This document shows positions 1 through 64,000 of a stretch of DNA of 64,000 bases, piece by piece. Both the position numbers and the translations under genes were made by a program. The stretch comes from Candidatus Nomurabacteria bacterium. GTDB taxonomy: Bacteria > Patescibacteriota > Saccharimonadia > Saccharimonadales > Saccharimonadaceae. The stretch spans positions 1 to 64,000 of the forward strand of contig JAISHF010000003.1 in assembly GCA_031262695.1 (NCBI GenBank), written 5' to 3'. Positions within the stretch are counted from its first letter, which is position 1. Each line of letters opens with the position of its first letter. The notes under the pieces are model-generated. The model searched no databases. It was not told where the DNA came from and saw nothing but the letters and a program-made list of their open reading frames with translations.

Positions 1-42
1 TAACCACGACCCCAAGCGTTTTAGCGCTCGCAATCGTGGTTA
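1..42. repeat. Inverted repeat at window edge
   Basis: Positions 1-9 (TAACCACGA) are the exact reverse complement of 34-42. A smaller AGCG/CGCT pair lies in the loop, giving a nested hairpin. There is no T-run on either side, so it is not a convincing intrinsic terminator. Positions 43-147 hold no gene; a pyrimidine-rich tract on the minus strand follows the stop codon of the minus-strand gene at 148. The element may extend beyond the window. Confidence 0.5.
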
Positions 43-147
43 TAGTATAGCAAACTGCGGTATGAGAGTAAAGTGCACGGTATTTCTTAGGTGCGCGAAA
101 GGAAAAAGAAAAAAGAAAAGGGAGAGGGTTTGAGGACGAAGGCGAAA

Positions 148-894
148 TTACCTAACCAAAAACGCCGCCACACACTCGACGTCCGCGCCCGCGGAATTCG
201 CGTTCCAGCGCGGCTCGCCGCCGCAGCGCACGCAGCCGTAAGGACAAAGGTCGTGGCTGGTATTGTAGGGCTGCCCAATGTAGTCGATCCAGCCGACAAC
301 GCCGAGGGTATCGCTGAATAAAGAGCGATTAAGGTCGGCATCATAGATGAAACTATGAGTCAAGTAGTTAACCGCCTCACAAATGCCGGCCGCCGAGAAC
401 CGCTCAAGGAACTCCTTGGCTACGCGGTCGCGCTCGTCGCCCCATTTCATCTTGCGACAAAAGCTACTGGGGGTATTCTTGTTCCAGCCGGGGATGAGGT
501 CTTTGTTGACCGGCTCAACGAGGAAAAACATTTTGCCGAGGTCATCCTTGGTAAGGCCGTGAGGGATGGATTTTTGGTCGTTTTCCGTGCCGTAGTAGCT
601 ACTATTGACATAGTAGCTCTTGTGCATTCTGGCGTCAATGTGTCGGCCCATCGCGTAGGGCGAGAGGTCAAGCGAGGTGATGACACCGCCGCGGAGTCGG
701 CCGTCATCGTGACGGCAGATTTCTAAGCCATTGGCCCAAATTCGCTTAGCGAGGTCAATGCCGCCAGCGATAGTGGCGTCTTGCTCGCCCGCGTTCCATG
801 TGGCGGACGCTGAGCTGGCAAGGTCTTTGACAAGGGCTTCAAAATTGCCGGAGTTTAATTGGCTGTCGTGGCTGTTAGTAATCGTTGATCTCAT
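148..894 (-). CDS. Unknown protein, 248 aa, Cys-rich C-terminus
   Basis: I do not recognise this protein. It has no signal peptide and no membrane segment, so it is probably cytosolic. The C-terminal quarter carries CPYGCVRCGG (CxxxCxxC spacing), which could bind a metal, and other cysteines are scattered through the chain. The start ATG is fixed by a strong Shine-Dalgarno (AAAGGAGG) 8 nt upstream. It stands alone with its own promoter and an 8-bp-stem hairpin in its leader, and no neighbour hints at a role. CxxxCxxC is also the radical SAM cluster spacing, but there it lies near the N-terminus, so I do not call this radical SAM. Confidence 0.7.
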   Translation of the reverse strand: MRSTITNSHDSQLNSGNFEALVKDLASSASATWNAGEQDATIAGGIDLAKRIWANGLEICRHDDGRLRGGVITSLDLSPYAMGRHIDARMHKSYYVNSSYYGTENDQKSIPHGLTKDDLGKMFFLVEPVNKDLIPGWNKNTPSSFCRKMKWGDERDRVAKEFLERFSAAGICEAVNYLTHSFIYDADLNRSLFSDTLGVVGWIDYIGQPYNTSHDLCPYGCVRCGGEPRWNANSAGADVECVAAFLVR

Positions 895-918
895 AGTGAA
901 ATCCTCCTTTTCTATTGG

Positions 919-956
919 GAGTCTGCTATGTTTTAAGGTGTTGGCTTGGCAGACTC
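919..956 (-). promoter_or_regulatory. Leader hairpin upstream of the 248-aa gene
   Basis: GAGTCTGC at 919-926 and GCAGACTC at 949-956 form a perfect 8-bp stem with a 22-nt loop in the transcribed leader. It ends a few bases before the Shine-Dalgarno sequence. It could modulate translation or stability; no known riboswitch class is recognised. Confidence 0.5.
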
Positions 957-981
957 TATGGAATTAGCACATTCTACTTAC

Positions 982-1010
982 ATTATATCATACTAGTGCT
1001 TAAAAGTCAA
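982..1010 (-). promoter_or_regulatory. Sigma70-type promoter of the 248-aa gene
   Basis: On the minus strand, TTGACT (1005-1010) and TATAAT (982-987) are separated by 17 bp. Transcription would start near 975, leaving a leader of about 80 nt that contains the 919-956 hairpin. Confidence 0.8.
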
Positions 1011-1053
1011 GAGCTTTGGCATATTTTGCTAAAATTACAGAGGTGAAAATGCA

Positions 1054-1515
1054 CTATTTGGGGTTACGATAAGCGTCTACGGCCTCGGCGAGGGCTTCGG
1101 AGCCGAGGACGGAGCAGTGGAATTTGCGTTCGGGGAGGCCGCCAAGATAATCGGCGATTTGCTCTGGTGTGATTTTGAGGGCGGCGTCTAGGGCTTGACC
1201 TTTGGCAAGCTCGGAGAGGGCGGAGGTGCTGGCGATGGCACTCGCGCAACCGTAGGTGCGCCAGCGGATGTCTTGGATTTTACCTTGTGCAATTTTGAGG
1301 TACATGGTCATTTCGTCGCCGCAGATTTTGTTGCCGACCGTGCCTTTGGCGTTAAAGTCAAATTGTGATTCGTCGCCCATGAGGAAGTTTTTGGGCTCTA
1401 AAAAGTGGGCTTTGACTTGCTCGCTGTAAGCCCAAGGGGTGGGCTGGGCTGGGGCTTCAGGCGGGGCTGTATTTGGGGCTGGGGTGGGTTTTAGGGTTTT
1501 GGGGTTTTTGCTCAT
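1054..1515 (-). CDS. iscU: Fe-S cluster scaffold IscU/NifU-type
   Basis: Scaffold on which IscS-derived sulfur and iron are assembled into [2Fe-2S] clusters. All three cluster cysteines are present: C65 in ICGDEM (with the conserved Asp at 67), C90 in TYGCASAIAS and C134 in KFHCSVLG. The chain is 153 aa with a Pro/Ala-rich N-terminal extension of about 27 residues before the family core. The LPPVK motif that binds the HscA-type chaperone in classical IscU reads LPERK here, so chaperone hand-off may differ. It is the last gene of the nrdD-nrdG-iscS-iscU operon and overlaps iscS by 4 bp (ATGA). A SufU-type assignment is also possible; the scaffold role itself is clear. Confidence 0.9.
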   Translation of the reverse strand: MSKNPKTLKPTPAPNTAPPEAPAQPTPWAYSEQVKAHFLEPKNFLMGDESQFDFNAKGTVGNKICGDEMTMYLKIAQGKIQDIRWRTYGCASAIASTSALSELAKGQALDAALKITPEQIADYLGGLPERKFHCSVLGSEALAEAVDAYRNPK

Positions 1516-2657
1516 GAGATACTCCTTAGTTTTTTGATAATGTTCGGTAGGACGGCCATAATGCGGTCGGTGGCGTCTTGGGGGGTATCGGGCGGAAAGC
1601 TGAAGCGAATTGAGCCGTGGGCGATTTCCTCCAAAGACAACCTACGGTTTTCTCTGCGCTCGGTCGGCAAAGCCGAGCCTAAAGGCCAAGCCTCGCTGCT
1701 CTTTCCCTTAAGATGTGCATACATAGCCATTAGAACGTGGCTAGGCTTGCCGTCGGCGGTGGCACAGGCGGAGCCAGTAGAGGTGGCGATGCCATGGTGG
1801 TCTAGCATTAGCATAATGCTTTCACCCTCGGCGCCGAGGAAGGAAACATCAAGGGTGTTCGGGAGGCTGGCGGCTGGGGTGTTGATAACAACATCCGGGA
1901 TTTCGGCTTGGATGCGGCGACGGAGTTCATCGCGGAGGGTCTGGACGCGACTTTGGAATTGCTGAATGGTTTGGTTGGCCTGTTCGGCGGCGGCACCAAA
2001 GGCGGCGATAGCGGCGACATTGGGTGTGCCGAGGGCGAAAAGGCGATATTTGAGGGCTTTAGTGGCTTTGAGGGCGGGTGTGCCGCCACGGATAAAGAGG
2101 GCAGCCGCGCCCTTGCCACCGCCGATTTTTTGGGATGAAATGGTGGCGAAATCAATATTGGCGAGAGGGTTGGTTGGCTGGCTGGTCGGGTCGCCAGCCG
2201 AGCCGAGATTGACGGGGATTTTGCCGACGGCTTGCGAGATATCGGAGTGCTTTTTAGCATGCGGAAACTTGGCGAAAATATGCTCTATATTGTATATTTC
2301 CCCTGTTTCATTGTTGGCTAACATTGCAGAGATAAGGGCAGGATTTTGGCTGTCGGGCTCGCAAATACTTTTGAGAATGCTGGGGTGTTCATAAGGCGGG
2401 CAATAGACGCGCGGGAAGCTAGTAAGCAAAAAATAGTTGACAAGTGAGGCACTGGGGAAGAAAAAGATTTCAGAAGGTTCGGCGCCGACCAGTTTGGCGA
2501 CTGACGTGCGGGCGCGGTTAATGATTTGGGCGGCAATGCGGGACTCTTCGTGCAGGCCGTTCGGGTTGCCGTAGGCGTCTAGGGCTTGTTCGGCGGCGCG
2601 CTTGGCCTCTGGTAGCATTGGTGCGCCAGCGTTGTAATCAAGAAAAAGGCGGCTCAT
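1512..2657 (-). CDS. iscS: Cysteine desulfurase (NifS/IscS family)
   Basis: PLP enzyme that takes sulfur from cysteine and passes it to the adjacent scaffold. Visible family marks are YEHPSIL (H91), ANNETG (115-119), the Asp of HSDISQAVGK (D139), the PLP lysine in SSQKIGGGKG (K177) and the catalytic cysteine in STGSACA (C298). The residue before the PLP lysine is Gln, where most homologues have His. Residues 314-339 are a 26-residue in-frame insertion between the KPSHVLMAMY and LSLEEIAHGSIRFSF blocks, which are contiguous in typical family members. It overlaps nrdG by 4 bp upstream and iscU by 4 bp downstream. Placement with an anaerobic RNR suggests it supplies clusters to NrdG among others. 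Confidence 0.93.
   Translation of the reverse strand: MSRLFLDYNAGAPMLPEAKRAAEQALDAYGNPNGLHEESRIAAQIINRARTSVAKLVGAEPSEIFFFPSASLVNYFLLTSFPRVYCPPYEHPSILKSICEPDSQNPALISAMLANNETGEIYNIEHIFAKFPHAKKHSDISQAVGKIPVNLGSAGDPTSQPTNPLANIDFATISSQKIGGGKGAAALFIRGGTPALKATKALKYRLFALGTPNVAAIAAFGAAAEQANQTIQQFQSRVQTLRDELRRRIQAEIPDVVINTPAASLPNTLDVSFLGAEGESIMLMLDHHGIATSTGSACATADGKPSHVLMAMYAHLKGKSSEAWPLGSALPTERRENRRLSLEEIAHGSIRFSFPPDTPQDATDRIMAVLPNIIKKLRSIS
1641..1718 (-). repeat. 78-bp in-frame insertion inside iscS
   Basis: This segment encodes residues 314-339 of IscS, which have no counterpart in the usual family alignment at this point. It contains the inverted pairs CTCGG/CCGAG and AGGC/GCCT. The length is an exact multiple of three and the reading frame is kept, as in palindromic elements that insert into proteins. 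No second copy was noticed elsewhere in the window. Confidence 0.45.
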
Positions 2658-3151
2658 TCAATGCTCTCAATTTCTCCACCTTTTAGGCGTAAGAGCCTTT
2701 GGTTGCGGCTGCCGCGGAACTTGCAAGTGAGGTCGCGCTCCGACAAGATAAATGGACCGTCAATTAGCGCATCTAGTTCTTTAACGAGTTCCCACATAGC
2801 AGGGGTGGCGCCGTCGCGGCCGGCCTTGATGTCGTCATAGAGAAAACCTGAAAACGACCAGACATTCCAGCCCATTTCTTCTTTTGCAAAGCGGGCGATT
2901 TCTAACGCCGCTTCGGCTTGCCACATTGGTTCGCCGCCGCTTAAAGTTAGCCCAGTTTGACCCTTGAAGGTGCGGAGCTTGTCTTTGATATAGTCGGTAT
3001 CTACCTCTACGCCGCCGTTAAAATCCCAAGACTCAGGATTGTGGCAGCCCTTGCACTGGCGGCGACATCCCTGAAACCAGACCACGGCACGTAGACCCTC
3101 ACCGTCCACGATACTATCGCGAATGATTGGACCTGCGAGGCGTGCCTTCAT
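2654..3151 (-). CDS. nrdG: Anaerobic RNR activating enzyme (radical SAM)
   Basis: Radical SAM activase that generates the glycyl radical on NrdD using a [4Fe-4S] cluster and S-adenosylmethionine. The cluster motif CRRQCKGC (C29, C33, C36; CxxxCxxC) follows GEGLRAVVWFQG, typical of NrdG. LTLSGGEPM supplies the GGE motif for SAM binding. At 165 aa it is the usual compact NrdG size. It begins 1 nt after the nrdD stop and overlaps iscS, so the four genes are probably one transcript. Confidence 0.94.
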   Translation of the reverse strand: MKARLAGPIIRDSIVDGEGLRAVVWFQGCRRQCKGCHNPESWDFNGGVEVDTDYIKDKLRTFKGQTGLTLSGGEPMWQAEAALEIARFAKEEMGWNVWSFSGFLYDDIKAGRDGATPAMWELVKELDALIDGPFILSERDLTCKFRGSRNQRLLRLKGGEIESIE

Positions 3152-3152
3152 A

Positions 3153-5483
3153 TTAGACTTTACCTGTCATTTTGGCTTGCTGTTTTTTGGCGATTTCGCG
3201 CTCAACTTTGGTTTTTGGCGTGCCGACAGAATGCTTGACGCGGGCTTTTTCTTCGGCCTTTTTGGCGTCGTTCCAGCGCTCTAAACTCCCTGCCAAGTAG
3301 CCGGTGATGCGGCGGAGGCGCTCAAACCCGACGCCGTCTTCGTATTCTTTGCGGTTGCAAGATGGGCAGATGTCGCCTGGGATGACGCCCGAAAAACCGC
3401 AGACTGGGTCGCGATCAACTGGGTGGTTGACGGAGCCGTAGCCGATGCCAGATTCCTTCATATGGCGGATAACCGCCTCAAAAGCGTCAATGTTATTGCT
3501 CGGGTCGCCGTCTAATTCAATGTAGGTGATGTGGCCGGCGTTGCAGAAGTTGTGATATGGGGCTTCGGTTTCAATTTTGTCAAAGGCGGAGGTGTCGTGA
3601 TAGACTGGTACATGGAAGGAGTTGGTGTAGAATTCGCGATCGGTGACGCCTTTTAGCTCACCAAATTCTTTGCGATCTAGGGCGGTGAAACGTCCAGCGA
3701 TGCCCTCAGCAGGGGTGGCGAGGAGCGAGAAGTTCAACTTGTGCTTTTTGGCGAGGGCATCTAGGCGGTCGCGCATATGGCCGATGATTTCAAGGCCGAT
3801 TTCTTGCATTTCTTTGCTTTCGCCGTGGTGCTTACCCTCCATAGCAACAAGTGCTTCGGCAAGGCCGATAAAACCAACGCTTAGCGTGCCGTGCTTGATG
3901 ACGTCTTTGAGTTTGTCGTTTGGTTGCAAGTTCTCAGAACCGAACCAGTTGCCTTGGCCCATCAGGAATGGGAAGTTTTTGACGGTTTGGTTGCCTTGGA
4001 ACTCAAAACGCTCTAGCATTACGCCAGCGGCGAGGTCAATTGCGGCGTCAAGGTCGTGATAGAATTTGTCCCAGTCGGCCTCTTTACGTATACCTGTTGC
4101 GATGCCGTTTTTGAGGGCAAGGCGTGGCAAGTTGACGGTTGCAAACGAGCAGTTGCCGCGGCCGCAGACTTTGCCGTCGCTCTCGGGGAAGACACTGGAC
4201 ATCACACGGGTGCGGCAGCCCATATAGGTTACCTCAGAGTCGTAGTCGCCTTTTTTGTAATATTGCAAGTTAAATGGCGCGTCCAAAAAGGCAAAATTTG
4301 GGAATAAACGCTTGGCAGAAACCTCCATAGCACGGCGGAAAAGGTCGTAATTTGGGTCTTTGGGGTTATAGTTGACGCCCTCTTTAACCTTGAAAATAGA
4401 AATTGGGAAGATTGGCGTTTCGCCCTTGCCGAGGCCGTTCATGGTGGCCTCTAAGAGCATTTTGGAAACTAGGCGGCCAGCTTCAGAGGTGTCGGTACCG
4501 AAGTTAATGCTGGTAAACGGCACTTGGGCGCCCGCACGGCTGTGCATAGTGTTGAGATTGTGGACAAAACCCTCCATCGCTTGCATTGTTTGGTGGTCGG
4601 TGTCGTAAATCGCCTCGTCAAAAATAATGTCTGGCACATCTTTGAGTTTTTTGTTGTAAACCAACTTATCAAGTGCCTTTTCATCTAGTTTGATATTTTT
4701 GCCGGTGAAATTATTGTATTTGGCGAGATTGTGCTTGACGCTCTTGCGGTAAGTGTAATTGACGCCGTCGGCCATAGCATAGTCAAAGTTGGGGATAGAT
4801 TGGCCGCCGTGTTGCTCGTTTTGGTTGGCTTGGAGCAAAATCGCCGCAAGTGCCGCATAAGAACCGATAGATTTTGGCTTGCGAAGGTGGCCATGTCCAG
4901 TGTTAAAGCCGTGCTCAAACATCTTTTTGGGGTCAGACTGGCAGCAGGTGAGGGTGCCGGTGGCCCAGAAGTCCATATCGTGGATATGGATGTCGCCGTT
5001 ATCGTGGGCGCGGGCGTATTCGGGCTTCATCAGGAACATTTTGGCGAATTCTTTGCTGCCCTCGGCGCCAAATTGGAGCATTTTGCCCATCGCGGAGTCA
5101 CCGTCAACATTGGCGTTGCCACGTTTGACGTCGCTGTCCTCGGTGGCTTTGGCTATGGCAATAGTTTTATAGGTCTGCATCAATTTGGTTTTGGCGTTGC
5201 GGACGTAGTTGCGTTCTTGGCGGAAAGTGATGTATTCTTTGGCGGTCTTTTTGAACTTGCTCTCTAACAAGACTTCTTCTACAAGGTCTTGGATTTGCTC
5301 CACGGTAGGGATTTTCTCCTTAATCGTGGCTTCGGCCTTGGCTAGAACCTTGGCGCCGAGTTCTTCGGCCTTTTTGAGGTCGAACTCCTCGGTGATGGCC
5401 GCCGCCTTGGCGATTGCACCCGCGATCTTCTCGGGGTGGAACTTGGCGACCTTGCCGTCGCGCTTACGAATTGACTTAAACAT
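3153..5483 (-). CDS. nrdD: Class III anaerobic ribonucleotide reductase
   Basis: Reduces ribonucleoside triphosphates to deoxy forms without oxygen, using a glycyl radical. The N-terminal 90 residues (KRDGKVAKFHPEKIAGAIAKA) are an ATP-cone allosteric domain. The core contains GRGNCSFATVNLPRLAL. Near the C-terminus, Cys pairs PVCGF and ICPSCN form the zinc site, followed by the glycyl-radical motif RRITGYL (Gly about 728). A charged tail of about 45 residues follows the radical site. The start is supported by GAGGT six nt upstream. First gene of the operon, behind a strong promoter with two NrdR-box-like palindromes. No class I or II RNR is seen in the window, consistent with an anaerobic or microaerophilic life. 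Confidence 0.96.
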   Translation of the reverse strand: MFKSIRKRDGKVAKFHPEKIAGAIAKAAAITEEFDLKKAEELGAKVLAKAEATIKEKIPTVEQIQDLVEEVLLESKFKKTAKEYITFRQERNYVRNAKTKLMQTYKTIAIAKATEDSDVKRGNANVDGDSAMGKMLQFGAEGSKEFAKMFLMKPEYARAHDNGDIHIHDMDFWATGTLTCCQSDPKKMFEHGFNTGHGHLRKPKSIGSYAALAAILLQANQNEQHGGQSIPNFDYAMADGVNYTYRKSVKHNLAKYNNFTGKNIKLDEKALDKLVYNKKLKDVPDIIFDEAIYDTDHQTMQAMEGFVHNLNTMHSRAGAQVPFTSINFGTDTSEAGRLVSKMLLEATMNGLGKGETPIFPISIFKVKEGVNYNPKDPNYDLFRRAMEVSAKRLFPNFAFLDAPFNLQYYKKGDYDSEVTYMGCRTRVMSSVFPESDGKVCGRGNCSFATVNLPRLALKNGIATGIRKEADWDKFYHDLDAAIDLAAGVMLERFEFQGNQTVKNFPFLMGQGNWFGSENLQPNDKLKDVIKHGTLSVGFIGLAEALVAMEGKHHGESKEMQEIGLEIIGHMRDRLDALAKKHKLNFSLLATPAEGIAGRFTALDRKEFGELKGVTDREFYTNSFHVPVYHDTSAFDKIETEAPYHNFCNAGHITYIELDGDPSNNIDAFEAVIRHMKESGIGYGSVNHPVDRDPVCGFSGVIPGDICPSCNRKEYEDGVGFERLRRITGYLAGSLERWNDAKKAEEKARVKHSVGTPKTKVEREIAKKQQAKMTGKV

Positions 5484-5509
5484 ATCTTACCTCTTTCGTT
5501 TGTTTTATA

Positions 5510-5555
5510 CCCCCATATCTAGTGTGCTTATGCTTATGGACGCTAGATGTAGCGG
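5510..5555 (-). promoter_or_regulatory. Pair of NrdR-box-like operators before nrdD
   Basis: Read on the minus strand, CCGCTACATCTAGCGT (5540-5555) and ACACTAGATATGGGGG (5510-5525) both resemble the 16-bp NrdR box consensus acaCwATATaTwGtgt. The first is a near-perfect palindrome. They lie 14 bp apart (30 bp start to start, about three helical turns), immediately downstream of the -10 element. That is the arrangement expected for repression of RNR genes by NrdR. The nrdR gene is not in this window. Confidence 0.65.
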
Positions 5556-5564
5556 TGTGTATTT

Positions 5565-5594
5565 AGTATAATACGCTATATATGCTTATGTCAA
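5565..5594 (-). promoter_or_regulatory. nrdD operon promoter
   Basis: Minus-strand TTGACA (5589-5594), 18-bp spacer, TATACT (5565-5570). Transcription would start about 75 nt before nrdD, so both NrdR-like boxes fall in the initial transcribed region. Confidence 0.8.
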
Positions 5595-5628
5595 GACTTT
5601 TTTGGGCTTGACATTAAAAAACTTTCTG

Positions 5629-6537
5629 TTATTCTGGGTCGTCAGAGTGGAAGCGCTCATGGACTTCTTTCAGGTGTTGGTCGGTAAGGTGGGTATAGAC
5701 TTGCGTGGTGGAGATGTCGGCGTGTCCAAGCAGGCCTTGGACGGAGCGAATGTCGGCGCCGTTCATCAAGAGGTCGGTCGCGAAAGAGTGGCGCATAGTG
5801 TGGGGCGTGACTTTTTTGGTTAGGCCGGCCAGTTTGGCGGTTTTTTCAATTAGACGCTGAACGGAGCGGGCGGTCAGACGCTGGTCTTCGTCATCGCCTT
5901 GGTGCTTGGACTGGTTGATGAACAGGGCGGAGGAGCCATCTAGCCGCAGAGCAAGGTAAAGCGAGATAGCCTCGGCGGCTTGGTTGGAAATGAATACAGG
6001 GCGGTCTTTTTGACCTTTGCCGCGGACGATAAATTCTCGTTTGTCTAAGTTGATCTGGTCGCGATTAAGGCTGACAAGTTCGGAAACGCGGAGCCCAGCC
6101 GAAAAAAGCAGGGAAATTATCGCCGTGTCGCGTTCAAAAGTGGGAGAATCGGGCGGGATAGCGGCGAGCAACTGTTCAACTTCGTCCACGTGGAGGAAGG
6201 AAACTTGCGGCTTAACAACTTTGGGCAGGTCAATATTGGCGGCATCTAGGGATTTAATTTCGCGGCGGGCGAGGTATTTTAAGAAAACGCGGAGGGCGAT
6301 TAGGTGATAACTCTGAGTACGGGGGGAAAGTTTACGTTTTTGGTCGTCCTCATAGCGGTTGAGCCAGAGGCGGTATTTGCGAATCGTCTCAATAGTGATT
6401 TTGCCGACCTCAATATTGTCGGAGAATTCCACAAAGCGATCTAGGTAAAGGCTGTAATTTTCGGCGGTTTTGACGCTCCGACCACGTTCTACCTCCAAAA
6501 ACTCCACAAAATCAGTGGTTAAGTCGCTTACATACAT
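5629..6537 (-). CDS. Tyrosine recombinase, XerC/XerD type
   Basis: Site-specific recombinase that resolves chromosome dimers or serves integration. The N-terminal SAM-like core-binding domain (residues 1-100) precedes the catalytic domain. Catalytic residues are visible as Arg in AGLRVSEL, HTMRHSFATDLL (His-x-x-Arg), LLGHADISTTQVYTH (His) and the nucleophile Tyr in VYTH. Length (302 aa) fits XerC/D. I chose the ATG at 6537 over one at 6555: the longer start lies inside the terminator hairpin, whereas 6537 has TATAAT exactly 6 nt upstream, the leaderless pattern seen across the window. Only one Xer is seen here, so it may work alone or with an unseen partner. Confidence 0.9.
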   Translation of the reverse strand: MYVSDLTTDFVEFLEVERGRSVKTAENYSLYLDRFVEFSDNIEVGKITIETIRKYRLWLNRYEDDQKRKLSPRTQSYHLIALRVFLKYLARREIKSLDAANIDLPKVVKPQVSFLHVDEVEQLLAAIPPDSPTFERDTAIISLLFSAGLRVSELVSLNRDQINLDKREFIVRGKGQKDRPVFISNQAAEAISLYLALRLDGSSALFINQSKHQGDDEDQRLTARSVQRLIEKTAKLAGLTKKVTPHTMRHSFATDLLMNGADIRSVQGLLGHADISTTQVYTHLTDQHLKEVHERFHSDDPE

Positions 6538-6554
6538 AATATTATTATACACCA

Positions 6555-6579
6555 AAATAACCCGCTAGGCGGGTTATTT
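6555..6579. terminator. Intrinsic terminator between recombinase and 138-aa gene
   Basis: AAATAACCCGC (6555-6565) and GCGGGTTATTT (6569-6579) form a perfect 11-bp stem with a 3-nt loop. It ends transcription from the minus-strand gene at 6595 just before the recombinase start codon. Confidence 0.85.
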
Positions 6580-6594
6580 CGGCTTACTGTTCGC

Positions 6595-7011
6595 TTATTT
6601 GCTAGTTTTGTCAATTTCGTTGATGACACGGAGGAGGGCGTCGGCTTTTTTGCCGTCGTCGTTGATGCCTTTGGTGGCCTCATAGGCAACTTCTAGCATA
6701 CCGCCATCTTTGGTGACGTCATAGACGCGCATTGTGAGGTCGAACTTCTCGTCGGCTGGGAGTTTGACCGAGCCGATAATTGGGCGAAGATCCGCAAGTA
6801 CGCTATCTTTGACCCGAGCAAGATCGCCCGTTGGTGCTGGTGCTGTAAAGCTGACTTTTTCTTGCTCTTCAACTACTGGAGCTGGCGTTTCTACTGGCTG
6901 CTCTTCGGCTGTCTCTGGCTTCTCGTCCTTAAAATCTTCTTCGTCCGCCGTAGTGTTGCCACCAGCGATTCCTGCTAATGCTCGCTCTAATTCTGCGTCT
7001 TCGTTGTCCAT
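6595..7011 (-). CDS. Unknown acidic protein, 138 aa
   Basis: Not recognised. Residues 1-55 are a disordered acidic Pro/Glu stretch, and residues 65-138 look like a compact alpha/beta domain (LARVKDSVLADLRPIIGSVK and following). No signal peptide or membrane segment is present, so it is probably cytosolic. An AGAAAGGG ribosome site precedes the ATG. It has its own promoter and its own terminator, so it is a single-gene unit. The layout (acidic tail plus small domain) would suit a binding partner or chaperone-like protein, but that is a guess. Confidence 0.75.
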   Translation of the reverse strand: MDNEDAELERALAGIAGGNTTADEEDFKDEKPETAEEQPVETPAPVVEEQEKVSFTAPAPTGDLARVKDSVLADLRPIIGSVKLPADEKFDLTMRVYDVTKDGGMLEVAYEATKGINDDGKKADALLRVINEIDKTSK

Positions 7012-7042
7012 ATCCCAACCCTTTCTTCTCTCGTTTAATTTT

Positions 7043-7071
7043 AGTTTAGCATAAGTATTTTAGCAAGTCAA
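7043..7071 (-). promoter_or_regulatory. Promoter of the 138-aa acidic protein
   Basis: Minus-strand TTGACT (7066-7071), 17-bp spacer, TAAACT (7043-7048). The element sits against the stop codon of the upstream gene (7077). Confidence 0.6.
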
Positions 7072-7076
7072 GGGTT

Positions 7077-7541
7077 TTAGCCACGAATTTTTTGCGAAAT
7101 GAAATCAAGTAGGCCGTTTGGGGCGGAAGTTTCAGGGAGTTTGGCGGCAAGGAAAATCTGCAACTTTTTGACATCAAAATCTTTCTCGGGGACTTGCAAG
7201 GTGGCTTGGCCCTTAAAGCGCTTTTTAGGGATAAAGTTGATGGCGGTCGGCTTGTTGTTTAGAGAAGTAAGGCTATAACTCTTGAAATCAGTGAGTGGCA
7301 GCTCGCGGTCGTTAATCTTGATGGCGTCTTTGCTGACACTGTATTTGACCTTTTGTGGCTTGCTATTGGCCTGCACGACCACTGCGACTGCCGCAATTAC
7401 AACCACTGCAAGAAATGTCCATGAACGGGTAAAAACAGCTAATGCACCGAGGCTCAAAGTTGCCAAGGTGAGAGCGATATAAAATGTAGCGCCACGCTTA
7501 GTTGCGTTATATTCGTTGGCTTCCCACGCAATATTATCCAT
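7077..7541 (-). CDS. Small membrane protein with PH-like domain, 154 aa
   Basis: Two closely spaced hydrophobic segments (residues about 19-37 and 42-58) are followed by a soluble beta-rich domain (VKYSVSKDAIKINDRELPL). This looks like bacterial PH-domain (DUF304-type) membrane proteins, though without a firm match. The function is unknown. The promoter is TTGCAA (7570-7575), 16 bp, TATATT (7548-7553), with the -10 exactly 6 nt before the ATG and no Shine-Dalgarno, implying a leaderless message. It lies downstream of the VirB6-like gene but has its own promoter. Confidence 0.7.
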   Translation of the reverse strand: MDNIAWEANEYNATKRGATFYIALTLATLSLGALAVFTRSWTFLAVVVIAAVAVVVQANSKPQKVKYSVSKDAIKINDRELPLTDFKSYSLTSLNNKPTAINFIPKKRFKGQATLQVPEKDFDVKKLQIFLAAKLPETSAPNGLLDFISQKIRG

Positions 7542-7576
7542 AACTATAATATATCACCGATTTTGTGGATTGCAAG

Positions 7577-10500
7577 TTAGAGGTTTGGTTTTTTGGTGTT
7601 TAACCCCAAGGCGACACGCATTTCGTCATCTAACAGCAATTGCTCGGCTGGCGATAACTTGCTGTAATATTCGCGAATTTCGTCGGCGACTTGGCCAGTG
7701 TCAAAGGAACCGACTTTGTTGCGGCGGTCAAGATGGTAGTCATTCAGCTTCTTCAACAGGTCGCTATGGGTTGCGAACGAAACAAGGTCGGCCCCCTTAG
7801 CATTGCGAGCATAGACATCAAGCAAGTCGGGCTCGAGCTCGCTAAAGAGCGGCGCATTTGGGCGTGATGGATCGCCGTCAAAGAGGTATTGGTCAGAGCC
7901 GTCTCGCTTGTCGCCCTCCTTGAAGTTCATCTTGTCAATATTAATCTTGCGGCGGATATCGGTGTTCATTTCGCTCATCAGCATACGGTTACCGTTGGCA
8001 ATATCAAACATTGCATTATTGATGAGTTCAAGCATAATTGGGCTAATCTTGCCAGCAGCATAGGCGCCGTCCTCTTGCATCAAGGCGTCGTTCAGGGCGG
8101 AGAATTGGCCGGCCTTCATACTGGCAAGTTGCTTCGCCGACATATCGCCGAGGTAAGCAAAGATAGACTCATAGTTAATATTGTCCCAGCCCTCGTTACT
8201 GCCGCCGGCTTTACCCGGCATCTTGCGACCGATAAGCAAGGTGTTCAAGTTGGCGAGAGTTTCGCCGTCAATCTCGCCTGAACAGGCAGCACTACGCAAC
8301 TGCTTGACGAGGAACCCGGCCTGCCCAGCGCTTGGCTTGACACCGGCCGCCTTCATGAGGTCGGTAATCGCCTCAAAGGTGGTGCGGTCTTGGCTTTTGG
8401 CGATGCCTGGTTGGGTAATATTGCCAAGGAGTGCCAACATACCAAGGTCGCCTTTGTCGCCCGCCCATTCCACCATAGAGACCCGACGAGTAGAATCGGC
8501 CTGCTCTTGGCGAACGATTGCCACCTGCTCCTCAGTGACCTCTGTTGCATCTACGGCAAACTTCTTGCTCGCTTTGTTGGTAAAGTAAACTGTTTCAACT
8601 TCTTCGCGACTTTGGTGCGGGTTTTTATTCATTAATTCCTGAATCTTACCCTCAAAATTGCCCCATTTGCCACGGCGGATATTCATACTTTTGGCATACA
8701 TTGCGAGGTGGGCAGCTTCATTCTTATACTTGACAAGGGTGTCCATCAAGCGCTTGTTGCCTTCGCTTGCGACATCAGCAATAATGTTGCCGTTTTCGTC
8801 ATATTCATAGAGATACCCCTTATCGGTGGCCATGGCGATTTCGTCGGTGATTAAGTTGTAGTCGCCACGCACAGCCATCACGTCAATCGCTGCCTCCATC
8901 TTATTCCAATCTTTTTCGGCAAACGATTTGCGGAGCGAGCGCTGAATATCATAGGTAAGTTTGGTGTCGCTAAATAGTGTGGCGTAGGCATCGCGAGTCT
9001 TTTTGTTCATCATATTATTCATAGACATCGCACGCGATACGGCACGGTCTTGCATCACCTTAGCCTCTATTGCGTCCATGTGTGGGTTGTCGCCCGAAAC
9101 CGGCTTGACAAATGCATTGTAGTCGTTGATTTTTGCCAACTCCTCAGGGCTGATAGTATAATCTTTAGTGCCTTTCAGGGCAAGGTGTGTTTCGTGAGCA
9201 CGATAGGCAGCATTGAGGCGTTCGTTACGGTATTGTTCATCGCCAAAGTCGTTCTCGGCTTTGCGCTGCTCGGCAGTCCAGAGTTCCATCCAAGCCTGCG
9301 TGCCGCGGCCAGAAATCTGCTGCATGCGGCGCTGACCGCTGGTAAGTGGTGGGTTCTTTTCGCCAGACCAGCCACTCGCCTCGTTGAGGGTGCTAGAACG
9401 GTTGAGATTAGCAATACCAGCATGCAGTTCGTCCACGCCAACTTGTTTGGCATCATAGCCGATACCGTGTTTGAGTTGCAGGTTGCCGTTTTTGGCTTTG
9501 CCGTGGGCGGCGACATAATTATCTACATAGGAACCGACAAGGAAGGTGGCACTTTTGTTCTGGATGGCGAGATTTTCGCCGCGGAGGGCTTTTTGCTTTT
9601 CTAGGAAGGCGGCAAGCTTGGCACTTGGAGCATAAGAGCCGCGCATACCAGCATTGACTTGGCGGGCACGGGCGACGGCTTGCTGTTCGGCGCTATAACC
9701 TTTGAGGGCGTTTTGGGCGGGTGCAAACGGCTTGCGGGCGAGTTCGTTGACTTTGCCGAGCACGGTTCCAGACATACGCAACAAGGCTGGAGTCATCACT
9801 AGCGGCACCACTTGCACCGCCATACCGAGCACTACTTGGAGCATACCGTCGGCGGTGGCGATAATCGCCCAGCCAGCGAGGCGGGCAGCACCATAAAGCA
9901 GTGAGAACATTGGGAAAATAATCAGCATTTGGAGGAAGAATTTCTTCCACATATTAAATAAGTTTTCGGTGCCAGAGAGGAGCATAGAGGCGAAGGCGAC
10001 TGGCGAAAGCATCACGAGGAGGAAGATTAGGGCTTGGCGGGCGGCCATCGTGAAGAGGGCGGCAACCACAGCGACGACGGCACCGAGGATTACAGGGAGA
10101 AGCATATAGAAAAGACCAGAAAAACCACCCGCAACAGCGAGGGCGGCGATAGCACCGCCACCGACGACGGTGGCGCCTGTGGCGGCGGCAACGAGGGCTT
10201 CCCATGTTGGGATGTCGGCGAGGTTCATTGCGCCGTTCGCGGCGGCACCTTCGGCGATAGAATCAAAGAGGCCGACAAAACTGACACCTAAGATGTCCGA
10301 AATGTTGACGGCACCGACCGAGATATAAAATGAGAGGTTAATTAAGATGGCGACGACCAAGAGTTTAGGGGCGATGCGGCGGAGGGCGTAGGCGGAAATG
10401 TTCCACTGGGTGAAGTGAGAGAAAATAATCACGAGGAAAAAGATGATAAAGAGAATGTTGGCGATATTACGAATATAGCCCCAGATGTGATAGAGGGGCG

Positions 10501-10855
10501 ATTCAAAAACATCAGATTGCATATTAACGACGAGGAGGTCTTGGAGTAGGGCGAGGGCGGTGTCGGTGGCGGTGGCAATGACCCCTGTAATTGGGCAGAT
10601 TGCCCAAGCCATTTTGCCCATTTGGTCGGTGCAGTTATTGACGGGTTTGGCCTCGTCGGCCTTTTCGGCGGCTTCGTCGGTGGGCTTGGTGTCGTCTTTG
10701 GTTTCGTCGGGTTTTGGGGTTTCGGCAGGGGTTTCAACAGGGGTGGTTGGGGTGGTCGGCAGGGTCGGCGCGGCCGCAACATTTGCAGACAGCAAAAAGC
10801 CCCCCGTCAGAACCGAGGCAATAAAAATAAGTAACGAAAGTATTCGTTTTTTCAT
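7577..10855 (-). CDS. VirB6/TrbL-like type IV secretion membrane protein
   Basis: Large (1092 aa) protein. It has an N-terminal signal peptide (MKKRILSLLIFIASVLTGGF), then a Pro/Thr/Glu-rich linker of about 50 residues with CTDQMGKMAWAICPITG after it. Several transmembrane helices cover roughly residues 130-380, and a long hydrophilic C-terminal region of about 700 residues follows. The membrane block with Ala/Gly/Val-rich helices and a large soluble tail is the layout of VirB6/TrbL channel proteins. I start at the MKK methionine (10855), since the longer in-frame GTG start at 10894 would bury the signal peptide. TATAAT at 10899-10904 gives a leader of about 40 nt. It is divergent from the pilin array, which supports a shared secretion or conjugation-like machine. 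No VirB4 or VirD4 ATPase is in the window. Confidence 0.75.
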   Translation of the reverse strand: MKKRILSLLIFIASVLTGGFLLSANVAAAPTLPTTPTTPVETPAETPKPDETKDDTKPTDEAAEKADEAKPVNNCTDQMGKMAWAICPITGVIATATDTALALLQDLLVVNMQSDVFESPLYHIWGYIRNIANILFIIFFLVIIFSHFTQWNISAYALRRIAPKLLVVAILINLSFYISVGAVNISDILGVSFVGLFDSIAEGAAANGAMNLADIPTWEALVAAATGATVVGGGAIAALAVAGGFSGLFYMLLPVILGAVVAVVAALFTMAARQALIFLLVMLSPVAFASMLLSGTENLFNMWKKFFLQMLIIFPMFSLLYGAARLAGWAIIATADGMLQVVLGMAVQVVPLVMTPALLRMSGTVLGKVNELARKPFAPAQNALKGYSAEQQAVARARQVNAGMRGSYAPSAKLAAFLEKQKALRGENLAIQNKSATFLVGSYVDNYVAAHGKAKNGNLQLKHGIGYDAKQVGVDELHAGIANLNRSSTLNEASGWSGEKNPPLTSGQRRMQQISGRGTQAWMELWTAEQRKAENDFGDEQYRNERLNAAYRAHETHLALKGTKDYTISPEELAKINDYNAFVKPVSGDNPHMDAIEAKVMQDRAVSRAMSMNNMMNKKTRDAYATLFSDTKLTYDIQRSLRKSFAEKDWNKMEAAIDVMAVRGDYNLITDEIAMATDKGYLYEYDENGNIIADVASEGNKRLMDTLVKYKNEAAHLAMYAKSMNIRRGKWGNFEGKIQELMNKNPHQSREEVETVYFTNKASKKFAVDATEVTEEQVAIVRQEQADSTRRVSMVEWAGDKGDLGMLALLGNITQPGIAKSQDRTTFEAITDLMKAAGVKPSAGQAGFLVKQLRSAACSGEIDGETLANLNTLLIGRKMPGKAGGSNEGWDNINYESIFAYLGDMSAKQLASMKAGQFSALNDALMQEDGAYAAGKISPIMLELINNAMFDIANGNRMLMSEMNTDIRRKINIDKMNFKEGDKRDGSDQYLFDGDPSRPNAPLFSELEPDLLDVYARNAKGADLVSFATHSDLLKKLNDYHLDRRNKVGSFDTGQVADEIREYYSKLSPAEQLLLDDEMRVALGLNTKKPNL

Positions 10856-11002
10856 CGGTTGATGCCGACCCCTGCTATTGACAGCGGCCGACACTTACAT
10901 TATAGCACACTTTACTCAAAAAAGCAATAGCATTGCGAGATTTGGTGGTTAAGCACAAGCGTGGTGGAGGTTTAGGGCTAGATTTGAGCGGGGTGGTAGC
11001 AC

Positions 11003-11029
11003 TTGACTTTGGGTGAGATGTGATATAAT
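11003..11029 (+). promoter_or_regulatory. Promoter of the pilin-like gene cluster
   Basis: TTGACT (11003-11008), a short 15-bp spacer and TATAAT (11024-11029) preceded by TGTGA. The -10 ends 6 nt before the first ATG (11036), so the mRNA is probably leaderless. It faces away from the VirB6-like gene promoter. Confidence 0.65.
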
Positions 11030-11035
11030 GACGGT

Positions 11036-11515
11036 ATGAAGAAGATTTTACGGCTGATTGCGGCGGTGGTGGCAGTACTAGGGGTGAGCATGCTAATCGC
11101 GACACCAGCGATGGCGGCGCCAGCAGTGACGACTAAGGCAGAGTGTATCGCAGCGGGCGGGACTTGGGTGCCCGGTAATGGCTGCAAAGGGCTTCCTAGT
11201 GGTTCGGGTGGCAGTGGTGGCAGTAGCACGGATAGCGACCCGTGCAATGGGGCAATTTTGCAGGTAGCGTGCGGTAAAGACGGTGAGGGGATTTTTGCGA
11301 TCTTGAACTTGGTGCTGAACATTTTGACGGTCGGCGTTGGAGTGGCGGCGACGGGCGGGATGATTTTTGCGGCACTACGCTATACACAGGCGAAGAGCGA
11401 TGTGGCAGCGGCAGCAGGGGCAAAGAAGATGATTATAGATATTATTATTGGGCTGGTGATTTGGGCAATCTTCTGGGCGCTATTGCAGTGGCTGCTGCCG
11501 GGAGGGGTGCTGTAA
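11036..11515 (+). CDS. VirB2/TrbC-like pilin subunit 1, 159 aa
   Basis: Secreted small membrane protein. Residues 1-27 are a signal peptide ending in PAMAA. A Gly/Ser-rich linker with four Cys (CIAAGGTW, GCKGLP, DPCNGA, VACGKD) precedes the paired helices ILNLVLNILTVGVGV and MIIDIIIGLVIWAIFWALL, with a polar loop KSDVAAAAGAKK between them. Two helices around an Ala/Lys loop is the VirB2-type pilin plan. First of four adjacent pilin-like genes; its stop overlaps the next start (TAATG). The extra cysteines could form disulfides outside the cell. Confidence 0.75.
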   Translation: MKKILRLIAAVVAVLGVSMLIATPAMAAPAVTTKAECIAAGGTWVPGNGCKGLPSGSGGSGGSSTDSDPCNGAILQVACGKDGEGIFAILNLVLNILTVGVGVAATGGMIFAALRYTQAKSDVAAAAGAKKMIIDIIIGLVIWAIFWALLQWLLPGGVL

Positions 11516-12306
11516 TGCGGGCGCTGCGGTGTAAGATTGCAAAGTTCGCGTTGGCTTTGGGACTAGTGTTGTTTGGTGCGACTTTTGCTAACGCTACACT
11601 GGCAAGCCAGCCGACTTATGCAGCATGTGCCGAAATGACCACCTTTTTGGGGCTAAAACCTTGGTGGTATGGGTTGCGCGATGAAAGCAGCGATAATTGT
11701 GGCCTCGTAAATGTGGCGACTAAAGTTGATGCAAGCGGCAACGTAACGACGGGGGCGGGCGGGAAGATGTCAATGGTTGATTTTGTCTGGAAAGTGGTCT
11801 TCAATGTGTTAGAAATCATCCTTGGACTGGTGGCTTATTCGGCGGTGTTGTTTGTGGTGCTTGGCGGGTTCAACATATTGTTCAGTAGTGGCGACCCTGG
11901 GAAAATCAGTAAGGGCAAGCTGATGGTGGCGCATGCTATAATCGGCGTAGTGGTGGCGCTGGTGGCGGGCGGATTTGTGCGGTTTATTAACGACTCGCTG
12001 ATTAGCACTGGCTCGGGTAAATATACGATAGACCCTGCGACTGGCGCCATAACTGGCTCGGGTGGTACGGCGGGCACTACTGATGATGCTTGGCTGGGCG
12101 CAATGGGCGGGTTCTTGAAACTGGCTGGTGTGGGTGCAATACTGATGGTGGCTTGGGGCGGAGTGAAGCTATCTATGTCATCAGGCGACCCTGCGGCGGC
12201 AGCAAAGGCGAAGAGTACGATTATTTTTGCGTTGATTGGGGCGGTAATTATGATTACGGCTGGGCTTATTGTGGACGCGGTAGTTGGTGTGGTGGGCGGC
12301 ACATAA
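11515..12306 (+). CDS. Double pilin-like protein, 263 aa
   Basis: A signal peptide-like N-terminus is followed by two copies of the pilin module in one chain. The first has VVLGGFNILFSSGDPGKIS and VAHAIIGVVVALVAGGF. The second has VAWGGVKLSMSSGDPAAAA and TIIFALIGAVIMITAGLIV. Each module is a helix, an SSGDP-Lys/Ala loop and a second helix, matching the single-module neighbours. The start at 11515 overlaps the previous stop (TAATG); a longer in-frame start at 11461 lies inside the previous gene and is rejected. A fused pilin could act as an adaptor or cap rather than a filament subunit (inference). Confidence 0.72.
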   Translation: MRALRCKIAKFALALGLVLFGATFANATLASQPTYAACAEMTTFLGLKPWWYGLRDESSDNCGLVNVATKVDASGNVTTGAGGKMSMVDFVWKVVFNVLEIILGLVAYSAVLFVVLGGFNILFSSGDPGKISKGKLMVAHAIIGVVVALVAGGFVRFINDSLISTGSGKYTIDPATGAITGSGGTAGTTDDAWLGAMGGFLKLAGVGAILMVAWGGVKLSMSSGDPAAAAKAKSTIIFALIGAVIMITAGLIVDAVVGVVGGT

Positions 12307-12315
12307 AGGAGGAGT

Positions 12316-12741
12316 ATGACGAAACAAATGCAAACAAAAGTTTTTGGCAGGTTGCGATTGGTGGCGACTGGGTTGTTGGCGGGGTTGGTGCTTTTAGGCA
12401 TGGCGGCAGCAAGTAGTGTTTTGACGGCACGGGATGCGGGAGCGGCAAGCAACGCTTGCGACTATTGTCAGGGCGAGAACTGCGAGATGCTAGGTTGCGG
12501 CGGCAAGTCTGGTGAGGCGGCAGTCGATGAAACGGGGCAAAATGTGCTGGACGGGATTGTTTGGTTTGGTGGGATAATCGCGGTGATTTTTATTGTAGTT
12601 GGTGGGATTCAGGTGGTGACGAGTGGGGGCGACCCCGCTAAGGCGAAAAGGGGACGCCACACAATGCTGTTTGCGGTGATTGGACTGATTATTGCGTTAC
12701 TTTCTACGGTTGTGGTTCAGGCGGTCGGCAACTTGTTTTAG
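12316..12741 (+). CDS. VirB2/TrbC-like pilin subunit 3, 141 aa
   Basis: Signal peptide (residues about 10-42, ending near DAGAAS), then a short Cys-rich stretch (CDYCQGENCEMLGC) and one pilin module: IIAVIFIVVGGIQVVTSGGD, loop PAKAKRGRH, MLFAVIGLIIALLSTVVVQ. The start ATG is backed by AAGGAGG 5 nt upstream. It follows the double pilin by 9 nt. The CxxC motif before the mature module suggests a disulfide or metal site in the exported domain. Confidence 0.75.
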   Translation: MTKQMQTKVFGRLRLVATGLLAGLVLLGMAAASSVLTARDAGAASNACDYCQGENCEMLGCGGKSGEAAVDETGQNVLDGIVWFGGIIAVIFIVVGGIQVVTSGGDPAKAKRGRHTMLFAVIGLIIALLSTVVVQAVGNLF

Positions 12742-12761
12742 GGCAAAATAGCAAAAGCCTC

Positions 12762-12789
12762 TTGACAATAAATTGGTGATTGTTATAAT
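12762..12789 (+). promoter_or_regulatory. Strong promoter of the 108-aa pilin
   Basis: TTGACA (12762-12767), 16-bp spacer, TATAAT (12784-12789). Together with an AAGGAG ribosome site and a strong terminator after the gene, this makes the 108-aa pilin an independent unit that is probably highly expressed. Confidence 0.85.
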
Positions 12790-12818
12790 AATAATATATT
12801 AGTATATAAGGAGAAAAA

Positions 12819-13145
12819 ATGATTGAAAAATTCATGGCAGCAGTTAGCTGGACAACACCGACTACAGGGGCAAATTCAAACTTAAACGACCCAGGCCAGT
12901 TGGCAACGATGGTGGTAGATGTTTTGACTTGGGCGATTGGCGTTTTGGCTATCGTGTTCATTGTCGTTGGCGGTATCAAATACGCTACCAGCGGTGGCGA
13001 AGAGAAAAAGGTCGCTAGCGCCAAGAACACGATTCTTTATGCGGTTATTGGTTTAGTGCTTGGCTTGCTTGCAAATACCATCATCAAATTGGTCTTGAGC
13101 GCGCTTGGTATCACTGGCACGGCATCGTTTGGCGCAATCCTTTAA
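12819..13145 (+). CDS. Probable major pilin, 108 aa (VirB2-like)
   Basis: Single pilin module with no classical signal peptide: VLTWAIGVLAIVFIVVGG, loop IKYATSGGEEKKVASAKN, then ILYAVIGLVLGLLANTIIK. It resembles the Mbov_0395-type pilin-like conjugal transfer proteins. Unlike its neighbours it has its own consensus promoter, an AAGGAG Shine-Dalgarno and a perfect terminator. By eye its codon choice is also less G-skewed than its neighbours, so I infer it is the abundant subunit and the others are minor components. Confidence 0.8.
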   Translation: MIEKFMAAVSWTTPTTGANSNLNDPGQLATMVVDVLTWAIGVLAIVFIVVGGIKYATSGGEEKKVASAKNTILYAVIGLVLGLLANTIIKLVLSALGITGTASFGAIL

Positions 13146-13159
13146 GGATTTCGTTTACC

Positions 13160-13185
13160 AAAGCCCCGCTTTTGCGGGGCTTTTT
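13160..13185 (+). terminator. Intrinsic terminator after the 108-aa pilin
   Basis: AAAGCCCCGC (13160-13169) and GCGGGGCTTT (13174-13183) form a 10-bp stem with a TTTT loop, followed by more T. Confidence 0.92.
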
Positions 13186-13278
13186 GCTGGTTTTTTATGA
13201 TGTGGTGATAAAAAATACTACTATCGGCGACAGATAAGAGGTGGCGGTGCTTGTAGAGTTTTTACGGTATGGTTGCAA

Positions 13279-13309
13279 AAAATCACCCTAGGCTGGCTGG
13301 GGTGATTTT
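13279..13309 (-). terminator. Intrinsic terminator after hsp20
   Basis: AAAATCACCC (13279-13288) pairs with GGGTGATTTT (13300-13309). Read on the minus strand it ends in a T-run just past the hsp20 stop codon. Confidence 0.82.
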
Positions 13310-13323
13310 AGTGCTGGTGCGGG

Positions 13324-13815
13324 CTATTTGCCGCTTTTGTCGCGGACAGGGATGTTGATGATGGTTGCTTTTTGCTTCTCAAAGCAAATGGTTAGTACGC
13401 CATTATCCACGCTGGCTTCCACGCTGTCTTCTTTGATCTTGGCTGCCTCTGGCAACTTGATTGAACGAGCGACCTCACCCCAATAACACTCTTGGGCGTA
13501 GTAGTTGACCGCTTGGGCTTCTTCGCTGCTTGAAAGCATGCCCGACACTGTTAGTACTAAATCTTCTGACAAGCTAACATCTAAGTTTTGCTTGTCGATA
13601 CCTGCGACACGGGTTTTGATGACTAGCTTGTCGACAGTTTCATAAACATCGACGGCTAGCTGCCCAGGGACGTTTTCGTCGCCCTCGACATCTTCCCACC
13701 CGTCTGTTTGGATCTCTTCTTCGACGATATCCTCGGCAATTACATCTTCACTACCTGAAAATGCCTTTTCCAAAGCATCTGCGTCTAAGAGATCGCTATC
13801 CTCATTGCGAGCCAT
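13324..13815 (-). CDS. hsp20: Small heat shock protein, Hsp20/alpha-crystallin
   Basis: ATP-independent holdase that binds unfolding proteins. Residues 1-50 are unusually acidic (long Asp/Glu runs). The alpha-crystallin domain covers about 53-160, with VDVYETVDKLVIKTRVAGI, SEDLVLTVSG and ASVDNGVLTICFEK (the usual A-x-x-x-NGVL block). Length is 163 aa. The ATG has GGAGG upstream, and the promoter is TTGACA (13866-13871), 17 bp, TATTAT (13843-13848) on the minus strand. No CIRCE or other heat-shock operator is recognised. Single-gene unit between the pilins and the structured region at 13.9-14.2 kb. Confidence 0.92.
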   Translation of the reverse strand: MARNEDSDLLDADALEKAFSGSEDVIAEDIVEEEIQTDGWEDVEGDENVPGQLAVDVYETVDKLVIKTRVAGIDKQNLDVSLSEDLVLTVSGMLSSSEEAQAVNYYAQECYWGEVARSIKLPEAAKIKEDSVEASVDNGVLTICFEKQKATIINIPVRDKSGK

Positions 13816-13842
13816 TTTTCCTCCACTTATCTTATACTATAT

Positions 13843-13871
13843 ATAATACAGGGCTTTTGCCTCAGTGTCAA
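13843..13871 (-). promoter_or_regulatory. hsp20 promoter
   Basis: Minus-strand TTGACA (13866-13871), 17-bp spacer, TATTAT (13843-13848). The leader is about 25 nt and contains the Shine-Dalgarno. Confidence 0.75.
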
Positions 13872-13945
13872 GGGTTATTTTCTAGTGATTTTTTTATAAA
13901 GTTTTTTACCCCTAGGCGCATAGGGGTGAAAACTAAACATAACCG

Positions 13946-14214
13946 TTGACACTTATGCTTAGTTTAATTTGGCAATATGGTATTGTGTGATTGTGGGTTG
14001 CGGTGGTTCGTGAGCAGGTGATGGGCTCAGGAACAGTATGCGCGGGATACCCCAGAGACCAGAAAGGAGGGCTTATGAAGATTTTGAACGCAAAGTTTTT
14101 GTGCTTTAAGGTTGTAGTAACTGCTCATTTTTGGCGGAAGCGCCGAAAAAACTCTAACCGCAAGTAGCGGTTAGAGCAAGCCACAAGAGGTTGTCGCCCG
14201 TGAGGGCACCCTCT
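13946..14214 (+). ncRNA. Structured intergenic region, possible ncRNA or leader
   Basis: A 424-bp gap between hsp20 and comF. It begins with a TTGACA (13946) and an extended -10-like TGGTATTGT (13978-13986), though the spacing between these two is not standard. Downstream are TGAGC/GCTCA and GGG/CCC hairpins. Three closely packed stems follow: GGCG/CGCC flanked by T5/A5 (about 14127-14149), a perfect 10-bp stem CTCTAACCGC/GCGGTTAGAG (14152-14176), and AGAGG-GCCC/GGGC-CCTCT (14186-14214). A 30-codon ORF with a strong ribosome site lies within. I found no match to SRP, tmRNA, RNase P RNA or a known riboswitch. Confidence 0.4.
14075..14167 (+). CDS. Possible 30-aa basic microprotein or leader peptide
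   Basis: ATG preceded by AAAGGAGGG at ideal distance. The product is MKILNAKFLCFKVVVTAHFW followed by a Lys/Arg-rich tail (RKRRKNSNRK). Its last codons and stop lie in the 5' arm and loop of the perfect 10-bp hairpin 14152-14176, so ribosome progress would affect folding, as in attenuator leader peptides. A standalone amphipathic microprotein is equally possible. No homologue recognised. Confidence 0.45.
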   Translation: MKILNAKFLCFKVVVTAHFWRKRRKNSNRK

Positions 14215-14238
14215 AGCATTATTATAGCAGAAAGGAAG

Positions 14239-15012
14239 GTGTTGTCAATATTAGACTTAATTTTGCCGCCGTATTGCGAGCGATGCGGGCGAGTCGGGGT
14301 GGCACTTTGCCGCGGTTGCTGGGTGGCAACGCTGGGCGAGTTGGAGAATTGCTGCGTAGCATGCGGGAACTGTTGCAAGGGCTGGGTATGCCCTGAGTGT
14401 GGGGCGGGACAGAGGCGCGAGGTGGGTAAGGGCTGCGAAGCCGAGGGGCTGGCCGGACGAACCTTTGCGTTTGGTTTTTTTGATCAGGTGGCTGGGCAGT
14501 TAGCGGGGCGGCTCAAGATACGGAGCGCACGGCATTTGGCGCGTCCTCTTGCGGCATTATTGGTTGGCGGCATGGCAAAGTCGGGTGTATTGGACGATTT
14601 ACAAGGTAAGCGCGTGGCGATTGTGCCAGTGCCGACGGCAAAATCACGCAAACGAGAGCGAGGAATAGATCACACGAGATTAGTGGCGAAAGAATTGGCG
14701 AGAATAATGGGGTGGGGACTATGCGAGGTCTTGGAGCGAAAAAATGAGGGCATGCAAAGAGGCAGAACGAAAGCCGAGCGGCTAAAACAGGCAAAAGGGT
14801 TGTTTGCGTTAAAAAGTGGCAAAAAATGGGCTTTTGATACTGTAAAATCGGAGCATGATACTGTAAATGCCGCTGGTGATACCGTATTTGATACTGTAAT
14901 ATTATACGACGATATCACGACCACAGGGGCAACGCTGGCGGAGTGCGTAAAGGCCCTTGAAAAAAGCGGGGTAAAAGATGTGCGGTGCGTGGTGCTAGCA
15001 AAAACAAGGTAG
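14239..15012 (+). CDS. comF: ComF-family phosphoribosyltransferase-like protein
   Basis: ComFC-type protein linked to DNA uptake. The N-terminus has a zinc ribbon (YCERCGRV, LCRGC, CCVACGNCC, CPECGAG). The phosphoribosyltransferase domain follows, with PVPTAKSRKRERGIDHTRLVAKELA and the PRPP loop ILYDDITTTGATL near the C-terminus. Just before that loop is an unusual insert with four DTV repeats (14836-14900). The start is uncertain: GTG at 14239 or TTG at 14242 directly follow AAAGGAAGG, while a TTG at 14191 would extend the protein by 16 poorly conserved residues. No other competence gene is nearby. Confidence 0.85.
   Translation: MLSILDLILPPYCERCGRVGVALCRGCWVATLGELENCCVACGNCCKGWVCPECGAGQRREVGKGCEAEGLAGRTFAFGFFDQVAGQLAGRLKIRSARHLARPLAALLVGGMAKSGVLDDLQGKRVAIVPVPTAKSRKRERGIDHTRLVAKELARIMGWGLCEVLERKNEGMQRGRTKAERLKQAKGLFALKSGKKWAFDTVKSEHDTVNAAGDTVFDTVILYDDITTTGATLAECVKALEKSGVKDVRCVVLAKTR
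14836..14900 (+). repeat. GATACTGTAA-type repeats inside comF
   Basis: Copies begin at 14836, 14857, 14878 and 14890 (spacing 21, 21 and 12 nt), one with a C for T change. They encode DTV four times in the segment just before the PRPP-binding loop. Confidence 0.7.
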
Positions 15013-15088
15013 AGTAATGCCTAATAAAAATGCCCCCGTAAATGTCCTTGTAAAGTCCGTGTAAATTAGGTTATAGAAACAAAAAAGA

Positions 15089-15110
15089 CCCGCTGGGCGG
15101 GCAAGTTTTG
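15089..15110. terminator. Hairpin between comF and tRNA-Ser
   Basis: CCCGC (15089-15093) and GCGGG pair around a 3-nt loop, followed on the + strand by CAAGTTTT. A short stem, so a modest terminator for comF; on the minus strand it lies directly behind the tRNA 3' end. Confidence 0.5.
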
Positions 15111-15201
15111 GCGGAGGGAGAGGGATTCGAACCCTCGCTGCAAGTTTCCCCACACTAACGATTTAGCAAACCGTCCCCTTCAGCCACTTGGGTATCCCTC
15201 C
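15109..15201 (-). tRNA. tRNA-Ser (GCT)
   Basis: The 7-bp acceptor GGAGGGA/TCCCTCC, discriminator G and encoded CCA are all visible. The anticodon loop TTTGCTAAA gives GCT, reading AGC/AGU serine codons. The long variable arm between the anticodon and T arms is the class II feature expected for serine. Upstream on the minus strand, TTGCTT (15233-15238), 16 bp and TATATT (15211-15216) form the promoter. Confidence 0.96.
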
Positions 15202-15292
15202 GACTCTTTTAATATATCATATCTACGGCAAAAAGCAAGGAAAACGGCGCCGCAATAACGGTGCCGTCTTCTACCGAATCTTTTGTTTTGCC

Positions 15293-15943
15293 CTACTTAG
15301 TGCCGAAAATGCGGTCGCCGGCGTCGCCGAGACCGGGGACGATATATGCGTCCTCGTTCAGATAGTCGTCAATGTGGCAGGTATAAACCAACACGTCAGG
15401 GTGGGCTTTTTGAACTATCTCGAGTCCCTCGGGGGCGGCAATGATGCAAAGGAATTTAATCCGCTCGCCCGGAACGCCGCATTTTTTGAGCTTACTAATT
15501 GCATCTACCGCCGTGCCGCCTGTGGCGAGCATGGGGTCTAAGAGGAGCACCCGACGTTTTTCGATTTCTGCGGGGAACTTAGCGTAGTAATCAACAGGCT
15601 GCCTGGTTTCGTGATCGCGATAGATACCGATATGCCCAACCTTAGCTGCGGGGATTGCCTGCCTTGCGCCATCCAACATACCAGTGCCGGCTCGCAAAAT
15701 TGGCACAAGTGCTAATTTGCGGTCGTCTATCATCTGGGCTTGGCAAGTACAAATCGGGGTCTCTACGGGGGTGGGGCCGAGTGGCAAATCACGGGTTGCT
15801 TCATAGCACATAAAAGTTGCAATTTCACTGATAAGGTCGCTAAACTGCTGAGTGCCGGTATATTTGTCGCGAAGTATAGCCAGTTTGTGCTGAACTAATG
15901 GGTGGTCTATCACCTTAACAGTATCAGTAGAGAAGTTAGCCAT
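15293..15943 (-). CDS. upp: Uracil phosphoribosyltransferase
   Basis: Converts uracil plus PRPP to UMP, the key salvage step. Family marks are LVPILRAGTGMLDG, YAKFPAEIEKRRVLLLDPMLATGGTA (the PRPP loop) and VPGLGDAGDRIFGTK at the C-terminus. At 216 aa it is full length. It starts inside the last 8 bp of uraA, so uptake and phosphoribosylation are coupled. Base composition here is balanced (G about equal to C on the + strand), unlike the G-rich surroundings. No de novo pyrimidine genes are in the window. Confidence 0.97.
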   Translation of the reverse strand: MANFSTDTVKVIDHPLVQHKLAILRDKYTGTQQFSDLISEIATFMCYEATRDLPLGPTPVETPICTCQAQMIDDRKLALVPILRAGTGMLDGARQAIPAAKVGHIGIYRDHETRQPVDYYAKFPAEIEKRRVLLLDPMLATGGTAVDAISKLKKCGVPGERIKFLCIIAAPEGLEIVQKAHPDVLVYTCHIDDYLNEDAYIVPGLGDAGDRIFGTK

Positions 15944-17339
15944 TACTAGCCACCTCCTCTGTGGAAGTGTTTTTGCGGCCGATATTCAGGACTAAGTTAA
16001 GGAATATGCCGACCATAGCGGCCGTGGCAATAGCGGGCAGCTCGGCGCCGAAAACCGGAATCATACCGCCGGGGAAGCCGAAAGAGCCGCCGATACCAAT
16101 GACGAGAATCACCGCGATAACCGCGACATTGCGCTCGTCAAAGATATTTACCTTTTTGCTAATCATTAGGGCTACACCTTGTACGGCGATTACGCCGAAC
16201 AAGTAGATGCAAGCACCATTGATGACCGCCGCCGGGATTGTGTTAATGAAAGCCGCGACCGGACCGATAAAGGAAACTGCCATTGCCAAGAGTGCTGCTA
16301 CTGCCAGAACGGCGTTAGAGAATACCTTAGTGATTGACATTGTGCTGATATTCTCTCCGTAGTTCGTCCCCGCGGGGCCGCCGAACATTGAGGCAACAAT
16401 GTCACAGAGACCGTCCGCAAAGAGGTTGAGCCCGAGTTTGTTTGCAATCTTGTATTTGCGGGGGGCTTTTTGCTTAGTCGCCGAACCTGTGAGGTTCTTT
16501 TCATCAGCCAACTTATTAATATATAAGTCAAGTTGGAATAGGTGCGCCGTCGACTCGGGTATCGTCGCAATCGCAATCGGCATAATAGCCAGAACTGCTG
16601 CGAGGTTGGGCTTAGGTAAGGTGAAGTGCGGGGCAACAACTAAGTCGGAAGTGAGCACAGGCGTAAAATCAACTATCCCGAGACAGATACTTGCGACATA
16701 GCCAACAACAATACCGAGCAAAATCGGCAACTGCTTCCAGACGCCTTTACAGAAGACTGAAAACAAAACGGTTGCGAGCAAGGTGATGAGCGCTGCAACC
16801 CACGCTTTGCTGCTTGCAGTGTTGGCGGTAGCATCATAGCCGGCCGCTGAGGTGAGTGCTGTCGCAAAGAGCGAGGCGCCGATAATCAGCGCAACAGAAC
16901 CAGTGACGGACGGCGGTAAAACCTTCTCGATTTTAGCCATACCGAACTTGGCAACGATAAGCCCAACAACCATAGAAACTAAGCCCGACATAATAATGCC
17001 GAATTGAGCCTGGCTGATCAGGGCGTCAGGAGCCGTTTCACCGAATTTGGCGCCGGTCATCCCGACAATCGCCGCAATGTAGCTAAAACTGCTGCCATAG
17101 TATAGAGGGATAGCCGTTTTGTCGCTGCTAAAAAGTTTGGTCACGCCCAAAAATACCAAGGTTGCCAAACCTGAGGCAAAAATGGTGGTTGAGACGTGGA
17201 AGCCGGTGAGTAGGGCGACCGTCACGGTCGCCGGGAACATCACAAGCATTTGCTGTAAGGCAAATGCAAGCAGTTTGCCGGCCGAGGGGCGCTCGTCAGG
17301 TAAATAGCCCCCCCCCACGGGTTTTAAGGTATTCTGCAT
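15936..17339 (-). CDS. uraA: Uracil/xanthine permease, NCS2 family
   Basis: Inner-membrane proton symporter for nucleobases, most likely uracil because it is fused in an operon with upp. There are about 12-14 hydrophobic helices. YYGSSFSYIAAI near the N-terminus and the GGPAGTNYGENIS block are the NCS2 substrate-binding region. Length 467 aa. AAGGAGG lies 6 nt before the ATG. The leader of about 95 nt contains a UUCG-tetraloop hairpin and an alternative pairing with the ribosome site, so translation may be regulated. The promoter shares its -35 hexamer with the divergent tRNA-Arg gene. Confidence 0.95.
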   Translation of the reverse strand: MQNTLKPVGGGYLPDERPSAGKLLAFALQQMLVMFPATVTVALLTGFHVSTTIFASGLATLVFLGVTKLFSSDKTAIPLYYGSSFSYIAAIVGMTGAKFGETAPDALISQAQFGIIMSGLVSMVVGLIVAKFGMAKIEKVLPPSVTGSVALIIGASLFATALTSAAGYDATANTASSKAWVAALITLLATVLFSVFCKGVWKQLPILLGIVVGYVASICLGIVDFTPVLTSDLVVAPHFTLPKPNLAAVLAIMPIAIATIPESTAHLFQLDLYINKLADEKNLTGSATKQKAPRKYKIANKLGLNLFADGLCDIVASMFGGPAGTNYGENISTMSITKVFSNAVLAVAALLAMAVSFIGPVAAFINTIPAAVINGACIYLFGVIAVQGVALMISKKVNIFDERNVAVIAVILVIGIGGSFGFPGGMIPVFGAELPAIATAAMVGIFLNLVLNIGRKNTSTEEVASNG

Positions 17340-17430
17340 AATGAACCTCCTTAAAGGTGGCCCCGAAGGGCAAAAGATTTGGATGTAAAGGTTCGTTCAC
17401 CTCCCACCCTGCATAATATGGTTTTTCTGT
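17340..17430 (-). promoter_or_regulatory. Structured uraA leader, candidate translational switch
   Basis: On the minus strand the leader holds GGGTGGGAGGTGAACGAACC, then GCCC-TTCG-GGGC (a UUCG tetraloop hairpin, 17362-17373), then CCACC and AAGGAGGTTC just before the ATG. AGGT/ACCT forms a local hairpin in the first part. The same ACCT-containing GAACCT can instead pair exactly with AGGTTC of the ribosome site. GGTGG can pair with CCACC. These pairings are mutually exclusive. No known class is recognised. Confidence 0.45.
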
Positions 17431-17434
17431 GGTT

Positions 17435-17486
17435 ATTATAGCACAATGGCAAGCGTTTTGCAAATTTTGGGGAAAAGTAGTATAAT
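17435..17486. promoter_or_regulatory. Divergent promoters sharing one palindromic -35
   Basis: TTGCAA (17458-17463) is its own reverse complement. To the right, 17 bp leads to TATAAT (17481-17486) for tRNA-Arg. To the left on the minus strand, 17 bp leads to TATAAT (17435-17440) for uraA-upp. Both promoters therefore use the same hexamer with ideal spacing. Confidence 0.8.
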
Positions 17487-17494
17487 ATAATAGT

Positions 17495-17570
17495 GGTCTG
17501 GTAGCTCAACTGGAAGAGCAGATCCGTCCTAAGGATAAGGTTGTAGGTTCAAGTCCTATCCAGACTACCA
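17495..17570 (+). tRNA. tRNA-Arg (CCT)
   Basis: 76 nt with encoded CCA. Acceptor GGTCTGG pairs with CCAGACT, with a G-T wobble at 1-72. The anticodon loop GTCCTAA gives CCT for AGG codons. T loop TTCAAGT is standard. Own promoter, and followed by a double-hairpin trailer. Confidence 0.95.
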
Positions 17571-17576
17571 CATCGC

Positions 17577-17652
17577 ACTTTTCTTGGCAAGAAAAGTTCG
17601 GCAAAAGAACTTAGTTAAGAAAAATGCCCAAGAGTGAATCTCGGGCATTTTT
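17577..17652 (+). terminator. Double-hairpin trailer after tRNA-Arg
   Basis: First stem ACTTTTCTT/AAGAAAAGT (17577-17585, 17589-17597). Second stem AAAAATGCCC/GGGCATTTTT (17620-17629, 17643-17652) with a T-run, a good terminator. The linker AAAAGAACTTAGTTAAG closely resembles that after tRNA-Ala at 52.8 kb. Confidence 0.85.
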
Positions 17653-17702
17653 CGCAAATAGTAGTTTTGCAAACTGGGGTGAAATGTGCTATAATTTAGG
17701 AA

Positions 17703-20700
17703 ATGGCGAAAGATATTCCGAGCACAGGCTATCGCGGGATTTATGGGGCTGAGGCGACGGGTAAAGACCCTGCGAATATTCGGGCGGCACAGACAAGTGC
17801 GGCGGATCATTTTGCGGCGGCGGAGAAGTCGGCGAGTGGGGCGGTGGCAAAAAATAATGATAGGACGACGAGCGGTAGTGCGGATATGGCGGAAAATGGT
17901 TTTACGCCGCGATACACTGGCGCAGGCGAGCCCGCACAAAAATCCCTTGCCTCACGAAACAGCCAGGGCGCTCGCACCCCTCTTGGCGCCGCTAACGCGT
18001 CACCAATTCACCCCGCATCGTTCGGCAAGGGACATTTTGCGCGAGCTCGCAAAAGCACGGGGTCAGGAGGTAAAAACCGCAAGCCGCTGTTTGCGATTGG
18101 GGGGCTGACGGGGCTGTTGGCGCTGATTATGTTTGCGACTTCTAGTTTGTTGCCGATACATTTGGTTGAGAATATGATTGGAATGAAAAATTCGTTTGGC
18201 ACGACGGCGGAGGTGCGGGGCACGCGGCTGATTCAGCGAGTGCTTGGTAAGGATAATACCAAAGCGCTGAATACTTTTAGCAAGCGGAATACTTTGTCTG
18301 CAAAACGGATTACTCAAATGAACCGCGGCTTGGAGGCGGAGGGGCTGCGGTTGCGGGCGGACGGCGACAATGTGATTTTACAGTCGGCGCTGGGCGCGGA
18401 CGGCAAGATTAATTTTGAAGCAGACGGCACAATGCGCTGGAACACGGCGGCGGTGAGCGAAGTGGAGTTTGCGGCGTTGATTGCGGAGCATCCGAATATT
18501 CGTAATGGGTTTAATAAGGGTGCACAGGGCATCACGGGGCGGACGAGCGGTTGGTATAATCGGGCAATGGCGTTCTTTTTGAACAAAAATGCCTTGACAC
18601 GGAACTTGTTTAAGGATTTTATTGCTAAGACCGAGGGCAACACGAGTTATCACGAGGCACAAGAACTGATTGCGACGGCTGAAAAAAAAGTGACAAAAAA
18701 TAATATAGATTTGGCGACGCAAGAGCGGACGACCGACCCAGAAACAGGTAAAACGACTGACAGCCTGAGCCAGAATGAGATTGGGCAAGATTTTCCAGCA
18801 GCAAAGGCGGCGATTGGTGCCGATATTCGGGCGCGGGCACTGCAAATAGCAGGGCGAGCGGGCGGGATTAGCACGGCGCTGACGGCGAGTTGTGCGGTGT
18901 TTTTGGCAGTTGGGGCGGCTTCGGCGGTGTTTGCAGCAATGGAAATGGCGAAAGGCTTGCAGGTAGTGGCGGCGTGGTTGGAGGCGGGGCAAAAAATGCA
19001 GGCGGGCGAGGGCGACGAAAGTTATTATGCGTTGGGTGATGCTTTGACAATACAGACGACAACGACAGCGTTTGACAAAGACGGCAACGAGATTGAACTG
19101 CATAACGGCGCACAAAAAAGCGCAACGGAGTCGGCGGGCTTGCAAAATGTCTTGGTGGGCGGCACATTTACGGCCGAGAACGACCAAAGTGCGTTGAAAT
19201 ACCATGCTGAAAAAGCCGTGGGCTATATGGGAATTACAGGCGGTTCGGTAGCGGGATGCTTGGCGGCGATGTTGGCGGGCGGGGTTATTGGCGCGGTCGC
19301 CGAAGCGTTCTCTATTGTGGTGTCGTTTGTGCCGATTGCGGGGCAGGCGTTTGCGATTGGTAAGTTGCTAGCAAAAGTAGCGGCTGATACAGCAACGCAA
19401 GCGGCGATTTCAGTGGCGATTGGTGCGGGTGTCGGGGCGCTGACGGCAATGCTGGCAAAGGGCTTGATTACGACAATTGCGACCGATGTGGAGGGTGAGG
19501 ATTTTGGCAACTTGCTGGCGAGTGTCGGCGGGCGATATATGTCGGGCGTGCATCAGGCGAATGGCGGCGTGGTAGCGACCGAGGAGCGGGCGCTGGCGTA
19601 TTATCGCGAGACGCAGGCGGTTTTGGCAAGACAGGCCGAGTCGGATCGTGCCGAGCGGAGCCCGTTTGATATAACCACCAAAAATACTTTTTTGGGAAGT
19701 TTGGCGTATAATATGAGTGGTTTTGCGGCGAGTAGTTCGCTATTTTCTAATTTGACAGGTTTGGCGTCGGCAGTGCAGGCATCTAGCCTGCCATTACAAT
19801 GGCGTGCGAGCGCAGATGTGGCAGGCGAGTTGGCATTTAAGGACGGGCTAGGCAACTGCCCACAACTATCGCAACTCTACCCTGAGGGGATTACCGAGGG
19901 CGAGGACGGCACAGTGCATACGGTAGCGTGCGATTTGTTTGGCAACCCGATTCGCACCAATGATTTGGAGGCGATGGAGTTGGACCCTGAATATGTTTTT
20001 TGGAAAACGGCCTTTACTTGCGACGGTAGCGAATGTTCGTTTGGCAAAAGTGGCGACGAAACGCAAACTTATAGCGGCACGCATTTTGATGGCACGGAAT
20101 GGACGCTGACTGGCAATGCGACGGTGGAGGTGGACGAAAATGGGCTAGAAAAAATTAACCCAAAAAGCGAGCTCGGCAAGATGATTGTTTATGGCGTAAA
20201 CCGTTCAACTGACCCTGGGGTGTTGGATTTGAATATTATGATGGCGGAGGACGACTCGGGACCGAGTTGGCTGGGCTGGGCGCCAGTAGTGGGCGAGATT
20301 CAGCAGGCGGTTTCGGCGGTCAACCAGAGTGAGGCGCTGGCTAGCGGTTGGGTAGATGGCAAGAATTATTGCAACGGCTGCACCGAAGAATGGGATACAA
20401 AATACCGCTACTTAAACCAATATATTGTGGACGATAATTTATATGAGGTGATGGGTGGCGTGGAGAAGAGTGCGACGGTGGCGTTCTTGGAAGAGGAAGT
20501 TTGGCCGACGATGGACCAGAGTGCGGAGGGGATTTTGGCGCGAAATATGGGCGTGTCAAAAGATTATGTGAGTTCTAGTTTGGCTTATGTGAGCGACTTA
20601 TTGCAGACGCCACAAAGCGAGGAGGCGCTGGTTGCGAGCGCGCCGAGTATTTATGCTACTTATTATAATAATAGACAAATCGGGCAATTAATGTTGCCTA

Positions 20701-20795
20701 AAAAAGATGCCACTTATGTGATGCTTGCAAAAATCCAAGAGCCAGCAAAATTGCCAGATTTACGCCGACGATTTAACGCGGAGGTGATGGCATGA
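17703..20795 (+). CDS. Large polytopic membrane protein, cassette A, 1030 aa
   Basis: Unknown family, paralogous along its length to the 1066-aa protein at 23816. Residues 1-125 are a low-complexity Ala/Gly/Ser N-terminus opening with GYRGIYGAEATGK. A transmembrane helix (about 128-150) ends in SSLLPIHLVEN. Further hydrophobic segments lie near 390-415, 500-540 and 560-590. The rest is a large soluble C-terminal part with paired cysteines (TCDGSECSF, YCNGC), suggesting extracytoplasmic disulfides. It ends in LRRRFNAEVMA. The promoter is TTGCAA (17667-17672), 17 bp, TATAAT (17690-17695), with the -10 only 7 nt before the ATG. It overlaps the hydrolase gene by 4 bp. Envelope secretion or attachment is the likely setting; the function is not known. 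Confidence 0.7.
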   Translation: MAKDIPSTGYRGIYGAEATGKDPANIRAAQTSAADHFAAAEKSASGAVAKNNDRTTSGSADMAENGFTPRYTGAGEPAQKSLASRNSQGARTPLGAANASPIHPASFGKGHFARARKSTGSGGKNRKPLFAIGGLTGLLALIMFATSSLLPIHLVENMIGMKNSFGTTAEVRGTRLIQRVLGKDNTKALNTFSKRNTLSAKRITQMNRGLEAEGLRLRADGDNVILQSALGADGKINFEADGTMRWNTAAVSEVEFAALIAEHPNIRNGFNKGAQGITGRTSGWYNRAMAFFLNKNALTRNLFKDFIAKTEGNTSYHEAQELIATAEKKVTKNNIDLATQERTTDPETGKTTDSLSQNEIGQDFPAAKAAIGADIRARALQIAGRAGGISTALTASCAVFLAVGAASAVFAAMEMAKGLQVVAAWLEAGQKMQAGEGDESYYALGDALTIQTTTTAFDKDGNEIELHNGAQKSATESAGLQNVLVGGTFTAENDQSALKYHAEKAVGYMGITGGSVAGCLAAMLAGGVIGAVAEAFSIVVSFVPIAGQAFAIGKLLAKVAADTATQAAISVAIGAGVGALTAMLAKGLITTIATDVEGEDFGNLLASVGGRYMSGVHQANGGVVATEERALAYYRETQAVLARQAESDRAERSPFDITTKNTFLGSLAYNMSGFAASSSLFSNLTGLASAVQASSLPLQWRASADVAGELAFKDGLGNCPQLSQLYPEGITEGEDGTVHTVACDLFGNPIRTNDLEAMELDPEYVFWKTAFTCDGSECSFGKSGDETQTYSGTHFDGTEWTLTGNATVEVDENGLEKINPKSELGKMIVYGVNRSTDPGVLDLNIMMAEDDSGPSWLGWAPVVGEIQQAVSAVNQSEALASGWVDGKNYCNGCTEEWDTKYRYLNQYIVDDNLYEVMGGVEKSATVAFLEEEVWPTMDQSAEGILARNMGVSKDYVSSSLAYVSDLLQTPQSEEALVASAPSIYATYYNNRQIGQLMLPKKDATYVMLAKIQEPAKLPDLRRRFNAEVMA

Positions 20796-22072
20796 AAAAG
20801 TGGTTAGCTGGGGCTGTAGGGTTGGTGTTTGTGATGGCAAACTTAGTGCCGGCGTCGGCGATAGCAACGCGGGACGAGGAACTTTGGAACGAGGCGGGGA
20901 TTTTGTTTTATGACCCTGACGATATGGCTGTGGAATGCGTGAGTATGACGCTCGGGCAGGCGACGGGCAGCGCAACGGCAGGATTAAGCGCACAGCAGGC
21001 AGCGTTTGTGGACCAATATCAGGGGTTGGCGTCGGCACTGAGTGTGCAATATGGTATTCCGTGGGAGGCAGTAATGGCGCAGGGGATTTTGGAAAGCGCA
21101 GCGGGGACGAGCAATTTTGCGCGGAACCGCAATAACTTTTTTGGGATTGGGGCATATGACACAAACCCGAATAATGCGCATAGTTTTGAGACACCCGAAG
21201 CGGGCTGGGAGGGCTATTATCGGTTTATCCGCGACAACGCCAATTATCGCAATAATGGCGTGTTTCAGGAGCCGACTATTACCAACCCGTATGCTTATAT
21301 TGCGGCGATTAAGGCGGCAGGGTATGCGACGAGCCCAATTTATGTGAGTAGTTTGACGCCGATTATTGCGGCGATTATTACACGAGCAAACGAGCAAGGC
21401 TGGAAGACTTCGGCGGAACTGGCGCGCGAGAACCCTGAGATGTTGAATGCCGCCGAGCAAAATGCAGCGGGGGCGAATGCTGGCTCGGAGGTGGCAAACT
21501 TTTTGACTTATTGTTCGGGCGTGAGTTTGACGGGCGATTATGCGACCGATTTACATAATACGATTTTGGAATTTTCGTGGCCGGGGTTGCGTTCGCACAA
21601 GGCGACTGACCCGAAGCCAGCATATTATAACGCCTTGGAAGGATTTGGATTTTTTGGTAGTAGGGACGCTTATATCAAGGCGGGGGCGTCGTGTGATGCG
21701 TTTGTGGCGACAGTAATGCGGGCAAGCGGTGCCGACCCTGAGTTCCCGTGCTGCGGAACTTCTAACCAGATGCGCTACCTGAAGAATAGTGGCAAATATA
21801 CTGAGATTAAGAATTTGCGAAATGTTTCTAATTTGCAAGACGGTGATATATTTATATTAAATGGGCATATTATGATTTTTGTGAACGAGGACAGCAAGCC
21901 GAAGGTGGCGCATGCGAGCCGCGACACGAGTACTTCGTGCAAAAAATATACAGGGATGCTGACGACGCAACACGGCGGGCGGATTTCGTCTTGCGCGCGG
22001 ACGGGCGAGCGGGGCAATGTGTATTTTAGCGACCATCGCGGGCCATATCAGATTTTTCGGAGGAACGGGTGA
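20792..22072 (+). CDS. Exported peptidoglycan hydrolase, cassette A
   Basis: Two-domain wall enzyme of 426 aa with a signal peptide (1-23). The first domain (about 68-205) is a FlgJ-like glucosaminidase: QYGIPWEAVMAQGILESAAG with the candidate catalytic Glu at 101, then NNFFGIGAYD. The second domain (about 250-426) looks like an NlpC/P60 or CHAP-type cysteine peptidase: GASCDAFVATVMR (C301) and LQDGDIFILNGHIMIFV (H359). It could cut both glycan and peptide bonds, a VirB1-like role that opens the wall for the neighbouring membrane protein. It overlaps both neighbours by 4 bp. Paralogous to 27013-28323. Confidence 0.82.
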   Translation: MKKWLAGAVGLVFVMANLVPASAIATRDEELWNEAGILFYDPDDMAVECVSMTLGQATGSATAGLSAQQAAFVDQYQGLASALSVQYGIPWEAVMAQGILESAAGTSNFARNRNNFFGIGAYDTNPNNAHSFETPEAGWEGYYRFIRDNANYRNNGVFQEPTITNPYAYIAAIKAAGYATSPIYVSSLTPIIAAIITRANEQGWKTSAELARENPEMLNAAEQNAAGANAGSEVANFLTYCSGVSLTGDYATDLHNTILEFSWPGLRSHKATDPKPAYYNALEGFGFFGSRDAYIKAGASCDAFVATVMRASGADPEFPCCGTSNQMRYLKNSGKYTEIKNLRNVSNLQDGDIFILNGHIMIFVNEDSKPKVAHASRDTSTSCKKYTGMLTTQHGGRISSCARTGERGNVYFSDHRGPYQIFRRNG

Positions 22073-22722
22073 GGGCGTGGTTTTTGAGTTTAGGCAAGTT
22101 TAGGTGGTGGTTGGTGCTTGGGGTCGTGGCGGTTTTGGCGTTGCTAGGTGTAATGTTTTATCGGCTGGTGTGGTCGGCAAGTTTAACGATTACGGCGGCG
22201 CCGTATGATGTGGCGATTACAGTCAACGGCACGACAGTAGAGAATAAAAAGACGCGGCGGTGGCGGGCGGGGGAGTATCTGGTGCGATTGGAACGAGAAG
22301 GGTTTGACGCCGAGGAGCATTTAGTGGTTTTGAAGGGCGGCGACGCGACAGAATTGGTTTATGCGTTGTTGCCGAGCGATGGTGATTATCAGTGGTATTT
22401 GGATAATGCGGAGGACGGGATGATTTTAGACACGGTAATGAGCGGGCTGGCGGACGCCGAGTCAGAGAGCCTATTGGAGCGGTTCCCGATTTTGGAGGAG
22501 TTGCCGTATCGGACGAATTTTTATGAGTTAGTTTTGTTTGCGTTGCCGAGCTCGGAGAGCGCGCTTTTGACGCTGGAACTAACGATTTTTGAAGTGCCAC
22601 GGGATGATATTTATGCGACGCCAGAGAAGTTTGCTTTATATTCGGCGGAGTGTCGGGCGTGGCTTTTGGAGCAGGGGCTGGGTGAGGGTGAGTTTGAGAT
22701 TGTAAGCGGAAATGGTGTCTAA
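22069..22722 (+). CDS. PEGA-domain membrane protein, cassette A
   Basis: 217 aa, starting at GTG inside the hydrolase stop (GTGA overlap). One transmembrane helix (about 12-34) is followed by a PEGA-like beta domain (SLTITAAPYDVAITVNGTTV, LVRLEREGFDAEEHLVVL), as found in surface-associated proteins. A C-terminal region of about 120 residues has no recognised fold. The paralogue is at 28323. Probably anchored with its domain outside, next to the hydrolase product. Confidence 0.72.
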   Translation: MRAWFLSLGKFRWWLVLGVVAVLALLGVMFYRLVWSASLTITAAPYDVAITVNGTTVENKKTRRWRAGEYLVRLEREGFDAEEHLVVLKGGDATELVYALLPSDGDYQWYLDNAEDGMILDTVMSGLADAESESLLERFPILEELPYRTNFYELVLFALPSSESALLTLELTIFEVPRDDIYATPEKFALYSAECRAWLLEQGLGEGEFEIVSGNGV

Positions 22723-22725
22723 CTA

Positions 22726-22782
22726 TTGACTTTTAGACATAAGTGTGATACAATGTAGTTAATCCCGCCGAGGTCGGGGCGG
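22726..22782 (+). promoter_or_regulatory. Promoter and leader hairpin of the lipoprotein gene
   Basis: TTGACT (22726-22731), 17 bp, TACAAT (22749-22754). The roughly 80-nt leader contains CCGCC/GGCGG (about 22765-22782). This shows the lipoprotein is not simply read through from cassette A. Confidence 0.7.
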
Positions 22783-22841
22783 TTGACTATACCTAAAAAT
22801 AGTTTTGTATCTTAAAATGATTATGTAAAGGAGGCCTCTTT

Positions 22842-23729
22842 ATGAAAAAGATGGCGATTTTATTGACTCTTGTGATGGCACTTTTTGCCTTGACGGCGTG
22901 CGGCAAGGAGGCCGTGATATCTGACGTGTCCGAGGCGATATACTCAACAACCGAGGCGACAACCGAGGCTGCGACAGCAGTGGCAGCTGAGGCGGAATTT
23001 GAGGCAACTGAAACGGCACCGATTTTACAGCCCGATTGGGCGGCATTTGACAGCCCGATAGCAGTGGCGGATTTCGCAAAAGATTTGCCGAATGGGTTTG
23101 AGCTAATAAGACAGACCGACTCAATGTTTGCCTTTAAAAACCAGACATTAGAACTCACTATACTGTATAATTTGGACGTAGGTGAAGCGATAGGCGACGA
23201 TTTTTTCTGCGCGACTTCTGTGATCCTTGAAGATTTGCCTCGTAATGAAACTGCACGGTGTTTATCTTATAGTTTTTCTGGGCAAAGCGTTTGCGCCTAT
23301 ATGGACGACGGCGAAAAGCATGGGCTTTCGCACGATTTGGCAAGTTTTTTGCTAGGTTTGATGCGTGAGGTAGACAGCAATGTGGCTAGTTTGCTCGGAT
23401 CCGAGGAGGATCAGCAGGTAATTTGCGAGCAGTTAGGCGATAGTAATGCGATACTTCGCTATGTTGATGTCTCTGTTTTTGGTAGCGAACTTATGTTTGA
23501 TACAGTGCGCTTAGCCTCTAACGAAGAAGGTCGTATAAATGTATGGCTTCGTGATGGCAGGTGCCATGTTGGGTTCTACGTTGGTGAGCGGTCGGAGCAA
23601 TACGATCTTGAGTATGAAGACGCTCAATTCAGCTATCTGCCTCTAACGCCGAAACTGGACCCGCGGATATTGCAGGCTGTGCCGTTTGTAGTAGAAAATG
23701 GGCACGTCTTGGAGGACTCGTTGTCATAA
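22842..23729 (+). CDS. Predicted lipoprotein, 295 aa
   Basis: Signal sequence with a lipobox (LFALTAC at 16-20 of the chain), so it should be lipid-anchored outside the membrane. A Glu/Ala/Thr-rich linker (VSEAIYSTTEATTEAATAV) is followed by a soluble domain of about 240 residues with no recognised family. AAAGGAGG lies upstream of the ATG. Its own promoter and terminator, and a more balanced codon use than the G-rich cassette genes around it, mark it as an independent unit lodged between the two cassettes; it may be a later insertion. Confidence 0.75.
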   Translation: MKKMAILLTLVMALFALTACGKEAVISDVSEAIYSTTEATTEAATAVAAEAEFEATETAPILQPDWAAFDSPIAVADFAKDLPNGFELIRQTDSMFAFKNQTLELTILYNLDVGEAIGDDFFCATSVILEDLPRNETARCLSYSFSGQSVCAYMDDGEKHGLSHDLASFLLGLMREVDSNVASLLGSEEDQQVICEQLGDSNAILRYVDVSVFGSELMFDTVRLASNEEGRINVWLRDGRCHVGFYVGERSEQYDLEYEDAQFSYLPLTPKLDPRILQAVPFVVENGHVLEDSLS

Positions 23730-23748
23730 GGAGCAAGACATAATCACA

Positions 23749-23782
23749 TTAGGCACCTCTTGCGAGGTGCCTAATTATTTTT
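23749..23782 (+). terminator. Intrinsic terminator after the lipoprotein gene
   Basis: TTAGGCACCTC (23749-23759) pairs perfectly with GAGGTGCCTAA (23764-23774), followed by a T-rich run. Confidence 0.9.
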
Positions 23783-23809
23783 GTAAAAAAGATTTGTGTG
23801 TTATTATAT
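23781..23809 (+). promoter_or_regulatory. Promoter of cassette B
   Basis: TTGTAA (23781-23786), 17 bp, TTATAT (23804-23809), with the -10 ending exactly 6 nt before the ATG at 23816. The -35 overlaps the terminator T-run of the lipoprotein gene. Confidence 0.6.
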
Positions 23810-23815
23810 ATATAG

Positions 23816-26800
23816 ATGGCGAGGTTGTTTAAGTGGAGGTTTGCCGAAGCTGTGGCCCCGAAAAAGGGCTATGGCGGGATTTATGGTGCCGAGGCGGCGG
23901 GCAAGGGTTTTGGCGCATCCAAGATGATAAAGCCAGAACGGGCGGCGGGTGATTTTGCGGATGCCGAAAAATCAGCGACGGCGCGAGGGCAAGAAAATAC
24001 TGAGAGTGCCGATGGACAACGAACGAATAGCCGAGCGACAAGTGAAAGCACTGATGCGGCAGAAAATGGTGGGGCGGTTCATACGCCGCGCTATGGCGGT
24101 GCGGCAGACAAGAACGCCGTGGCGGCAGCGGCAAGTGCGGCGCGGGGTGATGTTTTGGGCGCGTTAAAAAACGCCTATAAAAGTCGTACCAGTAATAATG
24201 ACGGTAGCAGTAAAAAGCCCCTAATCGCAACAGGTATAGTAACGGCACTGGTGGCACTCTTTTTTGGCAGCGTTTCTAGCTTGCTGCCAGTTCACCTACT
24301 AGAAAATCTGACCGACTTGAAAAACTCTTTGCAAACGACAAATTTTCAGCGGGGCAATAAGTTAGTGCGAGCGACTGCCAAGGCGAATAAATACAAGGCC
24401 GACCCTGACAACTTGTTTGCCAAGCGGACTGGCGTGAGCAAAAAACGGGCAGCTCAAATGAATAAAGGGTTTGAGGGGACAGGGTTGAAGTTTGAGGTAG
24501 ATCCTGAAACAAATAAGTATGTGCTAATGAATGATGACGGCACGAGAATTGCCGATGACGATGCGCTAAGGGCGCGGTTTGAAAGCGACGCGGATTTTCG
24601 CACAAAATGGAACGAGGGGGCGAAGATTATCACGGGCAGCACGGGCGGCTGGTATAAAAGTGCGATGGCAGATGTCTTGCGGAATAATTTTTTGACGCGC
24701 AATTTGTTTAAGAATTTTATCGCTGAGCAAGATGCGGCGGAAGCGACTCGGGCGGCGCAAAGTAAGATTGCGGAGAATTCGGATCAGCTAAAGGCGAGAG
24801 CAACAGAGGCTAATTATGACGACGTGACCGACAAAACGGATGACAAAGGAAACGTAATAACCGACGACGAGGGGAATGTGCAAAAAAATGCAAGGACCTC
24901 TGTGGAGCAAGGCGGTGGCAAAGCGCAGATTATTGCAACGATTAACGCAAAGGCGAAAGCGATAGCCAGTGGCGTAGGGGGGACGGCTAATTTGGTTTGC
25001 GGGGTAACTATCGCAATAGCGGCGGTGTCTGCAACTTATGCAATAGCACAGGCGATGGAAGGGCTGGTGGTCGTGTCTAGCTGGTTTGAGGCGGGGCAAA
25101 AAATGATGGTCGGCACCGACGAAGACGACGATAGCTACCATGCTTTTGGCGATATGCTGAACACGGCAACGGTGACTACCACCTTTGAGGGCGACGAGGA
25201 GATTGAACTGCATGACGGTGAAAAACTGACCGCGACAGAATCTATGGGGGCGCAGGCAATTCTGGTCGGCGGTATTGCAGCAAATATAGGAGCAGAAGAC
25301 CCAAGCGTCGGCAAATTTAGTATGGAAGGCATGACAGCAGGCATTAATATTGCAGGCGGCTCGCTAAAAGCCTGCATTGCAGCGCAATTTGTATCTGCGG
25401 CAGTCAATGTGGGTATTTTGGTAGCAGAGATGGTATTGGCTGTTTTCACGGGTGGCGTGTCGGCCATCGGCAAGGTACTGGTTGATGAGCTCGGAGGCGT
25501 CTTGTTTGGTGTGTTAACGTCGGTTGCAGTCAGCATGGCGATTAGTGGTATAGCTAGCGTGATCGCCTCTATATTTGTAAAGAAATTGGCGATTGATGTG
25601 TTTGGCGAAGATTTTGGCAATTTGCTAGTATCCTATGGCACAAGATATTACAACAAAGCGCATCAAGGAAACGGCGGTGTGGCACTGAGCTTTGATAGCG
25701 CACTGGCATTTTATAAAGAGCAGCAAACGGTACTCGCCTATAATGCGGAAGTAGACCGTGCAACCCATAGCCCCTTTGATATTACGAATAATAACACTTT
25801 TCTTGGGAAGCTCGCGGGGAACTTGGCCGTGGCAACGTCGGGGCGGGGGAGTTCTGTTTTGGGTCAGATCGGTACATTGGGCAGTTTTGCTAGCGCAATG
25901 AAAGCCCCAATTACGCTAAATGCGAGTGCGGCAACAGAATTAGAGTTTCGTGAGCAGATTAACTGGGACTCGTCGCTAGGCGATGACGGCAATATGTGTG
26001 TCGGGCTATCTACGATTGGAGCGGTTGGCGATATGTTCTGTAACCCGTTGCGTGGTAGCGACTTTTCTACTGTAGAGACTGACCCTGAGGAGATTTTTTG
26101 GAAGGTCGCTTACACCTGTACAAAATATGGCAACATCCCTCAAGCCGTGGGCCAATGCTCCTTTGCTGGCAAGCAGGGTGTTGTGTCATATGCTGAATAT
26201 GCCTTGGCACAGGAACGGGGCGACCCATTCGCAGAAAGTGATGCTGGCAAGTATTATGCCTTTGTTTTTGACACAGACCCAGATACTGGGCTAGAAGTAG
26301 TTAACCAGAACTCAGACCTCGCCAGAATGATCAAGTGGGGCGTCAACCGCAAGAGTGACCCCGGGACGACAGATATCAATATTATGCAAGAAGGGCAGGT
26401 CTCGACTAGTGCAACCTGGCTAGATTCGCTGCTGGGTGCAATACCGATTGTAGGTGATGTGATAGATATTGCAAGTGCGGTTGGGCAGAATGAAATTTAT
26501 GAGTCTGGTTGGGCGGACGGCAGCGCGTTTTGCGTAGGGTGCGACAGTGCCGCTGGAGGCGAAGGCGAATGGAATGAGGGCTATAGCGGAAACACCAAAT
26601 GGAATTCGGTATATAAATATTTAGACCAATATATTATAGACAATAATCTGTATGAAAATATGGAGGCAATTGACACAAGCCCTGTGTCGGCATATATAGA
26701 CGATGTATTATGGCCTGAGATGGATAAGAGTTACGAGGGAGTGCTAGCGGCGAATATGGGTGTGCCAAAAGAATGGGTGGTGAGTAGCTTGGCGTATGCT

Positions 26801-27016
26801 AATGACCTAAAAGTGGCACCACGTGAGGCGGAGGAATTAGTGGCGAGCGCGCCAAATATTTATGCGACTTATTATGGCGGGTTAAATTATGATACTTTGG
26901 AAGTGCCTGAGCGGGATGATTCTTATGGCGTGCTTGCCTTACGGACGGCGAAAGAGACGACAAAAGTTGCTGGGGTGGAGTGGCGACGACGCTTTAATGC
27001 GGAGGCGACAGCGTGA
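23816..27016 (+). CDS. Large polytopic membrane protein, cassette B, 1066 aa
   Basis: Paralogue of the 1030-aa protein at 17703. Shared blocks include GYGGIYGAEAAGK, KPLIATGIVTALVALFFGSV (helix at about 136-158), SSLLPVHLLEN, LTRNLFKNFIAE, EDFGNLL, SPFDITNNNTFLG, the KYLDQYIIDNNLYE block and the terminal WRRRFNAEATA. The N-terminal 130 residues are low complexity and diverged, and the insert around TDKTDDKGNVITDDEGN is specific to this copy. Cysteine pairs in the C-terminal half are conserved in position. By eye the codon use is less G-rich than in cassette A, suggesting an old duplication or separate acquisition. Overlaps the downstream hydrolase by 4 bp. Confidence 0.7.
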   Translation: MARLFKWRFAEAVAPKKGYGGIYGAEAAGKGFGASKMIKPERAAGDFADAEKSATARGQENTESADGQRTNSRATSESTDAAENGGAVHTPRYGGAADKNAVAAAASAARGDVLGALKNAYKSRTSNNDGSSKKPLIATGIVTALVALFFGSVSSLLPVHLLENLTDLKNSLQTTNFQRGNKLVRATAKANKYKADPDNLFAKRTGVSKKRAAQMNKGFEGTGLKFEVDPETNKYVLMNDDGTRIADDDALRARFESDADFRTKWNEGAKIITGSTGGWYKSAMADVLRNNFLTRNLFKNFIAEQDAAEATRAAQSKIAENSDQLKARATEANYDDVTDKTDDKGNVITDDEGNVQKNARTSVEQGGGKAQIIATINAKAKAIASGVGGTANLVCGVTIAIAAVSATYAIAQAMEGLVVVSSWFEAGQKMMVGTDEDDDSYHAFGDMLNTATVTTTFEGDEEIELHDGEKLTATESMGAQAILVGGIAANIGAEDPSVGKFSMEGMTAGINIAGGSLKACIAAQFVSAAVNVGILVAEMVLAVFTGGVSAIGKVLVDELGGVLFGVLTSVAVSMAISGIASVIASIFVKKLAIDVFGEDFGNLLVSYGTRYYNKAHQGNGGVALSFDSALAFYKEQQTVLAYNAEVDRATHSPFDITNNNTFLGKLAGNLAVATSGRGSSVLGQIGTLGSFASAMKAPITLNASAATELEFREQINWDSSLGDDGNMCVGLSTIGAVGDMFCNPLRGSDFSTVETDPEEIFWKVAYTCTKYGNIPQAVGQCSFAGKQGVVSYAEYALAQERGDPFAESDAGKYYAFVFDTDPDTGLEVVNQNSDLARMIKWGVNRKSDPGTTDINIMQEGQVSTSATWLDSLLGAIPIVGDVIDIASAVGQNEIYESGWADGSAFCVGCDSAAGGEGEWNEGYSGNTKWNSVYKYLDQYIIDNNLYENMEAIDTSPVSAYIDDVLWPEMDKSYEGVLAANMGVPKEWVVSSLAYANDLKVAPREAEELVASAPNIYATYYGGLNYDTLEVPERDDSYGVLALRTAKETTKVAGVEWRRRFNAEATA

Positions 27017-28323
27017 TTCAGCAAGTAGCAAAAAGAATAGCGATAGGAAAAGTGACTACTAAGCGACTGGGCTATTGGCTAGTGATACTGGCTGGGTTAT
27101 GCGGGGCTTTTGTTCCACAAGCGGCTTTTGCACTAAATGCCTCGCAAGAGATGCGCTGGGCGGATTATGATATTTTATTTTATGACCCGGGCGATACTGG
27201 CGCTTGCATGGATGCTTCCGCAGGAGCAGCAGGAGTATCGCCGGTTTCGGGGGCGGCGTATAATCGGCTGAAGGATGCGGTGAGACAATATGGCGAGTAT
27301 GCGATGGAAATGCAGCGGCAATATGGCGTGCCGTGGGAGGTGGTGTTTGCGCAGATGCAAAAGGAGTCAGGGACTGGCACGACGGGCTGGGCGGTTATGG
27401 GCGCGACCAACAACTGGCTCGGCATCACTGGTTCGGGTGATATGGGGTCTTTTGTTTCGCCACCGAATAGCGACTACCCGAATGGGCGAAATTGGGCCAA
27501 ATACAGCAGTATTGAGGCGAGTATTTCGGCATGGGCAGGGCCAAAAGTGCTGCGAAACGGCTATTATGATGACGCTTTCCCATATTTGGACCCGAGCAAC
27601 TATAATTTGGAGGCGTTTTTGCGGGAGATGATTTCACACTATGCGCCGAGCGACGACGGTAATGATGAGGCGGCCTATGTGGCGAGCGTGCTGAGTTTTA
27701 TCAACGGGCCGATTAAAGAAGTGCGGGAGGAGATGGGCTGGCCGAGTTCGGCGGAACTAGCACGCAATGAGAAAATCCCAGTCGGCGGACAGAACCCAGT
27801 TGGCAGCACAACGGTAGCGCCAAGTTATGGTGGGGTTGCGACTTGCCTTGGTGCTGGTTCGGGCAGTATTACTGAGGCGGCGATTGCGTTTTCGTGGCCG
27901 GGGATTGGTAGCCACGATAAAACTGATCCACAGCCGGCTTATCGTGAGGCGATTAGCACGGTGGGGCTGAGTAATATGGGCGAGCCATTTAGTTATGGTG
28001 CGAGTTGTGATGTGTTTGTGGCGACCGTTTATCGGATGACGGTGGACCCAGAATTCTACTGTTGTGGCACATCATATCAACGAAACTACTTGGTCAACAG
28101 CCCCCTTTATACAGAAATTGAGAATCTCGGCAATACTTCTAATCTGCAGTCGGGCGATATTTTTGTGCATGATGGGCATATTATGTTGTTTGTGATTGAT
28201 GGTGGCGAGGGAATGATGGCGCATGCGTCGCTTAAAGAGCGGACAGGCGAGCGGGGTGGCATGCCATTTTTCAGCGACAAGAATGGCACCTATCGGATAT
28301 TCCGCTATACGGGAGGGGTATAA
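27013..28323 (+). CDS. Exported peptidoglycan hydrolase, cassette B
   Basis: 436 aa, GTG start in a GTGA overlap. N-terminal signal/anchor helix (about 20-40), then LNASQEMRWADYDILFYDPGD (the ILFYDP element is shared with cassette A). A glucosaminidase domain has QYGVPWEVVFAQMQKESG (candidate Glu 118) and NNWLGI. A C-terminal cysteine-peptidase-like domain has GASCDVFVATV and LQSGDIFVHDGHIMLFV. The order of domains matches the cassette A enzyme, but the glucosaminidase part is clearly diverged, so the two may prefer different walls, for example own and host (inference). Confidence 0.82.
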   Translation: MIQQVAKRIAIGKVTTKRLGYWLVILAGLCGAFVPQAAFALNASQEMRWADYDILFYDPGDTGACMDASAGAAGVSPVSGAAYNRLKDAVRQYGEYAMEMQRQYGVPWEVVFAQMQKESGTGTTGWAVMGATNNWLGITGSGDMGSFVSPPNSDYPNGRNWAKYSSIEASISAWAGPKVLRNGYYDDAFPYLDPSNYNLEAFLREMISHYAPSDDGNDEAAYVASVLSFINGPIKEVREEMGWPSSAELARNEKIPVGGQNPVGSTTVAPSYGGVATCLGAGSGSITEAAIAFSWPGIGSHDKTDPQPAYREAISTVGLSNMGEPFSYGASCDVFVATVYRMTVDPEFYCCGTSYQRNYLVNSPLYTEIENLGNTSNLQSGDIFVHDGHIMLFVIDGGEGMMAHASLKERTGERGGMPFFSDKNGTYRIFRYTGGV

Positions 28324-28949
28324 TGCAGGTTGATAGACAGCGGATTGGCTTAATTATCGGCGTACTAGCTGGTGTGATGGTACTCGGTATGGTGGTGATT
28401 TTTGCAGTGCGAAGCTTGGTCTATTCAGCTAAATTACAGTTGACGATTGCGCCGACTGGCGCGACGGTTATCTTAGATGGCAAGCAAATCAAGGCTGAGA
28501 ACCAGGATATTAAGCCGGGGGAGCATACTCTGCGAGTAGAACATGATGGTTTTATTGCCGAAGAGCAGCAGTTTAGTGTGGCAAAAAATGAGACTTATAG
28601 TGTGCTGATTGCTCTTGTGCCAGAAGACGATAATGCGGATTATTACCTTTACAATGAGCGGGATCAGATTATTCGCGACGGCAAGATTACGCAGAGGCAA
28701 GATCAGGCGATGCGTGAGGCTTATGAGTCGGACCCGATTATGAAAATCTTGCCTTATACCGATATGTCTTCGGGGGTGACTTTTGTGGTGGAGGCGTCGT
28801 ATAATAACGGAATTGAGCTTTTAATTCGCTTAAATACCTGTTCGGACGAGGCGGCGGAGATTTATAAGAATAAGGCACTATTGTGGATTGCGGGGCAAGG
28901 TTTCCGGCCAGAGAATTACCCAATTAAATATATGACGCTGTGCGATTAG
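28323..28949 (+). CDS. PEGA-domain membrane protein, cassette B
   Basis: 208 aa. One transmembrane helix (about 10-32), then a PEGA repeat (LQLTIAPTGATVILDGKQI, GEHTLRVEHDGFIAEEQQF). The C-terminal half (about 100-208) resembles that of the cassette A paralogue in length. It starts at TAATG directly on the hydrolase stop. Last gene of cassette B, convergent with recF. Confidence 0.74.
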   Translation: MQVDRQRIGLIIGVLAGVMVLGMVVIFAVRSLVYSAKLQLTIAPTGATVILDGKQIKAENQDIKPGEHTLRVEHDGFIAEEQQFSVAKNETYSVLIALVPEDDNADYYLYNERDQIIRDGKITQRQDQAMREAYESDPIMKILPYTDMSSGVTFVVEASYNNGIELLIRLNTCSDEAAEIYKNKALLWIAGQGFRPENYPIKYMTLCD

Positions 28950-28968
28950 ATTAGACTTTGGCTTACGC

Positions 28969-29988
28969 TTAAAGCGTAATGAGAGGATTAAGTTTGGGTG
29001 GTGGGGCGACAGCAGTAATGATGATTTGATGGTCGCGGAAGTTAGACATCAGGGCAGTTTGACGCTTGTCGTCTAACTCGGAAAAGACGTCGTCTAGCAA
29101 GATAATCGGCGAAACGCCTTTGGCGTTAGTAAAGGCGCTGGCTTCAATGAATTTTTCAGCCAAGATAATCGTGCGGTTTTCGCCGCGCGAGGCAGTTTGG
29201 CCGGCCATTTTGCCGTTAAAAATAAACAGGAAATCGTCGCGGTGTGGTCCAAAAGTCGTAGAACCAACAATACTGTCGCGTTCAAAATTACCTGTTAATA
29301 TAGCGAGATATTCCTGTTCATCAATTACACGACCCGAATATTGCAGTTCAACCTTGGCTAGGGTGTCGGAAATTGTATTGTAAGTGTCGCTAATTTTTTG
29401 GTTAATTTGGCTAGCACCATAAGTGCGGAGTTTAAGAATATTAGAGCCATATTTGGCGAGTAGACAATCCCAAGAATAAACGCTTTCGGTCGTGGCGAAG
29501 CCAGATTTAAGCAGTTTATTGCGTTGCGTCATGGCTTTTTTGTAGCCGGAAATAGTGGCCGCATAGTTAGTGTTAAGAAGTCCAAAAAAACGGTCAAAAT
29601 ATTCGCGGCGAGCATTCGGGGAGTTGTGGATCAAATTGAGATCATCTGGCTCAAAAAGCACGGTAGGGTAGCGATGTTCGGTTTTGAGTTTTTTAGAAGT
29701 TTCGCCATTTATTTTGAAAGCCTTATCTGTTAAACTGATGATTACTCTTGGAGTAAGCCCGTCGGTTTTTTGGATTTCGGCGAACATGTTCGGTTTTCCG
29801 TTTTTTATTAATTCAATATCTTTTGACTTGAAGCTCGTGCCGTTCAAAAGTAAGTAGACGGCTTCTAAAATTGAGGTTTTGCCAGTGCCGTTTTTACCGA
29901 CAATGAGCGAAACGCCGTCAGTAAAGTCGGCCGCAAACTCGTCGTGCGAGCGAAAATTCTTTAATAGGACTGATTTTACGATTTGCAC
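28969..29988 (-). CDS. recF: Recombination protein RecF
   Basis: SMC-like ATPase that helps load RecA at gaps. Walker A GKNGTGKTSILEAVY near residue 32, the signature region and Walker B with VSPIILLDDVFSELDDKRQ near the C-terminus. At 339 aa it is slightly shorter than the usual 360. It begins 3 nt after the dnaN stop, so dnaN-recF are co-transcribed. An 8-bp inverted repeat (TTACGCTT/AAGCGTAA, 28963-28979) overlaps its stop codon. Confidence 0.95.
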   Translation of the reverse strand: MQIVKSVLLKNFRSHDEFAADFTDGVSLIVGKNGTGKTSILEAVYLLLNGTSFKSKDIELIKNGKPNMFAEIQKTDGLTPRVIISLTDKAFKINGETSKKLKTEHRYPTVLFEPDDLNLIHNSPNARREYFDRFFGLLNTNYAATISGYKKAMTQRNKLLKSGFATTESVYSWDCLLAKYGSNILKLRTYGASQINQKISDTYNTISDTLAKVELQYSGRVIDEQEYLAILTGNFERDSIVGSTTFGPHRDDFLFIFNGKMAGQTASRGENRTIILAEKFIEASAFTNAKGVSPIILLDDVFSELDDKRQTALMSNFRDHQIIITAVAPPPKLNPLITL

Positions 29989-29991
29989 TAT

Positions 29992-31083
29992 TTAGGCCTT
30001 TCGTGGCATTACAATATAAACCAGGCTGGACGAATCGTTGCCGTGAATAATCAGTTTGTCGTCAGAAAAATCCAAGTTGACTTCGGGGGCTTCAAAGACA
30101 TTGAGTGCGTCAAGCAAAAAACGGATATTGAAGGCCATGCTAATGTCGGTGCCGCTGACGGCAGCCGCCATTTCAGAGGAATTAGAGCCAAGCTCACTCT
30201 CCACAGCAATAACAGAAAGTTGCTTGTTTTTACCGCTAGTTTTAAGAATGACGGCATTATCGGCGACACGAGCAAAAACTTGGGCGACTTTAAGTAGGCG
30301 GATGAGTTCGTCGCGGTCCACTACGGCAGTTTCAGCACCCGTAGCGGCGATGAGTTGGCGATAATCTGGATAACTACCAGAAATGAGATTGCTGGTGATT
30401 TCAGTTTGTTCGCCAATCAAAAATTGGATTTGCGCTTCGCCGATTTTGATAGTTAGGTCGCCATCCTCGGCAGCACTAAGCACTTCGGTAATAGCGGCAG
30501 TTGGCACAATTACACGGAGGTCGTCGTTGAATTTTGGCAGCAATTCCGCCTCGGCAAGGCGAAAGCCGTCGGTGGCAACAACAAAAAGTTGCTTATTAAA
30601 CGAATTAAAGCAGACACCAGTAAGAGCCGGGCGAGAAAAATCGTTGCTTGTAGCGCTAATAACTTGTTGTAAGGTATGGCGAAAATCGGCGACCGACAGG
30701 TTGATAGTGAGGGATTTTGCTTCGGGGTTAATAACCTCAGGGAAATCTTCGGCATCTACTCCGTTAAAAGTGGCAGAAAAACCTTTGCCTGAAACTTTAA
30801 GTTTAGTGCCTGTCGTTTCTAGGCTCAGCTCAGTATTTGGGAGGTTGTTAATAAATTCAGCAAGAGGCTTGGCTGGCACAGTGATGACACCGTTTTGTTT
30901 AACAGTTGTCGGGATAGTTTCTTCGCTGGCAAGTTCAAGGTTATTTGCGATAATCGTAAGTTTATCTTTTTCAGCGCGAAGAAGGACATTATTGAGGATT
31001 GGTAGTTGGTTGCGTGAATTGGCGATTCGCGAAATGTTGTTCAAAACTTTTGCCAATTGGTTCTTATTAATTAATAGGTGCAT
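29992..31083 (-). CDS. dnaN: DNA polymerase III beta sliding clamp
   Basis: Ring-shaped processivity clamp of 363 aa with the three-fold repeated clamp fold. Recognisable parts are MHLLINKNQLAKVLNNISRI at the start and the terminal SSLVYIVMPRKA. It lies between dnaA and recF on the minus strand in the classical bacterial order. The 258-bp gap to dnaA carries DnaA-box-like sequences. Confidence 0.97.
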   Translation of the reverse strand: MHLLINKNQLAKVLNNISRIANSRNQLPILNNVLLRAEKDKLTIIANNLELASEETIPTTVKQNGVITVPAKPLAEFINNLPNTELSLETTGTKLKVSGKGFSATFNGVDAEDFPEVINPEAKSLTINLSVADFRHTLQQVISATSNDFSRPALTGVCFNSFNKQLFVVATDGFRLAEAELLPKFNDDLRVIVPTAAITEVLSAAEDGDLTIKIGEAQIQFLIGEQTEITSNLISGSYPDYRQLIAATGAETAVVDRDELIRLLKVAQVFARVADNAVILKTSGKNKQLSVIAVESELGSNSSEMAAAVSGTDISMAFNIRFLLDALNVFEAPEVNLDFSDDKLIIHGNDSSSLVYIVMPRKA

Positions 31084-31341
31084 TTTGTGCCTTTCTTATT
31101 ATAAAATTATTATTACTATTAGGGTTGTGGATTGTGTGGAAAAGACGGTTAATTTCAGATGAGGGCGGACTGTGGGTAAGTGTGGGGGTAGCGGTATTGT
31201 GGTTGTGGGTAAGTCGCTGACGGGCTCGGCTTAGACTGAATGGTTGTGTAAAAATATCGGACTTATCCGCCAAGAAACCTTGGTAAATTCTGCGATAGTA
31301 GCCCAAACTCCACAGGGTTTTCCACAGGACTTTTAGGTAGC
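31084..31341. promoter_or_regulatory. dnaA-dnaN intergenic region with DnaA-box-like sites
   Basis: Candidate boxes (consensus TTWTNCACA): TGTGGAAAA at 31135-31143 (reverse), TGTGGGTAA at 31171-31179 and 31204-31212 (reverse), TTATCCGCC at 31263-31271, AACTCCACA at 31306-31314 and TTTTCCACA at 31318-31326. An AT-rich stretch (31092-31120) lies next to dnaN. This is a plausible part of oriC. Confidence 0.6.
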
Positions 31342-32703
31342 TCATGCGACGCAGACCTCCTGAATGCTGGCGATTTGGTCGCGAAGGGTGGTGTCGGTGG
31401 CGAGGTTTTTGGTGATTTTTTGGATGGAACTAATGGCGGTGGTGTGGTCTTTGCGTTTGAGGGCGCGGGCGATTTGCGGATAAGAGAGGGAGAGTTCGGT
31501 TTTCATGAGATACATGGCGATTTGGCGCGGGATGAGAATGTGTTTTTCGCGGCTTTCGCTGGAAAGTTCGGTGAGGGTGAGGTGGAAGTAGTTGGCGGTG
31601 GCTTTAAGGATATTGTCCGGGGTGGTGCGAGGGCGGCTGGCGGCAGAGTCTTGGAGTTCGGCTTCTAGTTTGGCGAGCGAGAAGCGGGGACCGAGGCTCA
31701 TTTGGAGGAGGCCGGCTTTATTGAGGGCGCCTTCTAGTTCGCGGATGTGGGAAGTGCATTTTTTGGCGATAAATTCAATGATTTCGGGGGCGAGGTTAAG
31801 GCCGCTAGATTCGGCTTTGGCGTTAAGGATGGCGCAGCGAGTCTCAAAACTTGGCGGTTGGACGGCAAGAATGATACCTTGCTCACAGCGAGAAACGAGG
31901 CGGTCGGCGAGGTCGGCGATGCGGGTTGGCGGGCGGTCGGAGGCGAGGATGATTTGCTTGTTGTTTTGTTGGAGTTCGTTAAAGGTGTGGAAAAATTCTA
32001 TCTGGCTTTCTTTTTTACCCTCCAAAAACTGGATGTCGTCAATAATGAGGACGTCGTTGGTGCGGTATTTTTCGGTGAAACCGGTGAGTTTTTTCTGGAT
32101 ACTGGCGATGAAGTCTTTGTAGAAAGTTTCCATAGAGATATATAGTATGCGGTAGTCGGGGTGCTGGGCGAGGATTTCGTTGCCGACGGCTTGGATGAGG
32201 TGGGTTTTGCCAAGACCGACGCCGCCATGGATGTAGAGAGGGTTGTATTTAGTGCCTGGTTCGTCGGCGACTCCGCGGCAAGCGGCGAAAGCGAGGCTAT
32301 TGTTATCGCTGACGACGAAATTATTAAAAGTATATTTGGTGTTGAGGTTGGTGTTGTGGGCTTTGGCGCCAGTTGGCTGGGTGCCAATGGATTTGGTGAG
32401 ATCTAGCTCGCCGAGATTGACGGTGGTTTTTTTGCGGCGGCGCTCAATTTTTTGCTCGTCAGAGGTGCCGGCGATGATGTAGTCTATGATTTCGGGGTTA
32501 AGATTGGCGGCTGTGAGGGCAGTTTTGAGGGTGCTAGCGTGGTTGCCTTGTAGGCGGTCAATAGTAAATTGGTTGGGGGCGCTGAGTGTTAGGCGGCCAG
32601 CCTCAAAGTTGACGAAATTGAGATTGCGAAAAAATGACTTAAAGACGATGCCCTCTAAGTTGCGTTCCAAGTGGCCTTTGACGGCCTGCCATTGTTCCTC
32701 CAT
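31342..32703 (-). CDS. dnaA: Chromosomal replication initiator DnaA
   Basis: Initiator ATPase that melts the origin. Domain I (about 1-80), a linker, then the AAA+ core with Walker A GGVGLGKTHL and Walker B VLIIDDIQFLEGKKE. The C-terminal DNA-binding domain has KDHTTAISSIQKI, the box-binding signature. I start at MEEQWQAVKG (453 aa). TATACT (32712-32717) lies 8 nt upstream, so a longer in-frame start (32739) would be upstream of the promoter. The -35 position is occupied by a DnaA box (32732-32740), a layout that implies autoregulation. Confidence 0.97.
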   Translation of the reverse strand: MEEQWQAVKGHLERNLEGIVFKSFFRNLNFVNFEAGRLTLSAPNQFTIDRLQGNHASTLKTALTAANLNPEIIDYIIAGTSDEQKIERRRKKTTVNLGELDLTKSIGTQPTGAKAHNTNLNTKYTFNNFVVSDNNSLAFAACRGVADEPGTKYNPLYIHGGVGLGKTHLIQAVGNEILAQHPDYRILYISMETFYKDFIASIQKKLTGFTEKYRTNDVLIIDDIQFLEGKKESQIEFFHTFNELQQNNKQIILASDRPPTRIADLADRLVSRCEQGIILAVQPPSFETRCAILNAKAESSGLNLAPEIIEFIAKKCTSHIRELEGALNKAGLLQMSLGPRFSLAKLEAELQDSAASRPRTTPDNILKATANYFHLTLTELSSESREKHILIPRQIAMYLMKTELSLSYPQIARALKRKDHTTAISSIQKITKNLATDTTLRDQIASIQEVCVA

Positions 32704-32731
32704 ATAGGAATAGTATAGCATAGATTGGGAG

Positions 32732-32860
32732 TTTTCCACAGGGTTGCGAGATTTTTTTTATGTTTTGTAAGTATTGTGTTAGGTGATAGGGGTGGAGTTT
32801 TCCACAGATTTGGAGTTCTTGATAAAAGGCTGTGGAAAACTACTTGCTTTTTGTGGAAAA
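32732..32860. promoter_or_regulatory. DnaA-box cluster between dnaA and rpmH
   Basis: Four identical boxes: TTTTCCACA at 32732-32740 and 32798-32806, and its reverse complement TGTGGAAAA at 32831-32839 and 32852-32860. The outer boxes overlap the -35 region of dnaA and the spacer of the rpmH promoter. The inverted pair arrangement and the dnaA/rpmH location fit a bacterial origin or DnaA-regulated promoter pair. Confidence 0.75.
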
Positions 32861-32872
32861 GTTTGCTATAAT
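32844..32872 (+). promoter_or_regulatory. rpmH operon promoter
   Basis: TTGCTT (32844-32849), 17 bp, TATAAT (32867-32872). A DnaA box lies wholly inside the spacer, so DnaA binding should block this promoter. Confidence 0.75.
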
Positions 32873-32908
32873 AGACAATAGAAACGGAATAAAAGAAAGA
32901 AGTATAAT

Positions 32909-33049
32909 ATGCCAAAGCGAACATATCAACCACACAAACGACAACGCCATACGACGCACGGGTTTTTGGTGCGGATGATGACGGCGGGCGGGCGCAAAGT
33001 TTTGGCGCGGCGTCGGGCTAAGGGTCGCAAGCAGTTGGCCGTTAAGTAG
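32909..33049 (+). CDS. rpmH: 50S ribosomal protein L34
   Basis: 46-aa, very basic protein: [20 protein letters not shown], ending [19 protein letters not shown], which is the L34 pattern. Start ATG has only a weak purine ribosome site. First gene of rpmH-rnpA-yidC-jag, the standard order next to dnaA. Confidence 0.97.
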
Positions 33050-33054
33050 GCCCG

Positions 33055-33411
33055 ATGCTTGCGGCAAAATATCGTTTTCATTCCCGTGGCGGGGTGCAGG
33101 CGGTGTTGCGGCATGGTAAAACGGAGCGGGGTGAGAGAATCTCGCTTGTCTGGATGAAAAATCGGCGTGGCGGCACGCGATTTGGCGTGGTGATTAGTAA
33201 AAAAGTCTTAAAGTCGGCGGTAGGGCGGAATCGGGTGCGGCGGCGGGTTTATGAGGTATTGCGCGAGTGGCTTGCCGAGCAAGCGAAGCGAAACGGCTTT
33301 CCGCCAAAATTGGATGCATTGGTAATATTATATAGTGCCGATTTCCGCGAGACGGAGTTTACGGAGTTTAAGCAGCAGATTGTGGGGTTGCTGGAAAAAG
33401 CGGCCAAATAG
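33055..33411 (+). CDS. rnpA: Ribonuclease P protein component
   Basis: 118-aa basic protein that supports the RNase P RNA in tRNA 5' maturation. RFGVVISKKVLKSAVGRNRVRRRVYEVLRE contains the RNR-type motif (VGRNRVRRR). It starts 5 nt after rpmH. The RNase P RNA gene is not in the window. Confidence 0.95.
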   Translation: MLAAKYRFHSRGGVQAVLRHGKTERGERISLVWMKNRRGGTRFGVVISKKVLKSAVGRNRVRRRVYEVLREWLAEQAKRNGFPPKLDALVILYSADFRETEFTEFKQQIVGLLEKAAK

Positions 33412-33442
33412 CGGGTGGCGAAAGTTGGCGGCGTGGGGTGGC

Positions 33443-33471
33443 TTGTAAAATTGCTAGCCCCGTGATATAGT
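33443..33471 (+). promoter_or_regulatory. yidC promoter, leaderless type
   Basis: TTGTAA (33443-33448), 17 bp, TATAGT (33466-33471), then exactly 6 nt to the yidC ATG. Gives yidC-jag their own start besides read-through from rpmH. Confidence 0.65.
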
Positions 33472-33477
33472 CTTGAT

Positions 33478-34422
33478 ATGAGTATTTGGGATTTGGTGGT
33501 CGTGCAACCGATTTTTAACCTGCTTTTGGCGGTTTATCAGTTGGTGGGCGATTTTGGTGTGGCGGTGATTATCTTCACCCTACTGGTAAAATTGGCGATG
33601 TGGCCACTGATGAAAAAGCAACTTTATCAAGCGCGGCTGATGCGCAAGCTGCAGCCAGAATTGGCGGAGATTAAAAAGCGTTGCAAGGGCAACAAGCAGA
33701 TGGAAAGTTTGCAGATGATGGAACTTTATAAGCGACATAACGCCAAACCGTTTGCGTCTATCTTGACGTTGGTGATTCAACTGCCGATTTTTATCGCGAT
33801 TTATGGGGTGGTGCGGAATGCGCTGTCTAGCCAAGAGGCGGTGGCGAAGTTTGCTTATGGGTTTATGCATAACTGGTCGCGGGTGGCGGAGCTTTTGAAC
33901 AATTTTGATGAGTTTGCGCCGAAGATGTTTGGGCTAGTGGATTTGCGGGCGACACCGTTGCCGCTTGCGACTTTGAGCGCGGGGGTGCTGCTGCTGATTA
34001 CGATTGGGTCGGCGGTGTTGCAATATGTAATGACCAAACAAAATATGCCAAAGCGTGAAAATAAGCGGACTTTGAAGCAGATTATGCAGGAGGCGGCGGA
34101 CGGTAAGGAGGCTGACCAGAGCGAGGTGAACGAGATTGTGCAGGGGCGAATGGCGTTTATGATGCCGCTGATGATGTTATTTATTATGATTCAGTTGCCG
34201 GGGGCGATTATTTTGTATTATTTTATGTCCAACTTGGTGTCGGTGATGCAGCAGAAGATGATTTTGAACAAAGATTTGGATACGATGGAGAATTTGGCTG
34301 ACAAAAAGGTGCTCAAAGAATTGCGGGAGATTCAAGAGGGTGAGATTGTTGAACGACAGGGAGAGAAGACGGTTACAAGAGTGAAACTTGCGGATAAAAA
34401 GAGCAAGAAGAAAGGAAAATGA
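33478..34422 (+). CDS. yidC: Membrane protein insertase YidC/OxaA
   Basis: 314 aa with five or so transmembrane segments. AVIIFTLLVKLAMWPLMKKQ (the conserved positively charged groove region), IQLPIFIAIYGVVRNAL and the MMLFIMIQLPGAIILYYFMS region identify YidC/Oxa1. It lacks the large periplasmic domain of Gram-negative YidC, so it is the Gram-positive-like short form. A Lys-rich tail follows the last helix. Overlaps jag (ATGATG). Confidence 0.95.
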   Translation: MSIWDLVVVQPIFNLLLAVYQLVGDFGVAVIIFTLLVKLAMWPLMKKQLYQARLMRKLQPELAEIKKRCKGNKQMESLQMMELYKRHNAKPFASILTLVIQLPIFIAIYGVVRNALSSQEAVAKFAYGFMHNWSRVAELLNNFDEFAPKMFGLVDLRATPLPLATLSAGVLLLITIGSAVLQYVMTKQNMPKRENKRTLKQIMQEAADGKEADQSEVNEIVQGRMAFMMPLMMLFIMIQLPGAIILYYFMSNLVSVMQQKMILNKDLDTMENLADKKVLKELREIQEGEIVERQGEKTVTRVKLADKKSKKKGK

Positions 34423-34877
34423 TGAATAGGGAAGAATCAATTCGCTTTGCGACGAAGTTTTTGGAGGATATGATTTCGTTTTTTGGGGTGAATGTGGCGG
34501 TGCGGTCTACGGCGGAGGACGAGGTGATTCATTTGGCGGTGCCGTCTAGCACTTTGAATGCAGTGTTGATTGGGCGGAACGCTGAAACTTTGCGGGGTTT
34601 GCAGAATTTGGTGGCGGCGGCGTTGGCGCAAAAAGAGGCGGCTTTGACACGGGTGAATATAGATGTGGCGGGCTATAAGGAGCAGCGGGCGGCGCATATT
34701 GAGACGCGGGCGCGCGACTGGGTGGAGCGGGTGCGGCGTGAGGGGCGTGTGGAATTGGAGTTGAATGCGGCAGATCGGCGAGTGGTGCATAAATATATTG
34801 AGGATATTTCGGATATTGAGGGGCATTCTGAGGGCGAAGGCCGTGAGCGAAAACTGATTTTGACGCTGAAAAAGTAG
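34419..34877 (+). CDS. jag: Jag/KhpB-like RNA-binding protein (KH-R3H)
   Basis: 152 aa. A KH domain (about 20-80, with LIGRNAETLRGLQNLV in place of the GxxG loop context) is followed by an R3H domain (ADRRVVHKYIEDISDIEGHSEGE). The N-terminal Jag_N domain of firmicute homologues is missing. It overlaps yidC by 4 bp in the usual rnpA-yidC-jag order. Confidence 0.93.
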   Translation: MMNREESIRFATKFLEDMISFFGVNVAVRSTAEDEVIHLAVPSSTLNAVLIGRNAETLRGLQNLVAAALAQKEAALTRVNIDVAGYKEQRAAHIETRARDWVERVRREGRVELELNAADRRVVHKYIEDISDIEGHSEGEGRERKLILTLKK

Positions 34878-34883
34878 CCCCGT

Positions 34884-34912
34884 TTGCTATTGGGGCGAAA
34901 AAGGCATATAAT
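34884..34912 (+). promoter_or_regulatory. Promoter of the LexA-like gene
   Basis: TTGCTA (34884-34889), 17 bp, TATAAT (34907-34912), then 6 nt to the ATG at 34919. Confidence 0.65.
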
Positions 34913-34918
34913 ATATAT

Positions 34919-35239
34919 ATGAAGCCGACAAAAAAGCAGCAGCAGATTTTGGATTACATTGACCATTTTCGGGCGGAGCAAGGTGGGGTGGCGCCGACCT
35001 ATCGCGAGATTATGTTTGGGCTGGGTTATGCGTCGGTGGCGACAGTGGCGGAGCATATCAAGAATTTGACTGATAAGGGGTTGCTTGTGAAGAAGGATTT
35101 TGAGCCGAGGTCGGTGGCAGTGCCGCGGGAGAGTGTGTTTGAGGTGGATTTTTTAGGTGAGATTGCCAAGCGACGCGGGCGGGGCGAAGATGATGATGCG
35201 GATATTTTGCAGGCGGCGTGGAAAATTTTGACGGATTAG
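34919..35239 (+). CDS. LexA-like winged-helix protein lacking the peptidase domain
   Basis: 106 aa. MKPTKKQQQILDYIDHFRAE and PTYREIMFGLGYASVATVAEHIKNLTDKGLL match the LexA N-terminal DNA-binding domain. The S24 autoprotease domain with its Ser-Lys dyad and Ala-Gly cleavage site is absent; only about 40 unrelated residues follow. It could bind SOS-like operators without being inactivated by RecA. This is not a frameshift remnant of a visible longer gene: the next gene starts 40 nt later and is unrelated. Leaderless-type promoter. Confidence 0.8.
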   Translation: MKPTKKQQQILDYIDHFRAEQGGVAPTYREIMFGLGYASVATVAEHIKNLTDKGLLVKKDFEPRSVAVPRESVFEVDFLGEIAKRRGRGEDDDADILQAAWKILTD

Positions 35240-35244
35240 GCGGG

Positions 35245-35273
35245 TTGCGATTTTGGCTATGGTAAAGTATAAT
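35245..35273 (+). promoter_or_regulatory. LCP gene promoter, leaderless type
   Basis: TTGCGA (35245-35250), 17 bp, TATAAT (35268-35273), then exactly 6 nt to the ATG at 35280. Confidence 0.7.
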
Positions 35274-35279
35274 AAATAA

Positions 35280-36416
35280 ATGATGAAACGCAAGAGTAAA
35301 CCGTTGTCGGCAGAAGATTTGGACCATGGGGCAGACGAGCCAGAGTTGGTGGCGCTAACACCAAAGGGTAAGCGGGCGAAAAAACATATTGCGCGCTGGG
35401 TGATATTGGGCGTGGTCTTGTTGCTTTTGATGAGCATCGGGTTTTTGGTGTTTGTGGTGTCGCAAGATTTGGGCAAATCTTTTGGTGGCAATATTTTTGG
35501 GCTGCTTGGCAAAGAAACTTTGCGTGAGGATGCCAATGGGCGGACGAATGCGTTGATTTTTGCGACGAGCGGCTATCAGCCAGATGGGTCGGACCATGAT
35601 AACGGTAGCGGTATCTTGACGGATTCGATTATGGTGGTTTCGGTTGACCAAGAGACGGGTGAGAGGTTCACGCTTTCGGTGCCGCGCGATTTGTATGTGC
35701 AATATGACTGTGGGGGCGGCAGAATAAATGGGGTTTATGCTTGCGCAGTTCGTAAAGGTAAGACGGAATCAGAGGCGGCCGATTCGCTGGTGCGCAAGGT
35801 AAGCGAGGTTACGGGGATTGAGATTCAGTATGTGGCGCATATAGACTTTACGGTGGTGAAGGAGTTAATTAATCGTGTGGGCGGCGTGGACATTACGATC
35901 CCGCACGATATGGCGGACTATGGATGCGGGTTTAAATATAGCAAGGATCAGGTGGTGCATATGGATGGTGAGCTGGCGATTTGTTTTTCGCGGGCGCGCA
36001 ATCATCATGGGGGATATGGGATTCCGAACGATTTTGAAAGAGGCAAAAACCAACAACGAGTGCTTAGAGCATTGCAGGTGGCGGCGTTAAATGATGGCAA
36101 ATTATTGAACCCGACGGCGGCGTTAAAGGCAGTAGATTCTTTGGGGGATAATTTGCGGACTAACGTGCAGACGAATGAAATCCGTACGGCGTTGGAGTTG
36201 GTGCAGAACAAGGCGGGAGGCGAAGACCGTGGCGAATATGCTTTTATGGATAGTGCGCGCAAAGTATACCTACTGCGTGATGAATGCACTGTTTCAACTG
36301 CTGAGGAGGCTTGCGGGGCAAATGGTGGGCAGATGATTTTAGTGCCAGCCGGCACGACAGATTGGTATGATTATAGCAAAATCCATGAGTATTTTGCTGG
36401 CGTGATTGCGAAATAG
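35280..36416 (+). CDS. LytR-CpsA-Psr (LCP) family protein
   Basis: Membrane-anchored enzyme of the family that attaches glycopolymers to peptidoglycan. One N-terminal transmembrane helix (about 39-62) precedes the LCP domain: TDSIMVVSVD, FTLSVPRDLYV, GGRINGVYA, GGVDITIP and the Arg/Asp-rich CFSRARNHHGGYGIPNDFER. Length 378 aa. It indicates that surface glycopolymers are anchored to the wall of this cell. Confidence 0.92.
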   Translation: MMKRKSKPLSAEDLDHGADEPELVALTPKGKRAKKHIARWVILGVVLLLLMSIGFLVFVVSQDLGKSFGGNIFGLLGKETLREDANGRTNALIFATSGYQPDGSDHDNGSGILTDSIMVVSVDQETGERFTLSVPRDLYVQYDCGGGRINGVYACAVRKGKTESEAADSLVRKVSEVTGIEIQYVAHIDFTVVKELINRVGGVDITIPHDMADYGCGFKYSKDQVVHMDGELAICFSRARNHHGGYGIPNDFERGKNQQRVLRALQVAALNDGKLLNPTAALKAVDSLGDNLRTNVQTNEIRTALELVQNKAGGEDRGEYAFMDSARKVYLLRDECTVSTAEEACGANGGQMILVPAGTTDWYDYSKIHEYFAGVIAK

Positions 36417-36456
36417 CAGGTGAGATAAAAGACATTTTTCCCTTAGGGTGTTTGGC

Positions 36457-36484
36457 TTGCATTTTGTTTTTTAGGGTATATAAT
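36457..36484 (+). promoter_or_regulatory. Promoter of the 222-aa membrane protein gene
   Basis: TTGCAT (36457-36462), 16 bp, TATAAT (36479-36484). The leader contains AGGGGGA before the ATG at 36515. Confidence 0.7.
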
Positions 36485-36514
36485 ATAAACATAAATAAGG
36501 CATAGGGGGAAAAT

Positions 36515-37183
36515 ATGCAAGCACAAAATGGGCAAAAGAGTATAGTTAAGGGGCTGGTCGCATCTCTTGCGGGCGGCAGTTTTTTTGCGGGGTTAAGTAT
36601 CGCAACAAGTATTGGGCTATTGGCAAAAGTGACGCCGACTTTGGTTTCGCCATTTGGGATTATCTTTGATGGCGCAGGGCAAAACTGGCAACTTTTGACA
36701 TGGGTGTCGTTTGCGATTGCGGCGATTCTATTAGCGGTCGTGCCATTTATTTTGGCGAAAAAAGTAACGGACGGCGAAGTGGTCAAGGCGGAGTTTGCTA
36801 AGGGTGCAAAAGTGCTTTGGGCAGTTGTGGCTTTGAACGGCTTTTTGGCGATTGCGACGATTTTGATGTCGCTCTTCTCGCTCGGTATTGAGGGCATGAG
36901 CGAAAAGGCAGCCAGCGCGATGCAGAAGCAATACTGGCTTGGCACATTTGTGCCGGTTTTGGTTGCGGCATTGGTGAATGGTGTGGGCGCGTTTTTCTTG
37001 GGTGCAATTGCGAAGGGTAAAATGGCTTTGATGAACACCTTTAAGATTGCAAGCATTGTGATTGCAGGTGTGGCAGTGGTTTTGATGGTGGTAGCAAGTT
37101 TGGTGACTTTACACCCGAAGAAGGGTAGCGATAGCAATGACGTTTATAATGCCAACAGTATTTTGAAAGATTTGGGGCTCTAA
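36515..37183 (+). CDS. Unknown four-helix membrane protein, 222 aa
   Basis: Four hydrophobic segments (about 15-37, 60-85, 108-135, 150-200) with short loops and no recognised family. AGGGGGA acts as ribosome site. It is immediately followed (no gap) by the 598-aa surface protein, so the two are probably made together and may form a membrane pair. Confidence 0.72.
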   Translation: MQAQNGQKSIVKGLVASLAGGSFFAGLSIATSIGLLAKVTPTLVSPFGIIFDGAGQNWQLLTWVSFAIAAILLAVVPFILAKKVTDGEVVKAEFAKGAKVLWAVVALNGFLAIATILMSLFSLGIEGMSEKAASAMQKQYWLGTFVPVLVAALVNGVGAFFLGAIAKGKMALMNTFKIASIVIAGVAVVLMVVASLVTLHPKKGSDSNDVYNANSILKDLGL

Positions 37184-38980
37184 ATGGCAGATAGCGTATT
37201 TGGTGGCGGCGTGAAAGCACCGGCTGCAGAGGGCGGAGTATTTAGCGAGGCAACAAAGCCAGCTACAAATGGGGGCGTGTTTAGCGGTGGGGCGTCTAGT
37301 GCGCCAGTAGCGAAAGCTGCTGCGCCAGCCACGAGTGTAAATGCGCCTGCTGTTGATACGGCTTTTGGCGCGAGTGCGCCAAAAGAGAAAAGGCCGTTGC
37401 CGTGGAAGCGGATTCTAAAAATTGGCGTGCCGATTTTGGCGGGGCTAGCGATTGTTGGTGGTGCTTTGGCGGCCGTGCTGGTATATAATAGCGACGACAA
37501 GATTATTGGCGACGCGATGGCTAATTTGTTTAAGGATAACGACGCTAAGGTAGACGGCGAACTTACGGCATCTAATCTTAATAGCGATGGCGACAAGTTG
37601 AGCGTGAAGTTTGCGATTACGGCACGGACGGATGAGGCGGGCAAAAACAGCGACCTTGGTGTTGAGGTTAAGGTGCGGCCGACGGTTGCGAGCGTAGAGG
37701 CGCTAGACGGCTCAAAGGAATTTTCTAGCACGGTGAACGTGGCATATGTGAACGAGAGTATTTTTGCAAAGATAGACTACTTGCAAGTTTTGGAGCAAGT
37801 GATGTCGGCGATGGCACCAGATAGCGAGCCGATAGAGTGGCCAGAAGAGCCGATAGAGTGGCCAGAAGAGGCGACAAAATACAATAACCGCTGGCTGATG
37901 GTATCAAACGAGACGTTGACGCAATTTATAGATAGCGAAAACGAGGATTTGCAGGCTTGCTTGCAAAAGCAGGGCAACGATTTGCGAGGCAACAAGAAGG
38001 CTGCACGTGAACTTTACAAGATTTTGACGACCGTCGTGAAGTTTGAGCGCGAAAGCAAAAAGAGTGGCGTGGCGACGTATGCTGTGGAGCCTTCTAGTGA
38101 ATTAGCGGACTACTATGCATTTTTGACAAGTGTGCGTGATAGCAAGATTGTGGCGAATGCTGTAGAGTGCGGCAATAACTATCAAGATGGTTTTGCTGAT
38201 GATTTCAAGGAGATGCTAGACGAAGCTATTAAGGCTTATGACGAGATGACTGATTCAGAGCGTGAGAATGCCGAGAAATCGCTACAAGATATGCTGAAAG
38301 TATTCCCAGAGATTACGATGCAGATTAGCACAAAGACACGGCGATTTGTTGGGCTGGAAATTAAAGGTTCAGTTGAGGATGCGAACCTAGAATTGAAGCT
38401 GGCTATTGAGAGCAAGCACGCAAAGAATATTGTGGTTGAAGCGCCAAGCGACGTGTTAGAACTGACCGCGAGCGACCTGAACGGCTTGCAGAATATTGAC
38501 TTGGGCAGCCTTTTGAACTCGGGCAAGACGGCGGCGCAACGGGCTGAGGTTGATCGTGTGGTAGCACAAATTGCGGCCTATAAAACGGCGAATAGCGACG
38601 CGTTGCCAAAGCTAGTGTTGGGGTCAAGTGGTAAAGTAGAGGCGACGGATGCGTTTTTTGCTGAGTATCTTAATAAAGATGGCGTTTGGGATACGACTTT
38701 TACTCTGCGGTTGTTAAACGACGATGACAGCACGGAGTTCCCAAATTCGTATTCAGCAATGACGAACAGCGGGCCTTTCTACTTGCGTGAGTATAATGAT
38801 GGCGAATATAACGCGATTGAATATTCTCGCTATGGTGATACAAATGGTGATGTCTGGTTAATCTATGGTGCCGAGTGCGATGCGGAGAGCGAAAATGATA
38901 CCGTGAAGCGTGCGGCGGGCAGTAATGCGGCGGCAGTTTTGACCCATTTAGGCAATAGCGAATATTACTGCGCATCATAA
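37184..38980 (+). CDS. Unknown membrane-anchored surface protein, 598 aa
   Basis: N-terminal 65 residues are low complexity with repeated GGVFS motifs, probably cytoplasmic. A single transmembrane helix (about 77-101, IGVPILAGLAIVGGALAAVLVY) follows, then a large extracytoplasmic domain. It carries a tandem EPIEWPE repeat (encoded by a 21-bp duplication at 37826-37867) and a few cysteines. No family recognised. The ATG follows the previous stop directly. Confidence 0.72.
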   Translation: MADSVFGGGVKAPAAEGGVFSEATKPATNGGVFSGGASSAPVAKAAAPATSVNAPAVDTAFGASAPKEKRPLPWKRILKIGVPILAGLAIVGGALAAVLVYNSDDKIIGDAMANLFKDNDAKVDGELTASNLNSDGDKLSVKFAITARTDEAGKNSDLGVEVKVRPTVASVEALDGSKEFSSTVNVAYVNESIFAKIDYLQVLEQVMSAMAPDSEPIEWPEEPIEWPEEATKYNNRWLMVSNETLTQFIDSENEDLQACLQKQGNDLRGNKKAARELYKILTTVVKFERESKKSGVATYAVEPSSELADYYAFLTSVRDSKIVANAVECGNNYQDGFADDFKEMLDEAIKAYDEMTDSERENAEKSLQDMLKVFPEITMQISTKTRRFVGLEIKGSVEDANLELKLAIESKHAKNIVVEAPSDVLELTASDLNGLQNIDLGSLLNSGKTAAQRAEVDRVVAQIAAYKTANSDALPKLVLGSSGKVEATDAFFAEYLNKDGVWDTTFTLRLLNDDDSTEFPNSYSAMTNSGPFYLREYNDGEYNAIEYSRYGDTNGDVWLIYGAECDAESENDTVKRAAGSNAAAVLTHLGNSEYYCAS

Positions 38981-39003
38981 AAATTCAGCCTTCTTAGCTA
39001 AGA

Positions 39004-39036
39004 GAAATCGGCAAAAATAAACTTTGCCGATTTCTT
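39004..39036 (+). terminator. Intrinsic terminator before uvrA
   Basis: GAAATCGGCAAA (39004-39015) pairs perfectly with TTTGCCGATTTC (39023-39034), followed by TT. Confidence 0.82.
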
Positions 39037-39062
39037 GCAAGGCGAAGCCAGTTTTCAGCATA

Positions 39063-39091
39063 TTGACTTTTTGAGGTATTTGTGATACAAT
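39063..39091 (+). promoter_or_regulatory. uvrA promoter, leaderless type
   Basis: TTGACT (39063-39068), 17 bp, TACAAT (39086-39091), then 6 nt (GGGGGA) to the ATG at 39098. No palindromic LexA-type operator is evident. Confidence 0.8.
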
Positions 39092-39097
39092 GGGGGA

Positions 39098-41932
39098 ATG
39101 GAAAGCATAATTTCGGTAAGAGGGGCCAGACAACACAACCTCAAGGATATAAACGTGGACATCCCGCGGGAGAAGTTCGTGGTGATTACTGGCGTTTCGG
39201 GGTCGGGAAAGTCAAGTTTGGCATTTGATACAATTTATGCTGAGGGGCAGCGGCGCTATGTGGAGAGCCTTTCTAGTTATGCGCGGCAGTTTTTGGGGGT
39301 TATGGATAAGCCTGATGTGGACCATATTTCGGGTTTGTCGCCGGCGATTTCGATTGATCAAAAATCAACTTCGCGCAATCCGCGCTCAACTGTGGCGACA
39401 GTAACGGAAGTTTATGATTATCTGCGACTTTTATTTGCGCGAGCAGGTGTGCCGCATTGCCCGATTTGTGGGCGCGTGGTGGCAAAGCGAAGCATTGAAG
39501 ATATCACGAATGAAGTCTTAGAAACGCCCGATGGCACAAAGATGATTATCTTGGCGCCGATTGTGCAGGCGAAAAAGGGTGAGTTTCAGCATATCCCTGA
39601 GCAATATATGAGTAAGGGTTTTGTGCGGGCGCGAATTGACGGGATTATTTATGCGCTGGATGAGTTTCCTGAGTTAGAAAAAATGAAAAAGCACACGATT
39701 GAAATCGTGATTGACCGCTTGACAATGGACAAGGAATTGGTGGCACGGGTGGCGCAGTCGGTAGAGCAAGCACTGGAAGTTGGTGATGGGGTTATGCAGG
39801 TAATGTTCCCTGATGAAGACGATTGGATAACGGTTTTTTCGCAAAAATATGCCTGTCCAGTGGACCCTGATGTGATGATTCCTGATCTGGAGCCACGGCT
39901 GTTTAGTTTTAACTCGCCACAAGGGGCGTGCGAAACTTGCACGGGGTTAGGGGTGCGACTAGAAATTGACCCTGAACTCGTGCTAAATAAAAATTTGACT
40001 CTGTCTGAGGGGGCGATTCGGCCGTTTAATCGTATCAACCAAGATTCTTGGTGGGTGAAAAAGTTGGCGGCGGTGGGTAAAAAGCACGGTTTTGATATTA
40101 AGACGCCGGTGCGTGAATTTAATGATGAAATTATTGAAAAAATTCTTTATGGCACGGGCGAGGATAAATATAAAATGGTGGTTGGCGGGCACGGTAAGTG
40201 GGGCGACGGAGCGAGTTATGAGTCAACTTATGAGGGGGTGATTCCGAATTTGGAGCGACGCTATCGCGAGACGGATAGCGACTTTATGCGCAAGGATATT
40301 GAGCGGTTTATGCGGACAGAAAAGTGCGTGGCTTGTCAGGGTGACCGTTTGAAGCCAGTGGTGCTTGCGGTGCGAATTGGCGAGCAGAACATTATGGATA
40401 TTTGCAAGATGGACGTAGATACGGCGTTGCAATATTTTGCGGGTATAATGGAAAAACTCGACACGACGCAAAAGTTGGTGGCGGAGCCGATTGTGAAAGA
40501 GATCTCGGAGCGGGTTGGGTTTATGCAGAATGTTGGCTTGGGCTATATTGAATTGGCGCGGGCGGCGAACACTTTGAGCGGCGGTGAGGCGCAGCGGATT
40601 CGGCTTTCTACGCAAATTGGATCGGGCTTGCAAGGGGTGTTGTATGTGCTGGATGAGCCGTCAATTGGCTTACACCAGCGCGATAATGAGAAGTTGATTG
40701 AGGCGTTGAAGCGGTTGCGCGATATTGGCAATTCGGTGATTGTAGTAGAGCACGACGAAGATACGATTCGGGCGGCGGATTTTTTGGTGGATATTGGGCC
40801 ACGGGCGGGGGTGCATGGCGGCGAGGTCGTGGCGGCGGGGACGCCAATAGAAGTAGCGAAAAATCCGAAGAGTTTGACGGGGCAATTCCTGAGTGGGGCG
40901 CGAAAAATTGCTGTGCCGAAAAAACGACGGCAAATTGGCGATAAGTTTTTGGAAGTTTGGGGGGCACGCGAGAATAATCTGAAAAACCTTAATGTGAAGT
41001 TCCCGCTCGGCGTGATGACGGCGGTAACTGGTGTTTCGGGGTCAGGCAAAAGCACGCTCGTGAATGATATTTTGGCGAATGAACTTTTGGCGGAATTGCA
41101 GCGGGCGCAAACGGTGGCGGGGGCGCACGATAAAATTACAGGTGTGGATAATTTGGACAAGATAATCGTGATTGATCAAAGCCCGATTGGGCGGACGCCG
41201 CGAAGCAACCCGGCGACTTATACGGGAATTTGGAACTATGTGCGTGAGTTGTTTGCGGGGTTGCCTGAGGCGGAGATGCGTGGCTATAAAGCGGGGCGGT
41301 TTAGTTTTAATGTTAAGGGCGGGCGATGCGAGCACTGTCAGGGTGATGGTGTAATTAAAATTGAAATGCACTTTTTGCCGGATATTTTTGTGGAATGTGA
41401 TGTCTGCCACGGCAAACGCTATAACCGTGAAGCATTGGAAGTGAAGTTTAAGGGTAAGAGTATCGCTGACGTGCTGGCGATGACGGTGGATGAGGCGGCA
41501 GAGTTTTTTGTAAACTTTCCGGCGATTGCGAATAAACTAAAAACTTTGCAGCGGGCAGGGCTCGGCTATATTGGGCTGGGGCAGCCGGCAACAACTTTGA
41601 GCGGTGGTGAAGCGCAGCGGATTAAACTGGCAACTGAACTTGCGCGGCCGAACACGAATAAGACGTTATATATTTTGGACGAGCCGACGACGGGCTTGCA
41701 TAGTGAGGATGTACAGAAACTTTTGGAACTATTGAATGGTTTGATGACGGGCGGCAACTCAATGATTATCATTGAGCATAACTTGGATGTGATCAAAACG
41801 GCTGACTATATTATAGACTTAGGGCCAGAGGGTGGCGCGAATGGTGGACAAATTGTTGCGACTGGCACACCAGAACAAGTGGCGGCTAATCCGAAGTCGG
41901 CGACGGGTGTTTTTTTGAAAAAAGTCTTGTAG
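39098..41932 (+). CDS. uvrA: Excinuclease ABC subunit A
   Basis: Damage-sensing ATPase of nucleotide excision repair, 944 aa, full length. Two ABC modules: Walker A GVSGSGKSSLAFDTIYAEG near residue 33 and GVSGSGKSTLVNDIL near 650, with signatures NTLSGGEAQRIRLSTQI and TTLSGGEAQRIKLATEL. The zinc modules CPICG, GACETCTG and CEHCQGD with CDVCHGK are intact. UvrC is 3.6 kb downstream; uvrB is not in the window. Confidence 0.97.
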   Translation: MESIISVRGARQHNLKDINVDIPREKFVVITGVSGSGKSSLAFDTIYAEGQRRYVESLSSYARQFLGVMDKPDVDHISGLSPAISIDQKSTSRNPRSTVATVTEVYDYLRLLFARAGVPHCPICGRVVAKRSIEDITNEVLETPDGTKMIILAPIVQAKKGEFQHIPEQYMSKGFVRARIDGIIYALDEFPELEKMKKHTIEIVIDRLTMDKELVARVAQSVEQALEVGDGVMQVMFPDEDDWITVFSQKYACPVDPDVMIPDLEPRLFSFNSPQGACETCTGLGVRLEIDPELVLNKNLTLSEGAIRPFNRINQDSWWVKKLAAVGKKHGFDIKTPVREFNDEIIEKILYGTGEDKYKMVVGGHGKWGDGASYESTYEGVIPNLERRYRETDSDFMRKDIERFMRTEKCVACQGDRLKPVVLAVRIGEQNIMDICKMDVDTALQYFAGIMEKLDTTQKLVAEPIVKEISERVGFMQNVGLGYIELARAANTLSGGEAQRIRLSTQIGSGLQGVLYVLDEPSIGLHQRDNEKLIEALKRLRDIGNSVIVVEHDEDTIRAADFLVDIGPRAGVHGGEVVAAGTPIEVAKNPKSLTGQFLSGARKIAVPKKRRQIGDKFLEVWGARENNLKNLNVKFPLGVMTAVTGVSGSGKSTLVNDILANELLAELQRAQTVAGAHDKITGVDNLDKIIVIDQSPIGRTPRSNPATYTGIWNYVRELFAGLPEAEMRGYKAGRFSFNVKGGRCEHCQGDGVIKIEMHFLPDIFVECDVCHGKRYNREALEVKFKGKSIADVLAMTVDEAAEFFVNFPAIANKLKTLQRAGLGYIGLGQPATTLSGGEAQRIKLATELARPNTNKTLYILDEPTTGLHSEDVQKLLELLNGLMTGGNSMIIIEHNLDVIKTADYIIDLGPEGGANGGQIVATGTPEQVAANPKSATGVFLKKVL

Positions 41933-41988
41933 GATTTAGAAAACAATTTATGGAATTGTAGGCCAAGAATTTTAGGATTTGCGGAGCG

Positions 41989-43671
41989 TTAAGGGGTGCG
42001 GTTGCGAGTGGTGCGGATGGTAGAATAACGATTGGCGGTCTCAAAGCGAGATATAGGTGAAACGAGGACGGCAGATTCGGGGAAGGCGGCGGCGAAGTTG
42101 GCGGAGACATAAACCATTTCGGACTGGTAGAGGCCGATGGCGGGGAGGTCTTTGACCCATTCGGCGAGAAATTCTTCATAACGAGCGCGACGAGTTTCTG
42201 GGTCGGTAGTGGCATTGGCGGCAGCGAGGTAGATGTCGGCGGCGTTAGAGTTGTAATTGCTGTAATTTTTGGCGCTAGTCTGAGATGAGTGGTAATATTG
42301 GCTAGGATCGGGGTCGCTGGGGAGGTTGATTGTAGCGAGCAAAAGGTCGTAATCGCGGGCGCCGATGGCGTTCCAGAGTGATTGAGAGTCTGGCTCATAG
42401 ACGGTGAGTTCAACTGGGATATTGGCGGCTTGGAGTTGCTCGGCGATGGTATTGGCGATAGCTTGGTCGGATGCGAGGAGGCGGAGAGGCGTGGTGATGG
42501 CAGTGTTGGCGACGCGTTTTGGTATGGGTGGAGCGTTAAGTTGGAAGCGGGAGGTGATGATTGGGTAGTCTAACGGCGTGGCGCGGTTTGCGGCTATACG
42601 AATTTTGGTTAGATTGAGGGCGGCGGCGACGGTTTGGCGGGTGCTGAGTTGGGAGGTTTGGACAGCAGCAGTATTAAAAAAAAGGAAAGTGCCAGCAGAG
42701 AGTAGGGCGTGGCGTTCACGGAAGTTGTTGCGATTAGTGAGATTAACGAGATCGGCTGATGAGAGCTCGGCACTAGCGGTGATGGAAGCATTGTTGAGAT
42801 CGGCAATAATGTCGTTTGTGCTGGAGTAGGCACGGATTTCGTAGTTATTGAGGAGCGGCGGCGTGTTATAAAAGTCGTCAAAACGAGTAGTGGAAACGAT
42901 TTGAGCGCCGTTGCTACCAGACTTAATGCGGGTGAAGGAGAATGGGCCAGCACCGATAGGATTGAGATTGAAGTCGGCGTTGATGAGTTGTGATGGAGAG
43001 GTGTTTTCTAGGAGGTGTTTTGGTAGAACGAAAAAGGTGAGTTGTTCGGGGAAGGAGGCTTGTGAATTGGGTAGGGTGAAAATAATTGTGAGGTCGTCTT
43101 TTTTCTCGGCGCGGATGTTTTGCCAGTTGCTTTGGCCAGCATAGTGGGTGAGGGGGTCTTGAAGCAATTGAACGGTAAAGATGACGTCGTCGGCGGTAAG
43201 TGGCATGCCGTCGTGGAAAGTGAGGCCTTCACGAAGAGTGACTTCCCATGTCTTAGCGTCACCAGAGTTGCTATAACTTGCGGCGAGGTCGCCTGTGATG
43301 TGGCCGGATTGGTCGTAGCCGAGGAGGCGGGCATGGATGAGGTTGACGGCGGCGAGTTCGGAGTTAGTGGTGGCGAAAAGTGGATTGAGCGTGCGGATAC
43401 TACCGATGGTGGCTTCGCTGAAAAGGCCACCTTGTGTGGCTGTGGTAGTAGAGGTGAGCGAGCGCCAGACGAGTAGTTGGACGCCAGTTAATATTAAGAG
43501 GATGGCAACGGCGCCGAACCAAAAAAGGACTTGCTTGCGAACATAGTGGACTTTGTGAAGTGAGCCAATGAGATTGGTTTTGACATGAGTGACGCCGCGG
43601 TGGCTGAGTTCTTTGAGGTCTTGCCCTAAATATTTAGCGCGACGGATTCGTTTTTTCCAAAACTTTGGCAT
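41989..43671 (-). CDS. Peptide/nickel-type ABC substrate-binding protein
   Basis: Family 5 extracellular solute-binding protein (DppA/OppA type), 560 aa. It is anchored by an N-terminal helix (about 48-70) after a basic cytoplasmic tail, with no lipobox. Family blocks: GGLFSEATIGSIRTLNPLFA, WEVTLREGLTFHDGMPLTAD and IGAGPFSFTRI. It would capture peptides outside the cell, useful for an amino-acid auxotroph. No permease or ATPase genes are adjacent, so the transporter must be elsewhere or the protein acts in sensing. secG lies 8 nt upstream and is probably in the same transcript. Confidence 0.87.
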   Translation of the reverse strand: MPKFWKKRIRRAKYLGQDLKELSHRGVTHVKTNLIGSLHKVHYVRKQVLFWFGAVAILLILTGVQLLVWRSLTSTTTATQGGLFSEATIGSIRTLNPLFATTNSELAAVNLIHARLLGYDQSGHITGDLAASYSNSGDAKTWEVTLREGLTFHDGMPLTADDVIFTVQLLQDPLTHYAGQSNWQNIRAEKKDDLTIIFTLPNSQASFPEQLTFFVLPKHLLENTSPSQLINADFNLNPIGAGPFSFTRIKSGSNGAQIVSTTRFDDFYNTPPLLNNYEIRAYSSTNDIIADLNNASITASAELSSADLVNLTNRNNFRERHALLSAGTFLFFNTAAVQTSQLSTRQTVAAALNLTKIRIAANRATPLDYPIITSRFQLNAPPIPKRVANTAITTPLRLLASDQAIANTIAEQLQAANIPVELTVYEPDSQSLWNAIGARDYDLLLATINLPSDPDPSQYYHSSQTSAKNYSNYNSNAADIYLAAANATTDPETRRARYEEFLAEWVKDLPAIGLYQSEMVYVSANFAAAFPESAVLVSPISRFETANRYSTIRTTRNRTP

Positions 43672-43679
43672 TACCCCCC

Positions 43680-43904
43680 TTAAACAATTGGGACGAAAAA
43701 TTCCGCCACAATTGATAAGATAAAGATGGCCGCCATCACGAGAGTGGCGTTGAAAAGGCTTTTTTCAAGACCACGGCGTTTGGTGTTGAGTTCGCCGCTA
43801 GAACCGAGTCCGGCGCCTAAACTTGCTCCACGCTGTTGGAGCAAAATTAAAATAATCGACAAGCTGGCGCTAATAATCATAGTTGTGCGCAAAAATGTTT
43901 CCAT
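43680..43904 (-). CDS. secG: Protein translocase subunit SecG
   Basis: 74 aa with two transmembrane helices. METFLRTTMIISASLSIILI, LLQQRGASLGAGLGSSGE (the SecG loop, ordinarily with a conserved LxQxxK/R-G pattern) and a second helix ending VAEFFVPIV. I use the ATG at 43904: TACAAT (43911-43916) lies exactly 6 nt upstream, TTGGAT (43934-43939) gives the -35 with a 17-bp spacer, and a longer upstream frame has no support. Divergent from murJ. Confidence 0.9.
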   Translation of the reverse strand: METFLRTTMIISASLSIILILLQQRGASLGAGLGSSGELNTKRRGLEKSLFNATLVMAAIFILSIVAEFFVPIV

Positions 43905-43910
43905 AATTTT

Positions 43911-43954
43911 ATTGTAGCACACATATGGAGAAAATCCAAATTGAGGTGTATAAT
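43911..43954. promoter_or_regulatory. Divergent secG / murJ promoters
   Basis: Minus strand: TTGGAT (43934-43939) and TACAAT (43911-43916) for secG. Plus strand: TATAAT (43949-43954) for murJ. Each -10 ends 6 nt before its ATG, so both messages should be leaderless. Confidence 0.65.
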
Positions 43955-43960
43955 ATGGGT

Positions 43961-45586
43961 ATGAAGCGGATAAAGTGGAAGTCGGTTGTGGCGCTAGCCA
44001 ATCAAGAGATGCCAGTGAAGGTGACGGCGGTGGTGTTGGCAATTTCGACGCTTGGGTCGGCTTTGCTTGGGTTGTTCCGCGACCGTTGGTTGAATACGAT
44101 GTATCTCTCTACTTATAAAGAGGGGATTGATGCTTATACGGCAGCGTTTTCGGTGCCAGACTTCATGTTCTTTTTACTAGTTTCAGGGGCGCTTTCGGTA
44201 TCGTTTATACCTGTTTTTACGGAGCGGCTAGCAAAGGGTAACCGCAAATCGGCGTGGGAGTTGTCGTCGTCGTTATTAAATATTATGGCGGTAATGATGT
44301 TTGTGGTTTCGGTGTTGATTATTATTTTTGCTGATCCGTTGGCGTGGCTGATTTCGCCCGGTTTTTCGGTGGAGACGCATCAGTTGACGGTAAGTTTAAT
44401 GCGGGTGATTGCAGTGAATCCATTGCTGTTTTCAATTTCTACGGTGCTGGTTTCTATGCAGCAGGCGGTAGGGCGGTTTTTGTCGTTTGCCTTGGCGCCG
44501 ATTGTTTATAATATATGTATTTTGATTGGCGTGCGGGTATTTACGGGCGGAATTTCGCTATTTGGACATCAGGTGTTTGATGGTGGTATTATGGGCGTGG
44601 CGCTTGGCGTGGCGCTTGGCTCAATCGTGCAACTTTTGATTGCGCTATTTGGCACGATTGGGTTGGGTTTTGAGTATGACTGGAAGATTTTTTGGAAGAA
44701 TTTAGGGCTACGCAAGGTAGTGTCATTGCTCCCCGCTCGGACGGCCGATCAGGGATTGGATTATGTGATGTCGTTTGTGAATACAAACTTAGCATCACGA
44801 ATGGCAAGCGGCACAGTACGGCAGTTGCAACAAGCACAGACACTCTCGGCAATGCCGGTGTCGTTAGTGGGTGTGGCAATTTCCACGGCGTTCTTCCCGA
44901 AATTATCGCAAGAAATTACGGATGAAAACGGCGATGCCTTTAACCATAGTTTGCGCACGGCCTTGCGGTTGGTGATATGGTTGATTTTGCCGATTGCGGT
45001 GGTGGCGTTTTTTGCGCGCGGCTATGTGGCGGCATTTATTGTGAACGGCGGCAATGCGATGATTGCGGCGTTGCTTGGCGTGTTGTGTGTGGTGATTGTT
45101 TGCTCTAGCGTGTTCCAGATTTTGGTGCGAGCGTTTTATGCGCGGCAAGATACTAAAACGCCGTTTGTGGTCTCGTGTATTTCGGTTGGCTTAACGATTG
45201 CATTAGCGATTGCTTTGGCGCGATTGACGAATTTGGGGGCATTTGGGATTGTTTATGCGCGAGCGACGGGAGCGATTTTGGAGATTTTGCTTTTGATTGG
45301 GATTTTGCACTATCGGCGGCGGAGTGTATTTACTTTGGAATTTGTGCGAGGCGTGGTTAAAATGTTTGTGGCAGGTTTTTTTACTGCACTGACGGTTTAT
45401 ACAACGGTGCGACTTTTGCCGTTTAGGCTAAGCGATGTGAGTTTTATGAGCACTTTCCCGAAGTTTGCGTTAATTACTTGCGTCGGCTTCGCTACTTATT
45501 TGGTGGCAGGGTATTTCTTGGCGCTAGACGAGGTAGCGCCGATTGCGGCGAAGGTTAAGAAAGTAATGTTTCGCAATGTCGGATGA
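43961..45586 (+). CDS. murJ: Lipid II flippase MurJ/MviN
   Basis: Polytopic membrane protein (541 aa, about 14 helices) that moves lipid II across the membrane for wall synthesis. Recognisable parts: SALLGLFRDRWL, YTAAFSVPDFMFFLLVSGALS, the VSMQQAVGRFLSFALAPIVYN block and QILVRAFYARQDTKTPF. I start at the third in-frame Met (43961), because the -10 lies 6 nt before it and earlier ATGs overlap the promoter. It overlaps uvrC by 11 bp. Confidence 0.93.
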   Translation: MKRIKWKSVVALANQEMPVKVTAVVLAISTLGSALLGLFRDRWLNTMYLSTYKEGIDAYTAAFSVPDFMFFLLVSGALSVSFIPVFTERLAKGNRKSAWELSSSLLNIMAVMMFVVSVLIIIFADPLAWLISPGFSVETHQLTVSLMRVIAVNPLLFSISTVLVSMQQAVGRFLSFALAPIVYNICILIGVRVFTGGISLFGHQVFDGGIMGVALGVALGSIVQLLIALFGTIGLGFEYDWKIFWKNLGLRKVVSLLPARTADQGLDYVMSFVNTNLASRMASGTVRQLQQAQTLSAMPVSLVGVAISTAFFPKLSQEITDENGDAFNHSLRTALRLVIWLILPIAVVAFFARGYVAAFIVNGGNAMIAALLGVLCVVIVCSSVFQILVRAFYARQDTKTPFVVSCISVGLTIALAIALARLTNLGAFGIVYARATGAILEILLLIGILHYRRRSVFTLEFVRGVVKMFVAGFFTALTVYTTVRLLPFRLSDVSFMSTFPKFALITCVGFATYLVAGYFLALDEVAPIAAKVKKVMFRNVG

Positions 45587-46850
45587 GAGTTTATTGGAGA
45601 GGCTGGGCAAATTAGGCTTGCCGAGTGAGCCGGGGGTGTATTTTCACCATGACAAAAATGGCAAGATAATTTATATTGGAAAGGCGGCAAACCTGAAAAA
45701 TCGCGTGAGTTCATATTATCGTAATTCTAAGACTCGTGACGCAAAAACACGGGCGTTGGTGGCGGATATTGCGAACACGACTTGGCGGACGACGGAGAGC
45801 GAGTTGGATGCATTATTCTTGGAGTCAGAATTGGTTAAACGATATCACCCGAAATATAACATTTTATTACAGGACGATAAGTCGGCGATTTATGTGCGGG
45901 TTGGGGCGGAGGCGGTGCCATATATTGCGCTTGTGCATATTCCGCTGGATGATGGGGCGAAATATTTTGGGCCGTATTATGCAAAGTTGCCGATTAAAAA
46001 GGCGCTAAAAGCTTTGCGGCGAGTTTTTCCGTTTTATGATAGGCCGTATGATGGAAAGCGGAATTTGTATTCGCAATTAAAATTGACACCAGCGTTGGAG
46101 TTGGCGCGGGATACGGCAGAATATAAGGAGCGGCTAAAACTTTATAAAGTTAATTTGCGGACTTTACAGAAAGTTTTGGCGGGTAAGCGGGAGGATGTGG
46201 AAAAGGTTTTGCGGCACGAGATGGCTGAAGCGAGTGAAGCGCAAAATTTTGAGCGGGCGGCGCAACTGCGCAATCAGATTTATGGGCTTGGCGCTTTGAC
46301 GCAAAAAATGATTTTTGCGGGTGATGAGTTTGTGGAACTTTCGGCCGATCCGGCGCTTTTGGAGTTGGCGCGGGTGCTACAAATGGAGCCACCACGGCGG
46401 ATTGAGGGTTATGATATTAGCCACCAGCAAGGCACTAATGTGGTGGGGAGTTGCGTGGTGTTCAAAAACGGTGTGGCGTCAAGGGCGGACTATCGGATGT
46501 TCAAGTTGCATAACCAAAAAAATGATGATTTTGCAAATATGCGCGAGGTAATTACGCGGCGCTTGAAGCATTTGGAAGATTGGGGCAAGCCAGATTTGGT
46601 GATTATCGACGGCGGGATTGGGCAACTGACGGCAGTGGAAGATTTGCTAATGGCAGCAGGGATTCGGGTGGCGGGCTGGAATAAGTCTTCTAGAGAACTG
46701 ATTGTGGCGAACGAACAAGGGTTTCACCGCACGGCAAAATTAGCCGAAAGCTCGCATGCCTATAAGTTGATTGTGCGAATTGATGACGAGGCGCATCGTT
46801 TTGCGGTGAATTATCACACAAAGTTGAAGCGCAAGTCGATGCTAAAATAG
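45576..46850 (+). CDS. uvrC: Excinuclease ABC subunit C, short form without HhH
   Basis: Dual-incision nuclease of excision repair. GIY-YIG nuclease domain at the N-terminus (PGVYFHHDKNGKIIYIGKAANL), UVR motif (EMAEASEAQNFERAAQLRNQI) and the RNase H-like 5' nuclease (YDISHQQGTNVVGSCVVF, DLVIIDGGIGQL). The protein stops at residue 424, right after HTKLKRKSMLK, where other UvrC proteins (about 600 aa) continue into the helix-hairpin-helix region. This looks like a real loss, as the next gene lies 5 bp away on the other strand. The 5' incision step may be affected. Confidence 0.92.
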   Translation: MSDESLLERLGKLGLPSEPGVYFHHDKNGKIIYIGKAANLKNRVSSYYRNSKTRDAKTRALVADIANTTWRTTESELDALFLESELVKRYHPKYNILLQDDKSAIYVRVGAEAVPYIALVHIPLDDGAKYFGPYYAKLPIKKALKALRRVFPFYDRPYDGKRNLYSQLKLTPALELARDTAEYKERLKLYKVNLRTLQKVLAGKREDVEKVLRHEMAEASEAQNFERAAQLRNQIYGLGALTQKMIFAGDEFVELSADPALLELARVLQMEPPRRIEGYDISHQQGTNVVGSCVVFKNGVASRADYRMFKLHNQKNDDFANMREVITRRLKHLEDWGKPDLVIIDGGIGQLTAVEDLLMAAGIRVAGWNKSSRELIVANEQGFHRTAKLAESSHAYKLIVRIDDEAHRFAVNYHTKLKRKSMLK

Positions 46851-46855
46851 AGTTT

Positions 46856-47677
46856 TTATTCGCTTGGATAGAGCTCGGTGTAGAGGGCGTAGAGTTCGTC
46901 GCTTGGCTCGGGTTCTACTACATAAGGCACACGCATAACGATAAATTTGAGTGGGGCCATGGCTGGGATGTCGCCGAAAGCGGTTTCGCCGTAGGCTTTT
47001 TGGTATGGGATAGAGATTTCGCGGACGCCGCCGACGCGGAGGCCTTCAATGGCAGTGTCGCATGGTTCGTCGTCGGTTTCAACTTTGGAATCGGTGCAGA
47101 TGCGGGCGCCTGTGGACGAGCCGCCGACGCGGCCAATCAGGCCTTCTTTGAAGCCAGTAATGAAATCGGTGGTGGCGCTAGTTGGAAAGCGGACGCGTGT
47201 CGCGGTCTTCCATGCGTTTGGGTCGGTAGCGCCGTCGTCGTTAGCGGTGGTTTCAAAACTAGAATCAAAAACGGTTTCGTTGCCGAGCCAGCCGATGTAA
47301 AGGAGGGAGTTGTCGTCAGTGATATCAGTGAGAGGGTCGCCCTCGCCTACGACGAGATCTTTGACTTTAAGCTCAGTGAGATTGGCGGCGACGTAACTTT
47401 TGATGTTTTTGCGGTATTTAGCAAAAGTGGCGAAGTATGTTTCGTTAGTTTCGTCAGCAGCAGCAGTGAGCTGGTTGCCGTATTCTTCAAGCATTTGATT
47501 TAATTTTTCTTCTTTGGCCTTTTGTTCGGCGAGTAGAATCTCGTTGATTTTTTCTTGGTTGTTGCTGCCGAGTGCCATACTTACGAATAGCGCACCTGTA
47601 GAGATAATCATTAGTGCGGCAATAGCCACAACGGCAACGCGAGTTTTGGCGGAAGTTTTTTGTTCAACTGCAATCAT
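46856..47677 (-). CDS. FKBP-type peptidyl-prolyl isomerase, membrane anchored
   Basis: 273 aa. N-terminal transmembrane helix (about 14-36), a coiled region (KINEILLAEQKAKEEKLNQM), then an FKBP domain at the C-terminus: VGEGDPL, LYIGWLGNETVFDSSFE, LIGRVGG and GLRVGGVREISIPYQKAYG. It would act outside the membrane on secreted proteins. The start is the MIAVEQK methionine, with AGGAGAG upstream; an earlier in-frame ATG (47731) lacks a ribosome site. An FKBP insert with two Cys (ICTDSKVETDDEPC) may form a disulfide. Confidence 0.87.
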   Translation of the reverse strand: MIAVEQKTSAKTRVAVVAIAALMIISTGALFVSMALGSNNQEKINEILLAEQKAKEEKLNQMLEEYGNQLTAAADETNETYFATFAKYRKNIKSYVAANLTELKVKDLVVGEGDPLTDITDDNSLLYIGWLGNETVFDSSFETTANDDGATDPNAWKTATRVRFPTSATTDFITGFKEGLIGRVGGSSTGARICTDSKVETDDEPCDTAIEGLRVGGVREISIPYQKAYGETAFGDIPAMAPLKFIVMRVPYVVEPEPSDELYALYTELYPSE

Positions 47678-47708
47678 GAAGGCTCTCCTATATATATTAT
47701 ATATTGTA

Positions 47709-50258
47709 TCAGATAGTAGTGAGGTTTTCAAGGGTGGTCATAATGGCGTTTACTTCGGCGGAGAGGAGGGTGCGGGCGGAGTTGGTAAAAGTAAGGTGGA
47801 AGGTGAAAGTTTTGGCGCCGTCTTTTGCAAAAATATTGCGTGGTTCAAGCGTCCAGGTAGTGTCTTGGCCGACGGTCTGTTGGATTTGGCTTTGGACGGC
47901 GGTGAGGATTTCGGTGTAAGTTTTGTCGCTTGTGAGCGAGAGGTCGCGTTTAACGCTCGGGAAGCGGCTGAAAGCGATTGGCGTGCGAGGGGTGGCGTCA
48001 GCGGATTGTTTGGCATTTAGCAAAATATTAAGGTCTAAAAATTCGGCGGCACAAATCGGGGTAGTGGCGCCGAATTGTTCGGTGATAGCGGCTTGGAGGC
48101 GACCGAAGCGGGCGAGTTCTTGGCCGTTTAGGGTAATTTTGGCAGAATGGTCGGTATAGAGCGGGTCGTCAAGTGGTTCTAGTGTGAAATCGGAAAGACA
48201 AAGGGTATTGAGAAGTGTGATAACCCAGTGCTTTATGGTGTAAAAATCGCTGCCGGTTTGCAAAAGAGCGAGTTGCTGGTGCTCGTCTGGCACGCCATCG
48301 CTCGTGAGCGGGCGAGTTTTGTCAAAAACTTGGTTGAGTTCAAAAATTGTAAACGAGCGATCGAGATCGCGGAGGTTTAATTCTAGCTTGGCAAGCAAGC
48401 TTGGCAATAGGCGAGGGCGGATAATTTGTAATTCGGGCGAAATGGAGTTAGCAATCTCGTAGGCGGTATCGGTGGGGAGGTTGCATTTTTCGAGCAGGTT
48501 GCGGCTGATAAAACTATAAGTCAGGGCTTCGTTGCTGCCATAACTTGCGAGGTGGTTGCGGAGGAGTTTGGTGAAGTCGCCGACTTCGTCGGGGGCAGGG
48601 GCGGCGGCATGGCGAGTTGGTAACTGGAAGGCGAGGTTGTCAAAGCCGAGTAGGCGGCCAATTTCTTCAATAATGTCTTCGGCGATGTTGATGTCAGTGC
48701 GCCAGTAAGGAGGGTGAGTGATGAGTTGATGGTCAGCCCAGCCAGCGTCAAAGTTGACATTGTGGAGGGCGGATTCAACTTCGGTTTCGGAATAATTGCT
48801 ACCAAGCGTGGCGTTGATTGCAGTTAGCGTGGTAGTGACGGTCGGCGTAGGTGTGTTTTTGCCGTCAGTGGCGAGGGTGGAGCGAAGGCCAAAACCGAGG
48901 TTTTTGCGGAGAGAAGTGGCGGCAAGTAAGACAACTTGGTCGGCAAGCGCGGCGGGTTGACCCTTGGTAAAACGAGTGACAGCCTCAGAAAAAATACCAT
49001 AGCGGAAGCTGGTTTCGCGGATACGGTAGAGATTGAATGAGGCGCTCTCAACAACGATGCGCTTGGTAGTGTCGTCGATTTCGGTAGAGAGCCCACCCAT
49101 GACGCCGGCAAGAGCAATCGGCACATCGTTGCTAGTGATGACGGTGTCGCGTTCGGTGAGTTGGATAGTCTTGTGGTTAATGAGTTCTAGGCTTTCGCCC
49201 TTTTTAGCGGCGCGAATAGTGATGCTGGCAGTTTGTTTGCCGCCGACAGCGAGCAATTTATCGTAGTCAAAGAAGTGGAGTGGTTGGCCGGTGAGGAGCA
49301 TTAGGTAGTTAGACCAATCTACAAGTGGGTTGACCGTGCGAATATTAGAGAGCATTAGCGGGATGCCGACTTGGCAGAGATGGGCAAATTCGCTCGGCTG
49401 CTCGGATTCTTTGGCGAGGCCATCTTCTAAAATGATGGCGTTGTAGCGGGGGCAGAGGGCCGGGTCCTCAATTTTGACATCAAGTGAAATGGCGCTATCG
49501 GCGGAGACGATGGCGTTTTTGCTGACCTTAGCCCATTCGCCGGCGTCAATTTTGCGGAGACGCTCAATGTTGCTAGCAATTTCGGTGGCTTGCAGATAGT
49601 CTGGTGTGGCAAATGGCTTACCAAAAATACCAGCGACTTCGCGGGCAAAACCAATGACGCCGAAACAGTCGGGGCGATGGGTGAGAGATTTGTTCTCAAT
49701 GTCAAGAAGCGTGCTGCCGAGCCCCATAACCTCACCGAGGGGGGCGCCGATAATCTCGGAGGCGTCCTCGGGGCGGTCAATTTCTAAAATGCCGTCGTGG
49801 GCAGTACCGAGGTCGAGCTCGTCAATCGCGGCAAGCATGCCGTAGCTTTGATGGCCGCGGAGCTTTTTGGCACCAATAATAAATGGCTCTTTATCGTTAA
49901 AAGTAGAGGGGACAGTAGCGCCGGGGGCAATCCAAGCTGCGAGCATACCAGCACGAACATTGGGCGCACCGCAGACAACCGGAATCCACCCCTTCGAGTT
50001 CCGAGCAATTAGCTCGTCTGGGGCATACCTCTCCATTATACCACAGTCATCCACAAAAGTCAAGTGCAAATGGTCAGAATCAGCGATTTTTTCGCAAGTT
50101 TTAACTTCTACAACGAAAATTCCGTCGTATTTGCCGTCGTTATTTTTGATGACTTCTTCAACTTCAACGAGGCGTGAACCGATGCGTTCGGCGAGTTCTT
50201 CATCTGTAATATTAGACAAATCAACGAATTTTTCTAACCATTTGCGGGCGATAATCAT
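47709..50258 (-). CDS. pheT: Phenylalanyl-tRNA synthetase beta chain
   Basis: 849 aa. N-terminal OB-type tRNA-binding region (SDHLHLTFVDDCG; VVCGAPNVRAGM), B3/B4 editing module in the middle (GVMGGLSTEIDDTTKRIVVESA), B5 and the class II-like core (LEKCNLPTDTAYEIANSISPE), and a C-terminal anticodon-binding FDX-ACB domain (PSVKRDLSLTSDKTYTEI). The ATGA overlap with pheS means the subunits are translationally coupled. tRNA-Phe itself is 1.4 kb away on the + strand. Confidence 0.96.
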   Translation of the reverse strand: MIIARKWLEKFVDLSNITDEELAERIGSRLVEVEEVIKNNDGKYDGIFVVEVKTCEKIADSDHLHLTFVDDCGIMERYAPDELIARNSKGWIPVVCGAPNVRAGMLAAWIAPGATVPSTFNDKEPFIIGAKKLRGHQSYGMLAAIDELDLGTAHDGILEIDRPEDASEIIGAPLGEVMGLGSTLLDIENKSLTHRPDCFGVIGFAREVAGIFGKPFATPDYLQATEIASNIERLRKIDAGEWAKVSKNAIVSADSAISLDVKIEDPALCPRYNAIILEDGLAKESEQPSEFAHLCQVGIPLMLSNIRTVNPLVDWSNYLMLLTGQPLHFFDYDKLLAVGGKQTASITIRAAKKGESLELINHKTIQLTERDTVITSNDVPIALAGVMGGLSTEIDDTTKRIVVESASFNLYRIRETSFRYGIFSEAVTRFTKGQPAALADQVVLLAATSLRKNLGFGLRSTLATDGKNTPTPTVTTTLTAINATLGSNYSETEVESALHNVNFDAGWADHQLITHPPYWRTDINIAEDIIEEIGRLLGFDNLAFQLPTRHAAAPAPDEVGDFTKLLRNHLASYGSNEALTYSFISRNLLEKCNLPTDTAYEIANSISPELQIIRPRLLPSLLAKLELNLRDLDRSFTIFELNQVFDKTRPLTSDGVPDEHQQLALLQTGSDFYTIKHWVITLLNTLCLSDFTLEPLDDPLYTDHSAKITLNGQELARFGRLQAAITEQFGATTPICAAEFLDLNILLNAKQSADATPRTPIAFSRFPSVKRDLSLTSDKTYTEILTAVQSQIQQTVGQDTTWTLEPRNIFAKDGAKTFTFHLTFTNSARTLLSAEVNAIMTTLENLTTI

Positions 50259-51271
50259 TTGAGTTCCTCCAAGGCCTTGATGCGGCCGCTTTCTAAGACG
50301 CGGATGTCGGCGATATGACGCTTAAGCATAACGAGGCGATCAATGCCGCCGCCCCAAGCAAAGCCGCGGAATTCGGTAGGGTCGAGGCCGGCCATTTTGA
50401 GGACATTGGGGTGAATCATACCGCAGCCGAGCATTTCGAGCCAGCCACCGCCACCGAGCGAGGCGGGTTTTTCAATCATAAATTCTAGGCCGGGTTCGAC
50501 AAACGGGAAGAAGGCCGGCTGGGTCTTGATGGCGAGTTTTTGACCGTAGTAGGTCTCAAAAAAGTTGCGGAGCAGGCCGAGCATTTGGGCGAGATTGGCA
50601 TCGCGCGAGACATAAACACCTTCGCATTGGTAGAAGGTGTGTTCGTGGGTGGCGTCGGCGTCTTCGTTGCGAAAGCAGCGGCCATAAGAAACGCTGGCGA
50701 TTGACTCATTCTGTTCAACGAGGGCGGTGCGGCCAGCAAGCAAGATGCGATTTTGCATAGTAGAGGTGTGGGCGGGCGGGATGAAGCCCTCACGGGTGCG
50801 GAAGGTGTCAAAATTATCGCGGGCAGGGTGGCCTTCGGGGAAGTTGAGAGCCTCAAACATATGAAAATCGTCGTCTAATTGGCGGCTCTCAACGGCAGAG
50901 AAGCCCATATCGCGATAAATGGCGACGACGCGCTCGATTTCTTCGGTCAAGGGGTGGCGTGAGCCGATATCGGCGGTGCCGAGAGTTGGTTTGGCAACGG
51001 TGCCTTCGGGGGTACTGGCGGCAAATGGAGCAGTGATGTCAATTTGTGGTAAGGCCTCGGGGGCGCTGGTTTTGAGGGTGGTGGTTTCGGCGATGATAGT
51101 TTCAAGAGATAATTTAAGATTATTTAATTCGCGACCAAAGTCGGCGCGTTTGGCTGGCTCAATCTGCATGATGTGCGCGGTGGCGGCTTGCCATTCGGCT
51201 GATTTGAAGACACGGCTATCGCCTTGACGGGCACGGCGTCCCAGTTCTTCTTTTAGTTCTCTCAAATCCAT
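50255..51271 (-). CDS. pheS: Phenylalanyl-tRNA synthetase alpha chain
   Basis: 338-aa catalytic subunit. A coiled N-terminal tRNA-binding arm, then the class II aminoacylation core: HPLTEEIERVVAIYRDMGFS, FNFPEGHPARDNFDTF-type block and FEPGLEFMIEKPASLGGGGWLE-type block with GCGMIHPNVL and FAWGGGIDRLVMLK (motif 3). I use the ATG at 51271: TTGCAT (51301-51306), 17 bp, TATATT (51278-51283) and a 6-nt gap give a leaderless start; the in-frame ATG at 51286 would be upstream of it. Confidence 0.95.
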   Translation of the reverse strand: MDLRELKEELGRRARQGDSRVFKSAEWQAATAHIMQIEPAKRADFGRELNNLKLSLETIIAETTTLKTSAPEALPQIDITAPFAASTPEGTVAKPTLGTADIGSRHPLTEEIERVVAIYRDMGFSAVESRQLDDDFHMFEALNFPEGHPARDNFDTFRTREGFIPPAHTSTMQNRILLAGRTALVEQNESIASVSYGRCFRNEDADATHEHTFYQCEGVYVSRDANLAQMLGLLRNFFETYYGQKLAIKTQPAFFPFVEPGLEFMIEKPASLGGGGWLEMLGCGMIHPNVLKMAGLDPTEFRGFAWGGGIDRLVMLKRHIADIRVLESGRIKALEELK

Positions 51272-51310
51272 ATAATAAATATACACTATATTGCTACTCT
51301 ATGCAACCAG

Positions 51311-51565
51311 TTAGGCGGTACCCATTTTTGACATCAGAAAAACGAGGCCAGCAAAAATCGCTACTATTAGAATAGTAAGCCAAAAACGGGCGGCGTCGCC
51401 TTCGCGGCGGGTGAAGTCGGTGACATATTTTGACTTGTCTACCATGTCAGGGGTTTCAATATCTAAAACATTGTTAAGTCGTTTGGCGTCGCGCTCGCGC
51501 AATTCGCGGGCGATACGCTCAGCGAGGCGCCCTTCTGACCCTTGTTGACGTTGTATAATTGCCAT
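51311..51565 (-). CDS. Unknown small membrane protein, 84 aa
   Basis: Charged N-terminal 60 residues (RLAERIARELRERDAKRLNN) with a single C-terminal transmembrane helix (about 61-80), a tail-anchored layout. No family recognised. I chose the ATG at 51565, since a longer frame to 51880 runs antisense through the start of the channel gene. It is divergent from the MIP gene, and their promoters share the 45-bp gap. Confidence 0.62.
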   Translation of the reverse strand: MAIIQRQQGSEGRLAERIARELRERDAKRLNNVLDIETPDMVDKSKYVTDFTRREGDAARFWLTILIVAIFAGLVFLMSKMGTA

Positions 51566-51569
51566 ACTC

Positions 51570-51598
51570 TTGACACTCCCATTAAAGTTTGATAATAT
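51570..51598 (+). promoter_or_regulatory. MIP channel gene promoter
   Basis: TTGACA (51570-51575), 17 bp, TAATAT (51593-51598), then AAGGAGGAG before the ATG. Confidence 0.75.
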
Positions 51599-51620
51599 GA
51601 GTATATCATAAGGAGGAGAA

Positions 51621-52565
51621 ATGGCAACTAAAAAGGCTAAAAAACCAGTAGCTAAGTCGGCAAAAACGGCAAAGCCAGTGGCAAAAGGCGAAACCACGGT
51701 TAATATTACCGAGGTTAACGAGACGGTGATTATCGCATCACCAGCAAAAGAGAGCGGCACTTGCGAGCCTAAGGGTGCATTGTGCGGCTTTTTTAAGAAA
51801 AAGCATGAGGACGAGGATATCTTGACGATCTTTCGTAGTCCACGGATTATTGGCGCGATTTTGGGTGAGATTATCGGCACGATGCTTTTGTCAATCGCGG
51901 TTTTGGCGATGGGCTTTGAGCCGATTTACTTGGTGTTTGTATTCTTGTTTGTAACCTTAGTGGTTTACCCAATCTCAGGCGCGCACCTTAACCCAATTGT
52001 GTCGCTTGGCGCGATGGTGACGCGGCGCATTTCAGCAATCCGCGGGATTTTCTATATCATTGCACAGTTGATTGGTGCAATGCTTGGCTGGTTGATTGTC
52101 CAGTGGTTGATTGGTATGGCGACTTCGGATGCGTCTAGTACCGAGATTACGGCGACAACGATTAAGGCGATTACTGATAATGACTCTTTAACTGGTAGTG
52201 CTTCAAATCTTGGTGGTTTGATTGCGGTTGAGGCGATTGGCGCGGTGATTTACGGTTTTGCATTTGCGCGGGCGTTCAAGTTTAAGAAGTCGGCGTTTAC
52301 CTTTGCGGCCGTGGTGGCGACAGGCGTGTTTACGGCGCTTTTGATTGGCTTGTTCGTTTCTTACCAATTCTTTGGCGTGCAAGGCACCTTTGCTTTCAAC
52401 CCAGCGCTCGCGGTGGCTTTGGAGGCGTTTATGGCACAAGATACGATTGTTTGGAAGGCGCTCATCACCTATGCGCTCGTGCCATTGGTGGCCGGTGTAG
52501 TTGGTTTCATCTTAGCCGATTTGACAGCGGCGCTTGCGGGCGAAAGTTGCGACTGCGAGAAATAA
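51621..52565 (+). CDS. MIP family channel (aquaporin/glycerol facilitator)
   Basis: 314 aa. A Lys/Ala-rich cytoplasmic extension (1-70, with TKKAKKPVAKSAKTAKPVAK) and a Cys/Lys-rich stretch precede six helices. Both pore motifs are recognisable: SGAHLNPIVSL in the first half, where NPI stands for the usual NPA, and AFNPALAVAL in the second. The C-terminus ends CDCEK. The NPI variant and FNPAL suggest a specific pore; whether it carries water or a small solute cannot be told. AAGGAGG ribosome site, strong promoter and terminator. Confidence 0.88.
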   Translation: MATKKAKKPVAKSAKTAKPVAKGETTVNITEVNETVIIASPAKESGTCEPKGALCGFFKKKHEDEDILTIFRSPRIIGAILGEIIGTMLLSIAVLAMGFEPIYLVFVFLFVTLVVYPISGAHLNPIVSLGAMVTRRISAIRGIFYIIAQLIGAMLGWLIVQWLIGMATSDASSTEITATTIKAITDNDSLTGSASNLGGLIAVEAIGAVIYGFAFARAFKFKKSAFTFAAVVATGVFTALLIGLFVSYQFFGVQGTFAFNPALAVALEAFMAQDTIVWKALITYALVPLVAGVVGFILADLTAALAGESCDCEK

Positions 52566-52575
52566 GTTAGCTCTT

Positions 52576-52607
52576 AAAAAGCACCAGTTGTGAGGCTGGT
52601 GCTTTTT
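52576..52607 (+). terminator. Intrinsic terminator after the MIP channel gene
   Basis: AAAAAGCACCAG (52576-52587) pairs with CTGGTGCTTTTT (52596-52607). Confidence 0.92.
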
Positions 52608-52612
52608 GCACC

Positions 52613-52641
52613 TTGCGTTTTCGTCTTATGTATGATATATT
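52613..52641 (+). promoter_or_regulatory. tRNA-Phe / tRNA-Ala promoter
   Basis: TTGCGT (52613-52618), 17 bp, TATATT (52636-52641), with the tRNA 5' end 9 nt further on. Confidence 0.7.
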
Positions 52642-52649
52642 GTATCTGT

Positions 52650-52725
52650 GGTTCTGTAGCTCAGTTGGTAGAGCAGAGGCCTGAAGAGCCTTGTGTCGCT
52701 GGTTCAAGTCCAGCCGGAACCACCA
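52650..52725 (+). tRNA. tRNA-Phe (GAA)
   Basis: 76 nt with encoded CCA. Anticodon stem GAGGC/GCCTT (one G-T pair) with loop CTGAAGA gives GAA. Acceptor GGTTCTG/CGGAACC with wobble, T loop TTCAAGT. One base separates it from tRNA-Ala. Confidence 0.95.
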
Positions 52726-52726
52726 T

Positions 52727-52803
52727 GGGGACATAGCTCAGTTGGCTAGAGCACCTGCTTTGCAAGCAGGGGGTCCAGGGTTCGAGTCCCTGTGTCTCCA
52801 CCA
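52727..52803 (+). tRNA. tRNA-Ala (TGC)
   Basis: 77 nt with encoded CCA. Anticodon stem CCTGC/GCAGG, loop TTTGCAA gives TGC. T loop TTCGAGT. Co-transcribed with tRNA-Phe. Confidence 0.96.
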
Positions 52804-52810
52804 ATCTTTC

Positions 52811-52888
52811 AGTTTTCTTTTTAGAAAAGAAAACTGCCTAAGAAAACTTATTAAGAAAAATGGGCAAAAATATATGTTACCCATTTTT
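52811..52888 (+). terminator. Double-hairpin trailer after tRNA-Ala
   Basis: First stem AGTTTTCTTTT/AAAAGAAAACT (52811-52835, 3-nt loop). Second stem AAAAATGGG/CCCATTTTT (52856-52888) is a terminator. The linker AAGAAAACTTATTAAGAAAA matches the trailer of tRNA-Arg at 17.6 kb in order and sequence. Confidence 0.85.
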
Positions 52889-52894
52889 CATGTT

Positions 52895-54907
52895 TCAGGC
52901 CCAATCGGCAAAAATCTCATCGTCACTACTTGCTGAATAATCATCATCATAACAAATCTGGACCTCATCACTACTCATAGAATCATCTATCTCGCTGCAC
53001 TTCACTGGTTGCGGCGTCCATGTTTGCTCAAAATCTTGCGTGCCCAAATCGTCCAAATCGTCATCTTGTCGTAGCGGTCGTAAAAACCGTGATTCTTCCG
53101 TTCTCTGCACCGAGCCGTCAAACCCCTTCGTTTTCTCGTGGCTTGTAATATATAATTTGTGCCGCGCCCGCGTCATTGCTACATAAAGTAGCCGCCGCTC
53201 CTCCTCTAAATCTGATTCGTTGCCCGACATCACTACTCGTTTAGACGGAAAAGTCCCCTCGTTCAGCCCAACTACAAATACTTCGTCCCATTCCAAGCCC
53301 TTTGCTGCATGCATCGTCATTAAAGTTACCGCACTCATTCCTACGCTCTCGTCCGAACTCGCAAATAACGCCAGCGACCCCAAAAAATCCTCCAAATTAT
53401 CATATTCGCCTGCCTCTTCCACAAATGCCTTGACATTTGCTACGCGTGCATCTGCCCGCTCGTCTTTGCCTGTCTTTAAATAATCCAAATAATGTAATCG
53501 TTCTACTAGTTCGCCAGCAATTTCTTTTGGTGATGAGGTCGCTATCTTCGTCCGCAAATCAGCCAAAAGTTCAAGAAACTCGTGCATACCTTGCCCCGCT
53601 TTGCCGCTTAATTGCTCGCCCGCAAAATATTTTTCAAGCGATCGCTCGCCTACGCCTCGTGTCGGCACATTTACTGCTCGCATAAAACTCACTTTGTCCT
53701 GCGGTGCCACTAGCAAGTTCAAGTAGGCAATCACATCCTTCACTTCGGCGCGGTCATAAAATCGCTGCCCGCCGACAAGTTTATAGGGAATCTGCTTTTG
53801 TGTAAATAATTTCTCAAACGGCAAGCTTTGCATATTCATGCGATACAAAATCGCAAACTCGCCATAACTTGCCCCCTTAGCCACTTCTCGCGCAATTGTC
53901 TGTGCCACAAATTCTGCTTCTTCAAATTGGTTATAAACCCGCACTACTTCAACTGGCGTTGCGTTCAGGCTCTCCGTCCAAATTGTCTTATCCGTGCGGT
54001 TGATATTTTCTTTAATCACCTTGTTTGCTGCATCTAAAATAGGTTTGGTAGAGCGATAATTTTGTTCCAACTTGATCACCGTCGCACCCTTAAAATCGTG
54101 TTCAAAGTTCAAGATGTTCTGATAATCCGCTCCTCGCCATGCATAAATTGACTGCCAGTCGTCGCCGACTACGCAAATATTCCGCTCGTCGTTGACTAAC
54201 TTTCGCACAATCTGATATTGGATTTTATTTGTGTCCTGATATTCGTCAATTAAAATATGCTTGAACAGTCGCCGATATTTCTCGCGCACTTCTTCTACGT
54301 CCAGCAACCTCAACCAGTATAGCAGTAAATCATCAAAGTCCAACGCTCCATTTTGCCGCCGTTCTTGCTCATAAATCCGATAAATCTGTGCCACCTTTTG
54401 CTCGTATGCCGTCGTTGCTTGTGCTAAATACTCGTCAGCCGAAATATTCTGATTTTTCGCCCCCGAAATATCGTCCCCTACATCGCGATATTGCGATTTA
54501 GACAGTTCAAATCCGTTTGTTTTAATGATATTTTTTAGTAGTAATCGCCGATCGTCTGCATCATAAATGATAAAGTTTTTGTTTAACCCCACCGCCTCGC
54601 CGTCCATTCGTAAAATGTGGAGTGCAATTCCATGAAATGTCCCCATGTATGGCAGTTGGACCTTGCCGGTTTGCAGGGTCTCCAAGAGTCGCAAAGTGCG
54701 GTCCTTCATTTCGCGTGCTGCCTTGTTGGTGAAAGTCACTGCCAAAATCCGCCATGGCTCTACTCTATGCGCAATCAAATTCGCGACGCGATGCGTCAAG
54801 GTCTTTGTCTTGCCGCTCCCCGCTCCCGCCAAAATTAACATCGGCCCCGAAAGCGTCTCCACCGCTCGCCGTTGTTCAGGGTTTAGCCCCTCCAGAATCT
54901 TATCCAT
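52895..54907 (-). CDS. pcrA: UvrD/PcrA-type DNA helicase
   Basis: Superfamily 1A 3'-5' helicase, 670 aa. Q motif LNPEQRRAVE, Walker A ILAGAGSGKTKTLTHRV, motif Ia FTNKAAREMKDR, DEyq motif HILIDEYQDTNKIQ, motif III VVGDDWQSIYAWRGA, motif IV NYRST, motif V TMHAAKGLEWDEVFVVG and motif VI RRLLYVAMTRA. An acidic C-terminal tail of about 60 residues lacks the Tudor-like UvrD/PcrA end. The gene sits in a block where the + strand is C-rich, opposite to its surroundings. TATAAT (54913-54918) lies 5 nt before the ATG in a palindrome shared with rnhA. Confidence 0.95.
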   Translation of the reverse strand: MDKILEGLNPEQRRAVETLSGPMLILAGAGSGKTKTLTHRVANLIAHRVEPWRILAVTFTNKAAREMKDRTLRLLETLQTGKVQLPYMGTFHGIALHILRMDGEAVGLNKNFIIYDADDRRLLLKNIIKTNGFELSKSQYRDVGDDISGAKNQNISADEYLAQATTAYEQKVAQIYRIYEQERRQNGALDFDDLLLYWLRLLDVEEVREKYRRLFKHILIDEYQDTNKIQYQIVRKLVNDERNICVVGDDWQSIYAWRGADYQNILNFEHDFKGATVIKLEQNYRSTKPILDAANKVIKENINRTDKTIWTESLNATPVEVVRVYNQFEEAEFVAQTIAREVAKGASYGEFAILYRMNMQSLPFEKLFTQKQIPYKLVGGQRFYDRAEVKDVIAYLNLLVAPQDKVSFMRAVNVPTRGVGERSLEKYFAGEQLSGKAGQGMHEFLELLADLRTKIATSSPKEIAGELVERLHYLDYLKTGKDERADARVANVKAFVEEAGEYDNLEDFLGSLALFASSDESVGMSAVTLMTMHAAKGLEWDEVFVVGLNEGTFPSKRVVMSGNESDLEEERRLLYVAMTRARHKLYITSHEKTKGFDGSVQRTEESRFLRPLRQDDDLDDLGTQDFEQTWTPQPVKCSEIDDSMSSDEVQICYDDDYSASSDDEIFADWA

Positions 54908-54912
54908 ACTAT

Positions 54913-54936
54913 ATTATAGCATTTTTATGCTATAAT
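54913..54936. promoter_or_regulatory. Palindromic divergent promoter of pcrA and rnhA
   Basis: ATTATAGCAT-TTTT-ATGCTATAAT is a perfect inverted repeat. Each arm gives an extended -10 (ATGCTATAAT) reading outward. TATAAT ends 5 nt before pcrA (minus) and 6 nt before rnhA (plus), so neither message has a leader. Confidence 0.8.
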
Positions 54937-54942
54937 TTAACT

Positions 54943-55452
54943 ATGAATCTATATTTTACAGATGGTAGCGCAATGCCAAACCCAGGTGATGGTGGGTGGG
55001 CAGTGGTGCGATTTATAGATGAGCCGCGTACTGGTGAAGGTGTGGTGGTAGCGAGTGGTGCGGCAGAGAACACGACAAATATTCGTATGGAGGGATATGC
55101 ACTCGAGGCGGCGATTAAGGTTGGCATGGAGAGTGGTGAGCCTTATAAAATTATTACGGATAGCATGTTTTGGTGCAATGTGCTGATGGAGTGGGCACCA
55201 GAATGGGCGGCGAATGATTGGAAGAAAAAGACCAAGGGAAAGATCCAAAATTTAGATTTAGTGCAAAAATTATATGCATTATATCAAGAGGCAAAACCAA
55301 CTATTGAATGGACGCGCGGGCATGTTGGCACGCTCGGTAATGAAGCGGTTGATGAAGCTGCGAACATAGCACGGGCTGAAGGTGTGAAAAACGGTGCTCA
55401 AGATGACCGACAAGACGGCCTGAGCGACTCACAAAAACGGTTATTTGGCTAG
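54943..55452 (+). CDS. rnhA: Ribonuclease H
   Basis: Cleaves the RNA strand of RNA-DNA hybrids. Catalytic acids visible: Asp in YFTDGSAMPNPG, Glu in RMEGYALEAA, Asp in IITDS and Asp in GNEAVDEAANIA; the conserved His is in RGHVG. 169 aa, RNase HI type. The start ATG at 54943 sits 6 nt after TATAAT; a longer upstream frame would cross the promoter. Its last 12 bp overlap the end of alaS on the other strand. Confidence 0.94.
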   Translation: MNLYFTDGSAMPNPGDGGWAVVRFIDEPRTGEGVVVASGAAENTTNIRMEGYALEAAIKVGMESGEPYKIITDSMFWCNVLMEWAPEWAANDWKKKTKGKIQNLDLVQKLYALYQEAKPTIEWTRGHVGTLGNEAVDEAANIARAEGVKNGAQDDRQDGLSDSQKRLFG

Positions 55453-57357
55453 CACGGCCTTAATACGGCGGACGCCAGCCGAAGAGGATTCTTCTTTGGT
55501 GATTTTGAAGTGGCCGCTTTCTAGGATTTCGCCAGTATGGTTGACATGGGGGCCGCCGCAGATTTCGCGCGAAATAATTGGTTTCGCGTCAGTATTGACA
55601 ACTGGGTCTTGCGAAGTGTCGCCACCGATGGTATAAACTAGAACTTTGTCGCCGTATTTGTCGCGGAAAACGCCGTGGGCGTGGAGGGTGTCAAAGGCAT
55701 AGTCGGTAGCATATTCGGCGTGAGTGACGGGCAAGTCGGCTTCTAGCCAACCGTTGACGAGGTTTTCAACTTCGGTGATTTGCTCGGGTGTGAGTTTTTC
55801 GTTTGCAGCAAAATCAAAACGCAAACGTTCGGCCGTAATATTTGCGCCTTTTTGGGCAGCGTCGGTTTTTAGTACTTGATTCAACGCGGCGCCAAGCAAG
55901 TGTGCGGCGGTATGATATTTAACGGTTAAGTCGGAGCTATCGGCGAGGCCGCCTTTGAACATACCCTTGGTGGCGGTTTGGCTGCGCATTTTTTGCTCGG
56001 CGACTTTGGCATCAAATTCTTCTTGCCAATTTTCGGTTAACTTGATACCACGTTCGGCTGCGACTTCCAAGGATAATTCGCGGGGGAAGCCGTAGGTGTC
56101 ATGGAGGGTGAAAATTTGCGCGCCAGTTAAAACGCCTGTGGCAACCTTTTCAAATTCGCGGAGGCCGCGGGTGAGAGTTTTGTTAAATTGGGATTCTTCA
56201 CGCGATAAAATCGCGATAATCTCGGCTTGGTTTTGGGAGATTTCTGGGTAGGCGGATTGGTAGATTGCGGCAACGATTGGCACGAGTTCGGCAAAAAAGT
56301 TGTCGCGCAGGCCGAGTTTTTGCGCCTTCAAAATGGCGCGGCGGCAGAGGCGGCGTAAGACGTAGCCGTGTTCTTTGTTGCTTGGGGTGAGGCCTTGCGC
56401 AACCAAAAAAACACTGGCACGCAAATGGTCGGCAATGATTTGCATTTCGGGTTTATGGTCGCTATAATCTTGATGCGAGAGCTCTTCAAGGCGGCTAATA
56501 ATTGGCTGCAAAATAGAGATTTTGAAAATATCGGACGAGTCAATTGCGGCTGCGGCAAGACGTTCTAGACCGCCACCAAAATCAACATTTTTTTGTTGTA
56601 ATTCTTCAAATGAGCCATCGGGCAAACGGCGATATTGCATAAAAACTTGGTTGCCGATTTCAACAAAGCGACCAGAATCGCTGGCTGGGTGTGGCTCGCC
56701 AAATTTTGGATCGTGAAACTCGGCGCCGTAATCATAAAAAACTTCGCTGTCTGGGCCGCACGGGTCGCCGATTGGCGTGCTGGCGATGCCGCCAGCGCGG
56801 CTCCACCAGTTTTCTTTGTCATTGTAAAAGAAAATTCGCTCGCCTGGCTTGATACCGCGTTTGTCGCCATCTTCGGCGCTGCCGATTTCGGCAATTTCGG
56901 CACTGACACCAGCCTCCTTGAAGACTTTTTGCCAGATTTCGGCGGCTTCGTTGTCGCGCGGAATATTGTGGGCTCCGTCGCCGACAAAACAAGTAACATA
57001 AATGCGGCTTGGGTCTAACCCAATGTCTTCAGTTAGAAATGCGAAAAATTGACGGATCTGGAACTCTTTGAAGTAATCACCAAGCGACCAGTTGCCGAGC
57101 ATTTCAAAAAAAGTAGTGTGGCGGTTATCACCGACATCTTCAATATCTTGCGAGCGAAAACATGGCTGGCTATCGGTAAGCCGTGTGCCGTCAGGGTGCT
57201 TTTGCCCAAGCAAATATGGCATCAACGGTTGCATACCGCTACCAGTAAAAAGCGTCGTCGGGTCGTTTTCAAGTCGCAAAACCGCTGGCGCAATTACTTG
57301 ATGCCCTGATTTTTCCATCCGCGCCAAAAACTTTGCTCTTACATCATTTGCATTCAT
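55441..57357 (-). CDS. alaS: Alanyl-tRNA synthetase lacking the C-Ala domain
   Basis: 638 aa against the usual 870 or so. The class II catalytic core is intact (FTGSGMQPLMPYLLG, FFEMLGNWSLGDYF) and the editing domain has HTAAHLLGAAL and REICGGPHV (the HxxxH and CxxxH metal site). The chain ends soon after (SSSAGVRRIKAVLAK), so the C-terminal oligomerisation/tRNA-elbow domain is missing. A real stop is followed by rnhA on the other strand, so the loss is genuine. I start at MNANDVRAKF (57357); TATATA lies 6 nt upstream and TTGCGG 17 bp beyond it. Probably monomeric. Confidence 0.95.
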   Translation of the reverse strand: MNANDVRAKFLARMEKSGHQVIAPAVLRLENDPTTLFTGSGMQPLMPYLLGQKHPDGTRLTDSQPCFRSQDIEDVGDNRHTTFFEMLGNWSLGDYFKEFQIRQFFAFLTEDIGLDPSRIYVTCFVGDGAHNIPRDNEAAEIWQKVFKEAGVSAEIAEIGSAEDGDKRGIKPGERIFFYNDKENWWSRAGGIASTPIGDPCGPDSEVFYDYGAEFHDPKFGEPHPASDSGRFVEIGNQVFMQYRRLPDGSFEELQQKNVDFGGGLERLAAAAIDSSDIFKISILQPIISRLEELSHQDYSDHKPEMQIIADHLRASVFLVAQGLTPSNKEHGYVLRRLCRRAILKAQKLGLRDNFFAELVPIVAAIYQSAYPEISQNQAEIIAILSREESQFNKTLTRGLREFEKVATGVLTGAQIFTLHDTYGFPRELSLEVAAERGIKLTENWQEEFDAKVAEQKMRSQTATKGMFKGGLADSSDLTVKYHTAAHLLGAALNQVLKTDAAQKGANITAERLRFDFAANEKLTPEQITEVENLVNGWLEADLPVTHAEYATDYAFDTLHAHGVFRDKYGDKVLVYTIGGDTSQDPVVNTDAKPIISREICGGPHVNHTGEILESGHFKITKEESSSAGVRRIKAVLAK

Positions 57358-57418
57358 ATATAATATATACCACAAAAACAGATATGCCGCAAGGGTAACG
57401 ATGTGGTATCATATATAT
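57358..57418. promoter_or_regulatory. Divergent promoter region of alaS and the 216-aa gene
   Basis: CATATATAATATATACCACA on the left mirrors TGTGGTATCATATATATATG on the right as an imperfect inverted repeat. Each side places a -10 (TATATA, minus; TATCAT, plus) 6 nt before its ATG. TTGCGG (57387-57392, minus) is the alaS -35. Confidence 0.6.
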
Positions 57419-58069
57419 ATGACACGCGCTAAGAAGGAAAGGCGAATTGTTTTTGGGATTTTGGCGGTGGTCGCCTGTTTGGGTGGAGCGGTGCTTCTGT
57501 TTTGGAAGGCGCGAAATGCCTACATTTTAACTCTTCCATTTGACTATGACTTTGGTTTTGGGTTTGTTCTTGAAGAAGATGATGAACTCAGGCTTCATGA
57601 TGTGCGCGCTCGAGATTTTGGCGGAAAATTTGAAGACATAAGGCTGCTTCGTAGCGACCAAGATGTAAGACCAGAAGATATAAATATAGGGTATAGTCTT
57701 GATAACTGTCTAACTACTTTTATTGATGACGAAAGAAATAAGGTGGTTAATAAGTATGTAGGCGATGATGAGTGCAGGATTGCAGTTGACAATGTTCTTG
57801 GGCCTTCCGATAACACCGCAGAACCATCAGAAGAGCAACAAGAAATCGGCCGGCAAGTTGCTAGGGAATTAGCGGGAATAGAACATGCTGGCTGGCGAAA
57901 AATTTATTTCTTGGCGAGCGGAAAAGTTTTGGTAGTGAACATACTAAATGTTAATTGGGTGTCGCCGATTGATTTTTACTTTTATGAAAATGGCAACTTG
58001 GGGCGTGCTTATGGGTTTATTCTAGAAAGGGACTTGGGGTTTTCTGGTGGCATAATCGAAAGTGTTTAA
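57419..58069 (+). CDS. Unknown membrane-anchored protein, 216 aa
   Basis: N-terminal basic stretch and one transmembrane helix (about 9-30), then an acidic, Asp/Glu-rich extracytoplasmic domain with a possible Cys pair (DNCLTTFIDDERN, DDECRIAVDN). No family recognised. I start at MTRAKKERR (57419), 6 nt after TATCAT. Compared with the neighbouring genes it looks A/T-richer. Single-gene unit. Confidence 0.68.
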   Translation: MTRAKKERRIVFGILAVVACLGGAVLLFWKARNAYILTLPFDYDFGFGFVLEEDDELRLHDVRARDFGGKFEDIRLLRSDQDVRPEDINIGYSLDNCLTTFIDDERNKVVNKYVGDDECRIAVDNVLGPSDNTAEPSEEQQEIGRQVARELAGIEHAGWRKIYFLASGKVLVVNILNVNWVSPIDFYFYENGNLGRAYGFILERDLGFSGGIIESV

Positions 58070-58077
58070 CAAAATCC

Positions 58078-58107
58078 TTGCAAGCCACCTGCTTGGCGTG
58101 CTATACT
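58078..58107 (+). promoter_or_regulatory. Promoter of the 125-aa unknown gene
   Basis: TTGCAA (58078-58083), 18 bp, TATACT (58102-58107). The short leader has AGCATAAG (58121-58128) and GGGGAGG before the ATG. Confidence 0.65.
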
Positions 58108-58148
58108 TACTTCGTAAATTAGCATAAGCATAAACACGGTGGGGAGGT

Positions 58149-58526
58149 ATGAAGTTTGCAGTGAAGCGTTGCGGCTTTAACTCTGCTGACGTGGAAAAAC
58201 TTGCAAAACAAAGTGATTATGCGATTTGGGCGGTTGTCTGCCTGTCTAACGAGGGCTGTGCGATTGGCAACGAGCATCCGAATACGCTTAGAAACCATCT
58301 AGCACATTGCTTTGGCAAATACGCTAGAACCTATGGCGTGTTTATAGACTTAAAAACAGGAGAAATTAAGCCGCGTTGCGTTGTTAACCGTAAATATAAA
58401 AATCGCCTATCGCACGAAATCTTAGATTTAGAAATCAAACAACTAGTTTTGAAACAACTCCAACAACGGTTTTGGCATTATTCATTTGAGACTGGGGTGG
58501 AGCTGTGGATGGGGGTAGGGGGATAA
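58149..58526 (+). CDS. Unknown protein, 125 aa, Cys/His-rich
   Basis: Soluble protein with no recognised family. Cys and His residues cluster in the first half (CGFNSADV, VVCLSNEGC, NHLAHCFGKY), possibly a metal site. GGGGAGG gives a good ribosome site. Base composition is A/T-richer than its surroundings, so it could be acquired. Confidence 0.6.
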   Translation: MKFAVKRCGFNSADVEKLAKQSDYAIWAVVCLSNEGCAIGNEHPNTLRNHLAHCFGKYARTYGVFIDLKTGEIKPRCVVNRKYKNRLSHEILDLEIKQLVLKQLQQRFWHYSFETGVELWMGVGG

Positions 58527-58533
58527 ATAAGTT

Positions 58534-58610
58534 TGGTGCGGGTTAAGAGACTCTAACTCTCGACCTCATCCTTGGCAAGGATGCGCTCTAAACAACTGAG
58601 CTAAACCCGC
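58534..58610 (-). tRNA. tRNA-Gly (GCC)
   Basis: 77 nt with encoded CCA. Acceptor GCGGGTT/AACCCGC, anticodon stem CATCC/GGATG with loop TTGCCAA gives GCC. Promoter on the minus strand: TTGATT (58641-58646), 16 bp, TATAAT (58619-58624). Confidence 0.95.
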
Positions 58611-58659
58611 ATACTTAAATTATAGCAAGAATTTCCTGAAAATCAAGTATAATATATAT

Positions 58660-58677
58660 ATGCGGAGGCGATTTTAG
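58660..58677 (+). CDS. Five-codon leaderless mini-ORF ahead of ruvC
   Basis: ATG-CGG-AGG-CGA-TTT-TAG. TATAAT (58648-58653) ends exactly 6 nt before this ATG, the spacing used for leaderless genes here. The stop overlaps the ruvC start (TAGTG). Its codons also contain GGAGG, the ribosome site for ruvC. Translation of the peptide MRRRF could couple to or compete with ruvC initiation. Confidence 0.4.
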   Translation: MRRRF

Positions 58678-59156
58678 TGGCGAGGCGGATTTTGGGGCTG
58701 GATCCCGGGACGGGGATTTTTGGGTTTGGTGTGGTGGAGATTGTGCGGGGTGTGCCAAAAATGATTACGGGCGGCGTGATTACGACGCCAAAAAATACGC
58801 CGTTGCCCGATCGGTTGGTGGAGATTTATGACGAACTGCATAATATTATTCACGAAACGCAGCCAAATGAAGTTTCTATTGAAAAACTTTATTTTACGCG
58901 GAATATTACGACGGCGATTTCGGTGGCGGAGGCGCGGGGCGTGGCGGAACTTGTGGCGCACCAAGAAAAATTGCCGATTTTTGAGTATAATCCAAATGAA
59001 ATCAAGCAGACTTTGACTGGTTATGGCAGAGCGGAGAAAAAGCAGGTGCAGGAGATGGTCAAGCAGACGCTCGGGCTATCGGTTATCCCGAAGCCCGATG
59101 ACGCGGCGGACGCCCTCGCGGCAGCGATTACGCATTTTATGATGACGCGCTATTGA
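58677..59156 (+). CDS. ruvC: Holliday junction endonuclease RuvC
   Basis: 159 aa. RILGLDPGTGIFGFGVVE (catalytic Asp), EVSIEKLYFTRNITTAISVAEARG (Glu) and the C-terminal DDAADALAAAITH (paired Asp) are the family acids. GTG start, with GGAGG 8 nt upstream inside a mini-ORF. It cuts Holliday junctions and works with RuvAB, which are not in the window. Confidence 0.95.
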   Translation: MARRILGLDPGTGIFGFGVVEIVRGVPKMITGGVITTPKNTPLPDRLVEIYDELHNIIHETQPNEVSIEKLYFTRNITTAISVAEARGVAELVAHQEKLPIFEYNPNEIKQTLTGYGRAEKKQVQEMVKQTLGLSVIPKPDDAADALAAAITHFMMTRY

Positions 59157-59210
59157 CAGGTGTGGTATAGTTTTGCTGTTAAAAAATATCAGATGTGATA
59201 AGATAGAGAC

Positions 59211-59588
59211 ATGAACGATAAAATTTCCTTGGGATTTGGGGCGATGCCAGAGCCGCACGAGCTTGAAACGGTGTATTTTTTGGTTGAGCATTTACCGATT
59301 AGGCATGTGCGGATTTTAGCGCCAAGCCAAGTTGAGGGCGTTCACAAGCCAGATTTGGACATTGATGGTGTTTTATGGGAGATGAAGGCGCCGATTAACT
59401 CTAATAAGCGGTCAGTTGAGCATATCCTGCGAGTTGCCATAAAACAATCGGTCAATATTCTTATAGATCTACGGCGCCTTAATGGCAGTGAGAGTAATTT
59501 CGTTAGCAGGGTTAAATTTGAGCTGGGTAAAAGGAAAAATATTAAAAAATTAAAAATAATCACAAAAGATTTAAAACTATTGACTTAA
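59211..59588 (+). CDS. CdiA-C-like nuclease domain protein, 125 aa
   Basis: KPDLDIDGVLWEMKAPINSN with SVEHILRVAIKQSVNILIDL has the D-x-DGVLWExK pattern of PD-(D/E)xK-like nuclease toxins, such as the CdiA C-terminal tRNase domain and phage-borne relatives. The whole protein is just this domain, with no signal, translocation or polymorphic-toxin N-terminus, and no recognisable immunity gene beside it. TAAGAT (59199-59204) ends 6 nt before the ATG. It could be a substrate of a secretion system, a house-keeping nuclease or a solitary toxin. Motif assignment is by eye. Confidence 0.68.
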   Translation: MNDKISLGFGAMPEPHELETVYFLVEHLPIRHVRILAPSQVEGVHKPDLDIDGVLWEMKAPINSNKRSVEHILRVAIKQSVNILIDLRRLNGSESNFVSRVKFELGKRKNIKKLKIITKDLKLLT

Positions 59589-59615
59589 AGTAATTTTTTG
59601 ATAAAATATAAGTAT

Positions 59616-59656
59616 AAAGATGCGTTCTCTGCCGGATGGCTAAGGGCGCATCTTTT
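59616..59656 (+). terminator. Intrinsic terminator after the nuclease gene
   Basis: AAAGATGCG (59616-59624) pairs with CGCATCTTT (59647-59655) and a T-run follows. Confidence 0.75.
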
Positions 59657-59670
59657 TTATGGAAACGTGC

Positions 59671-60011
59671 TATAATATTAAGCATGGAAGCTAGTAATTC
59701 TACGGGGAGCGCGTAAGTATGAGGGACGGCAGAACAATCCGGAGGGAGATTACTATGGGGTATGGGATTATAATCGCGAGCATGACTTTGGAGGTGAGAG
59801 TTTGGGGGCATTAGAGAAGCGAGTTTGGCCGTTTTTACAGAAAATTCAAGAATAGTATGCCAAAAAAGATGTTTTGCTAGTGGCGCATGGCGGAGTGGGG
59901 TTGATAATTCGGGAGTATTATCGTGGCAAGCCTGAGAGTGGGAATCTGCTGGAGCTACCACCAGTTACGCATGGTGAGGTTGAGGTTTTTACAGTAGCAG
60001 AGCGCGGTTAG
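59671..60011 (+). pseudogene. Decayed histidine phosphatase (phosphoglycerate mutase-like)
   Basis: TATAAT (59671-59676) and an ATG at 59684 remain of the start, but one extra base puts the body out of frame. In the working frame KLVILRGARKYEGRQN matches the family start KLVILRHGA-, with the catalytic His codon missing from RHG. WDYNREHDFGGESLGALEKR is the usual second half. An in-frame TAG at 59854-59856 precedes YAKKDVLLVAHGGVGLIIRE, the C-terminal HGG block, and the stop is at 60009-60011. Three separate lesions show a gene in decay. Confidence 0.75.
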
Positions 60012-60034
60012 AATTAAAAATGAGGCAAGCGCTA

Positions 60035-61036
60035 CTAGCGTTGGCGGTGAGGGCGGAGATATTTGCGGACGGCGAGGGAGGAGGCGAGGGCGCCGATCAT
60101 TATGCCAAGGAGGACGAGCCCGAGGGCGATTGCCCACCAATATTGGTTGACAAAGTCGTAGGTTGGGGCGACGGTGACGCCGTAATCCTCTAGGTAAACG
60201 CGGAGGCGGCTGAGGAGCAGGAAGGCTATGCCAGTCGTTGCGAGGGCAGCGAGCAGGCCGTAAATCATCGCTTCAATGATAAACGGGCCGCGGATAAAAC
60301 TGTGCGAGGCGCCGACGAGACGCATCATATAGATTTCTTCGCGGCGGTTGAAAATCGCCATACGGATGGTGTTGAAAACGATTAAAATGGCGACGGCGAC
60401 GAATAAAATGCTGGCAATTAAACCGACTTTTTCCACAAAACTGGTGGTGCGGGCGATATTGTTGATGATTTCGCGTTTTTCGCCCTCAAATGATGGGGGG
60501 CGATTGGGTGCCAGCACGTCGGCGACGACGGGGTTGGTGTTGATGAAGCTCTCTACCTCGGCGGTTTCGTTCGGGTTGACGACCTTAATATGCATAATCC
60601 ATGGGAAGCGATTCTCGGCTTCATAAGAGGCGTCAATCATAGATTGGTCGGTCTGACTGTCGGTGCGGTAGAGTTCCATAGCCTCATCTGGCGAAATTAG
60701 CGAAACTTCGCGGACGCTCGGCAACTCGCTGACACGTTCGGCGGCAAGTTCGGCGCGCTCAGGGCCTAGGTCGTTTTCAAGATAAACGGAGAAAGTGAGG
60801 TTTTCGGTGATGTCTTTGAGGGTGTTATTGAGAATGTCGCGCGAGGCGAGGGCGACGACAACAATCGTCAGCGCCATAATCATTACAAAAGTCGCGGCAA
60901 CAGAAAGCCACGAGTTGCGCAAAAACGACTTGGCACCATACTTGACTTGGCGGGAGAGTTGCAACATCGGGCGCTTTTGGGTTTGCGTGAGCGCCTTTAA
61001 GTTTTTGCGGATTTCGGGGGTTTTTTTGACTTTCAT
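60035..61036 (-). CDS. ftsX: Cell division protein FtsX
   Basis: Permease-like partner of FtsE, 333 aa with four transmembrane helices (N-terminal about 45-65, then three in the last 170 residues). The extracellular loop (about 75-190) contains NLTFSVYLENDLGPERAELA. The C-terminal part has IMVRLVGASHSFIRGPFIIEAM-type sequence. FtsEX controls peptidoglycan hydrolases at division. Overlaps ftsE by 4 bp. Confidence 0.94.
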   Translation of the reverse strand: MKVKKTPEIRKNLKALTQTQKRPMLQLSRQVKYGAKSFLRNSWLSVAATFVMIMALTIVVVALASRDILNNTLKDITENLTFSVYLENDLGPERAELAAERVSELPSVREVSLISPDEAMELYRTDSQTDQSMIDASYEAENRFPWIMHIKVVNPNETAEVESFINTNPVVADVLAPNRPPSFEGEKREIINNIARTTSFVEKVGLIASILFVAVAILIVFNTIRMAIFNRREEIYMMRLVGASHSFIRGPFIIEAMIYGLLAALATTGIAFLLLSRLRVYLEDYGVTVAPTYDFVNQYWWAIALGLVLLGIMIGALASSLAVRKYLRPHRQR

Positions 61037-61725
61037 TTTACTACCTTTCCGCGTGGCACGTCGGCCACGAGTTTGCCGTCTTCAATGCGCACGGTGCGGG
61101 CGTTGAGGCGATGGACGATTTCGAGGTTGTGGGTGGTGAATAGCACAGTGGTGCCGAGGTCGTTGATGCGTTTGACGAGGTCAACGATTTCCCAAGTGTT
61201 GCGGTTGTCGAGGTTGCCGGTTGGCTCGTCGGCGATTAGGATGCGTGGTTGGCGAGCGACACTGCGAGCAATCGCCACCCGTTGCTTTTCGCCGCCAGAG
61301 AGTTGGGCGGGGAGTTTGTTCATTTTGTCTAATAGCCCGACAAGGTCAAGTACGCGGGGGACAATATTGCGAGTTTCGGCGTTGGTGTGGCCGGCGATTT
61401 CAAGGGCAAAGGCGACATTTTCGTAAACGGTGCGGTCGGGCAACAACTTAAAATCTTGGAAAACGACACCAATACGGCGACGGAGGTGCGGGATGTGCTT
61501 GCGGCCGAGGGTATCATAGTCAATACCGCCGACCATAATTTTGCCAGTGTCGGGGCGTTCCTCGCGGGTAATCATTTTAAGTAGAGTTGATTTGCCAGAG
61601 CCAGATGAGCCGACAATTACGACCATCTCACGCGGGTTAATGTGCAGACTAACATCATCAAGCGCCGGCGCCTCGTCCGTTTTAATCTTACCATAACGCT
61701 TGGTGACATTTTCTAATAATATCAT
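61033..61725 (-). CDS. ftsE: Cell division ATPase FtsE
   Basis: ABC ATPase, 230 aa. Walker A VVIVGSSGSGKSTLLKMI, signature LSGGEKQRVAIARSV and Walker B RILIADEPTGNLD. YGKIKTDEAPALDDVSLHIN is the usual start. ATG at 61725 with TATATT (61732-61737) 6 nt upstream, no ribosome site: leaderless type. Divergent from ppa. Confidence 0.95.
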   Translation of the reverse strand: MILLENVTKRYGKIKTDEAPALDDVSLHINPREMVVIVGSSGSGKSTLLKMITREERPDTGKIMVGGIDYDTLGRKHIPHLRRRIGVVFQDFKLLPDRTVYENVAFALEIAGHTNAETRNIVPRVLDLVGLLDKMNKLPAQLSGGEKQRVAIARSVARQPRILIADEPTGNLDNRNTWEIVDLVKRINDLGTTVLFTTHNLEIVHRLNARTVRIEDGKLVADVPRGKVVK

Positions 61726-61748
61726 ATATATAATATATCATAATATGC

Positions 61749-61754
61749 TATAAT
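61749..61754 (+). promoter_or_regulatory. ppa promoter -10
   Basis: Extended -10 TATGCTATAAT (hexamer 61749-61754). Leader of about 10 nt with AAGGAG before the ATG at 61771, a non-leaderless contrast to the divergent ftsE. Confidence 0.65.
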
Positions 61755-61770
61755 GTAAAAAAGGAGATTT

Positions 61771-62304
61771 ATGGATTTCAATAAATTATTGACGACTGGT
61801 GGTTATGAGAACGGCGAGATTAATGTGGTGATTGAGATTCCGATGGGCAGCACGCAAAAAATTGAGTTTCGACGTGATTTAGGCTTGTTTATGATTGACC
61901 GTGTGGAGCCAGATTTGTTTGCTAAGCCGACGAATTATGGGTTTATTCCGCAGACGCTGGACGAGGACGGTGACGAGTTGGATGTCTTGCTGGTTTCGCC
62001 ACTTAAACTCACGACCGGAACCTTTACGACAGCAAAAATCTTGGGCGTGATGAAGTTTGAGGACGACGGCGAGGTGGACGACAAAATTATCGCAGTCGTC
62101 GCGGACGACCGCAATACGGGCAATATTTATGAGAGCTTTGAGGACTTGCCGCCGAAGTTGATTGAGCAAATTAACTTCCATTTTAGCCACTATAAAGACC
62201 TGAAAAAGCCAGGCACGACGATTGTGAAGGGTTTTGAGGGTATTCCTGAGGCGAAAAAGGTGATTACGGCGGCAATTGCACGCTGGAACGAGCAGGCGAA
62301 ATAA
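61771..62304 (+). CDS. ppa: Inorganic pyrophosphatase
   Basis: Hydrolyses pyrophosphate to keep biosynthesis moving. Family I soluble enzyme, 177 aa: EIPMGSTQKIEFRRD, TNYGFIPQTLDEDGDELDVLLV with the metal Asp residues, DDKIIAVVADDRN and SHYKDLKKPG. Followed 3 nt later by the ABC ATPase gene. Confidence 0.97.
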   Translation: MDFNKLLTTGGYENGEINVVIEIPMGSTQKIEFRRDLGLFMIDRVEPDLFAKPTNYGFIPQTLDEDGDELDVLLVSPLKLTTGTFTTAKILGVMKFEDDGEVDDKIIAVVADDRNTGNIYESFEDLPPKLIEQINFHFSHYKDLKKPGTTIVKGFEGIPEAKKVITAAIARWNEQAK

Positions 62305-62307
62305 GCG

Positions 62308-63162
62308 ATGGCAATTGGTAAGTTGCTTGGGACGGATGGGTTGAAGAATGCGAAACCGCTGGTGATTGACGCACGGAATATTACGAAGATTTACGGCAAG
62401 AAAAAGCAAGAAAAGTTCGTGGCGTTAAAAAATGTTAGTTTGCAGATTGCCGAGGGCGAGAGCGTAGCGATTGTTGGCAAGTCTGGGTCGGGCAAGTCTA
62501 CGCTAATGCATGTTTTGGCGATGTTAGACCAGCCGACGAAGGGCGAACTTTATTTTAACGGCGAGAAAATCGGTAAATTGAATAGTCGCAAATTAAATAA
62601 GGTGCGGAACCGTGAGCTGGGCTTTGTTTTTCAGCAATTTTTTATGAACGCCAATGATACGGTGCTAAATAATGTGATGTTGCCACTGGTGATTGCGGGA
62701 ACGAAATTTGGCAAGCGTAAGCGACTAGCGATGGAGGCGTTGCATGCGGTTGGGCTAGAAGACAAGGCGAAGAATAAGGCGTCGGCGTTATCTGGCGGGC
62801 AAAAGCAACGGGTCTGTATTGCGCGGGCGTTGGTGAATAACCCGAGCGTGATTTTTGCCGACGAGCCGACGGGCAACTTGGATAGCACAACTGGTGCAAT
62901 GGTAGAAAAAACTTTGTTTGACCTGAATCGCGAAAACGGGATTACGCTGATTGTGGTGACGCACGACGAAGACATTGCCAAAAAATGCAAACGGCAAGTG
63001 CGAATTAAAGACGGCGAGATTGAACTTGATACGAAAAAGCTAGTGGAATTAAAAGTTGGTAAAGACGGCAAGGGGCGAGTAGAACTGAAAGCGGTGAAAA
63101 GTCGGGCAGAAATGAAGGCAGTGCAAGGCTTGACCGAAACGAAAATGAAAGGTAAGCGATGA
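62308..63162 (+). CDS. ABC transporter ATP-binding protein (MacB/LolD type)
   Basis: 284 aa. Walker A VAIVGKSGSGKSTLMHVLAML, signature SALSGGQKQRVCIARAL, Walker B SVIFADEPTGNLD and the His switch in IVVTHD. Extra Lys-rich C-terminal 45 residues after the ABC core. Overlaps the permease by 4 bp (ATGA). This subclass serves lipoprotein, peptide or macrolide export, or wall-related signalling; the substrate is unknown. Confidence 0.93.
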   Translation: MAIGKLLGTDGLKNAKPLVIDARNITKIYGKKKQEKFVALKNVSLQIAEGESVAIVGKSGSGKSTLMHVLAMLDQPTKGELYFNGEKIGKLNSRKLNKVRNRELGFVFQQFFMNANDTVLNNVMLPLVIAGTKFGKRKRLAMEALHAVGLEDKAKNKASALSGGQKQRVCIARALVNNPSVIFADEPTGNLDSTTGAMVEKTLFDLNRENGITLIVVTHDEDIAKKCKRQVRIKDGEIELDTKKLVELKVGKDGKGRVELKAVKSRAEMKAVQGLTETKMKGKR

Positions 63163-64000
63163 AGATTTTTGATGTGTTTCGGATGGCGAACGCCAATTTG
63201 GCGCGGAATAAAGCACGTTCGCTTTTGACAATGCTGGCGATTTTTGTCGGGTCGTTTACGATTATTTTGACGACGGGGATTAATTATGGCGTCACGAATT
63301 ATGTAGATAAACAGGTGGCAAATGTCGGCGGCGAGGGCTATATGGAAGTATTGAAGACGACCGAAGATTTGGCGGAGATGGAAGTGACGATTAGCGGTAG
63401 CGGTGAGCCGGTGGAGTACGACCCGAATGCGGCACCAATTATGTCGGCGATGACAGAGGCAGACATTGAAACTCTGCGGAGCGTAGAGGGGGTGCAGTCG
63501 GCAAATGGGCAATATAATATATCAACTAAATATATTACTTCGGCAAAAACCGATAAAAAGTATGAACTTTCTGCAACGGCTTTTCCGAGTAATCGGCTGA
63601 ATATGGATATGGTGAGTGGTCGGGCAGTGGATAATGCAACGAGCGAATATGAGATTATGCTGGCGCCAGGCTTTGCAGAGGTGCTGGGCTATGACGACAA
63701 TTCGGTGGTTGGGCAGACGGTTACTCTTGGAGTAGGCGTGACGCAACTAAAAGAAGGCGCGCCAGAAAAGATTGTGCCATTTGAGGTGAAGGTGGTTGGC
63801 GTGCAAAATAAAAGCGTGGTCGGTATGGGGCGGAGTTTTGTCAATGCCAGCGCAGCGAAAGAGATTTATACTTTGTCGTTGCAAGATGTGCCAGCGGAAT
63901 ATCAGCCAGAAGCTAAGTTCTATTTTGCGATTGTGGAGATTGACCCAGCGGCAACTGACGCACAAATTGACGAAATTCAGGCACGGATTAAAGACAAGGG
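63159..64000 (+). CDS. MacB-like ABC permease, 3' end beyond window
   Basis: At least 280 residues; the frame stays open to the window end. MKIFDVFRMANANLARNKAR and LLTMLAIFVGSFTIILTTGI (first helix) are the typical start, then the MacB periplasmic core domain (VEGVQSANGQYN, EIMLAPGFAEVLGYDDNSVVGQ). The FtsX-like permease helices expected at the C-terminus lie outside. Pairs with the upstream ATPase. Confidence 0.9.
   Translation, partial: MKIFDVFRMANANLARNKARSLLTMLAIFVGSFTIILTTGINYGVTNYVDKQVANVGGEGYMEVLKTTEDLAEMEVTISGSGEPVEYDPNAAPIMSAMTEADIETLRSVEGVQSANGQYNISTKYITSAKTDKKYELSATAFPSNRLNMDMVSGRAVDNATSEYEIMLAPGFAEVLGYDDNSVVGQTVTLGVGVTQLKEGAPEKIVPFEVKVVGVQNKSVVGMGRSFVNASAAKEIYTLSLQDVPAEYQPEAKFYFAIVEIDPAATDAQIDEIQARIKDK

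Follow-up and report, generated by a model that had tools for sequence, protein, structure and literature searches.

Two neighboring cassettes of the same three genes, each encoding a giant membrane protein, a hydrolase, and a PEGA protein, adjoin recF-dnaN-dnaA in the 652 kb genome of a Candidatus Nomurabacteria bacterium (17703–22722 and 23816–28949 of the window, the whole 64,000-nucleotide stretch that was analyzed). What do these cassettes do, and why are there two of them? The first-pass annotation had proposed a wall-penetrating surface machine kept in two versions. The surface assignment, the wall opening, and the two diverged versions withstood our analysis; what had not been recognized is the T4SS wall module, which became apparent from the virB4-linked gene order in relatives. 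On the basis of this order, each cassette very probably represents an envelope/wall module of the known T4SS of Patescibacteria (Saccharimonadia). The cassettes are not a free-standing machine.

Two Collinear, Paralogous Cassettes

The six ORFs of the two cassettes were confirmed (Table 1), with overlaps of 4 bp at 20792–20795, 22069–22072, and 27013–27016, and of 1 bp at 28323, in agreement with the same gene order and the 1–4 bp overlaps described in the first-pass annotation. In blastp comparisons of cassette A with cassette B, the giants matched along their length (36% identity, E 5e-168), as had been noted, and the RRRFNAE motif reported as common to both is indeed present near the C-terminus. 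The hydrolases showed 35% identity (E 8e-59) and the PEGA proteins 30% identity over the matched part (E 5e-16). Judged from these alignments, the cassette copies are beyond doubt true paralogues. Against orthologues in two other genomes (G002 and G003), the giant and hydrolase genes gave dN/dS values of ~0.12–0.21, with dS near saturation; these values indicate that both genes look maintained in both copies. The lipoprotein gene between the cassettes is fast-evolving, and its weak relatives in G003 (tblastn E 3.6e-8 in L023 and 2.4e-4 in L073) are located upstream of giants.

Table 1. Positions, strands, and basis of assignment of the cassette genes and neighboring features in the window.
Coordinates	Strand	Feature	Basis
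7577..10894	-	TrbL/VirB6-type T4SS membrane protein, 1105 aa, one of three in the genome	leave-one-out family HMM E 1.5e-126
11036..13145	+	T4SS pilin (VirB2-like) array, five PF18895 domains in four ORFs	Pfam
17703..20795	+	Giant copy A, T4SS-associated membrane protein, 1030 aa	ORF; virB4-linked in relatives
20792..22072	+	Hydrolase A: signal/TM, GH73 glucosaminidase, C-terminal Cys-His peptidase-like (CHAP/ELLD-like) domain; VirB1 position	Pfam, motifs
22069..22722	+	PEGA-like bitopic protein A	one TM; PEGA 0.0016 (below cut-off); family HMM 1.6e-55
22842..23729	+	Lipoprotein between cassettes, LTAC lipobox	sequence; tblastn
23816..27016	+	Giant copy B, T4SS-associated membrane protein, 1066 aa	ORF, gene maps, tree
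27013..28323	+	Hydrolase B: GH73 glucosaminidase and Cys-His peptidase-like domain; VirB1 position	Pfam, motifs
28323..28949	+	PEGA bitopic protein B	PEGA E 9.3e-8; moderate-confidence model
28969..32739	-	recF, dnaN, dnaA	named from sequence and gene order alone

Gene Order in Relatives Links the Cassette to virB4

Searches of relatives with the giant returned matches directly downstream of VirB4. Gene maps of 20 fetched stretches, annotated with family HMMs derived from the same loci, revealed the order TrbL-VirB3-TrsD-VirB4-giant-hydrolase-PEGA; recF, dnaN, and dnaA usually come next, on the opposite strand. The virB4-giant-hydrolase-PEGA order was found in eight relatives (G010, G012, G013, G014, G025, G031, and G005, and G007 with one extra ORF), and the recF-dnaN-dnaA neighborhood is common to the window cassettes and the T4SS loci of the relatives. 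The VirB4 family HMM matched PrgJ of pCF10 (E 8e-50).

We conducted a census of 147 genomes from the class Saccharimonadia and detected the giant in 82 and VirB4 in 136. In 49 of the 77 genomes with positions listed for both, the giant gene shares the strand of virB4 and starts <1.5 kb downstream of it; those departing from this linkage belong mostly to one genus, g2, where the block has moved. Within the window's family, 77 of the 83 sampled genomes carry the giant, with five matches elsewhere in the class. This near confinement of the giant as modeled implies either that the component is specific to the family or that its counterparts elsewhere have diverged beyond detection. Homologues of the giant without hydrolase and PEGA partners, which the first-pass annotation had named as counterevidence to its reading, do exist (e.g., L051, L060, L077–L079), and the trio is hence not obligatory. 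In genus g2 (L077, L078, L079), giants are found beside 790–842-aa proteins, without hydrolase or PEGA genes, and some are in tandem.

The giant contains ~4–5 hydrophobic spans (132–163, 386–412, and two or three between 519 and 592) and a C-terminal part of ~470 residues with conserved cysteines. The charge pattern flanking the first span is contradictory as to topology. Among the giants of relatives, 4 of 18 carry a C-terminal Peptidase_M23 domain and 1 of 18 a CHAP domain, tails that place the C-terminal end outside the membrane in those five proteins. The family comprises 19 members in the fetched loci and gave no match in Pfam, NCBIfam, or PDB sequences, including the Pfam TrbL models, and giants A and B likewise had no Pfam match; within these searches, the earlier statement that the giants fit no family holds. 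By hhalign, no link was detected to the TrbL family (probability 0.8%) or to PrgH (0.1%). AlphaFold prediction from three sequences (window A, window B, and L073) yielded a pLDDT of 30. A tblastn search of plasmids and a scan of viral contigs with the giant gave no match, and a single-sequence scan of genome contigs recovered one named relative, Candidatus Saccharibacteria MAG Th196P3bin118. Our first guess that the giant is VirB6 was dropped, because the TrbL matches belong to a separate gene upstream of virB4; matches to the TrbL_3 Pfam model were weak or stop-ridden only. The giant is best called a putative virB4-linked T4SS component, whose membership of the locus is established.

A Predicted Domain Replacement in the VirB1-Position Hydrolase

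Both hydrolases contain a Pfam Glucosaminidase domain (PF01832; E 3.7e-22 in A and 1.9e-10 in B), in which the GH73-motif glutamate is kept (LES/KES), and, in the C-terminal half, a Cys...His peptidase-like domain marked by GASCD and GHIM motifs. The glucosaminidase plus cysteine-peptidase-like architecture proposed earlier was thereby confirmed in both copies. Hydrolase A additionally matched PF25309 (1.9e-5, Pfam). Exactly two GH73 domains are encoded in the window genome, both in the cassettes.

In relatives, the same gene presents a different enzyme, with Phage_lysozyme2 in 7 of the 11 members of the hydrolase family. The family HMM matched PrgK, which is VirB1 of pCF10, in its lysozyme region (E 1.4e-14; hhalign probability 97%), and these profile matches show the hydrolase of the relatives to be a homologue of this VirB1 wall hydrolase. 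The window organism and G002 have GH73 instead of lysozyme in both copies, with the N-terminal motif and the C-terminal Cys-His domain kept. By domain content, this is a catalytic-domain replacement, GH73 for lysozyme, in a predicted VirB1-position protein. The window hydrolases are VirB1-like through their position and shared flanking parts, while their catalytic domain is GH73, unlike the PrgK-type lysozyme. A weak lysozyme match, together with the division of the 11 members into 7 + 4, leads us to infer a hydrolase of the lysozyme type in a congener, G001. Two of the 11 relatives' hydrolases contain an additional GDSL-like lipase/acylhydrolase domain; these are probably L053:6858–8582 and L050:9985–11895, as judged from GDSI motifs in the alignment.

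The PEGA protein consists of one TM and a PEGA-type beta domain, modeled with moderate confidence (pLDDT 67). The earlier designation as a PEGA-domain membrane protein proved clear for copy B (9e-8) and marginal for copy A (0.0016). A further claim, that the glycan-cutting domain had diverged most, is correct within the hydrolase, where copies A and B share 37% identity in the glucosaminidase domain and 55% in the peptidase domain, but not across the cassette: the PEGA proteins share 23–27% identity outside the membrane span, lower than either hydrolase domain. A fold search with the PEGA model found no VirB8 among the top matches listed (best E 2.6e-3), and hhalign detected no link to PrgL. 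In the literature searched, no paper paired Patescibacteria with "PEGA domain". A 485-aa PEGA protein is also encoded near another TrbL-type gene of the window's genome (L048:9820–11277).

Scattered T4SS Genes and the History of the Duplication

The T4SS is scattered in the window genome. Its single VirB4 of this clade, an ATPase of the monoderm type (G000:C4:74819–76612), lies in a pilB-virB4-trsD-virB3 group at C4:73.1–78.3 kb, 46 kb from the cassettes; virB3 and trsD adjoin virB4 and were assigned from position and protein type, without a direct profile match to PrgI. The TrbL/VirB6-type protein at 7577–10894 had no Pfam match of its own, and two further TrbL-type proteins are encoded at C4:89.6 kb and C5:126 kb, such that the genome holds one VirB4, two giants, and three TrbL/VirB6-type proteins. 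Two unlinked proteins carry a TraG-D_C coupling-protein domain. The pilin array, in which one ORF has two domains, is divergent from the TrbL/VirB6-type gene, and a tyrosine recombinase (Phage_integrase; 5629–6555, minus strand) lies just beyond this block.

In the phylogenetic tree, the A (17703) and B (23816) types form separate clades (A-like, 100/100; B, 100/99), and this topology makes the parting of the two cassettes older than the divergence of the congeners. In related genera, the block adjoins both virB4 and recF, and in the window genus it has stayed next to recF, so the unlinked state looks derived. The comparison shows that the block was separated from virB4 and duplicated in the window's genus. 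In G014, the whole block has undergone its own independent tandem duplication and is still attached to VirB4, and the giant occupies two or more places in approximately 31 of 77 genomes. The recF-proximal giants in G001 and G003 (L062:9862–13173 and L023) look mosaic, with the first 160 residues B-like and the rest A-like, which suggests exchange or gene conversion between cassettes.

Comparison with Known Systems

Patescibacteria T4SSs, their pilin arrays, and their location near dnaA have been published, as have essential "peptidase and lysozyme homologues" just downstream of virB4 (PMC12102498); the main text of that study makes no mention of PEGA, duplication, or glucosaminidase. The T4SS is essential for the epibiotic growth of Southlakia epibionticum, the one species tested (PMC10633639). 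The S. epibionticum "peptidase" is likely a member of the giant family, based on its position and M23 tail. A 2025 survey reported that, in most classes, linkage between VirB1 and VirB4 is poor. The window genome shares with the Patescibacteria/Saccharimonadia T4SS the VirB2-like pilin array, TrbL/VirB6, VirB3, TrsD, and VirB4 and the proximity to dnaA, a locus type that then has the "peptidase" and lysozyme after VirB4. Conversely, the T4SS of this genome is scattered, its wall module is duplicated and located apart from virB4, GH73 takes the place of lysozyme, and the giants lack the M23/CHAP tail of some relatives.

In pCF10, an MPF_FATA conjugation system, the PrgK (VirB1) gene comes right after VirB4, as in the hydrolase locus of the relatives, and the lysozyme domain of PrgK is homologous to that of the relatives' hydrolase. 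PrgK also carries LytM and CHAP domains (PMC12857230), the counterparts of which in relatives are the M23 tail of the giant and the C-terminus of the hydrolase. PrgK is one protein, whereas in the present system two proteins divide these functions between them, with GH73 as the enzyme of the window versions. In Tn916, the gene order Orf16-Orf15-Orf14-Orf13 corresponds to VirB4-VirB6-VirB1-VirB8. This order and the protein types (for the Tn916 protein classes, see PMC12857230) are similar to those of the cassette, a likeness by description, as sequences were compared with pCF10 only. In those comparisons, hhalign detected no relationship of the giant or the PEGA protein with VirB6 or VirB8 of pCF10.

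Alternative Readings and Proposed Function

The points against a T4SS module are the 46 kb between the cassettes and virB4, the giants without partners, and the GH73 domain in place of a PrgK-type lysozyme. The lack of linkage in the window genome and the solitary giants, together with purifying selection on both diverged versions, would also suit a stand-alone wall-penetrating machine that works apart from the T4SS and comes in two versions, one directed at the bacterium's own wall and the other at that of the host. We consider this highly improbable in view of the virB4 linkage in 49 of the 77 genomes with both genes, the PrgK homology of the relatives' hydrolases, and the apparently derived nature of the unlinked state, since related genera retain the block next to virB4 and recF. 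A housekeeping autolysin complex for the growth or division of the cell's own wall, derived from a T4SS only historically, would account for the cassettes holding the genome's only two GH73 domains and adjoining recF-dnaN-dnaA; this explanation also carries very little probability, given the T4SS context in relatives and the report that another species needs the genes at this position in order to grow epibiotically (PMC12102498).

The giant could alternatively be a divergent VirB6, which would make the cassette a VirB6-VirB1-VirB8 series as in Tn916. Its polytopic nature, its place between virB4 and a VirB1-type hydrolase, and the single-TM protein that follows would fit. Nevertheless, relatives encode a separate TrbL/VirB6-type protein upstream of virB4, the giant has no hhalign similarity to the TrbL family or PrgH, and the best matches of the PEGA model are not VirB8 folds, which renders this assignment unlikely.

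As a wall module of the T4SS, the cassette might function as follows. The giant would be embedded in the membrane, next to the VirB4/VirB6 channel or encircling it, and would expose its large C-terminal part on the outside; it may line or support the passage through the wall. The hydrolase would cut glycan and peptide bonds of peptidoglycan, opening the wall for the channel, and the PEGA protein may anchor or position the hydrolase or the channel in the wall. A single VirB4 is set against two giants and three TrbL/VirB6-type proteins; from these gene counts, we infer that the two modules serve one motor, onto which alternative outer components may be fitted, perhaps to suit different walls, hosts, or stages. 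The assignment of one cassette to the bacterium's own wall and the other to the host wall is speculation. A more far-reaching proposal, which we advance tentatively and regard as rather doubtful, is that the giants represent a core element of the T4SS found only in Patescibacteria and distinct from both VirB6 and VirB8, forming a membrane channel extension whose tip in relatives bears a wall peptidase, and that two GH73 wall modules on one VirB4 motor breach two kinds of wall.

These findings bear on how ultrasmall parasitic bacteria pass material through the host wall. Across one Saccharimonadia family, a VirB1-type hydrolase adjoins virB4 together with an unnamed giant partner, and the doubled, enzyme-swapped module provides a concrete test case for one motor with alternative wall-opening parts.
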